Shown in pieces: positions 1 to 37,718 of a DNA stretch of 37,718 nucleotides (position 1 is its first letter; each line of letters opens with the position of its first letter). A program made the translations under genes and the position numbers. The DNA lies in the IMG/VR virus record IMGVR_UViG_3300009593_003021, positions 1-37,718 of that record; one strand, given 5' to 3'. The notes under the pieces are model-generated. The model made no database searches and was not told the DNA's origin. It saw only the letters and a program-made list of their open reading frames with translations. Source of the stretch: a virus.

Positions 1-1557
1 AGTGTAAGTGATCTTATTGGTCCAGGTGTTGTTGCCAGAGACGGATCAATTGCACTAACAGGAAACCTTAGTGCTGGTAGTAACAAGATTTATAACTTAT
101 CAGACCCAACAGCATTACAAGATGCGGCAACAAAATCTTATGTTGATGCAAGATCACCATTTGGTACTGAAGCTATTGGTGCTGGTACTGCAAACAGATC
201 AACTAATGATTTACTTGTATGGGACGCTGTTAGTAACTCATATGATAATGCTACACCAGCAGGTGATATTTCAATATCAGTAGCAAGTAACATTGTAACT
301 TTTTCAATAGTAGGCGGTTCTGTTGTAAACGCAGACATTAATACAAATGCCGCGATTGCTCAAAGCAAGTTAGCAATGAATGCCGCAACTTCTAGAGCAA
401 ATGCAACAGGTATTACACAAGCAGACTTAGGTCTTGCAAGTTTTGACTCAGATGACTTTACAGTAACAGATGGTTGGGTAACATTATCTGCAGGTGCTGT
501 TGACTATGCTGACTTACCAGATATGGCTACTAAAACTGTTATAGCAAACATTACTGGCGGAACAGCTTCAGCTACAGCAGTTACAGTTGATAACTTCATT
601 GACGCTTATAGCAAATTTACAACAACTGGTGTTGCTAGTAGAATTGTTCAAACAGGTACTGACGGTAGTATTGATACACAAAAATTAAAACTAGACAACT
701 ATGATATTTTAGACCAAACTAACTTAACAATGACAATGAAAACACCAGGCGGTGCTACGGTGTTTAATACAGTTGGTACTATACCAAGTAATACAACTAC
801 TACATTTACAGGATCAGTACAAATTGGTGGTACAGACGTTACTCCATCGTTCTTCCAAAAGAACAGTACGTTTGGTGATACTGTAGATGCAACACTTAAC
901 GAACCAAGAATTGCATCAGACTGGATGTACAGTTCATTTATTGAGGCACCAGGTGAAAAACTTTCATCGTCAACTGGTATAGCAATTGGTGCTGGTACAG
1001 GATTTACTTCAGCGGGTGAAATTGCAATTATTGCCAATAACAATGTGGCGGCAAGTATCTTTACTCAAACGTCAATGAATCCATCTTCCAATAACGGATA
1101 CAGTTTAGGAACAAGTTTACTTAGATACGATACTGTTTATGCAACAAACTTAGACGGTTTGGCAACTAGTGCAAAATACGCTGACTTGGCAGAGAATTAT
1201 CTTGCTGATGCAGAATACGAAATTGGTACTGTATTAGTATTTGGTGGTGAACAAGAATTAACAACAACCAAATACAAAGGTGACAGAAAAGTTGCTGGTG
1301 TTGTTTCAGAAAATCCAGCACACTTAATGAATAGTCAACTAGAAGGAGATCACGTTACTCCATTAGCATTACAAGGAAGAACACCTTGTAAAGTAATTGG
1401 TAAAGTTGAAAAAGGTGATATAATTGTAACAAGCTCTGAAGCAGGTTACGGTATGGTTGACAATAATACAGTATTAGGTACTGTAATAGGTAAAGCAGTA
1501 GGAACAAAAGACGATGACGGATTTGGCATTGTTGAAGTTGTTGTAGGGAGAGTGTAA
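1..1557 (+). CDS. Tail-fibre/virion structural protein, 5' partial
   Basis: The frame is open from base 1 with no start visible, so the N-terminus lies outside the window; 518 codons are seen. The visible part begins with a T-, S-, N- and G-rich repetitive region typical of phage fibres (a 'KIYNLSDPTALQDAATKSYV' element near residues 28-47, of the kind found in tail fibres). The last ~125 residues form a more compact domain starting 'YADLAENYLADAEYEIGTVL'. I recall this ending from marine myovirus fibre proteins, but I cannot name the family with certainty. The next gene overlaps it (TAATG), so the two are probably translationally coupled. Role in adsorption or baseplate is inferred from composition and neighbours. 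Confidence 0.8.
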   Translation, partial: SVSDLIGPGVVARDGSIALTGNLSAGSNKIYNLSDPTALQDAATKSYVDARSPFGTEAIGAGTANRSTNDLLVWDAVSNSYDNATPAGDISISVASNIVTFSIVGGSVVNADINTNAAIAQSKLAMNAATSRANATGITQADLGLASFDSDDFTVTDGWVTLSAGAVDYADLPDMATKTVIANITGGTASATAVTVDNFIDAYSKFTTTGVASRIVQTGTDGSIDTQKLKLDNYDILDQTNLTMTMKTPGGATVFNTVGTIPSNTTTTFTGSVQIGGTDVTPSFFQKNSTFGDTVDATLNEPRIASDWMYSSFIEAPGEKLSSSTGIAIGAGTGFTSAGEIAIIANNNVAASIFTQTSMNPSSNNGYSLGTSLLRYDTVYATNLDGLATSAKYADLAENYLADAEYEIGTVLVFGGEQELTTTKYKGDRKVAGVVSENPAHLMNSQLEGDHVTPLALQGRTPCKVIGKVEKGDIIVTSSEAGYGMVDNNTVLGTVIGKAVGTKDDDGFGIVEVVVGRV

Positions 1558-2000
1558 TGGCTATTCAAACTATAAACATCGGAACAAGTGCTAACAAAGG
1601 TGATGGCGATCCATTAAGAACAGCATTTAAAAAGATTAATGATAACTTTGCGGCTCTTGATGTAGTCAGTACAAAAAGAGATGTTGTAGGTTCTGTATTT
1701 GCAGATGATTCTACTTTACTAGTAGATGCTGTTAATGGAACTATTACAGCGTCAGTATTAGTTGGCTCACTTCCAGCTTTGAATGGTTCAGCGTTAACAA
1801 ATATTACATTTACAGAAACTGATCCAATAGTTGGTGCTATTACAGGAATAGTAAAAGCAGATGGTTCTGGTAACATAAGTGCGGCGGTATCAGGAACAGA
1901 CTATCTAGCTACAGAAACAATTACTTTAGCAACATTAAAAACAGAAGTGGCGGCAAGTGCCGACTTTGCGGCTTTTAAACTAAGAATAGCGGCATTATAA
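1557..2000 (+). CDS. Small tail-fibre-like structural protein (MAIQTxNIGT module)
   Basis: 147 residues. The first ~35 residues (MAIQTINIGT, then LRTAFKKINDNFAALD) closely match the start of the protein encoded at 5557-6255. They also resemble the start of the one at 10252-10824, so this is a module reused across the tail gene cluster. The rest is Thr/Ala/Val-rich and low in charge, with a 'LPALNGSALTNIT' segment as in phage fibre repeats. The ATG overlaps the stop of the upstream gene (TAATG). Probably a fibre or baseplate accessory protein; the exact position in the virion is unknown. Confidence 0.75.
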   Translation: MAIQTINIGTSANKGDGDPLRTAFKKINDNFAALDVVSTKRDVVGSVFADDSTLLVDAVNGTITASVLVGSLPALNGSALTNITFTETDPIVGAITGIVKADGSGNISAAVSGTDYLATETITLATLKTEVAASADFAAFKLRIAAL

Positions 2001-2013
2001 GGAGAGGATGACA

Positions 2014-3945
2014 ATGGCAAATAGATTTCCGATTATAGTTGACAGAGACGATCAAAATAAACTAAAAGAATTGCCAGCAGGTGATAATTTAGATCTAACT
2101 GGTGCAGGTATAATAGGTGCTGGAAATATTACAGCAACAGGACTTACTATTGGCGGTGTTAGTTATAATCCTTTTAGTGGTAGTTATAACGATTTAACTG
2201 ACAAACCAAATGTTCCTACAGACACAGACGGATTAACAGAAGGTCCTGCTAACCAATACTTTACTAATGAAAGAGTAGATGACAGAGTAGCGGCAATACT
2301 TAGAGAAGGTACAGGAATAGATATTGTTTATGATGATTTAAACGGCACCCTTACTATTACAAATACAGGTACAAGTAGTGGTGGAGGAGGTGGAAGCCTT
2401 CCGCCAGCAGTTAACTTTGATGGATTGGCAACTAACCAAACAATTAAATATAGCACAACCGGTGGCGCAAATAATACTGCGGCTTGGGTAAATGGTTATA
2501 TTAATTATAGTGAAATAGTTGGAACACCAAATCTTTCTACAGTAGCAACTACTGGAAGTTATAACGATTTATCAAATAAACCAAACCTAACTGATGATAT
2601 AAGTGACTTAGCAGACGTTGATACTATTACTAACCCTCCAGCAACAGGACAAGTCCTTAAATGGGATGGTGCAAAATGGGCACCTGCAGATGATATTACA
2701 ACAGGTGGCGGCGGATTAAATGCTGATACATTAGACGGATTTGACGGATCTTATTATCTAAATTATGGAAACTTTACAAACACACCAACATTATTTGATG
2801 GTGCATTTGGCTCACTAACAGGAACGCCAACAACTGTATCTGGTTACGGTATCACAGATGCTGTAGCAACTTCAGGAAATTATACACAAAACGGTAGTGT
2901 TACGTTTAACGACGATGCTGGTATTAAAATAGGTGGATCATCAATTCCAAAAATAGAAATTAAATCAGATGGAGCAACAGCAATTAGTAATATGGTTGCC
3001 CAACAAGACCTTCAAATAAGAATTAAACCACCTTCAGGTATTGAAACCGTAGCAATTCATGTAGATGCAGGAAATGAAAAAGTAGGAATATTTAATAACG
3101 CCCCTGGAAAAACTTTAGATGTAACTGGTGATATACAAGGTACAAATATTTACGGAGACGGATCAAACTTAACTGGTATTACATTAACACAAGTTACTAC
3201 AGCCGGTTCAGAAACAACTAATAGTGTAAGTTTTGGAAACGTTTCTCCAGCGGCTGATAGTACATATAATGTAGGATCTAATACTTTAAGATGGACTAAT
3301 GTTTATGCTGATAACTTACACGGCGATGGAACAAATATTACAAGTATTCCTTATGCAAATATATCAGGTGTAAGCATAGACTATACTGGTGCAACTATTA
3401 CAAATAAACCAACTATACCAACAAACACTAATGATTTAACAAACGGTGCAGGATTTATATCAGGTATTACAGGCCAGAGCATTAATAATTTAGCTGATGT
3501 AAACATATCAGCTTTGGCAAACGGCGAAGTTTTAAAATGGAATAGTTCTTCTAATAATTGGGAAAATGGTACCGGCGGAACATCAATTGGTAACTTTACT
3601 TTAAGTGCAAGTGTTATTGACACAGACGACAGTTCACAAATTGTTATGACACCAAGTGTTAGAATGAGCAGTGATCTAACTGTTGACGGTAACTTATATG
3701 CTCAAACATTTACAGCTGATAGCTTTGAAAGTTCTGGTGTAGGAACTCCGCAAATTGATAGTGCAAGTTCAATTGAACTTATAGCACAAGATCAAGTTAA
3801 GATTACAAGCAGTCCGTTAAGACTAGCTAGTTTTACAACTACACAAAGAGATGCATTAACAGTTGCGAACGGTGATACAATTTACAATACTAGCACACAC
3901 AAGTTCCAAGGATATGCAAACGGTGCTTGGGTCGACTTACATTAA
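2014..3945 (+). CDS. Tail fibre protein
   Basis: About 643 residues. AAGGAGAGG at 1999-2007 lies only 3 bases from the ATG at 2008 but about 9 bases from the ATG at 2014, so 2014 is preferred. The sequence carries repeated fibre motifs: SYNDLTDKPN and SYNDLSNKPN (cf. ITNKPTIP), GTPTTVSGYGITDA, and two copies of an 'LADV...GxVLKW...W' unit. A Gly-rich linker (SSGGGGGS) follows residue ~120. The C-terminus has the common marine-fibre ending 'TTQRDALTVANGDTIYNTST'. Likely a trimeric beta-rich fibre. It is followed after a few bases by the protease gene. Confidence 0.82.
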   Translation: MANRFPIIVDRDDQNKLKELPAGDNLDLTGAGIIGAGNITATGLTIGGVSYNPFSGSYNDLTDKPNVPTDTDGLTEGPANQYFTNERVDDRVAAILREGTGIDIVYDDLNGTLTITNTGTSSGGGGGSLPPAVNFDGLATNQTIKYSTTGGANNTAAWVNGYINYSEIVGTPNLSTVATTGSYNDLSNKPNLTDDISDLADVDTITNPPATGQVLKWDGAKWAPADDITTGGGGLNADTLDGFDGSYYLNYGNFTNTPTLFDGAFGSLTGTPTTVSGYGITDAVATSGNYTQNGSVTFNDDAGIKIGGSSIPKIEIKSDGATAISNMVAQQDLQIRIKPPSGIETVAIHVDAGNEKVGIFNNAPGKTLDVTGDIQGTNIYGDGSNLTGITLTQVTTAGSETTNSVSFGNVSPAADSTYNVGSNTLRWTNVYADNLHGDGTNITSIPYANISGVSIDYTGATITNKPTIPTNTNDLTNGAGFISGITGQSINNLADVNISALANGEVLKWNSSSNNWENGTGGTSIGNFTLSASVIDTDDSSQIVMTPSVRMSSDLTVDGNLYAQTFTADSFESSGVGTPQIDSASSIELIAQDQVKITSSPLRLASFTTTQRDALTVANGDTIYNTSTHKFQGYANGAWVDLH

Positions 3946-3954
3946 GGAGTTATC

Positions 3955-5536
3955 ATGAGTGAAAAAGAGTATATAGTAACTCTTAACAAAGGTGTTGACT
4001 ACGCACAATTCAATCAAGAAATGATAGCTTCAACTGGTTCAGGTGATATTCCAAATAGAACTGTAGATATAGCTGATGCAAGACCGCTGTCAACAAGAAA
4101 TACGCACTATGCGTTATCTGATGAAGAAGCAGTAGAATTAAGAAATGATAATAGAGTTACAGACGTACAACTTAGACCTCAAGATAGAGATGATATTGAG
4201 ATTGGTCGTGATGGTTTACAAGAAGCAACTTTTACTAAACTAACTTCAGATACAGGTAACTATCGAGACTGGGTAAAATTAGACATAGCTACCCAAATCA
4301 AGAATATTCAAGTACATCAACTAATAAAAATTTTCCATATGCTATGGACGGAACAGGAGTTGATGTTGTTATTCAAGATAGTGGTATGCAAGTAGATCAC
4401 CCAGACTTTTTTGATGCAAATGGTGTTTCTAGGGTTCAACAAATAAATTGGTATACAGAAAGTGGTTTAGCAGGATCACAAAGTGCAAATCATTATAGAG
4501 ACAACGACGGGCATGGAACTCATTGTGCCGGTACTGCTGTTGGAAAAGAATTTGGCTGGGCTAAAAACGCAAGTATATATTCTGTAAAAGTAGGTGGTTT
4601 AGAAGGCTCAGGAGATTCAGGAACAGGCATATCTGTTTCACAATGCTTTGATGTTATTAAAGCCTGGCATCAAAATAAACCAGTTGATCCTAAAACAGGA
4701 TATAAACGACCAACTATAGTAAATGCAAGTTGGGGTTATAGTTCAACTACTGGTTCCGGTATAACAAGTATAGTTTACAGAGGAACTACTTATAGCAGTA
4801 GTAATGATAGTAGTTTTAGCAGTACTCCTAATTCGCACATGAGAGATACATACGGGTTTTATCCTTACTATGCTAACTTTGCATATAGATTACCTGTTAG
4901 AGTTACTAGTGTTGATGCAGATGTAGAAGATTGCATAGATGCAGGTGTACACATTTGTATAGCGGCTGGTAATAATAGTTTTAAAATAGATACTTCAGCA
5001 GGTCCTGATTATAATAATATTATGTTTACTTCAACTTCTAACCGATACTATCACAGAGGAAGTTCGCCTTTTGATACAAGAGCAAATATGGTTGGTGCTA
5101 TGGATAGCACACCAAACAGCGGAAACGAAAAAGAAAAGTAAGTTTTAGCTCTACTGGTCCAGGAGTAAGTATTTGGGCCGCTGGTGAAAATATAATGAGT
5201 GCATGTAGTACTACAAATAGATTTGCCGATGGAGCATACTTAGCTGGAGGTTCTGGATTCTTACAATGTAACATAAGTGGAACGTCAATGGCTTCACCAC
5301 AAGTTTGTGGCATGGGTGCGTTATACTTACAAGCAGATCCTAGTTTAACTCCAGAGCAGTTAAAATCAAAAATTGAAAAAGATGCTTTAGCAATAATGAA
5401 AGACGAATCAAATAATGCAAACTACGGAGATACAACAGATATTTGTGGTGGAAATAATAGAATGATGCAAAATAGATATAATAGAATAAACCCTTATTCA
5501 AGCAATGTATATGGCTTGAGAAAAAAGAATAGGTAA
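3955..5536 (+). CDS. Subtilisin-like serine protease (S8), reading frame broken twice
   Basis: A single ~527-residue peptidase S8 can be rebuilt from three frames joined by two -1 shifts. Frame A (from 3955) holds a pro-domain-like N-terminus beginning 'EYIVTLNKGVDY'. Frame B (about 4278-5138) holds the catalytic Asp (VIQDSG, codon 4377), the catalytic His (DGHGTHCAG, codon 4512) and the oxyanion Asn (AAGNN, codon 4971). Frame C (from 5138) holds the nucleophile Ser (SGTSMASPQV, codon 5285). Both junctions lie in runs of four A: 4275-4278 and 5134-5137, the second just before a TAA stop. One extra A at each would restore the frame. Either the sequence lacks two A residues, the gene is decayed, or slippage is used. 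Start: ATG 3955 after AAGGAG. Its place among tail genes suggests virion-protein processing, which is inferred. Confidence 0.8.
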
Positions 5537-5539
5537 ATA
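5533..5539 (+). promoter_or_regulatory. T4-type late promoter motif (GTAAATA)
   Basis: GTAAATA follows the stop of the protease gene and lies 17 bases before the ATG at 5557, with an AAGGAAG ribosome site between. It matches the recurrent (G/C)NTAAATA motif of this window, a relative of the T4 gp55 consensus TATAAATA. Confidence 0.55.
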
Positions 5540-5556
5540 CAGTATAAGGAAGAAAT

Positions 5557-6255
5557 ATGGCTATACAAACAGTTAACATAGGAACTATTGCAAACGACGG
5601 AACAGGTGATGATCTAAGAGAAGCATTTGTAAAAGTTAATGCAAACTTCTCTGAACTTAATTCTAGAGCACCAGAAAAAACTACAGGTGCTAACTTAGGT
5701 AGTGCAGGAGAAGGCGTATTTGCACAACTAAGTGGTTCTGAAATGCAGTTTAAGAAAATTGTAGCAGGTAGTGCTGTAACACTAACTAGTGATGGAAATG
5801 GTATTACAATTAATTCATCAGCTACTGGCTTGCCACAACTTCAAGTATTTGCTGACAATAACAACGTAACACTTAATAATGCAAACACAACCCTTACTCT
5901 TGCAGGTGGTAATTTAACAACTACTAATTTAAATGGTAGTACAATTACTATTAGCAGTGAAACTTCCTTACTTACAGATCTTACTCCTAAACTAGGTGCA
6001 AACTTAGATGGAATGCAAAAAGAGATCATTAATACAAGCGATATTAAAAGTACAGTTTACGGCCTAGATATTAGGGAAATGGATGGTGTACAAGACTATT
6101 TAAAACTAGATATGGGCAATATAGATGTCAACTTCGGAAATTCTGTTAATGTAATAGACTACCTTGCGTATAACCTAGTTATCGATTTCGATGATGGCTC
6201 AGCAACTTTTACAGAATCTTCTCAACCTACAGCAGACTTGGGCGTCATTACCTAA
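5557..6255 (+). CDS. Tail-fibre-like structural protein (MAIQTxNIGT module)
   Basis: 232 residues. The N-terminus (MAIQTVNIGT, then LREAFVKVNANFSELN) is a clear paralogue of the protein at 1557-2000. The middle is a Thr/Asn-rich beta-type region, followed by 'TDLTPKLGANLDGMQKEI', a phrase typical of marine phage fibres. Ribosome site AAGGAAG lies before the ATG. Probably a virion component of the tail or baseplate; partner and location are unknown. Confidence 0.75.
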   Translation: MAIQTVNIGTIANDGTGDDLREAFVKVNANFSELNSRAPEKTTGANLGSAGEGVFAQLSGSEMQFKKIVAGSAVTLTSDGNGITINSSATGLPQLQVFADNNNVTLNNANTTLTLAGGNLTTTNLNGSTITISSETSLLTDLTPKLGANLDGMQKEIINTSDIKSTVYGLDIREMDGVQDYLKLDMGNIDVNFGNSVNVIDYLAYNLVIDFDDGSATFTESSQPTADLGVIT

Positions 6256-6266
6256 TTTAGCATATA

Positions 6267-6274
6267 GATAAATA
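6267..6274 (+). promoter_or_regulatory. T4-type late promoter motif (GATAAATA)
   Basis: GATAAATA in the 38-base gap before the large YHYH protein. It is followed by AGGAG at 6282-6286 and ATG 6294, so it would give a short leader with a ribosome site. Confidence 0.6.
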
Positions 6275-6293
6275 TGTGTATAGGAGTTTTAGA

Positions 6294-9200
6294 ATGGCTT
6301 TTGACCCAAGCACAACCAGTATATCAAGTTTAGCAGGGAACTATCCTAGTCAAACCACTATTTCGTTACTAAATGGTGTTTTAACTGTTTCAAGCGACGG
6401 CGATCCATATCCTGCAAAAGCTGGATCAAACTTAACCAATGATGGTATTACTGCAAGACTTTTTAATAATCCTAATAACATAACAGATCAAAATATTGCT
6501 TTTAACTTTACGTATAGAGGCGGCCAAAATACAAGTTTACCACAAGACACTTCATTAGGACCAATGGGTATAGCAACAAATGGTGTTGTATTGTTTAACC
6601 CAATGGCGGCAAGTGGGCCATTACCGGGATCATCAGATCAACTTCCTCCTGGGTTTAGATGGAATGCAGTACATAACGAGGTATCCTTAGGTGTAGACTT
6701 AGCCGGAGGACATGCAGAAGACAGTGGCACATACCATTATCACAGTGGTGCTTTTATTACATATGGTTGGAATGATAATAAAGTAGTAACTGCAAATAGT
6801 TACTATAATAGTTCACACTTTAATAATGATAAATTAAGACATGCTGACGGACATAGTAAAATAATAGGTTATTGTTTTGACGGATATCCAATATATGGTC
6901 CATGGGGATATACACAAGCATCAGATAATACTAGCGGAATATCTCAACAACTAAGCTCTTATAGAACTAAAACAAATGAAACTAGTGGAAGACAATATTC
7001 ATATCAATCTAAATCTGCAGGAACATTTATTGAAGATTATGAATATTTTCTTAATGCAGGAACACTTGATGCACACAACGGAAGATATTGTGTAACTCCT
7101 GAGTATCCAAACGGAACTTATGCTTACTTTTTAACCTTTGAAGAAAACAACTTTAATACACCAAAGTATCCTTATATATTTGGACCTCAAACAAAACAAA
7201 CTAGAGAAACAGGTACAATAATACCTGAGAAAAGTGAATTAGCTGACGATGTTCTTTGGACTGTAGATAGTGGGCATAGTATAGGAACTTTCCCAGAAAG
7301 CATTACACAGACTATTCCTTTACCAGTTAACTCAGTAGATAGCTTAACTCTTATTAGTGGAAACTTACCAGGTGGATTACGACTAGCTAATAATAATCAA
7401 TTAGTTGGAACACCATACGAAGTAAAAAGATTAAAAACTTTTACGTTTGTTCTTCGTGCTACTAAAGGAAACAATACTGAAGATAGAACACTAAAACTTA
7501 CTATAGACGGAGCTGATGCTCCAATGTGGGTTACAAACGAAGGTTCCTTACCATTAGGACCAAATCAGTCTTTTTATATTTTAGATAGTAGTCCGGTTGA
7601 TTTTCAATTACAAGTTATCGATCCTGATTTACCAGCAGGAGATGAAGTTGAATATTATATTGGAGAAGGAGATGGTGAACTTCCTCCAGGAATTACTTTA
7701 GGCAGAACAACTGGAAAATTAACTGGAATTACAGAACCTATCCTAGCTTTAGAAAAAAGAGCTGGTACAGGTTACTTTGATACTAACCTTTACGGAAGTT
7801 ATCCTTTTGACTTTGGTGTAAAAAGTTTTAACGGTTACGAAAGTTATTACTACGATACAACATTCTTTGATTATGCTGTTCCGACACAAAGTCCTAAAAA
7901 ACTTAATAGACATTTCGAGTTTACTGTAAGTGCAAGTGACGGTGTAGTAATATCGAGAAGAAAATTTAAAATATATCTTGTAGGTGATGATTTCTTAAGA
8001 ACAGATAATACTATACTACAAATAGGAACAGGAATATTTACAACAGATAATACATTCTTAAGAGGCCCTGTTTGGTTAACTCCGAGCGATTTAGGTTATA
8101 GACGAGCTAACAACTACGTTACATTATTTTTAGATGTATACGATCCTACAAGTAACCAAGGTATAATAAGTTTTACAGTCAAAGATTCAAATCCAGACGG
8201 TAGTGCAAGTGCATTACCTCCAGGGATGTCAATAGATAGTATTACTGGCGAAATAGCAGGAAGGGTTCCTTACCAGCCGGCAGTTACAAAAGAACATAAA
8301 TTTACTATTGAAGCATTAAGACAGCTAGGAAGTGCAAGTAATACATCAACTCAATTTTATGCAAATAACGTTGGCGTAAATCAAAGTTGGTCCGGAGAAA
8401 ATAACGTTCCATTTTTTAACTTTGCTCAAACTAATTTTGTTGGTGACAATGATGAAACAGGTTGGATAGTTTTTAATCAAACTCCAGTTACAACTGCTGA
8501 TGCAGGAACAGGGGAAGCAACAAATCCTGACTATATTGGAGCAGGAATACTTGACAAAGATGTTTGGGTAGTAGCAAATGGTCGTGTTCAATCAACATTT
8601 ACTAAAAAAGATGTAACAAGTATCGACGAAGGAACTATTAGTTGGCTAAGAGATACATTAGTAGGAACTGTTACTGATGTAGGATTTAAAACTTATGATA
8701 AGACTGGAGCAATAACAGCAAATAAAGTTATTACTATGTCTTTTTATAACTTTAAAAAGAGAATAACATCAGAAGTTGCACAAGTAGTAGCAAAAGACAA
8801 AACATTTACTGTTAAATTATTAGGTGAAGTTGAAAGTACAATAACTTGGAATACAATATCTAGTTTAGGAAACTTAAGAGCTAACTTTGTTTCTACATTA
8901 TCAGTTAATGCTACAAGTACAGTACCAGATGCTATTTTAATTTATACTTTAGATAGTGGTAAACTACCTAACGGTATTACACTAGGAATAGATGGACAAT
9001 TACAAGGAAAAGTAAGACAATTTGGAACTACTGAACTTCCAGGATTAACGACAATAGATAAGTCAACTAGTGCAATGACCTTTGACGGTGCAACAACTTC
9101 TTTTGATAGAAGTTATACGTTTACTGTAAAAGCTGAAGACCAATTTGGATTTTCTGCAACTACTAAATCATTTACTATAACAACAACAGATCCAGACGAT

Positions 9201-10217
9201 TTACTTTATAGTAATATATCAATGGTTCCTATGTTAAAATCAGATCAAAGAACTAGCTTTAGAAACTTTATCGCTGATCCAAAAATATTTACACCAGCAT
9301 CTATTTACAGACCAAACGATCCTATATTTGGATTACAAAGTCAAATAAAAGCACTAACTTATGCAGGTATTGAAACAAAAGATATAAGAGATTATGTTGC
9401 CGCGGCGGCTAGAAATCACAAAAGAAAAAAGTATAAACTTGGTTCTGTTAAAAAAGCAGTAGCAAAAAATCCAGGTAGTAATGATACAGTTTATGAAGTC
9501 ATTTATATAGATCTAATTGATCCTTCAGAACCAACTACAGGAAAAACAGCAAAAAGTTTTGAAGCAACAACAAAAAATAAAATAACAGTTGATTCAATAC
9601 AGTACGAAGTTAACGATGATAATACAGGTTTAGGAACTGGACAAGGTTTCTTTGATGTAATATTACGAGGTGATAATATTGGCAAGTCTCCAGCTTCAAG
9701 TGGAGTAATAACAATTTTTGGCAGAAATGCTCCTTTGATATTCCAAACAGGAAACTTAATACCTATTTTACTAAACGATGGTACTTCTGTAGTTGTTGCA
9801 AATATAGACGATAGTATTAATTCAGACCCATTTAGATTTAGACCAAATGGTGATACTATTAAAGTTGATAGTGGTGCTGTTAACGTAAGTGAATCATTAG
9901 ACCAAAAGAAATATATAAGCAATATTACCAATATGCGTGATAGAATAAAAGATGTTGGTAACAATCTAAGAGAGTTTTATCCGTTGTGGATGAGAACTTC
10001 ACAAACCGCAGGAGCAGGAGAATTAGGGTTTGTTCTAGCTGTTCCATTATGTTATTGTAAACCTGGCAAATCAGATCAGATTATTTTGAACATAAAAAAC
10101 AACGGTTTTGACTTTAAAGCACTGAATATTGAAATTGAACGGTATAATATAGACAGTACAAACGGTAATAGTAGCGAACAATACATTCCGTTCGCAAATT
10201 ATCAGTTCAATGTATAA
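6294..10217 (+). CDS. Large virion protein with YHYH domain and Ig-like repeats
   Basis: 1307 residues, the largest gene here. ATG 6294 is chosen because AGGAG at 6282-6286 precedes it; an upstream in-frame GTG at 6276 has no ribosome site. Residues ~60-300 form a YHYH-type domain: the signature YHYH is at 147-150, then 'IIGYCFDGYPIYGPWGY' and 'YCVTPEYPNGTYAYF'. Next come several 'LPPGITLG...GxLxG' elements (near residues 360, 470, 650 and 890) typical of He_PIG/cadherin-like Ig folds in surface proteins. Composition and neighbours indicate a tail or baseplate structural protein, perhaps binding a host surface polymer. YHYH domains have no firm biochemical role that I know of. Confidence 0.8.
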   Translation: MAFDPSTTSISSLAGNYPSQTTISLLNGVLTVSSDGDPYPAKAGSNLTNDGITARLFNNPNNITDQNIAFNFTYRGGQNTSLPQDTSLGPMGIATNGVVLFNPMAASGPLPGSSDQLPPGFRWNAVHNEVSLGVDLAGGHAEDSGTYHYHSGAFITYGWNDNKVVTANSYYNSSHFNNDKLRHADGHSKIIGYCFDGYPIYGPWGYTQASDNTSGISQQLSSYRTKTNETSGRQYSYQSKSAGTFIEDYEYFLNAGTLDAHNGRYCVTPEYPNGTYAYFLTFEENNFNTPKYPYIFGPQTKQTRETGTIIPEKSELADDVLWTVDSGHSIGTFPESITQTIPLPVNSVDSLTLISGNLPGGLRLANNNQLVGTPYEVKRLKTFTFVLRATKGNNTEDRTLKLTIDGADAPMWVTNEGSLPLGPNQSFYILDSSPVDFQLQVIDPDLPAGDEVEYYIGEGDGELPPGITLGRTTGKLTGITEPILALEKRAGTGYFDTNLYGSYPFDFGVKSFNGYESYYYDTTFFDYAVPTQSPKKLNRHFEFTVSASDGVVISRRKFKIYLVGDDFLRTDNTILQIGTGIFTTDNTFLRGPVWLTPSDLGYRRANNYVTLFLDVYDPTSNQGIISFTVKDSNPDGSASALPPGMSIDSITGEIAGRVPYQPAVTKEHKFTIEALRQLGSASNTSTQFYANNVGVNQSWSGENNVPFFNFAQTNFVGDNDETGWIVFNQTPVTTADAGTGEATNPDYIGAGILDKDVWVVANGRVQSTFTKKDVTSIDEGTISWLRDTLVGTVTDVGFKTYDKTGAITANKVITMSFYNFKKRITSEVAQVVAKDKTFTVKLLGEVESTITWNTISSLGNLRANFVSTLSVNATSTVPDAILIYTLDSGKLPNGITLGIDGQLQGKVRQFGTTELPGLTTIDKSTSAMTFDGATTSFDRSYTFTVKAEDQFGFSATTKSFTITTTDPDDLLYSNISMVPMLKSDQRTSFRNFIADPKIFTPASIYRPNDPIFGLQSQIKALTYAGIETKDIRDYVAAAARNHKRKKYKLGSVKKAVAKNPGSNDTVYEVIYIDLIDPSEPTTGKTAKSFEATTKNKITVDSIQYEVNDDNTGLGTGQGFFDVILRGDNIGKSPASSGVITIFGRNAPLIFQTGNLIPILLNDGTSVVVANIDDSINSDPFRFRPNGDTIKVDSGAVNVSESLDQKKYISNITNMRDRIKDVGNNLREFYPLWMRTSQTAGAGELGFVLAVPLCYCKPGKSDQIILNIKNNGFDFKALNIEIERYNIDSTNGNSSEQYIPFANYQFNV

Positions 10218-10221
10218 TACA

Positions 10222-10229
10222 GATAAATA
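10222..10229 (+). promoter_or_regulatory. T4-type late promoter motif (GATAAATA)
   Basis: GATAAATA in the short gap after the large structural gene and 22 bases before the next ATG (10252), with a GAGAGG ribosome site between. A TATAAT at 10213-10218 is nearby, but no good -35 was seen. Confidence 0.6.
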
Positions 10230-10251
10230 ATAACGTAAGAGAGGACATATA

Positions 10252-10824
10252 ATGGCAAGTAATATTAATGATACTGGGGTAAACAAAGACTACCCTATAG
10301 CTGGGCAAGATAACGATTCACAAGGGTTTAGAGATAATTTTAATGTTATCAAAACTAACTTTGTTGCGGCTAAGAGTGAAATTGAAACACTTCAAACAAA
10401 TACTGCAAAGCTAAACGAAACAAATAATTTTTTAGCTAATGACATTAGCAATGCTAACTTAATTAACAACAGTGAAGGCTATTTTGCAGGTGGAACAGTT
10501 AATACAAGCCAAAACGTAAACTTCTCTAACGGTCACTTCCAGTCGTTTACAGTAGGTGCAGATGTTACATTAACATTTTCAAGTTGGCCTGCAACTAGTA
10601 AAACGGCTAAAGTTGTACTACACTTAAATAATGATGGTGTACAAAGAACTGTCACATTTGCTTCAAATGCTGGTGCTGGAACATTTAAAAAGATTAGCAC
10701 ATGGCCTGGAGCAGGAAATACTTTAACAGTTGATACTCCAAATTCTAGAATCTACGTTGTTGAATTTGTAAGTTATGATGCTGGTGCAACAGTATTTGCT
10801 AACTATATTGGTTACTTTGCATAA
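10252..10824 (+). CDS. Small tail-fibre/virion protein
   Basis: 190 residues. The start (MASNINDTGVNKDYPIAGQD, then 'GFRDNFNVIKTNF') is a diverged version of the N-terminal module at 1557 and 5557, with the same 'xxFxxNFxxI/L' helix. The C-terminal half is a beta-type domain rich in Thr/Ser/Asn ('TLTFSSWPATSKTAKVVLHL'). ATG follows a GAGAGG ribosome site and a late promoter motif. The next gene overlaps by TAATG. Probably a fibre-associated protein. Confidence 0.72.
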   Translation: MASNINDTGVNKDYPIAGQDNDSQGFRDNFNVIKTNFVAAKSEIETLQTNTAKLNETNNFLANDISNANLINNSEGYFAGGTVNTSQNVNFSNGHFQSFTVGADVTLTFSSWPATSKTAKVVLHLNNDGVQRTVTFASNAGAGTFKKISTWPGAGNTLTVDTPNSRIYVVEFVSYDAGATVFANYIGYFA

Positions 10825-11057
10825 TGCTTCATCCTTTTAATGAAGATTGCACAAAATTATCAACAGCTCAACTTTACGAAAAAGTTGCAGATTTAACCAA
10901 AAAATACTTCCAAACAAATAATCCTCAGGTTAAAAACCAAATTCAAACGTTTATTGATTACTATACTCAAGAAGCACAACGAAAAGAAGAAAAAGATAGA
11001 CAAGAGCAACAAGATATTGGCGAATTAGATCTTGACAAATTGATCAATATCAATTAA
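10824..11057 (+). CDS. Small helical protein of unknown function
   Basis: 77 residues, starting inside the stop of the upstream gene (TAATG). It is charged and helical: 'AQLYEKVADLTKKYF' followed by a Lys/Glu/Gln-rich stretch (about residues 52-66) likely to form a coiled coil. No recognised family. The coupling suggests co-expression with the upstream virion protein, but the gene lies at the border of the metabolic block. Confidence 0.65.
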   Translation: MLHPFNEDCTKLSTAQLYEKVADLTKKYFQTNNPQVKNQIQTFIDYYTQEAQRKEEKDRQEQQDIGELDLDKLININ

Positions 11058-11067
11058 AATAGTAAAC

Positions 11068-11625
11068 ATGCTTATGAAGACTGACAATTTAGGAATTCCT
11101 AGATTTACAAATAAAGATCTTATAGATATGATTTATTCAGGTCATATTGACAAATGCCATGTGGTACTTTGTGATCCTTCTGATGATATAGAAAAGTTTA
11201 ACGAGTTAGCAAAAGAACACGGAAAACTAGAACTCAAAAAATACATTCCAATAGATGTTGAACAAAAAGACTTTGATAACGTATGTCAATCAGAATGGTT
11301 TATGCCAGAGTCATACAAAGACAAGGATATGTATGAGTTTTGTAAGCATAAAATAATGGATGAAAAATATACTAGTTCTTATGCAACCGCAGAATTTTCA
11401 CCTGAATACGAACGTGCAGTTGAAGAATTAGACGAATTTGAAAAACGTGGAATGATGGATTTACTAAGATATATGGTATATTTGGTAGATTTCATGAGAG
11501 CAGAAGGAATTGTTTGGGGAGTCGGAAGAGGCTCTAGTGTAGCAAGTTATGTGCTATATTTAATAGGCATACATAAAGTGAACTCAATCCAGTATCAGTT
11601 GGATTGGCATGAGTTCCTGAGATAA
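11068..11625 (+). CDS. DnaE-like (Pol III alpha) fragment protein
   Basis: 185 residues. The C-terminal ~45 residues (MVYLVDFMRAEGI, VGRGSSVASYVLYLIGI, WHEFLR) match the block of bacterial DNA polymerase III alpha that reads Y-x-V-x-DF...GI-x-VGPGRGS-x-AGSLVAYLLGI...FERFLN. In true DnaE the catalytic Asp motif (PDxDxDF) lies just after this block. Here the protein ends before it, so polymerase activity is not expected. The N-terminal 110 residues were not recognised. ATG 11068 and ATG 11074 are both possible; neither has a strong ribosome site. It may be a nucleotide- or DNA-binding remnant, or a separate protein built on that fold. Confidence 0.65.
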   Translation: MLMKTDNLGIPRFTNKDLIDMIYSGHIDKCHVVLCDPSDDIEKFNELAKEHGKLELKKYIPIDVEQKDFDNVCQSEWFMPESYKDKDMYEFCKHKIMDEKYTSSYATAEFSPEYERAVEELDEFEKRGMMDLLRYMVYLVDFMRAEGIVWGVGRGSSVASYVLYLIGIHKVNSIQYQLDWHEFLR

Positions 11626-11652
11626 GTAAGTATATAATAAAGGAGGTCAATT

Positions 11653-12057
11653 ATGGCAGTCAGACAAACAGGTCGAAAGCAATATCAAACCATGCAGGGT
11701 AAACCCATTGACATGGATTTGCTAAGACAAAGAAATGAACTAACTCCAGCAGTTGGTAATGTTAGAGTAAATGCTAGAGGTGACGAATTAGGTCCAGGCG
11801 GCAAAATTATTAAAAAACGTGAAGCAGTTTTAAAAGACTACTACGAAGATAATGTTGCTCCTACACAATTCGAAGAGCCAACAGCAGATCCAATTACAGA
11901 ACCAGTTGTTGAACCTGAACTAGCAGTTGAAGTTGAAGAGCCAAAAGCCAAAACATCATCTACTAGAGCAAAGCCAGGTAAAACTAAAGCTGAATCAAAA
12001 GCAGAAGATGAGTGGGAAGAAGACGCAGACGGTAACTTCGTTAAAAGAGGTGCGTAA
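11653..12057 (+). CDS. Conserved phage protein of unknown function, acidic tail
   Basis: 134 residues with a very strong ribosome site (AAAGGAGG) before ATG 11653. The N-terminal half is basic and probably folded ('VGNVRVNARGDELGPGGKII'). The second half is Pro/Glu/Ala-rich and low in complexity, ending 'EDEWEEDADGNFVKRGA'. I do not recognise a named family. It overlaps the GroES-like gene by TAATG, so it heads the operon 11653-12865. The disordered acidic tail could be a partner-binding segment, which is inference. Confidence 0.7.
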   Translation: MAVRQTGRKQYQTMQGKPIDMDLLRQRNELTPAVGNVRVNARGDELGPGGKIIKKREAVLKDYYEDNVAPTQFEEPTADPITEPVVEPELAVEVEEPKAKTSSTRAKPGKTKAESKAEDEWEEDADGNFVKRGA

Positions 12058-12416
12058 TGGGAAACAACCTTATAACTATTGAAGTCGAAGGACTTAAAGC
12101 TATAGGAGATGGGGTAATAGTTTCCGAAATGAACTTTGGTGAACAGAAAACCAAATCAGGTTTAATTCTCAGAGCAGACGACGGTGAAGTAAGAGGCATT
12201 TATGCACGATGGGGTAAAGTATTAAGTAAAGGCCCTAAGAATACAGATCCGTATAAAGTAGGCGAATGGATCTTAGTTGACCATGGCCGTTGGTCGCGAG
12301 GCCTTGATGTAAGTATTAAAGGCGAGAAAACGACCGTAAGAAAAGTTGATGTTAACGATATCCTTGGCTACTCAGATAAGCCAATGTCAGATTATAGTAT
12401 TGGACAAGAAATATGA
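12057..12416 (+). CDS. GroES-like co-chaperonin
   Basis: 119 residues, about co-chaperonin size (GroES ~97, T4 gp31 111). The order of elements fits a GroES fold: 'GLKAIGDGVIVSEM' (strand before the mobile loop), a loop 'NFGEQKTKSGLIL', then 'RWGKVLSKGP', 'VGEWILVDHGRW' and the closing 'RKVDVNDILGY'. Expected role: a heptameric lid for host GroEL helping fold phage proteins, as T4 gp31 does for gp23. ATG overlaps the upstream stop, and the stop overlaps the next ATG (ATGA). Identity rests on motif order; a remote Gp31-like co-chaperonin is the best reading. Confidence 0.75.
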   Translation: MGNNLITIEVEGLKAIGDGVIVSEMNFGEQKTKSGLILRADDGEVRGIYARWGKVLSKGPKNTDPYKVGEWILVDHGRWSRGLDVSIKGEKTTVRKVDVNDILGYSDKPMSDYSIGQEI

Positions 12417-12865
12417 TAGAAGCAGAAGATTTTAAACGCAACTACGTTGAGCCGACTAACAGAGACATTGTTGACTTAAATAAGTACAAAGACTTTGTAG
12501 AAAAAGTAACATCAGACGAATCAAACGATTGGTCATATACTCAAGCTAGACTGCATGAGTTAAATGACGAAGTAAATGTTGCGTTACTGCTCACAGGAGC
12601 AATAGGTATTGCATCAGAAGGTGGAGAATATGCAGAAATTGTTAAGAAATGTATTTTTCAGGGTAAGCCTTTGGACAATGACACCAAATTTCATATTAAA
12701 CGAGAACTTGGCGACATTATTTGGTATTGGATTAATTCATGCCGTGCGTTGGATCTAGACCCCAACGAAGTAATAGCTGAAAACGTTAAAAAACTAAGTT
12801 CACGTTATCCAGGTGGTGAATTTGATGTTCATTATTCCGAAAATCGCAAAGACGGAGATTTGTAG
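12413..12865 (+). CDS. MazG-like nucleotide pyrophosphohydrolase
   Basis: 150 residues. The MazG/all-alpha NTP-PPase signature is visible: 'GIASEGGEYAEIVKK' (EGGEYAE, metal-binding Glu residues) and then 'KRELGDIIWYWINSC' (ExxD). MazG-type enzymes cleave (d)NTPs to NMP plus PPi. In marine phages they are proposed to alter nucleotide pools or the stringent-response state; the substrate here cannot be read from sequence. It overlaps the GroES-like gene by 4 bases. It is the last gene before a strong sigma-70 promoter. Confidence 0.8.
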   Translation: MIEAEDFKRNYVEPTNRDIVDLNKYKDFVEKVTSDESNDWSYTQARLHELNDEVNVALLLTGAIGIASEGGEYAEIVKKCIFQGKPLDNDTKFHIKRELGDIIWYWINSCRALDLDPNEVIAENVKKLSSRYPGGEFDVHYSENRKDGDL

Positions 12866-12883
12866 ATAACTTACCAAAAGGTC

Positions 12884-12912
12884 TTGACACTCTTATTATT
12901 CGATGCTATAAT
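12884..12912 (+). promoter_or_regulatory. Perfect sigma-70 promoter (early)
   Basis: TTGACA at 12884-12889, a 17-bp spacer, and TATAAT at 12907-12912, both hexamers at consensus. It lies in the 69-base gap after the MazG-like gene and 22 bases before ATG 12935. It should drive the 54-residue membrane protein, the exonuclease and gp44 with host RNA polymerase early in infection. Confidence 0.88.
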
Positions 12913-12918
12913 AATAAG
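12892..12918. repeat. Inverted repeat over the promoter spacer and -10
   Basis: CTTATTATT at 12892-12900 and its exact reverse complement AATAATAAG at 12910-12918, separated by 9 bases. The right arm overlaps the -10 hexamer, a placement typical of an operator. It is AT-only apart from the outer C/G pair, so chance is possible. Confidence 0.5.
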
Positions 12919-12934
12919 CAAATAGGAGTGTATA

Positions 12935-13099
12935 ATGAAGTTTCCAAAACCACAATCAAGCGGAATAGGTACAACAGGTGTTGTAGGCGTTGCCCTTATG
13001 ACTCTGCATTTAATTGGAATTGTTGAAGGATGGGCTTGGCCAATTCTTTATATATTCTTAATATTAGTTGCAATGGGTCAAGAAAATAGGAAGGGGTAA
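12935..13099 (+). CDS. 54-residue two-helix membrane protein
   Basis: ATG 12935 with AGGAG at 12923-12927 upstream; TAA 13097-13099. The protein begins MKFPKPQSSGIGTTGVVG and has two hydrophobic segments, about residues 14-30 and 35-48, joined by 'VEGWAWP', with a short charged tail (QENRKG). It is the first gene after a perfect sigma-70 promoter and ends one base before the exonuclease start. The family is unknown. Size, topology and early expression recall small phage membrane proteins such as T4 Imm-type exclusion proteins, but nothing in the sequence proves that. Confidence 0.75.
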   Translation: MKFPKPQSSGIGTTGVVGVALMTLHLIGIVEGWAWPILYIFLILVAMGQENRKG

Positions 13100-13100
13100 T

Positions 13101-13643
13101 ATGGCTGTTCATGGAATGATTGATATTGAAACACTTGGTGTAGACCCCGAGTGTGTTGTCTTAACTATAGGTGGAATTAAGTTCAATCCTTTTTCCGAAG
13201 CAGAACCTCATACTGGTTTATACTTAAGATGTAATGTAGATGAACAAACAGAGTTAGGTAGAACTATTGACGAAAATACATTAGCATGGTGGGGTAAACA
13301 AAAGCCTAAAATTAGAGACGAAGCATTATCAGACGATGACAGAGTTACGTTAAACGAAGTAACAAAACAAATTAATAAATTTTGTGTTGGACTTGATTAC
13401 ATTTGGTGTCAAGGACCAACATTCGACTTTACTATATTACAAAATCTTTATAAAACTATAGGGAAGCCGGTACCATGGAACTATTGGCAAATTATGGATT
13501 CAAGAACATTGTTTAAATTAATGCCGAAAGATCCTCGAAAAGAAATACAAAGCGACTTGCACAATGCATTAGCTGACTGTTACTTTCAAGCAAAGTGTGT
13601 ACAAAAAACTTATAAAGTGCTAGGAATCAAACATGGCAGGTAG
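13101..13643 (+). CDS. 3'-5' exonuclease, DnaQ/DexA-like RNase H fold
   Basis: 180 residues. ATG 13101 is chosen because AAGGGG lies just before it; an in-frame ATG at 13068 is inside the preceding small gene. The start 'HGMIDIETLGV' is the Exo I motif (D-x-E). 'WCQGPTFDFTIL' is the Exo II region (Asp in FDF), and the C-terminal 'DLHNALADCYFQA' is Exo III (H-x4-D). Exonucleases of this family degrade single-stranded DNA ends. T4 DexA is the closest functional comparison. It overlaps the next gene by 11 bases and is transcribed with gp44. Confidence 0.8.
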   Translation: MAVHGMIDIETLGVDPECVVLTIGGIKFNPFSEAEPHTGLYLRCNVDEQTELGRTIDENTLAWWGKQKPKIRDEALSDDDRVTLNEVTKQINKFCVGLDYIWCQGPTFDFTILQNLYKTIGKPVPWNYWQIMDSRTLFKLMPKDPRKEIQSDLHNALADCYFQAKCVQKTYKVLGIKHGR

Positions 13644-13950
13644 AAAACTGCAATCTGGGAAAGTTGTTCCCGAACTAGAAAAGCCTGTAAAATTAGTAAT
13701 AGAAACAAAGTGTCCTGAGAAATGGAAAATTATAGACATGGAAACAGGAGAAGCATACGTAGGTACAGATAAAAATAAAAAGTTTCATCATTGGAAACTT
13801 GACCATAATATGCCAGAACTAAAACAATACATGGAAAGAAATAAAGAAATATTTGTAGAAGAGATGGAAAAGATCCACGCTAAGTTAGATGAAATCATTC
13901 AACCTAGTAAATATAAACATTACTATAATCATAGAAAAGAGGAAGAATAA
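13633..13950 (+). CDS. Unknown protein in the replication cluster
   Basis: 105 residues, ATG 13633 inside the end of the exonuclease gene; its last base is the first base of the gp44 ATG. It has a basic N-terminus, 'CPEKWKIIDMETGEAYVGTD' (a beta hairpin-like segment) and a helical C-terminal half rich in Lys, Glu and His. No family recognised. It is not the clamp-loader small subunit gp62 as far as I can tell: it is too short and shows no gp62-like start. Its position between exonuclease and gp44 suggests a DNA-metabolism role. Confidence 0.65.
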   Translation: MAGRKLQSGKVVPELEKPVKLVIETKCPEKWKIIDMETGEAYVGTDKNKKFHHWKLDHNMPELKQYMERNKEIFVEEMEKIHAKLDEIIQPSKYKHYYNHRKEEE

Positions 13951-14879
13951 TGAAAGAACTTTGGGTAGAAAAATATCGTCCACAAGATGTAAACGGATAT
14001 GTATTTCGTGATGATCATCAAAAGAAACAAGTTGAACAATGGATTAAAGACGGTACTATTCCACACTTACTTTTTTCTGGTAATGCTGGTATTGGTAAAA
14101 CAACACTTGCAAAGATATTACTTAAACAATTAGAAGTTAATGAACTTGATGTATTAGAAATTAATGCAAGTAGAACAAATAGTGTTGAAGATGTTAGAGA
14201 TAAAGTTGTAAACTTTGTACAAATGATTCCATTTGGATCATTTAAAGTTGTATTACTTGATGAGGCTGATTATCTTAGTCCAAATGCTCAGGCGGCGTTA
14301 CGTGGAGTTATGGAAGAATATCACACTACTTCAAGGTTTATTCTTACTTGTAATTACCCCAACCGTATTATTCCTGCTTTGCACAGTCGTTGTCAGGGCT
14401 TTCACATAGAACGTATTGATCAAACAGAATTTACAGCAAGAGTAGCAGAGATTTTAATTGCTGAAGAAATTACTCCTGATATTGATATTCTTGATACGTA
14501 TGTAAAAGCAACATATCCGGACTTACGTAAATGTATTAATATGGTACAGATGAATAGTGTAAACGGTGAACTTGTACCTCCAGCTCAAAGTGATGCAGGC
14601 GATAGTGATTATAAACTAGAAATGACTGAGTTATTTAAAGCAGGTAAAATATCACAAGCAAGAAAACTAGTATGTAGTCAAGCAAGACCTGAAGAAATTG
14701 AAGACATATACAAATGGTTATACGATAACATTGAGTTATTTGGTAGCGAAGAACAACAAGAAAGTGCTATATTAATTATTAAACAAGGCTTAGTTGATCA
14801 TACATTAGTAAGCGATCCAGAAATAAATTTAGCGGCGACAATGATTAGATTAGCAAGACTAAATGACAAAGTATCCTGA
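13950..14879 (+). CDS. 44: Sliding-clamp loader large subunit gp44
   Basis: 309 residues, as expected for T4-type gp44 (~319). It opens with 'LWVEKYRPQDVNGYVF', the RFC/gp44 N-terminal signature. Walker A is GNAGIGKT at residues 44-51; Walker B/DExx is 'VVLLDEADYLS' near 105. The SRC arginine-finger motif is 'LHSRCQGF'. The C-terminal third is the helical collar domain. With gp62 it loads the gp45 clamp onto primer-template DNA by ATP hydrolysis. No gp62 or gp45 gene is visible beside it, unlike T4, where 45-44-62 are adjacent. The next small gene overlaps its end. Confidence 0.93.
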   Translation: MKELWVEKYRPQDVNGYVFRDDHQKKQVEQWIKDGTIPHLLFSGNAGIGKTTLAKILLKQLEVNELDVLEINASRTNSVEDVRDKVVNFVQMIPFGSFKVVLLDEADYLSPNAQAALRGVMEEYHTTSRFILTCNYPNRIIPALHSRCQGFHIERIDQTEFTARVAEILIAEEITPDIDILDTYVKATYPDLRKCINMVQMNSVNGELVPPAQSDAGDSDYKLEMTELFKAGKISQARKLVCSQARPEEIEDIYKWLYDNIELFGSEEQQESAILIIKQGLVDHTLVSDPEINLAATMIRLARLNDKVS

Positions 14880-15030
14880 AACAATAGTTTACGTTAAAGG
14901 TGAAAGTGTTTGGTGTATGGGTGAAGCTATGGATCATCCTAAAGTTTATTATTCTGTTCCAGAAGAAGGCTATGTAAAATGTAACTATTGTGATATTAAA
15001 TTTATTAGAGAGAAAGAAAGAAAAAAATGA
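14863..15030 (+). CDS. zf-CHCC zinc-finger protein (NDUFS6-like), 55 aa
   Basis: ATG 14863 overlaps the gp44 end; TGA 15028-15030. Ligands C18, H25, C40 and C43 follow the zf-CHCC pattern (C-x-G...HP-x-VY...C-x-YC...F), seen as 'WCMGEAMDHPKVYYSVP' and 'VKCNYCDIKF'. Cellular relatives are small alphaproteobacterial and Rickettsiales proteins and the mitochondrial complex I subunit NDUFS6. The domain usually binds one zinc; its role in a phage is unknown. The presence of this family supports an alphaproteobacterial host. The kinase gene starts at 15027, overlapping the stop. Confidence 0.8.
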   Translation: MTKYPETIVYVKGESVWCMGEAMDHPKVYYSVPEEGYVKCNYCDIKFIREKERKK

Positions 15031-15515
15031 AAATATTAATATTCGGTTTACCAGGAAGTGGTAAGACTACACTAGCAGAACCATTTGCGAAACTTATAGG
15101 CGGTGTGCATATAAACGCAGATGCAGTAAGAAAACGATACGAAGGTCACGACATGAGTAAATGGGATTTTTCGTTAGAGGGAAGAATTATACAAGCACAA
15201 AGAATGAAGCATCTTGCAGACGGAGTAGTACTAACAGGTAAGATTGCCGTAGCAGATTTTGTTTGTCCTACAGAACAAGCTAGAGAAGAATTTGGTCCAG
15301 ACTTTACAGTTTGGATGGACACTATCGACGAAGGTCGATATGACGATACAAATAAAATGTTTGAAGACCCTCCACGTTGTGATTACCATGTTTCAAAATG
15401 GTTTGACGATACACATACTCAATTGGTTCCTGTTATAGAAAGATATATGATGAAAAAAGATTTAACACCAGTTGCATACGAGTGTTGGAGGAGAGAACGT
15501 GAAGAAGAACTTTAG
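15027..15515 (+). CDS. P-loop kinase, adenylylsulfate-kinase-like
   Basis: 162 residues. Walker A 'GLPGSGKTTLAEPFA' starts at residue ~7. Next come 'GVHINADAVRKRYEG' (the N-A-D-x-hR block of APS kinase/CysC-like enzymes), 'GVVLTGKIAVADFVCPTEQAREEF' and 'FTVWMDTIDEGRYDDTNKMF'. The order matches APS kinases, but the IS-P-x-R-x-x-R motif is changed, so the substrate may differ. It directly precedes and overlaps a nucleotidyltransferase, so the two may act in one pathway. ATG 15027 is reached by overlap with the zf-CHCC stop. Confidence 0.7.
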   Translation: MKILIFGLPGSGKTTLAEPFAKLIGGVHINADAVRKRYEGHDMSKWDFSLEGRIIQAQRMKHLADGVVLTGKIAVADFVCPTEQAREEFGPDFTVWMDTIDEGRYDDTNKMFEDPPRCDYHVSKWFDDTHTQLVPVIERYMMKKDLTPVAYECWRREREEEL

Positions 15516-15897
15516 TTGGAAAAAACCTACAGCCCAAATGCTAGGACGTTGGCAACCTTGGCACGATGGTCACACAAAACTATTTGAAAAAGCATTAGCA
15601 AAAGCCGGACAGGTTTGTATTATGATACGAGATGTTGAAGGCGTTGATGCAGGTCCAGGACAAGACGATAACCCATTTAAGATGGGTACTGTTAGACTTA
15701 ATATTATCCAAGGCTTATCAAATGCCGGTTACGACATTGATAAAGAATACATTATACTAGAAGTTCCTAATATTGTTGATATAAGTTATGGTAGAGGAGT
15801 TGGATATACCTTTACAGAACACAACCTTGGTGAAGAAGTTCATAAAATTAGTGCTACAAAAATCCGTGCTCATTTACGAGAGAAAGGAGAGTTGTGA
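15499..15897 (+). CDS. Nucleotidyltransferase (HxGH family)
   Basis: 132 residues with GTG start 15499, preferred because GGAGGAGAG lies just upstream; an in-frame ATG at 15472 lacks one. '[19 protein letters not shown]' carries the WHDGH form of the HxGH motif, and '[11 protein letters not shown]' is the second nucleotide-binding motif (ISxTxxR). These are the marks of the cytidylyl/adenylyltransferase superfamily (NMNAT, PPAT, GCT). Partner with the upstream kinase is suggested by overlap. The acceptor could be a phosphorylated small molecule, but sequence does not tell. Confidence 0.75.
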
Positions 15898-16226
15898 CAT
15901 ACCTAGTCAACGAAAATTGTATCAAATGCAAACATATGGATTGTGTAGAAGTTTGCCCTGTAGATTGTTTCTACGAAGGAGAAAATATGCTTGTAATTAA
16001 TCCAGATGAATGTATTGATTGCGGAGTATGTGAACCAGAGTGTCCTATTGAAGCAATAGTTCCAGGTGACGAATCAAGTCCATGGTTTGAAATAAACAGT
16101 AAGTATTCAAATATTTGGCCCGTTATTAGTGCTAAAAAAGATCCACCAGAAGATGCAGAAAAATGGAATAATGTACCTAATAAGTTTAAAGAACATTTTT
16201 CAGAAGAACCCGGAGAAGGTGATTAG
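15894..16226 (+). CDS. 7Fe ferredoxin, FdxA type
   Basis: 110 residues, GTG start 15894 overlapping the previous stop (GTGA), with AAAGGAG before it. Cysteines at 9, 12, 17, 21, 25, 40, 43, 46 and 50 follow the bacterial 7Fe ferredoxin arrangement (one 3Fe-4S and one 4Fe-4S), with '[20 protein letters not shown]' and '[16 protein letters not shown]' nearly identical to Azotobacter FdI/FdxA. A ~50-residue C-terminal extension is also typical. A low-potential electron carrier; likely partner unknown. The type is proteobacterial, not the 2Fe-2S plant type of cyanobacteria and cyanophages, which bears on the host. Confidence 0.9.
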
Positions 16227-16228
16227 TA

Positions 16229-16627
16229 ATGACTAGAATTAATTTAGTAGATCCTAAGCAGTTAGCAGACCAACACTTAGTTGCAGAATACAGAGAAATC
16301 TTTATGGTTGGTCCTGCATTACAACGTTCATTAAGATCTAAAAATGGTGTAACAGATATACCAAAAGACTTTACATTAAACAAAGGCCATGTTAAGTTTT
16401 TTTATAACAAAGGCAAGTATCTAAGTAAACGATATAAAGAATTAATAAACGAAATGAAAAGCAGAGGAATGAATCCAGATCCTACTCGTAAGTTTAAAAG
16501 AGAACAATGGCCCGATGAATTATATAATGATTGGAAACCAAATGAACGTGATAAACATATAGTAGAGCAAAGAATACAACAACGGATCAGCGAAAAACCT
16601 GGGTGGTACAGATGGAGCAAAAAGTAA
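16229..16627 (+). CDS. denV: Pyrimidine-dimer DNA glycosylase / endonuclease V
   Basis: 132 residues (T4 DenV 138). 'MTRINLVDPKQLADQHLVAEYRE' aligns residue for residue with T4 endonuclease V: T2 (the imine-forming nucleophile after Met removal), R3, H16, R22 and E23 (catalytic) are all present. 'LNKGHVKFFYNKGKYL' and C-terminal 'KPGWYRW' also match the T4 enzyme. It removes UV-induced cyclobutane dimers and nicks the abasic site. ATG 16229 follows the ferredoxin stop by two bases. Sense for a surface-ocean virus is clear. Confidence 0.93.
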   Translation: MTRINLVDPKQLADQHLVAEYREIFMVGPALQRSLRSKNGVTDIPKDFTLNKGHVKFFYNKGKYLSKRYKELINEMKSRGMNPDPTRKFKREQWPDELYNDWKPNERDKHIVEQRIQQRISEKPGWYRWSKK

Positions 16628-16965
16628 AAATACATATCAACGACATTGGTGGAGAAGTAGCCAAAGAAGATGATAGATATACAGTAATTGATAATACAAC
16701 ATTGAATAATTTAGTGTTGAGTAGTACTGATTTAAAAGCAACTAAATCAACTAGTGGTCATGGACATGCTGGTCAAGAAGAAGTTTATATATTTCATAAA
16801 GGTTCTGGCAAAATGGAACTCATAGATCTAAATGGAAAGCATCACGATAAAAGTATAAAAGCTGGTGATGTTATACTAATACCAGATGGTTGGTTTCATC
16901 GTGTACATGCAGGACCACAAGGAATTTATTTTGTTTGTGTATTTGATGGTAGGAGAAGTCATTGA
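16612..16965 (+). CDS. Cupin-fold protein
   Basis: 117 residues from ATG 16612 (an in-frame GTG at 16603 would add three residues). The cupin motif 1 'GHGHAGQEEVYIFHKGSGKM' supplies H-x-H...E metal ligands; motif 2 is 'GDVILIPDGWFHRVH' with the last ligand His. A mononuclear metal-binding beta-barrel; function could be isomerase, dioxygenase or sugar binding. It overlaps the end of denV and the start of the HNH gene (TGATG). No specific substrate can be assigned. Confidence 0.82.
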   Translation: MEQKVKIHINDIGGEVAKEDDRYTVIDNTTLNNLVLSSTDLKATKSTSGHGHAGQEEVYIFHKGSGKMELIDLNGKHHDKSIKAGDVILIPDGWFHRVHAGPQGIYFVCVFDGRRSH

Positions 16966-17309
16966 TGAGACCTATATGTGTTAACATTGGTTGTAATCGT
17001 CTAGCTTGTAAAAGTGGTAAACACAAGTATAGACCAGTATGTTGGAAATGCCATCAAGCGTCATATGGTGCAAGACCGTTAGAAGAAGGTGTTAACTTTG
17101 CAAAAAAAGAATTTTGTGAAAACATTGATTCTAGATTAGGTTATAAATGTACTGCACATATACCCTATTCAGGTGCATTAGAACTGGACCATATAGATGG
17201 CAATCAAGTTAATAATGATTTAAATAATATACAAACATTATGCAAAGTATGTCATTCATACAAAAGTCATAAAAACGAAGATTATAAGAAAGGTAGACAT
17301 GAAGTTTAA
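16965..17309 (+). CDS. HNH endonuclease
   Basis: 114 residues, ATG 16965 overlapping the cupin stop. The HNH core is 'LELDHIDGNQVNNDLNNIQTLCKVCHSYKSH': DH, the central Asn and final His. Zinc-binding Cys pairs lie at the N-terminus (C-x4-C, C-x2-C in 'PVCWKCHQ') and C-terminus (C-x2-C). Such free-standing HNH proteins in T4-like phages are often homing endonucleases. Here it is tightly coupled to both neighbours with overlapping codons, which is unusual for a recent homing insertion. It could have been domesticated. Confidence 0.8.
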   Translation: MRPICVNIGCNRLACKSGKHKYRPVCWKCHQASYGARPLEEGVNFAKKEFCENIDSRLGYKCTAHIPYSGALELDHIDGNQVNNDLNNIQTLCKVCHSYKSHKNEDYKKGRHEV

Positions 17310-17619
17310 ATGTAAACATATTCTTTTAAGCCATAAAGATGCAGAGAACAGTTCACACGAACGACCTTTAGGCGAAGCAGTAAAATTTGCCGAAGAACTT
17401 ATTAAAAAATTAAAAAGGGGTGAAGTTAAGTTTGCAGATGCCGCGGCTCAAAATAGCTCATGTGCTAGTGGACCTAGACATGGCGGAGAACTTGGTTGGA
17501 ATGAAGAAGAAAAATTTCATCCAGACTTTGCAAATGCAGTTAAAGTAATTCCAATAGAACAAATTGGGCCTCCTATTATTTCACCATGGGGCGTACATAT
17601 TGTTTGGAGAACTGGGTAA
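17299..17619 (+). CDS. Parvulin-type peptidyl-prolyl isomerase
   Basis: 106 residues forming a lone parvulin domain: 'CKHILLSHKDAE' (first strand with conserved His), 'FADAAAQNSSCASGPRHGGELGW' (the S-x-C/D-x-S...GG-x-LGW block), and 'PPIISPWGVHIVWRTG' (the second conserved His). It catalyses cis-trans isomerisation of prolyl bonds. No signal peptide, so cytoplasmic. It overlaps the HNH gene by 11 bases. Together with GroES-like, DnaJ and ClpA it makes a phage protein-folding set. Confidence 0.88.
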   Translation: MKFKCKHILLSHKDAENSSHERPLGEAVKFAEELIKKLKRGEVKFADAAAQNSSCASGPRHGGELGWNEEEKFHPDFANAVKVIPIEQIGPPIISPWGVHIVWRTG

Positions 17620-17629
17620 GGAAAAATAA

Positions 17630-18163
17630 ATGATAGATTATGAATATTACGACTGGAATACTTTAATTACTGAACAAGACCGATCAAAAATGTGTAGTGA
17701 TATTAACACTGGTATTAGAGCAGGTAAGTTTTGGCATAACAGTCCTAAGTACCAAACTAATTGGAATGTATTTACAGATTTTACTGATCTCAAAATGAGT
17801 TTTATATGGTCATGCTTTAGATATTTAGGGCGTGAAGTACAAATTAAACAAATTCAAAGTTGGGCTTTTCAAACTTCTTTAAAAAATGCAGAAGATAGAG
17901 ATCAACTTTGGCATCATCATAATCATAACCCGCAGACTACAACAGTAAGCGGAGTTTATTACATGCACTTACCAGAAGATGTAAAAGACTTAGAGAAAGC
18001 AGGTACTGAACTAGCTCCTGCAAAGCCAGAAGGAGAAGGAAACTTTTTTGTTCCTTGGAAAACTGGAAACTGGATGATTTATCCGGGTAAAGTTTGGCAT
18101 CGTCCTGGTATAGTGCAATCAGAAAAAGATAGGTACATTGTTGCCGCAGATATGGAGTTTTAA
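17630..18163 (+). CDS. 2OG-Fe(II) oxygenase-like protein
   Basis: 177 residues. 'LWHHHNHNPQTTTVSGVYYM' fits the H-x-H...SGVYY block of the 2OG-FeII_Oxy_5 type family. 'GNWMIYPGKVWHRPG' with later 'KDRYIVAADMEF' supplies the distal His and the Arg for 2-oxoglutarate. These enzymes hydroxylate proteins or small molecules using Fe(II), O2 and 2-oxoglutarate. The proximal ligand pair is not the simple H-x-D, so activity is probable, not certain. It ends directly before thyX. Confidence 0.72.
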   Translation: MIDYEYYDWNTLITEQDRSKMCSDINTGIRAGKFWHNSPKYQTNWNVFTDFTDLKMSFIWSCFRYLGREVQIKQIQSWAFQTSLKNAEDRDQLWHHHNHNPQTTTVSGVYYMHLPEDVKDLEKAGTELAPAKPEGEGNFFVPWKTGNWMIYPGKVWHRPGIVQSEKDRYIVAADMEF

Positions 18164-18853
18164 ATGAACGTAAAATTAATCAGTTATTCGCAACCAGCGG
18201 ATACTTTTATTAACTATGGAACAAAAGATTTTAGTGCTGACTTAGAAGCTTTAGTTGCTTTTTGTGCTAGGGTATCTAATCCAGCTAATCAAATGAATAA
18301 AGAAACAAGTGCAAAACTTATAAAATACTTAATTAAAAATGCACACTGGTCACCATTAGAAATGGTTAATGCTTGTTTAGAAATTGAAACTACACGAGAC
18401 ATTGCACATCAGATTGTAAGACATAGAAGTTTTAGTTTCCAAGAGTTTAGTCAACGTTATGCAAACCCAGAAGAAATGGGTGATATGTTTACACATCGTG
18501 AAGCTCGTATGCAGGATAAAAAGAATAGACAAAATAGTGTTGACTTAGATCCTGAAAATAAAGAAGATACTAGACTTGCAATGATATGGGGTAGTCAGCA
18601 AAATCAAGTTATTGACGCCGCACGTAGAGCTTACAAATGGGCTATAGATAATGGTATCGCAAAAGAACAGGCTCGTGTTGTCTTGCCTGAAGGGTTAACA
18701 AAGACAAGACTATATATGAACGGAACTCTACGAAGTTGGATACATTATATCGAACTCCGCGGGGCTAACGGCACACAAAAGGAACACATGGAAATTGCTC
18801 ATGCCTGTGCGAAAGTAATCTCCGAAATCTTTCCTTTAGCTAAAGAGCTTTAG
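18164..18853 (+). CDS. thyX: Flavin-dependent thymidylate synthase ThyX
   Basis: 229 residues. The ThyX signature RHRSFSFQEFSQRY is at residues 86-99 (RHRxxSxxxxSxRY). 'NAHWSPLEM' near 59 and 'LPEGLTKTRLYMNGTLRSWIHY' (Arg residues binding dUMP) complete the family pattern. It makes dTMP from dUMP using methylene-tetrahydrofolate, FAD and NADPH. ATG follows the upstream stop directly. It is convergent with phoH, the stops overlapping by four bases. Common in marine T4-like phages, where it supports AT-rich DNA synthesis. Confidence 0.95.
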   Translation: MNVKLISYSQPADTFINYGTKDFSADLEALVAFCARVSNPANQMNKETSAKLIKYLIKNAHWSPLEMVNACLEIETTRDIAHQIVRHRSFSFQEFSQRYANPEEMGDMFTHREARMQDKKNRQNSVDLDPENKEDTRLAMIWGSQQNQVIDAARRAYKWAIDNGIAKEQARVVLPEGLTKTRLYMNGTLRSWIHYIELRGANGTQKEHMEIAHACAKVISEIFPLAKEL

Positions 18854-18857
18854 CTCT
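18838..18857. terminator. Stem-loop at the thyX/phoH convergence
   Basis: Two mutually exclusive inverted repeats lie on the overlapping stops: AGCTAAAG/CTTTAGCT (18838-18845 and 18848-18855) and AGAGCT/AGCTCT (18844-18849 and 18852-18857), each with a 2-base gap. It could act as a bidirectional terminator between converging units. No T-run follows, so this is tentative. Confidence 0.3.
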
Positions 18858-19572
18858 CGCCGTATACTTCTAACACTTCTTTAACAGCTTCATGCCTTTC
18901 AATGTCAGCGTGACCAAACTTAACTGATGCTAATCTACTAGTGTTTGGACGAAGTTTTAACTGATTAATAAAGTCAATTAAGCCATTATCAGAGATTCTA
19001 TCAGCTTGATTTAAATCACCTGTAACAGCCATTTTAGATCCTTGACCTAATCTAGTTAACAACATTTTCATCTGACTTGCTGTAGAATTTTGCATTTCGT
19101 CAGCAATAATAAATGCACGTTTGAACGTACGACCACGCATATATGCTAGTGGTGCTATTTCTATAACACCTTCATCTATCATACCTGTTATTTCACGTGA
19201 CGTAAAGTATTCTCTAAGCACATCAAATACAGGCCTGGTCCACGGAGCCATTTTTTGTTCTAAAGATCCCGGTAAAAATCCTAGATCTTCGTCTACAGAA
19301 ACAGCTGGTCTAGTTACAATAATCTTGTCAACAACACCTTCTTTGAAGAGTTTAACAGCAGTTAGAACCGCAATGAGGGTTTTTCCTGTACCCGCCGGAC
19401 CAATTCCAAAGACTACGTCTTTTCTCGTGTCCGCCAAAGTAAGCAAGTAAGTTTCTTGGGCTCTATTACGTGGGTAAATTTTTACTGTTTGTTTCTTTTC
19501 TGGAAGATAGTTATTAAGTTGTACAACATTACTGTGAAAGTTTTTACTCTTGCGAGCTCGTCTTGCACTCAT
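18850..19572 (-). CDS. phoH: PhoH-like ATPase
   Basis: 240 residues on the minus strand. Walker A GPAGTGKT at residues 58-65, preceded by 'TRKDVVFGIGP'. Walker B region 'RAFIIADEMQNSTASQMKMLLTRLG' and 'SKMAVTGDLNQAD' (sensor I) are all PhoH family features. The first 30 residues are basic. PhoH proteins are P-loop ATPases, probably RNA-related; in marine phages they are a common marker gene with unsettled function. Strong ribosome site AAAGGAGG lies before ATG 19572. It is one of only two minus-strand genes here, with its own late-type promoter (19621-19628). Confidence 0.93.
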   Translation of the reverse strand: MSARRARKSKNFHSNVVQLNNYLPEKKQTVKIYPRNRAQETYLLTLADTRKDVVFGIGPAGTGKTLIAVLTAVKLFKEGVVDKIIVTRPAVSVDEDLGFLPGSLEQKMAPWTRPVFDVLREYFTSREITGMIDEGVIEIAPLAYMRGRTFKRAFIIADEMQNSTASQMKMLLTRLGQGSKMAVTGDLNQADRISDNGLIDFINQLKLRPNTSRLASVKFGHADIERHEAVKEVLEVYGES

Positions 19573-19599
19573 GAAGTGTCCTCCTTTTGAACTTCGTTT

Positions 19600-19615
19600 G
19601 TAGCAACTTTGCTAC
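19600..19615 (-). promoter_or_regulatory. Hairpin at the 5' end of the phoH leader
   Basis: GTAGCAA (19600-19606) and TTGCTAC (19609-19615) are exact inverted arms. On the minus strand they would fold at, or within a few bases of, the predicted start of the late phoH transcript and 13 bases before the ribosome site. It may protect the 5' end or tune translation. Confidence 0.4.
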
Positions 19616-19620
19616 ATAAA

Positions 19621-19628
19621 TATTTATA
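19621..19628 (-). promoter_or_regulatory. Exact T4 late promoter TATAAATA for phoH
   Basis: Read on the minus strand this is TATAAATA, the exact T4 late consensus and the only full match I noted in a gap. It lies about 49 bases upstream of the phoH ATG. The surrounding CATAAATATTTAT is palindromic, so a weaker motif also faces the plus strand. Confidence 0.6.
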
Positions 19629-19653
19629 ATGGTAAGCCTAGAAGAAATACACA

Positions 19654-19682
19654 TAGACAATTATCTGATAAATAACTATATA
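19654..19682 (+). promoter_or_regulatory. Possible sigma-70 promoter, divergent from phoH
   Basis: TAGACA at 19654-19659, a 17-bp spacer, and TATATA at 19677-19682, before ATG 19696. Each hexamer is one or two bases off consensus. It overlaps the late motif at 19667-19674, so it may not be used. Confidence 0.35.
19667..19674 (+). promoter_or_regulatory. T4-type late promoter motif (GATAAATA)
   Basis: GATAAATA 21 bases before ATG 19696, with an AAGGTAGAG ribosome site between. It would start late transcription of the two unknown genes and the lysis cassette. Confidence 0.6.
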
Positions 19683-19695
19683 AGGTAGAGTTTAT

Positions 19696-20253
19696 ATGAA
19701 AGACGTTTTAGATATTATAAAAAACATACAAACAGTATATGAAAGCGACATGGCTTTTACTGTATTAAAAGACTTTGAGCGAGTTTTAGACGATTTAGAC
19801 GTATATGTGTACGAAAATTGGGCTGATGGAGAACTAGTTTCAGGACCTAATATATCAAGACATTGGGTTACTTGTGCTTTTATGTGGGAAAAGGATAACA
19901 TGCCTGATCCTAGTGGTGGTAAAAGACTGTTAGATTATGACTGTAAAGTTACCTATAAAAAAGACAAAATAATTAAACCACGAAAAATAAGAAAACCAGA
20001 CGATATACGCCCAGGAACTAAAAAAGGCAAATTAGATACATCAGATATATGGGTAGTAGAAATTATGATGCCTAAAAAATTAATTGCAGACATTTACGGT
20101 GGATATAAAGCTATGAACGATTATACTGTAGAGCCAGCAACACAACCAGATATTCCAGCTGAAACACAAACAGCTGAAACAGGTGCAGAAGCTTCCGCTG
20201 ACTCTGTCGATCCTACAGCAGGCGCAGTTGCTCCAGAACAGGAGTTAGTATAA
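19696..20253 (+). CDS. Conserved phage protein of unknown function
   Basis: 185 residues with ribosome site AAGGTAGAG. The folded part is about residues 1-140: 'DMAFTVLKDFERVLDDLDVYVY', 'HWVTCAFMWEKDNMPDP', 'LDYDCKVTYKKDKII', and 'SDIWVVEIMMPKKLIADIYG'. The last ~40 residues are Ala/Thr/Glu/Pro-rich and probably disordered. I do not recognise the family. It is coupled to the next gene by TAATG and heads a late-type unit that leads into the lysis cassette, so a virion or lysis-time role is possible. Confidence 0.7.
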   Translation: MKDVLDIIKNIQTVYESDMAFTVLKDFERVLDDLDVYVYENWADGELVSGPNISRHWVTCAFMWEKDNMPDPSGGKRLLDYDCKVTYKKDKIIKPRKIRKPDDIRPGTKKGKLDTSDIWVVEIMMPKKLIADIYGGYKAMNDYTVEPATQPDIPAETQTAETGAEASADSVDPTAGAVAPEQELV

Positions 20254-20954
20254 TGGGCCTATTAAAAGATGATTTACAATTTTTAGTTGATAATATTATT
20301 GAAATAGATTCTTACAAATCTAAAATGGGTGAAGATGCAGATGTTGTTACATTAGCATTTTCAGTAACAGGACACGAACCAGCAAAAGACTTAGAAAATT
20401 TTGTTGAAAAAGGATATCCATTTGTCCTTGACGCTGACGTAAGCTCAGGTGAACAACCTGACGGAACTTACAAAGTGTTTATTGAAATGGAAAGAAACAA
20501 AGAAGTTACTTCACAAATACTAGAAATAGCAGACGGAGTAACAAAACTTGCAAGTGTAGAAAAGTTAAGATTTAGATATCATAAGAATTTTAAAAGTAGA
20601 GATTTAGACGAAGGAAATTTAAACGAAACTATTCCTTTTGATGCTGATAGCTACAACGCAAGAATAAAAGAAGTTCATTTAGAGAACTATAAAAACTTTT
20701 TTACAAATAGCTATGCAGAGAATATCGAATTACGTGAAGATGTACTAACCGTAAAGAATACTTACCAACAACCAGTTAAATTTAAAGTAATTGATTTTGG
20801 TAGAGAAATTGATATTAAAGAAAGTATCAATATGGAGGACATGGCTGAAGTTATTTGGCTTACCAAGTACTTAGGTGATTATAATATTAACAAGTATGGT
20901 GAGAATTTAGTTTTAGAAAATAAAGGATATGTCCTAAAGTTACAAAGGATATAA
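20253..20954 (+). CDS. Conserved phage protein of unknown function
   Basis: 233 residues, ATG overlapping the upstream stop. The N-terminal half has an alpha/beta look ('ADVVTLAFSVTGHEPAKDLE', 'FVLDADVSSG'). The middle contains 'EKLRFRYHKNFKSRDLDEGN' and 'IKEVHLENYKNFFTNSY'. The C-terminal third has 'VKFKVIDFGREIDIKESIN', ending 'LVLENKGYVLKLQRI'. Acidic overall. No signal peptide or membrane segment. Probably works with the protein encoded just upstream; function not recognised. Confidence 0.7.
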   Translation: MGLLKDDLQFLVDNIIEIDSYKSKMGEDADVVTLAFSVTGHEPAKDLENFVEKGYPFVLDADVSSGEQPDGTYKVFIEMERNKEVTSQILEIADGVTKLASVEKLRFRYHKNFKSRDLDEGNLNETIPFDADSYNARIKEVHLENYKNFFTNSYAENIELREDVLTVKNTYQQPVKFKVIDFGREIDIKESINMEDMAEVIWLTKYLGDYNINKYGENLVLENKGYVLKLQRI

Positions 20955-20955
20955 A

Positions 20956-21804
20956 ATGGCAAAAGAACATTTCAAATTTGATTTTGACGAGTGGATGGCT
21001 GAAGAGCTTATCCATAGAGACGACTGGAAAGATTGGTACGAAGCAATGTGCGAAATCTTACCGTTGTGGGGAGTAGATACTGTAGAACGTGTTGCAGGAT
21101 TTATTGCACAATGTGGACACGAGTCCGGCGGCTTTAGAGTACTAAGCGAAAACTTAAACTATAGCGCCAAAGCATTGAATACTATATTTCCAAAATATTT
21201 TAGGAGAGCTGGAAGAGATGCAAACGAATATCATAGACAACCTGAAAAAATCGCAAACGTTATTTACGCTTCACGTATGGACAACGGTGATACTGCTAGT
21301 GGCGACGGCTGGAAGTTTCGCGGTGGTGGCATACTTCAGTTAACAGGTAGATACAACTACACAGAATTTGCAAAAGCAGTAGAAATGTCGCCAGAAGAAG
21401 CAGTTGACTATGTACGCACAAAAAAGGGTGCGTTAGACTCAGCATGTTGGTTCTGGGATACAAATAACATTAACAAATATTGTGACAACCAAGATATTGT
21501 TGGAATGACAAAACGTATTAATGGTGGCACAATTGGTCTTGAAGATCGTAAGAAACATTACGTACATGCATTAGATGTATTTGGTGGAGATTTTGAAGAG
21601 CCAGAAACAGATTATAATCAAACTATTCGACAAGGTTCAAGAGGTCCTTTAGTCGCAGAAGTACAAGAGAAACTAAACATTAGTCCAGCAGATGGTATCT
21701 TTGGTCCTGGTACTGCTAGAATTGTAAAAGAATGGCAGTCATCAAACGGCTTGGTAGCAGATGGAATTGTTGGCCCAAAAACTTTGGGAAAGTTACTCGG
21801 ATAG
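20956..21804 (+). CDS. Endolysin: GH19 muramidase/chitinase domain plus PG-binding domain
   Basis: 282 residues. The GH19-type catalytic region spans about 1-200: 'AGFIAQCGHESGGFRVLSEN' (general acid E56, second Glu 65 in ENLNYS), 'YASRMDNGDTASGDGWKFRG' and 'GGILQLTGRYNYTEFA'. Residues ~213-282 form a PG_binding_1 repeat ('RQGSRGPLVAEVQEKL', 'DGIFGPGTARIVKEWQ', 'ADGIVGPKTLGKLL'). It cleaves cell-wall peptidoglycan at lysis. No signal sequence, so it needs a holin. It is followed at once by spanin-like genes and a holin-like gene, making a lysis cassette. Confidence 0.92.
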   Translation: MAKEHFKFDFDEWMAEELIHRDDWKDWYEAMCEILPLWGVDTVERVAGFIAQCGHESGGFRVLSENLNYSAKALNTIFPKYFRRAGRDANEYHRQPEKIANVIYASRMDNGDTASGDGWKFRGGGILQLTGRYNYTEFAKAVEMSPEEAVDYVRTKKGALDSACWFWDTNNINKYCDNQDIVGMTKRINGGTIGLEDRKKHYVHALDVFGGDFEEPETDYNQTIRQGSRGPLVAEVQEKLNISPADGIFGPGTARIVKEWQSSNGLVADGIVGPKTLGKLLG

Positions 21805-21809
21805 GCGGT

Positions 21810-22304
21810 ATGGGTATTCTCAGTGGAATTAAGTTGCTCCTAGTGTTGGGGCTTCTTTCAGGAATTGGAGCAGGGTACGTTCACGTTAAATCACTTAAAG
21901 CAGATTTAGCTACTTCAGAAGCAAACAACATGAAGTTAGAACAAAGTGTTGAAGATCAAAAAGCTGTTATTACACAACAAAAGAACGACTTTGCAAATAT
22001 ACTTGAAGCCAATAAAAATCTACAAGCATTAAACAATACATTAAAAAAAGAATACCAAGACCTAGACACTAGATTTAATAAAATTAATTCAAGTGGTAAA
22101 AAGCGAGATATAGGCAATCTTGCAGTAAGTAAACCCGGATTAATTGAAAAGATAATTAATAAAGCAGGAGACAATGCTATTCGTTGTGTCGAAATAGCTA
22201 TGGGATCTCCATTAACAGAGAAAGAGAAAAATGCAACAAAGAAGTCTCAGATCAACCCTGAGTGTCCTAGTATTGCTAATCCTAACTACGTTCCTTATCA
22301 GTAG
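21810..22304 (+). CDS. i-spanin-like (Rz-type) membrane protein
   Basis: 164 residues from ATG 21810. An earlier in-frame start would lie inside the endolysin gene. One N-terminal membrane segment (about residues 5-24, 'GIKLLLVLGLLSGIGAGYVH') is followed by a long coiled coil (about 30-95: 'ADLATSEANNMKLEQSVEDQ...'). This is the type II membrane topology of inner-membrane spanins. The o-spanin-like gene begins inside its 3' end in another frame, as in lambda Rz/Rz1. With the lipoprotein partner it would fuse inner and outer membranes at lysis. Confidence 0.75.
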   Translation: MGILSGIKLLLVLGLLSGIGAGYVHVKSLKADLATSEANNMKLEQSVEDQKAVITQQKNDFANILEANKNLQALNNTLKKEYQDLDTRFNKINSSGKKRDIGNLAVSKPGLIEKIINKAGDNAIRCVEIAMGSPLTEKEKNATKKSQINPECPSIANPNYVPYQ

Positions 22305-22617
22305 TTGTAGTAGTGTAAAAAAGCTAGACATTCTTACAAAGGAAGTTGAACGAGTTCCATTGAACTTAGAGAAACCCACTCCTATAAAAATGGAAGAACT
22401 TAAATGGGTTATTATTACATCTGAGAATGCAGAAGAAGTTTTCAAAAAACTTCAAGATAGCGGTGCTGACCCTGTACTGTTTGGATTAACTGATGACGGG
22501 TACGAAACACTTTCAAAAAACTTTGCTCAAATCAGAGCATACATTATCAAACAAAATCAAATAATAGACGAATACCAAGACTACTACGAGCCAGGCGATA
22601 ACAAGACAAAAGAATGA
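22231..22617 (+). CDS. o-spanin-like (Rz1-type) lipoprotein, extended
   Basis: 128 residues, ATG 22231 nested in the i-spanin gene. Signal peptide 'SVLVLLILTTFLISSC' with lipobox LISSC and lipidated Cys26. Unlike lambda Rz1 (60 residues, Pro-rich), a ~100-residue soluble part follows: 'LKWVIITSENAEEVFKKLQD', 'LFGLTDDGYETLSKNFAQIRAYI', ending acidic. The nested position, lipobox and size of the overlap support an outer-membrane spanin. The extra domain could have another periplasmic role at lysis. Confidence 0.72.
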   Translation: MQQRSLRSTLSVLVLLILTTFLISSCSSVKKLDILTKEVERVPLNLEKPTPIKMEELKWVIITSENAEEVFKKLQDSGADPVLFGLTDDGYETLSKNFAQIRAYIIKQNQIIDEYQDYYEPGDNKTKE

Positions 22618-22775
22618 AAATTCTTCAAATCTTTGTTTTAATGCTATTTGTAGCAGGTTGTGCTGTAGATGTCGGTCCTTGTGAAGTTAAGCCTAATACC
22701 CCCGATGTTGGGGATTTTTCCTTAGAAGAACTTAAAAAATTGCCACCTGGTGGTGAAGTTAAATGTCCGTTCTAA
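22614..22775 (+). CDS. 53-residue lipoprotein
   Basis: ATG 22614 overlaps the stop of the o-spanin-like gene (ATGA); TAA 22773-22775. The start MKILQIFVLMLFVAGC has lipobox VAGC with Cys16. The mature part is only 38 residues with two further Cys residues (23 and 51), which could form a disulfide in the periplasm. It is the second lipoprotein of the cassette. It might be a true small o-spanin, with the 128-residue protein acting otherwise; sequence alone does not decide. Confidence 0.72.
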   Translation: MKILQIFVLMLFVAGCAVDVGPCEVKPNTPDVGDFSLEELKKLPPGGEVKCPF

Positions 22776-22781
22776 AAATCT

Positions 22782-22789
22782 GATAAATA
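22782..22789 (+). promoter_or_regulatory. T4-type late promoter motif, leaderless type
   Basis: GATAAATA ends only 6 bases before ATG 22796, and no ribosome site lies between. With T4-like spacing the transcript would start at or one base before the ATG. Confidence 0.6.
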
Positions 22790-22795
22790 CTACTG

Positions 22796-23080
22796 ATGGA
22801 AATAGTTTGGGATATGATAGATAGAATGGCAAGTGACCGTTTATGGATATATACGGCTATCGTCGGGTCGTTGTTTGGCCTGGCATTTTCTACATATTTT
22901 AAGGACACTAGAATAGGAATTTGGTGTTATTCGAAATTTGATCAAATTCTTGATTTCCTTGTAGAACGATGGGGGTTGACATGGTTTGAGCAACCCGCTG
23001 ATGCTTGGCGTAAGAAGTATCCGCATGTAACGAAAAAGATCGATGAACTGGAAAACAGAATTAAAAAACTGGAGAAATAA
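22796..23080 (+). CDS. Small membrane protein of the lysis cassette
   Basis: 94 residues. One membrane segment at about residues 16-34 ('LWIYTAIVGSLFGLAFSTYF'). A soluble part rich in aromatics follows ('IGIWCYSKFDQILDFLVERW') and a C-terminal coiled coil ('VTKKIDELENRIKKLEK'). No ribosome site; the ATG abuts a late promoter motif. It is directly followed by the MscS-like gene, and its coiled coil could pair with that protein's C-terminal coil. Family not recognised. Confidence 0.7.
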   Translation: MEIVWDMIDRMASDRLWIYTAIVGSLFGLAFSTYFKDTRIGIWCYSKFDQILDFLVERWGLTWFEQPADAWRKKYPHVTKKIDELENRIKKLEK

Positions 23081-23548
23081 ATGGATGCGTTTGATAAGTT
23101 GGGGCTGGACATGGCTACTATGCTTGTACCTTGGATTGCGATCCTTATCAGTATTTCTGCCGCTTTTTGGTTTAAAGACTTTGCCACTAACTTTATGCAA
23201 GGCCTAAAGTTTAGGTTTAATCCTGCATTTAATGAAGGCGATGAAGTGTTACTAGACGGAGAACAAGCCATTATTGTTAAAATAGGCTTGAGGGAAACTG
23301 TTTTTGGATGCTACGGAAATAGAGGCTATACATGGAGATATGTTGCTAATGAAAAAATTTCCGGCTTAAAACTTGAAAAAATTATTAATAAAGACTTACA
23401 CTTAGATTCAGATATCGAAAGAGGTCTAAGAATGCAAGAACTAATAGATAAAGCACAAGATTCTTATATAAGTAAGAACAGTGATAATATCGAAAGAAAC
23501 TCGCAAGAAATAGATCAATTAAAAAGAGGGAGTAAAAATAATGCCTAG
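23081..23548 (+). CDS. Mini-MscS-like membrane protein
   Basis: 155 residues. Membrane helix ~13-32 ('TMLVPWIAILISISAAFWF'), then an amphipathic stretch 'FKDFATNFMQGLKFRFNPAF'. Residues ~50-95 read 'FNEGDEVLLDGEQAIIVKIG', 'LRETVF', and 'YTWRYVANEKI'. This is the order found in MscS channels: TM3, then a beta domain (RPF-x-x-GD-x-V...G-x-V-x-x-I...T...G...x-PN-x-x-I). TM1 and TM2 of full MscS (~286 residues) are absent, unless the 94-residue protein upstream supplies a helix. The C-terminus is a coiled coil. It could gate ions or solutes at lysis; that is inference. Confidence 0.65.
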   Translation: MDAFDKLGLDMATMLVPWIAILISISAAFWFKDFATNFMQGLKFRFNPAFNEGDEVLLDGEQAIIVKIGLRETVFGCYGNRGYTWRYVANEKISGLKLEKIINKDLHLDSDIERGLRMQELIDKAQDSYISKNSDNIERNSQEIDQLKRGSKNNA

Positions 23549-23909
23549 AAAGAAGCCTGAAGAGTTAGATGCTTCGCCGGCGCCAGAACCAAAAGCAGAT
23601 GCTGAAGTTGCTGTGCCAGCAAGTAGTGAAGGTGTAACAAAAAAAGTTAAACTAGATTTAGAAGTAGATACTAGTGTAAAAGACTTAGGACCAAATCCTT
23701 ATGTAAAAGTAATACACTTAGCTAGAGCTATGGATGCTTGGAGAATTTTTCCAAGAATATTCATTACGACATATATTGTTTTATTATACAAATGTGTAAT
23801 TTGGTTTATGGCGTTACCAAATCCAACACTTGAACAATCTGGTTTGATATCAGTTGTTGTTGGTGCAGGTGCGGCATGGTTCGGCCTTTATACCAGCTCT
23901 CGTAAATAG
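23541..23909 (+). CDS. Putative holin-like protein with two membrane helices
   Basis: 122 residues. The first ~50 are Ala/Pro/Glu/Lys-rich and disordered. Two membrane segments follow: about 72-91 ('IFITTYIVLLYKCVIWFMAL') and 101-117 ('LISVVVGAGAAWFGLYTS'), ending in a short basic tail (SSRK). Class II holins have two helices and a charged tail, and the gene lies at the end of the endolysin/spanin block. No other holin candidate in the cassette fits better. It overlaps the MscS-like gene by 8 bases. Confidence 0.6.
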   Translation: MPRKKPEELDASPAPEPKADAEVAVPASSEGVTKKVKLDLEVDTSVKDLGPNPYVKVIHLARAMDAWRIFPRIFITTYIVLLYKCVIWFMALPNPTLEQSGLISVVVGAGAAWFGLYTSSRK

Positions 23910-23919
23910 TTACAAAAAT

Positions 23920-23926
23920 CTAAATA
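23920..23926 (+). promoter_or_regulatory. T4-type late promoter motif, near-leaderless type
   Basis: CTAAATA ends 9 bases before the dnaJ ATG at 23936, with no ribosome site between. A second TAAATA (23903-23908) overlaps the stop of the holin-like gene. Confidence 0.55.
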
Positions 23927-23935
23927 AGTAGTTGT

Positions 23936-24784
23936 ATGGACTACTATGACTTGCTTGGAGTTGAGAAATCAGCTTCTCAAGCCGAATTAAAAAGAGCTTA
24001 TAAAAAACAAAGTATGAAGCACCATCCTGATAGGGGCGGTGATGAAGAGAAGTTTAAAGAAGTCAACGAAGCATACACTAATCTTAGCGATCCCCAAAAA
24101 CGTCAAATGTACGATCAATTCGGTACTGTTGATCCGCAACAAGCTGGAGGTGGAGGAACACACTTTAACTTTACAGCTGGTCCAGGCGGAATGGACATAA
24201 ATGATATCTTAAATGGTTTTGGTTTTGGCGGACAAAATCCGTTTGGACATCAACAAATGCGAAACCAAGATATTACAATAGGTTGTAGAATTTCAGTTAG
24301 CGAAGTATATACTGGAAAGAATGTAATAGCAACATATAGATTAAACAACGGACGAGAGCAAACTGTTGATATAAAAGTTCCAAAAGGCATTAATAATAAC
24401 GATCGTATTAGATATGGTGGAATGGGCCAAAATGATATCCAAGGTATGCCTCCTGGAGATTTATTTGTAATAATTAATATTATAAGTGAAGGTGGGTTTG
24501 AAGTAAATGGAGATAATTTACTTACAAGTAGGACTATAGGAGTATTGGATATGATTGTTGGTGTAAAATTAGATATTGATTTACCAGATAAAAGAACAGT
24601 AGTACTTAATATACCTAAGGGCACACAACCAAATACGGTGTTTAGTATTAATGGTAGAGGACTACCAAATAGACAAACAGGCCGAAGTGGAAATATTTTG
24701 GTGAAGATTTTAGGAGAAGTTCCTAAGGACTTATCTGAAAATGATTTAGAAAAGATTGAACAAATACGTAGAAAAACCCATTGA
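23936..24784 (+). CDS. dnaJ: DnaJ-like co-chaperone (type B, no zinc domain)
   Basis: 282 residues. J domain 1-70 with HPD at 30-32 ('MKHHPDRGGDEEKFKEVNEA') and 'QMYDQFG'. Gly/Phe-rich linker to ~115 ('GPGGMDINDILNGFGFGGQN'). C-terminal substrate domains start at 'DITIGCRISVSEVYTGKN' and include 'IKVPKGINNNDRIRYGGMGQ' and 'LNIPKGTQPNTVFSINGRGL'. The four CxxCxGxG zinc repeats are missing, as in CbpA/DnaJB-type proteins. It should recruit host DnaK to phage substrates. A strong sigma-70 promoter for clpA begins at its very end. Confidence 0.92.
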   Translation: MDYYDLLGVEKSASQAELKRAYKKQSMKHHPDRGGDEEKFKEVNEAYTNLSDPQKRQMYDQFGTVDPQQAGGGGTHFNFTAGPGGMDINDILNGFGFGGQNPFGHQQMRNQDITIGCRISVSEVYTGKNVIATYRLNNGREQTVDIKVPKGINNNDRIRYGGMGQNDIQGMPPGDLFVIINIISEGGFEVNGDNLLTSRTIGVLDMIVGVKLDIDLPDKRTVVLNIPKGTQPNTVFSINGRGLPNRQTGRSGNILVKILGEVPKDLSENDLEKIEQIRRKTH

Positions 24785-24808
24785 CATTTTTAAAAAAGAT
24801 GTTATTAT
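24781..24808 (+). promoter_or_regulatory. Sigma-70 promoter for clpA
   Basis: TTGACA 24781-24786 (consensus), a 16-bp spacer, TATTAT 24803-24808. The -35 overlaps the dnaJ stop. A late motif follows at 24815-24821, so clpA appears to have both early and late transcription. Confidence 0.75.
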
Positions 24809-24814
24809 AAAGAA

Positions 24815-24821
24815 GTAAATA
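24815..24821 (+). promoter_or_regulatory. T4-type late promoter motif (GTAAATA)
   Basis: GTAAATA 18 bases before the clpA ATG, followed by AAGGAG. It sits directly after the sigma-70 -10 element. Confidence 0.5.
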
Positions 24822-24839
24822 CTAAGGAGAATTAACAAC

Positions 24840-27104
24840 ATGGTAGAACCTTCAGAAGAACTGCAAGTAGTATTTGAAAAAGCAATAGAAGACGCAAAAA
24901 AGTTACGTCACGAATACGTAACTCTTGAGCATCTATTTTTTGCAATGCTTTGTAGTGAAAATTTTATGAAAGTCTTAACCGGCTATGGCTGTAAAATTGA
25001 CGACATGAAAGACGAGCTACACGATCATTTACAAACAAAACTTGACGAGATTAAGGTTCCAGATGGTCAAGAGAAATTTAAACCTAAGAAAACACAAACA
25101 GTTGAGCGAGTAATGAATAGAGCATTTACTCAAACACTTTTTAGTGGAAGAGCTAATATTGATACTACTGATGTTTTCTTATCGTTACTAAATGAATCTA
25201 AATCTTTTTCATGCTATGTAGCTACAAAAAACGGATTACAAAAAGATAAGTTTAGTGAATATATTAATAACGAATATGTAACAACACTTGAAGATGAAGA
25301 AATTGCAGGTCATGCACAACGGGCTTTAAAAGCATTTACTACGAATCTTAATGCTGAAGTTGAAAAAGGAATTATAGATCCTGTTATTGGCAGGATAGAA
25401 GAATTAGAAACTATTTGTCTTTCATTAGGACGAAGAAGTAAAAACAATGTACTATTAGTAGGTGATCCAGGAGTTGGTAAAACTGCTATTGCTGAAGGAC
25501 TAGCATATAGAATTGTTAATAAAGAAGTTCCAAAGTTTTTAGAAGAATATAGTGTATATAACTTAGACATCGGAGCAATGTTAGCCGGATCTAAGTATAG
25601 AGGAGACTTTGAAGAACGATTTAAACTAGTAATGGCCGCTATTAAAAAGCAAGGTAAAACTATTGTCTTTATTGATGAAGCACATATGATAAACGGTGCA
25701 GGTGCAGGTGGCGGACAAAGTTCTAATGATTTAGCTAATATGTTAAAACCAGCATTAGGTAAAGGCGACATTAAAGTTGTTGCTTCTACTACTTGGGAAG
25801 AATATAGAAAATACTTTGAAAAAGATAGAGCTTTAATGCGTAGATTCCAAAGATGTACTATTGACGAACCAGATAAAAAGACAGCTACAAAGATCTTAGA
25901 TGGTATTAAAAAGTACTACGAAGAATTCCATCAAACTAACATTACACAAGAAGCAATAGATGAAGCAGTTAAACTTAGTGTCAAGTATATGACCGATAAA
26001 AAACTTCCAGACAAAGCAATTGATTTAATTGATTTAGCTTGTTCAAGATTTAAAGTTAAGAATCAAGAAGAAAATAAGGTTGTTACACCAGAAGAAATTA
26101 AGTACGAACTTGCAAAACTTGTTAACTTGCCACCAGAGCAAATACAACAAAAAGAAACTAACAATCTTTCACAGTTAAATAAAAATCTAAAATTAAATGT
26201 TTACGGACAAGATAATGCTATAGATGAAATTGTTGATAAAATTTTAGTAGCTCAAGCTGGATTAAAATCAGAAGATAAACCAATTGGTTCTTTTGTGTTT
26301 ATGGGTCCAACTGGTGTAGGTAAAACAGAACTTGCAAAACAACTAGCTAAACATTTAAGTATACATTTAGCAAGATTTGATATGAGTGAATATCAGGAAA
26401 AACATAGTGTTAGTAAATTAATTGGATCGCCTCCAGGATATGTTGGTCACGACGAACATTCAGGACAACTAATTAATAAGCTACAAGAAAATCCAAACTG
26501 TGTTTTACTATTAGACGAAGTTGAAAAAGCACATCCAGATATATCACAAATTTTGTTACAACTAATGGATAACGGAAAAGTTACAGGAAGTGACGGCAAA
26601 GAAGCCGATGCTCGAAATTGTATCTTAATTTTAACTACTAACTTAGGCGCAGAACAGGCAGAAAAAGACACCATTGGATTTAGTCACGATGCTGATGGTG
26701 ACTATGGCGATGAAGAATTTAAACGTTTCTTTGCACCAGAATTTAGAAATAGATTAGATGGCGTAGTTACATTTGGTAAACTCGATCATAATATCATGCT
26801 TAAAATTGTTGGTAAATTCCTAGTAGAATTAAAAGATATGCTAGATGAGAAAAAAGTAGTTTGTGAAATATCAGACCCTGCACTTGATCATTTAGTTGAA
26901 CATGGCTTTGATAGCAAGATGGGTGCAAGACCTATGCAACGATATATTGACAAAAATATCAAACGTCCTTTAAGTAAATTACTACTTTTTGGTGAGTTAA
27001 GAAATGGTGGAAAATTAAAAATCGACATTAAAAACGATAAACTAATTCTTAACCCAGAACCAATAAAGGTAGAAAATGAAGTTGAAGCAGTTACAAACAA
27101 CTAA
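24840..27104 (+). CDS. clpA: ClpA-type AAA+ unfoldase
   Basis: 754 residues (E. coli ClpA 758). N-domain ~1-145 ('LRHEYVTLEHLFFAML'). First AAA+ Walker A GDPGVGKT at 208-215, with 'TIVFIDEAHMINGAG' as Walker B. Second Walker A GPTGVGKT at 489-496, with 'CVLLLDEVEKAHPDI'. There is no ClpB-type middle coiled coil. The ClpP-binding tripeptide IGF is at 612-614, in the position of IGL in ClpA, so docking to a ClpP is expected. No clpP is seen in the window, so host ClpP is the likely partner. ATG follows AAGGAG and a dual promoter region. Confidence 0.93.
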   Translation: MVEPSEELQVVFEKAIEDAKKLRHEYVTLEHLFFAMLCSENFMKVLTGYGCKIDDMKDELHDHLQTKLDEIKVPDGQEKFKPKKTQTVERVMNRAFTQTLFSGRANIDTTDVFLSLLNESKSFSCYVATKNGLQKDKFSEYINNEYVTTLEDEEIAGHAQRALKAFTTNLNAEVEKGIIDPVIGRIEELETICLSLGRRSKNNVLLVGDPGVGKTAIAEGLAYRIVNKEVPKFLEEYSVYNLDIGAMLAGSKYRGDFEERFKLVMAAIKKQGKTIVFIDEAHMINGAGAGGGQSSNDLANMLKPALGKGDIKVVASTTWEEYRKYFEKDRALMRRFQRCTIDEPDKKTATKILDGIKKYYEEFHQTNITQEAIDEAVKLSVKYMTDKKLPDKAIDLIDLACSRFKVKNQEENKVVTPEEIKYELAKLVNLPPEQIQQKETNNLSQLNKNLKLNVYGQDNAIDEIVDKILVAQAGLKSEDKPIGSFVFMGPTGVGKTELAKQLAKHLSIHLARFDMSEYQEKHSVSKLIGSPPGYVGHDEHSGQLINKLQENPNCVLLLDEVEKAHPDISQILLQLMDNGKVTGSDGKEADARNCILILTTNLGAEQAEKDTIGFSHDADGDYGDEEFKRFFAPEFRNRLDGVVTFGKLDHNIMLKIVGKFLVELKDMLDEKKVVCEISDPALDHLVEHGFDSKMGARPMQRYIDKNIKRPLSKLLLFGELRNGGKLKIDIKNDKLILNPEPIKVENEVEAVTNN

Positions 27105-27762
27105 CCTCTTTTATAATAGATACATTTATAAACTAAGGGTTCGAAACGAAATAGGATCAATATTTCGAGGAATGAATCTTGGTTATGCGAAATCAAAGAT
27201 TGATGTAATGCAACAATATGCCGAATCAGAACAAAACATCAGAAGTCCTTTTGATGGATGGCGTAAGAAAGAAAAATATATTACTCTTGAAACTTTTATG
27301 GATACTCTTGCTACCTATAATGCATTAGAAAGTAATAAAGACGAATGTATGGTTAGGTGTGAAAATCATAACTTAGACATATACTCAAATGAATCTAAAT
27401 GGCTCAAAGATCTTAGTAATACAGTTGAGTCAGTTGAATTTTGGGAGCCAAAAGATGATGTAACACTTGAGTTTTTATTAGATAATAAAAATACTATAAT
27501 AGTTAATCGAGCAGTATCATGGCCGTTTAAAGCAATACTAGGAAAAAGAGTTGATCCTAAATTTGCTCAGTACTGCCTAAATAATGTAGACAAAGTTAAG
27601 ATAGGTAAGAGGACTTTGAAAAGTATACAGAATGGACATAACACAGAAGGATATTACTTTATGTCAAAAGATGAAAAATGTTTAATGTTAGCAAAAATAG
27701 CATTAGGTGGGGCTATACGTAAGATTGTCAAGTACGTTAGCGACGCAGAATTGCATAAATAG
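27076..27762 (+). CDS. Unknown protein downstream of clpA
   Basis: 228 residues starting inside the clpA 3' end, in a different frame, with AAAGG before ATG 27076. Visible features: basic N-terminal third ('NEIGSIFRGMNLGYAKSKID'), 'SPFDGWRKKEKYITLETFMD', an acidic middle, and a basic C-terminal third ('KVKIGKRTLKSIQNGHNTEGYYFMSK', split by short loops). No motif recognised. Basic ends suggest nucleic-acid contact; coupling to clpA hints at shared timing. Confidence 0.65.
   Translation: MKLKQLQTTNLFYNRYIYKLRVRNEIGSIFRGMNLGYAKSKIDVMQQYAESEQNIRSPFDGWRKKEKYITLETFMDTLATYNALESNKDECMVRCENHNLDIYSNESKWLKDLSNTVESVEFWEPKDDVTLEFLLDNKNTIIVNRAVSWPFKAILGKRVDPKFAQYCLNNVDKVKIGKRTLKSIQNGHNTEGYYFMSKDEKCLMLAKIALGGAIRKIVKYVSDAELHK
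27755..27761 (+). promoter_or_regulatory. T4-type late promoter motif, leaderless type
   Basis: ATAAATA spans the last codons and stop of the upstream gene and ends 5 bases before ATG 27767. No ribosome site lies between. Confidence 0.6.
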
Positions 27763-27766
27763 TATT

Positions 27767-28108
27767 ATGCCGAGTACAAGCGAAATAATTTTATCATCAA
27801 CCACACATCCAGGGGATAGCACTAGCGAAACTGTGACTGGTAGCAACTTCAAGGGTGATGGTTATTACGGTCGTTCAGACGGTGTACACACAGTACAATA
27901 CGATTATACCGGGTTTACAGGTACGATTACAATACAAGCAACATTAGCTACAACACCAACATCTAGTGATTGGTTTGACGTTGATACTGTTACTGCTTCA
28001 AACTTAACAGAAGTCAAATACGTTAACTTTACAGGTAATTTTGTGTTTATTAGAGCTAAAATTGTATATACAGACGGCACAATTAACAGTATTAGACTTA
28101 ATCATTAG
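27767..28108 (+). CDS. Small beta-rich protein, probably virion
   Basis: 113 residues from ATG 27767; a longer in-frame start would lie deep in the upstream gene. Thr/Ser/Gly-rich with alternating strands: 'DGVHTVQYDYTGFTGTITIQ', 'TSSDWFDVDTVTASNLTEVK', 'GNFVFIRAKIVYTDGTINSI'. This looks like a single beta-sandwich of the kind used in capsid decoration or fibre proteins. The abutting late promoter motif fits a structural gene. No family name is certain. Confidence 0.68.
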   Translation: MPSTSEIILSSTTHPGDSTSETVTGSNFKGDGYYGRSDGVHTVQYDYTGFTGTITIQATLATTPTSSDWFDVDTVTASNLTEVKYVNFTGNFVFIRAKIVYTDGTINSIRLNH

Positions 28109-28116
28109 GAAGTAAT

Positions 28117-28383
28117 ATGGAAAATTTTATCAACATTGTATTTGACTCTAAAGAAGAAGTAGACGACATAGTTGTCTCCGAAGTAGCAACATCAGCTTCA
28201 AATGCCTTATTGGAAGAAGAAACAGGATATGAACTGTATGATACCGAAGACGGTAAAACAATTCTAACAGTTGAAACACATGTTCAACTAGATGAACAAG
28301 AGTCAAACGAAGTTGCAGAAAAAGTTGCCCACAAACTTTTTGATTTAGGTTACGAGAAATTTGACGTTGAAGTGAGTGTTTAA
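28117..28383 (+). CDS. Small acidic protein of unknown function
   Basis: 88 residues, with a short GGAAG ribosome site before ATG 28117. Strongly acidic. Two alpha/beta elements are visible ('NALLEEETGYELYDTEDGKT' and 'NEVAEKVAHKLFDLGYEKFD'). It overlaps the next gene by TAATG. Not recognised. It may be a partner of the 460-residue protein that follows. Confidence 0.65.
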   Translation: MENFINIVFDSKEEVDDIVVSEVATSASNALLEEETGYELYDTEDGKTILTVETHVQLDEQESNEVAEKVAHKLFDLGYEKFDVEVSV

Positions 28384-29765
28384 TGCGTTTCTATCAGTTC
28401 AAAGAATCTAAAGGAGTATTTGGACGAAAAGCTGGAGATCCTTATATTAACAGTTCCGGAGTTACAGGTGAATTTGTTGATGTAGCTAAAGCATTTCCTC
28501 CTCCATCAGAAGGTGGAAAATTTGACAGCATTGATGCACGTGACGATGCAATCCAACAATACGAAACAAACAATAATACAAAGATACAATGGGTAAATGC
28601 CGCTACAATGAGTAAGCGGGGTTTAGCTTTTGGTGTAGCAATTATTAAAACAACAGACGGACAAGAAATACATTTTGGAAAGTATCTTACACAAGTAGGT
28701 GCTGACTTAATGGGTGCTTGGAAAAACAACGAGTTACCCGATGGTTGGAAACTTGCTACAGCAGGTGCACAGAAATTAGAAACAGGATTAGATCCACAAA
28801 CGTTAATTGGAACTGCAAATTATTTTAAAGGACCAGATAGTATAATAGCACACGTTGAAGGCAAAGCGCCTAGTGAAGCTAAACAAGTATTAGGTAATGC
28901 ATTAAGGCAAAGTGCCGCAGGACAACTAGCAAAATTTCCAGGACAACGTGAAAAGCTAACAGCCGTTAGAGATTACTTTGGCGAGATTATGGGTCCAGTT
29001 GCTATGATGGGCGGAGCAGTTATGGGTCAGGCTGAAGACGCAAGAAAAGATTTAGCACAAGGTGCTGAATGGAGTGACTTACAAATATTTTGGCCACAGT
29101 CAATGAACTATAACTTAATGGATAGTGTATTTAAAGCACCAGATGGAAAAGACATTGGTATTAGTTCTAAAGGTGGTTCAGGTGCGGCGGCTAGTTCTAA
29201 AAACTTACACGATTCTTTAAAGAAAGCACGTGGAGAAGATGGTGGAACAAAAAATCAAGATCTTTTAGATAGGTTAAAATTTATCCCTAGTGTTATTGAT
29301 ATTATTGCAAATCAAAATGCAAAAATTGCTCCTTATATGTTAGGAGTTAACTTTGGTATTACTACTGAGCGTTTACAAGCAGAAGCTATAAAACTTATGA
29401 AGCAAGGCGGAAATTCATTTGAAGGATTAAGTGACGAAGCAAGAAACATAATGGACGGTATAAATTTTGATACAAACTCACAAGGATTTAATATTGGGTA
29501 TGCATTAACTAGTGCAGTTGCTAAAGCCGTTGCTAAAAAAGTAAACGAAGATCCAAGATTTAGTACTGAAGCTATTGCATTACTAAACACAGCCAGCATT
29601 ATTCAATTATACACTAGAGTTGGTGTTAAAGGTGAAGATGTTTTTGTTACAAAATATGATGCAGTATATCCGCCAAACTTCCAAGGAAAAGTATTACTAG
29701 ATGGAAGTAAAAACTATTATAGTTCAAGAGTTGGCGGAAAGTTTGCCTTTAGGTTTGCAAAGTAA
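28383..29765 (+). CDS. 460-residue protein with capsid-targeting-like start
   Basis: It starts MRFYQFKES, similar in pattern to the T4 internal-protein leader MKTYQEFIAE, with a possible cleavage after FKE. The core has 'GLAFGVAIIKTTDGQEIHFG', a long 'SEAKQVLGNALRQSAAGQLA' helix region and 'DGKDIGISSKGGSGAAASSK'. The last motif (G-I-S-S-K-G-G) resembles the Lys-bearing strand of some restriction-enzyme-like folds, but a matching acidic pair is not certain. I know no family name. Coupled to the upstream acidic protein. Its stop lies over the end of speD on the other strand. Confidence 0.72.
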   Translation: MRFYQFKESKGVFGRKAGDPYINSSGVTGEFVDVAKAFPPPSEGGKFDSIDARDDAIQQYETNNNTKIQWVNAATMSKRGLAFGVAIIKTTDGQEIHFGKYLTQVGADLMGAWKNNELPDGWKLATAGAQKLETGLDPQTLIGTANYFKGPDSIIAHVEGKAPSEAKQVLGNALRQSAAGQLAKFPGQREKLTAVRDYFGEIMGPVAMMGGAVMGQAEDARKDLAQGAEWSDLQIFWPQSMNYNLMDSVFKAPDGKDIGISSKGGSGAAASSKNLHDSLKKARGEDGGTKNQDLLDRLKFIPSVIDIIANQNAKIAPYMLGVNFGITTERLQAEAIKLMKQGGNSFEGLSDEARNIMDGINFDTNSQGFNIGYALTSAVAKAVAKKVNEDPRFSTEAIALLNTASIIQLYTRVGVKGEDVFVTKYDAVYPPNFQGKVLLDGSKNYYSSRVGGKFAFRFAK

Positions 29766-30117
29766 CTAAACTATTTTCTCTATCCAAATACTTATAATCA
29801 ATTTTAGTAGGATTAAATTCTTTTAAAGCCTCAAATACAATTTCTTTATCTAAATTACCACATGTATAAACATCTAATTGTATTAAACTAGGATCGTCTT
29901 CGTCCCATACGTGTATTGCTATATGTGAAGTTTCGATTATAGTAACACAAGTAATTCCTCTATTTCCTTCTACAGCACAATATTGGGCATATGGACCCAT
30001 CATTATTTTCATTCCTATAGATTCTATTAATTTTTTAGCCCACCCTACTATTTGATCCTCTTTATTAGGTGGATTTTTAACCTCTGACCGTACAATTAGG
30101 TGTTTATGTTGAAGCAT
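29749..30117 (-). CDS. speD: S-adenosylmethionine decarboxylase proenzyme
   Basis: 122 residues on the minus strand, the usual length of bacterial SpeD. The processing site is 'IIETSHIAIHVWDE': Ser64 becomes the pyruvoyl group, with His69 as the conserved catalytic residue. 'LDVYTCG' gives Cys86 as proton donor. It makes decarboxylated SAM for spermidine synthesis. No spermidine synthase is in the window. ATG 30117 follows AAAGGAA. It converges on the 460-residue gene with a 17-base overlap. speD occurs in several marine T4-like phages as an auxiliary gene. Confidence 0.9.
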   Translation of the reverse strand: MLQHKHLIVRSEVKNPPNKEDQIVGWAKKLIESIGMKIMMGPYAQYCAVEGNRGITCVTIIETSHIAIHVWDEDDPSLIQLDVYTCGNLDKEIVFEALKEFNPTKIDYKYLDRENSLVTLQT

Positions 30118-30160
30118 GAAATTCCTTTTGGGTTTATTTATACTCTGATATATTTTATCA

Positions 30161-30189
30161 TTGACTAATCTTGATAAATACTTTATAAT
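30161..30189 (+). promoter_or_regulatory. Sigma-70 promoter (early)
   Basis: TTGACT 30161-30166, a 17-bp spacer, TATAAT 30184-30189. It lies in the 95-base gap between speD and the gene at 30213. The spacer contains a full late motif (30173-30180), so early and late elements are superimposed. Confidence 0.8.
30173..30180 (+). promoter_or_regulatory. T4-type late promoter motif inside a sigma-70 spacer
   Basis: GATAAATA lying between the -35 and -10 of the early promoter. It would start transcription about 25 bases before ATG 30213. Confidence 0.5.
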
Positions 30190-30198
30190 GCATTATAA
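30183..30198. repeat. 16-bp perfect palindrome over the -10
   Basis: TTATAATGCATTATAA is a perfect 16-bp palindrome that contains the TATAAT hexamer. It could be an operator for a dimeric repressor, or simply a symmetric AT-rich promoter. Confidence 0.5.
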
Positions 30199-30212
30199 TA
30201 AAGGGTATTAGT

Positions 30213-30560
30213 ATGAGAATAGACGAATTTTCTAAACCAGTTGAAGACGAAATGCCATATGATGTACCAAGTGATGTACATTTTCATATGCTAAACGACG
30301 ATGGTTTTTATAGAGCACACTACCTTCCTTGTATGGAAAAAATTAGAAGTGAACGCAATGAAGCTATAGTACAAGGCCATTTAAAGCCTATGATAGATAA
30401 ATGCTTAAATCATTACTGTATTAAGTATGATATTAACAAAACACCAAACGAGTTAATGACTGATGGAGAAAGATCAGAATTAGCTAGTAAAGTTATAGAT
30501 TTTGAAAGAAACCCTACGGAGGAATTAGATGCTACTTCGCCAGCTGACAGAATCTCCTAA
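30213..30560 (+). CDS. Small protein with capsid-targeting-like start
   Basis: 115 residues. Starts MRIDEFSKPVEDEMP; I3-D4-E5 fits the [IL]-x-E prohead-protease consensus. The rest is acidic and helical with His/Cys scattered ('DVHFHMLNDDGFYRAHYLPC', 'KCLNHYCIKYDINKTPNELM'). No family recognised. It overlaps the nucleotidyltransferase gene by 32 bases and heads that unit under the early/late promoter. Confidence 0.68.
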   Translation: MRIDEFSKPVEDEMPYDVPSDVHFHMLNDDGFYRAHYLPCMEKIRSERNEAIVQGHLKPMIDKCLNHYCIKYDINKTPNELMTDGERSELASKVIDFERNPTEELDATSPADRIS

Positions 30561-31398
30561 TACTGCTGTATTTGCATTTGGGAGAATGAACCCGCCAACT
30601 ATCGGGCATAAAAAATTAGTAGATGTAGTTAAAGCACAAGAAGGCGTACCTTTTTTATTCTTAACACATTCACAAAAACCTAAAACAGATCCTTTATCAT
30701 TTGCAGAAAAAGTATTTTTTGCAGGAAAGAGTTTTGGCGACGGAATACGTATAGGTGATAAAGAAGTTAGAACAATAATCCAAGCTATGCAAAAATTAGA
30801 AAAGATGGGATTTAGAAATGTTGTTTATGTAGCTGGAAGCGATAGAGTAGATAGTTTTTCTAAACTACTAAATGACTATAACGGAAAAGAATACAAGTTT
30901 CAAGATATAAAAATTATAAGTGCTGGATCTCGAGACCCTGATGCAGAAGGTGCTGAAGGAATGAGTGCAAGTAAAATGAGAACCGCGGCGATGGAAGGCG
31001 ACGAAGATGCATTTGAAAGTGGCGTTGCTGTTCAAGATGCTCAGTTAGCTAAAATGATGTATGCAAAAGTTCGTCAAGGAATGGGCATAGTTGAAGAAAA
31101 TATATTTAAAGCACCTGAACGTACAGTACAACAACAAAAACCTAAAATAGATGTTTTAAATAATATTTCTCAACGATCTGATCCAAAGCCTTTTCCATTA
31201 AGTTGGGACTCTAGAGCAAAAGGTGAAATACACGTAGGCGGAAAAATATTTGTAACGCCAAAAGTAGCAAATAAATTTGTACAATTCTATGATAAGAAAG
31301 ATGTCGAAGCCCAACAAGCAATGCAACAAGCATTACGAAGTGCAAAAACTACTGCAACACTTTTTGATCGCTTAGGCTTAAAATACTCAAAGGTATAA
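30529..31398 (+). CDS. Nucleotidyltransferase with capsid-targeting-like N-terminus
   Basis: 289 residues, with ACGGAGG before ATG 30529. The first 9 residues MLLRQLTES contain L6-T7-E8, a T4 gp21-type site. The enzyme core follows directly: 'FAFGRMNPPTIGHKKLVDVV' (the TIGH form of HxGH) and 'EGMSASKMRTAAMEG' (the ISxTxxR-type motif). Cytidylyl/adenylyltransferase superfamily; substrate not known. The C-terminal ~100 residues after 'NIFKAPERTVQQQ' form a separate region of unknown role. The N-terminal tag suggests the protein may be packed in the head. Confidence 0.8.
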   Translation: MLLRQLTESPNTAVFAFGRMNPPTIGHKKLVDVVKAQEGVPFLFLTHSQKPKTDPLSFAEKVFFAGKSFGDGIRIGDKEVRTIIQAMQKLEKMGFRNVVYVAGSDRVDSFSKLLNDYNGKEYKFQDIKIISAGSRDPDAEGAEGMSASKMRTAAMEGDEDAFESGVAVQDAQLAKMMYAKVRQGMGIVEENIFKAPERTVQQQKPKIDVLNNISQRSDPKPFPLSWDSRAKGEIHVGGKIFVTPKVANKFVQFYDKKDVEAQQAMQQALRSAKTTATLFDRLGLKYSKV

Positions 31399-31401
31399 TA
31401 A

Positions 31402-31611
31402 ATGGACTTAGAACGTCTTAAAAAATTAGCAGGAGTAAATGAATTTAAAGGGTATCAAGAATACTCACTTGAAAATATTTCAAAAACTGCTAGTGAAAAA
31501 AAAGCTATTGAAAAAAAGAAAAACATTAAGCCAGGTGACCCGGATTGGTTTAAACTTTGGTTTAGCTTACCACACATGACTGGTGGTGGGTTTAGAGGAC
31601 GTACAAAATGA
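31402..31611 (+). CDS. Small basic protein of unknown function
   Basis: 69 residues (MDLERLKKLAGVNEFKGYQE...). The N-terminal helix is followed by a Lys-rich stretch and a conserved-looking C-terminus 'KPGDPDWFKLWFSLPHMTGG' with aromatic repeats. I recall similar 'WFKLWFxLP' endings in marine myovirus proteins of unknown role. Overlaps the next gene (ATGA). It might also be packaged, but the first residues lack a clean [IL]-x-E site. Confidence 0.62.
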   Translation: MDLERLKKLAGVNEFKGYQEYSLENISKTASEKKAIEKKKNIKPGDPDWFKLWFSLPHMTGGGFRGRTK

Positions 31612-34058
31612 AGATACAAGAAGCAGTAGGACGTATTACAAAACAAAATCAAACTGCTGATGTAGGCCCTGATGAAATTATAAAGCAGGCGGCAAAGTTT
31701 GGCTTTAAAGTAAACAAAGACGGCGTACCACAAAATCATCCTAAAAAAGTTAAAGGTCCTAGTACTAATGTACTTTTTAATTTAGGACTTGCTGAGGCTG
31801 TATCTTATAACAAACCAAATTTTAGTAACGAATGGGGTGAAGCAAAACGTTATCCTGAGTTTGTAAAAATTGGAAAAAAAGAATGGATTGAGTTAGCATC
31901 TAAAGGCAAAGAAATTACTGTTAACAATTCATTAAGTAATAAAATTAATAATACAGAAGCTGGTGAAAAAGACAGACACACTTTTGATAAGTTAGAACCT
32001 TCTAAGAAAGAAAGATTTAAAGATGCATTAGACTTTGGAAAAATTGAACTTCCAATTATTGCAAAATACAGCGACGGTTATTTAGAGTTAGTTGCAGGCA
32101 ATACTAGACTAACAGGTATGATGAATGAACTAGGTAAAGGTAAAGCATGGATATTTGACGTTCCTGATGAAATTGCAAATTTATCTGAAAGAGTAATGAC
32201 TACTAAACAAGCAGTTGCTCAGATGAATCATTATTGGAAAAATATGTCTCATGCAATGGTTTCTGATAATGATAGAAAAAGAAGTATGGATAAAAGGTTT
32301 GGTATTAAAGATATTAAACTTGATCAGCATGGAAATATTATATCGTTTGACAAGTATAAACGTGGACAATTTGAACAAGCTGGAAGTAGAACAGATGAAA
32401 ATCCATTATTAACACTTGGTACTAAAGCTCTACAATGGGCCGCACCTAGAGCTTCAAGTCTTGGAGCACAAGCTGGAGCGGCAATTGGTTCCGCAACGCA
32501 ATGGGGTAAGAACGTTGCAAAGAATTATAAAAAAGGTCCAGGGAAATCAACAGCATCTGGAAATACAGATCCAAATGGTCCAACAATACTACCTAAAGTA
32601 GCTGGAACAAGTGCAACAAGCACAGGCGGGACAGAGTATAAACCACACAAAACAGTAACAAAATTAATGAAAGTAGGAGAAGTTTCAGCAGACGATTTAA
32701 GTAACGAATCAGAAGTATTTGTTGATATGGACGGAGTGTTAGCAGACTTCTTTGGTGCTTGGAAAAGTCTTATTGGTAAAGACTGGAGAGAAATTAAAGA
32801 CATCGACGATGCATTACAAAAGATAAGAGATAAAGATGGATTTTGGTTAAACATTCCTTTAACATCTAATGCTTTAAACTTACTAGGTATGATTAAAGAA
32901 TTAAAAGGAAAGTATAATATATTAAGTGCTCCGCTACCAAACGATCCTAACTCAGAACCACACAAAAAAGAATGGATTGCAAAGAACTTAAAAGCATTTC
33001 CTCCTTCTAAAATAATTATTACTTCAAATAAATCAGTACATGCAACACAACCAAACGGTACACCAAACATATTAATTGACGACTATGGAAAAAACATAGC
33101 AAGTTGGGAAGCCGCAGGTGGGGTAGGATTTAAACATAAAGACCATAAGTTTGAAAGAACTGTGAAAAACTTAAAAGCACATATGAGTGAAGAAATGAGC
33201 AAATCATCAATTAAGAAAGCACATAAAACAGCTGATAAAATTAAAGACAAACCTAAAGCTAAAAAGTCTATTGCAAAATGGGCTAAGAAAAGAGGTATGG
33301 ATCCTGATGGAGCAATTTATGCCATAGCAACTAATATGCAGAAACGTAAAGAAGGAAAACCAGTTGAGTCTTACAAACGTTCAGAACTTCCACAAATAAG
33401 AAAAGAACATTTGAAGAAGTTTCCACACGTAATAGAATATGTAAATGTAAAAGATCTTATACCAGTACAAGAAGAAAGAGTAAAAGATAACTTTAAAAAA
33501 CAATTAAAGAAAATTTCCGAAGGAAAATATTCCCCAATAGTTGTAGATGCTGAAAATAAAATTATTAATGGGCATCATAGATATGATATTGTAAAAATGT
33601 TAGAAATGGAGAAAATAAGTGTAGCTAAAGTTCCATTTACATTAAAACATATAATGATAACATTAAACGAAGGAAAAAGCCCACACAAAAAAGGTACTAA
33701 AAAATACAAAAAACATATGGCGGCAATGCATGCCGGAATGGGCGAAAAAGTTGAAGAAGGTGACTTAATTCCTAATCCTAAAAACTCTATGCTAGTCAAA
33801 AAAGATGACAACTATGATTGGTATAACATTGGGACAAATATGGCAAATATTAAAAGTATGGATAAAAAGCATGCCAGTAAGAATAAACCAGATGTAATGG
33901 TAACAATGCAATCAGGTAAGAAGATGAAAAACTACTTAAAAAAACATCTTAAAAGATTAGGATACGGTGTTCAAGACGCTGATGGATATAAAGATACACA
34001 TTATGACGAAAGTGCTAATAAGACCGAGACATACACTTTAGCCATTAAACTAAGGTAA
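31608..34058 (+). CDS. 816-residue ParB-like / HAD-like / ParB-like fusion protein
   Basis: Starts MKIQEAVGR (I3-Q4-E5, prohead-protease-like). Domain 1 (~120-180) is ParB-like: 'KIELPIIAKY', 'LELVAGNTRLTGMMNEL' (G164-N-T-R167). Domain 2 (~368-520) is a HAD 5'-nucleotidase-like phosphatase: 'VFVDMDGVLADFF' with D373 and D375, 'YNILSAPLP', 'KIIITSNKSVHA' and 'NILIDDYGKNI'. Domain 3 (~618-680) is a second ParB/Srx-type module: 'VNVKDLIPVQEERVKD', 'YSPIVVDAENKIINGHHRYD' (GHHR 655-658). Near 690 there is a basic 'SPHKKGTKKYKKHMAAMHAG' segment. ParB folds bind or cleave nucleotides or DNA; HAD enzymes remove phosphates. The whole looks like a multi-enzyme head protein acting on nucleotides or DNA ends, which is inference. 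Confidence 0.75.
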   Translation: MKIQEAVGRITKQNQTADVGPDEIIKQAAKFGFKVNKDGVPQNHPKKVKGPSTNVLFNLGLAEAVSYNKPNFSNEWGEAKRYPEFVKIGKKEWIELASKGKEITVNNSLSNKINNTEAGEKDRHTFDKLEPSKKERFKDALDFGKIELPIIAKYSDGYLELVAGNTRLTGMMNELGKGKAWIFDVPDEIANLSERVMTTKQAVAQMNHYWKNMSHAMVSDNDRKRSMDKRFGIKDIKLDQHGNIISFDKYKRGQFEQAGSRTDENPLLTLGTKALQWAAPRASSLGAQAGAAIGSATQWGKNVAKNYKKGPGKSTASGNTDPNGPTILPKVAGTSATSTGGTEYKPHKTVTKLMKVGEVSADDLSNESEVFVDMDGVLADFFGAWKSLIGKDWREIKDIDDALQKIRDKDGFWLNIPLTSNALNLLGMIKELKGKYNILSAPLPNDPNSEPHKKEWIAKNLKAFPPSKIIITSNKSVHATQPNGTPNILIDDYGKNIASWEAAGGVGFKHKDHKFERTVKNLKAHMSEEMSKSSIKKAHKTADKIKDKPKAKKSIAKWAKKRGMDPDGAIYAIATNMQKRKEGKPVESYKRSELPQIRKEHLKKFPHVIEYVNVKDLIPVQEERVKDNFKKQLKKISEGKYSPIVVDAENKIINGHHRYDIVKMLEMEKISVAKVPFTLKHIMITLNEGKSPHKKGTKKYKKHMAAMHAGMGEKVEEGDLIPNPKNSMLVKKDDNYDWYNIGTNMANIKSMDKKHASKNKPDVMVTMQSGKKMKNYLKKHLKRLGYGVQDADGYKDTHYDESANKTETYTLAIKLR

Positions 34059-34061
34059 ATA
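34055..34061 (+). promoter_or_regulatory. T4-type late promoter motif, leaderless type
   Basis: GTAAATA overlaps the stop of the upstream gene and ends 7 bases before ATG 34069, with no ribosome site between. Confidence 0.6.
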
Positions 34062-34068
34062 CTATATT

Positions 34069-35349
34069 ATGTTAATAAGAGAACTTACAAATAACGTTAA
34101 AACTCCATTAAACGAATGGGCGCCTCTTTGGGCGGCTGTTGATGTATTGTTTGGTGCTAGTCCAGCTGGACAGTGGAGTGACAGATCTCCAGCTTCACAA
34201 TTATATCATTCGCTATCAAGTAATCCTGCAACTAAAGATTCTGCACATGATGCGGCATTAGAATTTCAACAAAGAATTAATAAAGAAGGTGTAACTGACG
34301 AATTAATGAAAATATGGTCAAATGCAACAGGAAGTAATTTTGCAAAATCATTTCCTTGGATGATGCCAAAAGTTTCAGTTCCACAACCAGGAACAGGCGC
34401 AGACGGACCTGCAGGCGGAGCAAAACCTCCTCCTCCACCTCCAGTAACAACTAAAGCTGAACCTCCAAAAGTAGACCCTAAAGCTGTAATAGCAAAGGTT
34501 CCAAGTTCAGTTACTGATCAAAGCGGACTAATATCTACATTAAAAGGAACTAAAAATGGTTGGATAGATGGTATTGCAAAAACTACTACACTATCTCCTG
34601 CTAATGCAAGTAAACTTGTAAATTACGGAATACCTGCGGCAGGTATATTAGCTTTATTATATGGTGGCAAAAAACTTTGGGATTATTATCAAAAGAAAGA
34701 CAAAAAGACTGCTACAGGACCAGCGAAGTTTGTAACGGCTTCTGCACAAGAGAACATCCAAGAAGGTGGATACATTAATAATACAAAAGATGCTATAGAA
34801 ACCTTAGGAAGTCTTAGAGGTAAAGGTAAGCAATTAGAAAGAGGCCAACAGGAATACGAAGGCAATCTACCAAATGAATACGTTAATGATGTATGGGACG
34901 TATGGACTTGGATAGAAAGTAAACTTGGTGGTGGAGCAGAAGCAAATGATCCAAAACTTAAAAGTATAATGACAGATGTTTTTGCACTAAGAGGCGAAGC
35001 TAAAAAAATGGAACGCATTTACAAACCAGATTTAGAACGTACAGATGATCATATGGGTGCGGCTGGCTTTGGTAACATGGTAGTTAATACTCTTTACCCT
35101 TTAATGCAATGGCTAGATATGAATGAGAAAAAATTTGAATCTATTGCAAACGAGACTGCTACAGCTGGTGCTACAGTCGCAGGAAATATTGCGGCAGTAC
35201 CAAGTCCAGATGCGGCTTATCATAAAAGTAAAAAACGTGGAAAATACGGCGCTCCACAAGCCCCACAAAAGAAAAATAAAGACGGAACTGCTAAAAATGC
35301 ACTAGATGTTAGTAATAATATCATGGGTGGGAAAACAATTAAAAGATAA
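34069..35349 (+). CDS. Pro-rich protein with one hydrophobic helix and capsid-targeting-like start
   Basis: 426 residues. Starts MLIRELTNN; I3-R4-E5 fits [IL]-x-E. Residues ~105-140 are Pro/Gly-rich, including six consecutive prolines. A single hydrophobic helix lies at about 184-200 ('YGIPAAGILALLYGGKKLW'), followed by Lys-rich sequence. The helical C-terminal half contains 'DVWDVWTWIESKLGGGAEAN' and a basic tail ('AYHKSKKRGKYGAP'). Not recognised. The helix may insert into a membrane or pack in the head; the ATG abuts a late promoter motif. Confidence 0.7.
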   Translation: MLIRELTNNVKTPLNEWAPLWAAVDVLFGASPAGQWSDRSPASQLYHSLSSNPATKDSAHDAALEFQQRINKEGVTDELMKIWSNATGSNFAKSFPWMMPKVSVPQPGTGADGPAGGAKPPPPPPVTTKAEPPKVDPKAVIAKVPSSVTDQSGLISTLKGTKNGWIDGIAKTTTLSPANASKLVNYGIPAAGILALLYGGKKLWDYYQKKDKKTATGPAKFVTASAQENIQEGGYINNTKDAIETLGSLRGKGKQLERGQQEYEGNLPNEYVNDVWDVWTWIESKLGGGAEANDPKLKSIMTDVFALRGEAKKMERIYKPDLERTDDHMGAAGFGNMVVNTLYPLMQWLDMNEKKFESIANETATAGATVAGNIAAVPSPDAAYHKSKKRGKYGAPQAPQKKNKDGTAKNALDVSNNIMGGKTIKR

Positions 35350-35352
35350 ATA
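35345..35352 (+). promoter_or_regulatory. T4-type late promoter motif (GATAAATA)
   Basis: GATAAATA overlaps the upstream stop and lies 17 bases before ATG 35370, with a GAGG ribosome site between. Confidence 0.6.
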
Positions 35353-35369
35353 CTTACGAGGACGTAATT

Positions 35370-36065
35370 ATGAAAGAAAAAGACTTAAAAGAGAACGGTT
35401 TAGCTGATATGGCATATAAGGTCGAAAAAGACCACGAAGTGCAAATGGCTAGAGGTGAATTATACAAAGTAGCAAAATACTCTATTAAAATGCATGAAAT
35501 GCTCAAAGGTGTTTCAGAAGAGCAAGGTCTTGAAGGTTGGGTCCAAGCTAAGATAACAAAAGCCGCTGACTACTTAGGAAGCGTCTATCACCATATGGAT
35601 TATGAAATGAAATTTGATGAAGTAACTGAAGCAAACGAATCATGCGGTAAACCACATGCTAAGAAAAACAAAAAGAATGAAGAAGCAACACCAGTAGATG
35701 ACGACGATCCAAGATATGCTGATGATGAAAATCTTCCTAAAAACAAAAAGAAGAAAAAAGTAAAAAAAGAGTCAATTGAAAAAGTTGGAAAAATCTTATA
35801 TGATGCAGAAGATGCACTACTTAAAGAAGACTTAGGTGCGGCACTAAATCATTTAGTTGCGGCAACAAAAGAGATTGGTAAAACAATCGGTGGCGGTGCT
35901 ATTGATGCTGTAGCTGGCGGAGCTGGTGCGGCAATGGGTTTACCTAGTAGAATAAAAAGCAAATTTCAAAAAGCTAAATCTGGCGTCGAAAGAAATTCAA
36001 TTAACTACGAAGATACTTTAGCAGATAGATTACAAGCTAAATTAGCAGAAGCTAATAAAGAGTAA
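35370..36065 (+). CDS. Two-part helical protein with capsid-targeting-like start
   Basis: 231 residues. Starts MKEKDLKENG; L6-K7-E8 fits [IL]-x-E. Residues ~18-85 form a helical domain ('KDHEVQMARGELYKVAKYSI', 'EGWVQAKITKAADYLGSVYH') that I recall recurring in marine T4-like phage proteins without a known role. A charged linker (~90-130) has Asp and Lys clusters ('DDDDPRYADDENLPKNKKKK'). The C-terminal part has a Gly/Ala-rich hydrophobic stretch ('GGGAIDAVAGGAGAAMG'). Probably an internal head or head-assembly protein, which is inference. Confidence 0.7.
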   Translation: MKEKDLKENGLADMAYKVEKDHEVQMARGELYKVAKYSIKMHEMLKGVSEEQGLEGWVQAKITKAADYLGSVYHHMDYEMKFDEVTEANESCGKPHAKKNKKNEEATPVDDDDPRYADDENLPKNKKKKKVKKESIEKVGKILYDAEDALLKEDLGAALNHLVAATKEIGKTIGGGAIDAVAGGAGAAMGLPSRIKSKFQKAKSGVERNSINYEDTLADRLQAKLAEANKE

Positions 36066-36233
36066 TTGGATCAAGAAGTAAACACCCTTAAATGTGAAAA
36101 GTGCGGTCACAATCCCCATTGTGATCATGAATGTCAAGAATGTCATAACGATATTTGCACAGGTTGTCAATGCTATAAATGCAAAGAATATTATGGACGA
36201 CAACCTATACGTTTAGGTCCTACCCTTTTTTAA
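36066..36233 (+). CDS. 55-residue Cys-rich zinc-binding-like protein, TTG start
   Basis: TTG 36066 follows directly on the upstream TAA; TAA 36231-36233. No in-frame ATG or GTG exists. Nine cysteines at 10, 13, 19, 23, 26, 31, 34, 36 and 39 form several C-x2-C pairs, with His at 15, 18, 21 and 27: 'LKCEKCGHNPHCDHECQECH' and 'ICTGCQCYKCKEYYGRQP'. This density fits one or two zinc sites, as in small zinc-ribbon or B-box-like proteins. A weak AAAGAG site lies upstream, and translation may depend on re-initiation after the previous gene. Family unknown. Confidence 0.68.
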   Translation: MDQEVNTLKCEKCGHNPHCDHECQECHNDICTGCQCYKCKEYYGRQPIRLGPTLF

Positions 36234-36253
36234 CTTACAATACTTAAATAATC

Positions 36254-36260
36254 ATAAATA
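36254..36260 (+). promoter_or_regulatory. T4-type late promoter motif, leaderless type
   Basis: ATAAATA ends 4 bases before the ATG at 36265. A second TTAAATA lies at 36244-36250. No ribosome site precedes the ATG. Confidence 0.55.
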
Positions 36261-36264
36261 CTTT

Positions 36265-36511
36265 ATGAAGGTACAATTTTTAAAGTGTCACCCAAGTGAC
36301 TGAAGAGGAAGAGCTAAAAGAAGCATATAGACTATTTTGGTTAGTCAAAGGACACATAGCAACATCGCCCGAAACTGCTCTGTCTTCAGCAGACGGATAT
36401 TTTAAGCGTCTTTGGATAGATGGCAGTAACGGTGCTCCTATCTACGAATATGAAGAAGGTTTTGAAGAAGCATATAAAGCCAAAATGCTTGACAAATCAA
36501 ATAAAAAATAG
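36265..36511 (+). CDS. Small protein of unknown function, start or frame uncertain
   Basis: The clear coding part is in the frame of GTG 36296 and encodes 71 residues: 'TEEEELKEAYRLFWLVKGHI', '...SADGYFKRLWIDGSNGAPI', 'EEGFEEAYKAKMLD'. GTG 36296 has no ribosome site. In another frame ATG 36265, abutting a late promoter motif as in the leaderless genes, opens 12 codons (MKVQFLKCHPSD) and stops at 36301-36303. A +1 shift in the overlap 36284-36303 would join them. Either the gene starts at GTG 36296, or one base is off, or a frameshift is used. Function not recognised. Confidence 0.6.
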
Positions 36512-36517
36512 TATAAT
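36489..36517 (+). promoter_or_regulatory. Perfect sigma-70 promoter (early)
   Basis: TTGACA 36489-36494, a 17-bp spacer, TATAAT 36512-36517, both at consensus. The -35 lies inside the end of the upstream gene. It leads to the DsbA-like gene (ATG 36542, with AAGGAG before it) and probably on to gp43. Confidence 0.85.
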
Positions 36518-36541
36518 CTTTTAATAATAAGGAGAATCTTT

Positions 36542-36802
36542 ATGAGTGATAGAGTATACGGACAAGATGAAAAAGCCAAATTAGAAAGGCTTGTAAACGA
36601 AGGTGCCCAAGTCTTACAAGAAGTTAACGACTTGCAAGAAGGTCTAAAAGAAACTGTCAAAGCAGTATCTGAAGAGCTTAATGTTAAGACTGCACTTATT
36701 AACAAAGCAATCAAGGTTGCACACAAAGGTGATTGGCATAAAGTTGCTGATGAATTTGAAGACCTTGAAACTCTAGTTGCTACTGTCGGAAAAGACAAGT
36801 AA
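36542..36802 (+). CDS. dsbA: DsbA-like double-stranded DNA-binding protein
   Basis: 86 residues (T4 DsbA 89). The all-helical pattern 'LQEGLKETVKAVSEELNVKT', 'LINKAIKVAHKGDWHKVADE', 'FEDLETLVATV' follows T4 DsbA's 'YNELIKDIRIRAKDELGVDG...LLALYHKDNRDVFEAETEEVVELY'. T4 DsbA binds dsDNA near late promoters and is proposed to modulate late transcription. Here it lies under a perfect early promoter upstream of DNA polymerase. Assignment is by pattern, not high identity. Confidence 0.65.
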   Translation: MSDRVYGQDEKAKLERLVNEGAQVLQEVNDLQEGLKETVKAVSEELNVKTALINKAIKVAHKGDWHKVADEFEDLETLVATVGKDK

Positions 36803-36809
36803 CTAAATA
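36803..36809 (+). promoter_or_regulatory. T4-type late promoter motif (CTAAATA)
   Basis: CTAAATA starts at the base after the DsbA-like stop. It is the start of a 79-base gap before the oxygenase gene, giving a longer leader than the other late motifs. Confidence 0.45.
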
Positions 36810-36852
36810 TTATTAAACGCCCTATACCAATTGGTGGGTATGTAGCAAGGTT

Positions 36853-36872
36853 TTGTTGGCCATAAGCAACAA
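36853..36872 (+). promoter_or_regulatory. Leader hairpin touching the ribosome site
   Basis: TTGTTG (36853-36858) and CAACAA (36867-36872) form a 6-bp stem with an 8-base loop. The right arm shares two bases with AAGGAG (36871-36876), the ribosome site of the oxygenase gene. An upstream ACCAATTGGT palindrome is also in this leader. Possible translational control. Confidence 0.4.
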
Positions 36873-36881
36873 GGAGTAAAA

Positions 36882-37505
36882 ATGAAGTTTAGTTGTAGTA
36901 CATTCTATTTTTCGCACCCCTGTACAGTGAAGCACGGTGCGTTGGTACGAACAACAAAACAAGATCAAGATATAATTGATTACTTCCTAAACATTAAACC
37001 TAAAGCAGACTATCTACCAAAATCAGAGCATGGTTGGAGAACTGACTCTTTTGCACATCTCGAACACGGTGAAGTTTTAAAGGAACTTTTGGACCAAATA
37101 CATTTATGGTATTGTAGTAATATTTGTCCACCAAGAGGACCAGAGTTTATTACAAACAATTATAATGAAATTACTAATACAGATAACTTAGAGATTGATG
37201 CAAACGTTTGGTTTCAAGAATCATTAACAGGGCAAGTTACACAACAACACGATCACGGAACACTAGCTAGATATAGTTGGGTGTATTACCTAAGTTGCGA
37301 AGGTGAACCTAGTCCGTTAACTTTTGTTAAAAGAGACGAAGTTAAATCGGACATAGAAAATGTTGACGAATTGCATTTACCAGTGTATAATAAGATGATA
37401 GTTATGTTTCCTTCAGTTTTGCATCATAAAGTATATCCTGCAAAAGACAAAAGGTATATTTTAGCTGGAAATATAAACGACATTAATTTTAAGGAAAGTG
37501 TATGA
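36882..37505 (+). CDS. 2OG-Fe(II) oxygenase-like protein
   Basis: 207 residues, with AAGGAG before ATG 36882. 'GQVTQQHDHGTLARYSWVYY' gives the H-x-H/D metal-binding block with the S/WVYYL strand. 'NKMIVMFPSVLHHKVYPAKD' supplies the distal His, and 'KRYILAGNI' the Arg for 2-oxoglutarate. The family pattern is that of phage 2OG oxygenases. The N-terminal ~100 residues have several Cys and aromatics ('FSCSTFYFSHPC') and may bind the substrate. It overlaps gp43 by ATGA, so it is coupled to the polymerase. Confidence 0.78.
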   Translation: MKFSCSTFYFSHPCTVKHGALVRTTKQDQDIIDYFLNIKPKADYLPKSEHGWRTDSFAHLEHGEVLKELLDQIHLWYCSNICPPRGPEFITNNYNEITNTDNLEIDANVWFQESLTGQVTQQHDHGTLARYSWVYYLSCEGEPSPLTFVKRDEVKSDIENVDELHLPVYNKMIVMFPSVLHHKVYPAKDKRYILAGNINDINFKESV

Positions 37506-37718
37506 GCTACGTAGACGCATATTTTGATAGAGACGCAGATATTATTCGTGTTGTAGAACGGAATGATGGTAAAAGACTTTATACAGAGTATCCAGTCAAG
37601 TATACATTTTACTACGATGATCAACGAGGCAAACACAGAAGTATATACGGAGATCCTATTAGTAGAATAGTAAGTAAAAGTACAAAAGACTTCCGTAAAG
37701 AACTTGCTATTAATAATA
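37502..37718 (+). CDS. 43: DNA polymerase gp43, 3' partial
   Basis: ATG 37502 overlaps the oxygenase stop (ATGA); 72 codons are visible before the window ends. 'MSYVDAYFDRDADIIRVVER', 'GKRLYTEYPVKYTFYYDD' and 'RGKHRSIYGDPISRIVSKST' match the N-terminal domain of T4-type family B polymerase (T4: ISIETVGNNIVERYIDENGK...KYKDIYGKNC), and more closely that of marine T4-like phages as I recall them. The exonuclease and polymerase motifs lie beyond the window. Confidence 0.85.
   Translation, partial: MSYVDAYFDRDADIIRVVERNDGKRLYTEYPVKYTFYYDDQRGKHRSIYGDPISRIVSKSTKDFRKELAINN

Follow-up and report, generated by a model that had tools for sequence, protein, structure and literature searches.

The 37.7-kb fragment of a marine T4-like myovirus analysed here (a virus record; the whole stretch of 37,718 nt is referred to as the window) contains a block of genes that is very probably a capsid-cargo island, with cleavable tags resembling the capsid targeting sequence (CTS) of phage T4, and with the cargo being delivered together with the DNA. 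There was no match at the DNA level between the window and named phages, and two virus contigs, G001 (267,783 bp) and G002 (199,810 bp), were taken for comparison as the nearest large relatives. Both encode a head module with portal, gp21, gp22 and gp23, and the gp21 prohead protease (Peptidase_S77, PF03420) is present in both as well as in three cyanophages. The window, a fragment without the head module, showed no gp21 gene; gp21 and gp23 were therefore taken from the relatives, with gp21 of the window phage itself being inferred. A search of the window for the portal family PF07230 gave no match and is uninformative, since the control matched nowhere either. The genes of the window include what we take to be tail-fibre genes, a gp44-like clamp loader, PhoH, ThyX, DnaJ and a ClpA-like gene (names assigned partly by eye). 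A subtilase-like gene at 3955-5536 seems to be broken across three frames (3955-4395, 4344-5141 and 5195-5536), and 162243-163895 of G002 may be its intact relative. A 185-aa protein (11068-11625) with the motif GVGRGSSVASYVLYLIGI presumably resembles a small stand-alone piece of the bacterial DNA polymerase III alpha subunit, and a 174-aa ORF at 154671-155195 of G002 looks similar to it.

Results

An earlier note, made from the sequence alone, had listed six proteins of the block that start with a short peptide carrying [ILF]xE, and all six proved to be correctly placed, with plausible ATG starts. Such starts, scored as [ILF]xE ending by residue 9, were found in 6/8 genes of the block versus 1/43 other genes of the window (Fisher p=1e-5), and the homologous blocks of G001 (5/8 versus 25/282 elsewhere, p=4e-4) and G002 (5/9 versus 28/211 elsewhere, p=5e-3) gave a similar result, so that the starts are concentrated in the block and not equally common elsewhere. 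The motif is short and has a background of ~10% among the gene starts of the relatives. As it was picked after viewing the sequence, it was tested by families and not by single genes, using 46 gene families (each with at least 6 distinct N-termini) built from about 80 loci. The motif was present in at least 60% of the distinct N-termini in 12/46 families, ten of which are located -2 to +6 genes from the nucleotidyltransferase, while the flanking families were mostly near zero. The two remaining high-motif families, UvsX and an ACP-like protein, apparently reflect chance; sequences related by homology are not independent of each other. Further tagged families in the block of the relatives start with MSKTFKDYLKE/A, MKLIDFITE/F and MLLVE/DKNTHLEH (the slash marks the site after the Glu).

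A protease site at the Glu would be expected to stay at a fixed position before the mature domain even as the remainder of the tag changes, and this was observed: in the relatives, the Glu and the hydrophobic residue at -3 stand in register before the conserved cores, with the length of the upstream peptide varying. The register was kept in 22/22 contexts for protein A, 11/11 of the contexts with a Glu for protein G, 5/5 for E2, and 16/16 with a Glu for protein F, 13 of these with a hydrophobic -3 residue. With the class of the -3 residue widened to V/F, the CTS format ([IL]xE-ending peptide of about 5-20 residues before the mature domain) was met by proteins A, C, D, E, F and G. Membership of protein B (115 aa, 30213-30560, plus strand, N-terminus MRIDE/F) is unclear: the motif is found in 89% of its 28 distinct N-termini and the [ILV]xEF start is conserved, but there is no fixed junction with the core, and since its site is not anchored to the core it is the weakest member of the set.

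Protein A (460 aa, 28383-29765, plus strand) is a putative cargo protein with the predicted propeptide MRFYQFKE/S (28383-28406). Its junction reads [ILVFM]xE/[AS] in all 22 valid contexts, both N-terminal and polyprotein-internal (a 23rd regex match was excluded as a non-homologue), and I, L, V and F interchange at -3 without ever leaving the class. The window start MRFYQFKE/SKGVFGR is matched in the relatives by MRFYQIKKPLFE/AKGVFGR, MRFFEFKQTQVIE/SKGIFGR, MRAKEFIIE/AKGMFGR and MFLKELLFENDLTE/AKGVFGR. In the AlphaFold model, protein A folds with good confidence (pLDDT 83) and values <50 are confined to residues 1-9; this modelled disorder matches the predicted propeptide. A viral fold match was obtained with the S-PM2 GC841 protein (E=5e-7), and comparison of sequence and fold with Pfam and the PDB gave nothing significant. 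The PDB fold list held MvaI and HincII at E about 3 only, and a nuclease function, suggested by the conserved D247...SSK263, is no more than a lead. No match in named phages was obtained by tblastn with protein A and the region 27076-27762.

Distant members of the protein A family form the C-terminal domain of tagged proteins of 1,100-2,350 aa, many of which start like MKFKDVRTLESILVE/YGM. The junctions between polyprotein and domain A (VRSLIE/SKGIMGR, KSILAE/AKGLMGR, VVTE/AKGIMGR and IINE/SRGLYGR) have the same motif and mature start as stand-alone protein A, and the simplest reading, which remains an inference, is that the prohead protease would separate the domains of these polyproteins. 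At 298-7329 of locus L151 and at other loci within L147-L163, giant proteins begin with a tag-like peptide, contain an amidoligase-like domain and end in a protein-A domain, which follows a protease-like junction. The speD gene (S-adenosylmethionine decarboxylase, 29749-30117, minus strand; Pfam PF02675, 55.6 bits) is outside the tagged set; it lies on the opposite strand within the block and overlaps the end of protein A, and a small minus-strand gene follows protein A in loci L122 and L142 as well.

Protein C (30529-31398, plus strand) is a cytidylyltransferase-like nucleotidyltransferase (PHROG 3041, E=2e-51) with the predicted propeptide MLLRQLTE/S (30529-30552). A start like M[LFR][LI]R[EQ][LI]xE[ASN] is kept in most of about 80 loci, with MLLRQLTE/S, MFLRELFE/A, MLITEIVE/A and MRIVEVVE/A among the family starts, and some nucleotidyltransferase homologues are without the tag (MSKTVFAFGR... 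and, in HTVC008M, MKTLKELLRKKVGRKQ). The adjacent protein D (69 aa, 31402-31611, plus strand; predicted propeptide MDLERLKKLAGVNE/F, 31402-31443) had been skipped in the list of six; its site LAGVNE14/F is in register, and LAG[IV][NG]E/[FY] is found in many members of its family. The gp22 scaffold proteins of G001 (98391-99494) and G002 (18397-19503) have C-termini ending in VDIRRLAGL[NK], which resembles the N-terminal MDI..L..LAG[IV] of protein D.

Protein E (816 aa, 31608-34058, plus strand; predicted propeptide MKIQE/A, 31608-31622) consists of a ParB-like domain, an NT5C/HAD nucleotidase and another ParB-like domain (matching NT5C in Pfam and ParB PHROGs), and its start MKIQE/AVGRITK aligns with MKLRQLYE/GVGRITK and MRWHEISE/GVGRI of relatives. 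Protein E contains a PNPKNSF...GTN module in the window and in G002, whereas in G001 the module is part of protein C; this module and ParB-like modules were seen fused to the nucleotidyltransferase in G001 (210283-212223) and to the nucleotidase in the window. As far as can be judged from sequence, the tagged proteins shuffle domains. Protein G (231 aa, 35370-36065, plus strand; predicted propeptide MKEKDLKE/N, 35370-35393) belongs to a family in which [LV]xE precedes a [GDNT]LA core, always with a hydrophobic -3 residue where the Glu is present, as in the starts MKEKDLKE/N, MREKDLKE/D and MIEAEKLLNE/G.

Protein F (426 aa, 34069-35349, plus strand) is Pro-rich with a hydrophobic helix and, like the nucleotidyltransferase and the ParB-HAD-ParB protein, fits the description of the cargo in the earlier note. 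Its tag site had been placed at IRE5, but the alignment of homologues indicates LNE16/W as the probable site (predicted propeptide MLIRELTNNVKTPLNE/W, 34069-34116), because insertion-bearing relatives carry LKE/F and VDE/F at the same place, and IRE5 was dropped. Stand-alone F relatives carry LINE/I or IISE/V. Residues 363-377 of protein F (35155-35199, plus strand) form a module like the N-terminal arm of gp23, NE/TATAGATVAGNIAAV, and no other protein of the window has this motif. The consensus of stand-alone F proteins, M[RKLF]I[RT]E[LI]xxE/xA[TS]AGATSAG, is collinear with gp23 WLNE/TATAGSTSAGNVAT, and the Glu of the tag is collinear with the arm in examples such as MRIRDIISE/VASAGATSAGSVASV and MLIRELINE/IATAGSTSAGSIATV. 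The gp23 of this clade reads KWLNE/TATAGSTSAGNVATL where T4 gp23 has FLTE/A, the known site of T4, and a protease site in the clade gp23 is inferred by this homology. The tag site thus matches that of the capsid protein (WLNE/TATAGSTSAG in gp23 versus IISE/VASAGATSAG and LEE/TATAGGTSAG in the F family).

Among the 290 ORFs of G001 and 220 of G002, the gp23-arm string was found only in gp23 and in one F protein each. Protein F of the window represents the same gene carrying an insertion of ~345 residues, which separates MLIRELTNN from NE/TATAGATVAGNIA and provides a natural example of modularity. Copying of a different gp23 arm by a neighbouring small protein is seen in cyanophages: TTGYTGGDAATGPTAGYDPVM of syn9 is 76% identical to its own gp23 (TTGYTGGDTVTGPVAGFDPVL), and gp160 of S-CREM2 (AAGATGFTGAAAPEGPVAGYDPLM) matches the arm of its own gp23 (AVGADGFTGAAAPGGPNAGFDPVM), hence the arm copies resemble the gp23 of their own clade. 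No convincing gp23-arm copies were found in the parts of T4, HTVC008M and G006 that were compared.

TAAATA boxes resembling late promoters are located on the plus strand upstream of the genes for proteins B (30175-30180), F (34056-34061) and G (35347-35352). Ten of the 24 plus-strand copies of TAAATA fall in the 6% of the sequence just upstream of genes, including B, F, G and tail genes, and this placement would fit late expression; there was no enrichment of the classical T4 late promoter TATAAATA.

Evidence for presence in virions comes from published mass spectrometry and covers homologues or analogues in S-SM1 and S-CREM2, not the window phage. The cyanophage cytidylyltransferase/nucleotidyltransferase T4-GC190, which starts with MKKFSAFLNE/A in S-SM1, was detected in S-SM1 virions (PMC3037559), and a table of virion proteins has been published for the isolate S-CREM2 (PMC10665884). 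The motif is present in 9/13 virion-detected non-structural proteins of S-CREM2 versus 6/54 other genes (p=6e-5). This comparison covers two regions, the remaining genes of which form the contrast set, and since the regions were picked for holding virion non-structural genes the test is strong, but not genome-wide; a few of the nine matches, such as gp17, may be chance. The tagged virion proteins include the cytidylyltransferase (MKNFSSFLTE/A), gp13 (MKDLHSFLTE/Q), gp15 (MNFSEFNE/S) and, at 3837-5081 and 10579-12846 of the S-CREM2 sequence (L164), a SAM lyase (Pfam S-AdoMet_lyase, 2e-19; MKDFDSFLEE/F), which may be a packaged anti-restriction effector, and an APH-like kinase (VKRFDAFLTE/E). 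The gp23-arm protein gp160 is also listed among the virion proteins. As relatives bearing the same label have been found in real virus particles, these phages probably deliver a protein toolkit with their DNA. The S-CREM2 virion protein annotated as Cas9 (7704-10313 of L164) has no Pfam match, and this annotation was therefore not relied on; the protein has RFASFMAE/A near residue 25, possibly ending a longer propeptide.

Discussion

The suggestion in the earlier note of T4-type capsid targeting and prohead-protease cleavage acting on unrelated proteins is supported by the observed motif and its register, its collinearity with the gp23 junction, the gp21 of the relatives and the detection of tagged relatives in virions. 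In the proposed mechanism, the propeptide would dock the protein into the prohead core, like the T4 CTS, gp21 would then cut after the Glu of [ILVF]xE, and the mature protein would stay in the head until delivered with the DNA. The tag is modular and stands before varied domains (nucleotidyltransferase, ParB/HAD nucleotidase, a fold without solved relative and small basic proteins), and on some cargo the copied gp23 N-terminal arm would probably provide a further element for processing or for docking to the shell. The docking, the cleavage and the ejection are all inferred, as is what the cargo does in the cell, and the same is true of an action on host DNA, nucleotides or defences, with which the tagged SAM lyase in S-CREM2 virions fits.

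The proteins could also be tagged and cleaved, but kept in the capsid undelivered as minor scaffold or structural head proteins, which differs from the above in the last step only. The gp22-like LAGL string in protein D, the gp23-like arm in protein F and the small and basic nature of several members speak for this, yet we consider it unlikely, as the nucleotidyltransferase, nucleotidase, SAM lyase and kinase-like domains are enzymatic and probably act on substrates inside the cell, and ejection is known for Alt and many of the T4 IPs (PMC9026906). It is considerably less probable still that the N-terminal peptides are uncleaved docking tags for the prohead core, with the Glu belonging to a docking helix: despite the variable upstream length, the Glu and the hydrophobic -3 residue keep their register with the core, and the motif appears again where domains join within proteins and at the gp23 junction, even if the M[IL]LRE[LI]F of some homologues of protein B and of a small portal-adjacent protein of G001 (MILRELFYFD) lacks a Glu with a small residue after it. 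That the likeness merely stems from common descent and the composition of gene starts, without a targeting role, can hardly be maintained, since the shortness of the motif, its match to ~10% of other genes and its high frequency in UvsX and the ACP-like family are set against a location of 10/12 high families in the block, flanking families mostly nearly devoid of it, the gp23-junction collinearity and the correlation with virion detection in S-CREM2.

The capsid-cargo reading with delivery may extend to a general loading code in marine T4-like phages, consisting of a protease-cleaved CTS on many effectors and on giant polyproteins, which the prohead protease would cut up into separate effectors in the head, and a second tag that copies the gp23 arm and co-diverges with gp23 as a shell-docking element; this is quite possible, and we put it forward only tentatively. 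No literature on such tags in marine phages was found among open-licence papers. Few viruses of the ocean are as abundant as the T4-like phages, and the role of most of their genes is not known. With a readable loading signal, the proteins that accompany the DNA into the cell, ahead of phage gene expression, could be predicted from sequence; the signal would also explain why a cytidylyltransferase, a kinase and a SAM lyase are present in the virions of cyanophages, and would give a route to pre-emptive anti-defence effectors. The tags themselves (e.g. MLLRQLTES, MRFYQFKES and IISEVASAGATSAG) would supply new packaging tags for phage research.

Among known systems, the polyvalent proteins (PMC5512222) are likewise phage proteins of several domains, ParB-like ones among them, which are shuffled between proteins, and packaging and injection are predicted for them; the accessible part of that account describes them without a T4-type tag, whereas a tag and protease-like junctions are visible in the window block. 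The presence of several shuffled conflict-type domains per polypeptide is shared (ParB-HAD-ParB in protein E, and the PNPKNSF...GTN module), but the hub domains of the polyvalent network (MPTase, ArdC-N, MuF-C, ART and others) had no Pfam match in the window block, the only such match being Amidoligase_2 in related polyproteins, and the block is therefore not filed with the polyvalent proteins. A virion cytidylyltransferase/NMNAT, kinase and SAM hydrolase are known from cyanophages (PMC10665884, PMC9602691, PMC3037559), of which the nucleotidyltransferase family and the location in virions are shared with the set described here; in their accessible portions, these papers report or propose encapsidation without giving a signal for it. 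The inner-head proteins of phiKZ/SPN3US (PMC5694885) are also carried in the head and matured by a gp21-related protease that acts after xxE motifs, with an identical N-terminus kept by two diverged paralogues, but their propeptides are mostly >100 residues, compared with about 5-18 for window-type tags.

The closest format is that of T4, for which the L/I-x-E rule and the function of the CTS have been described (PMC9026906), and in which the same type of start is found in ipII/III (MKTYQEFIAE/A), gp24 (MAKINELLRE/S), gp22 (MLKEQLIAE/A) and gp21 (MNEPQLLIE/T). As with the gp21-cleaved CTS of IPI, IPII, IPIII and Alt, a short N-terminal peptide ending in [IL]xE precedes the mature domain of unrelated proteins, the phage group has gp21, and cargo of relatives has been detected in virions. 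The marine set differs in its genes and cargo (nucleotidyltransferase, ParB/HAD and polyproteins), in allowing V or F at -3, in its very variable tag length, and in having a cargo island, gp23-arm copies and sites within polyproteins.
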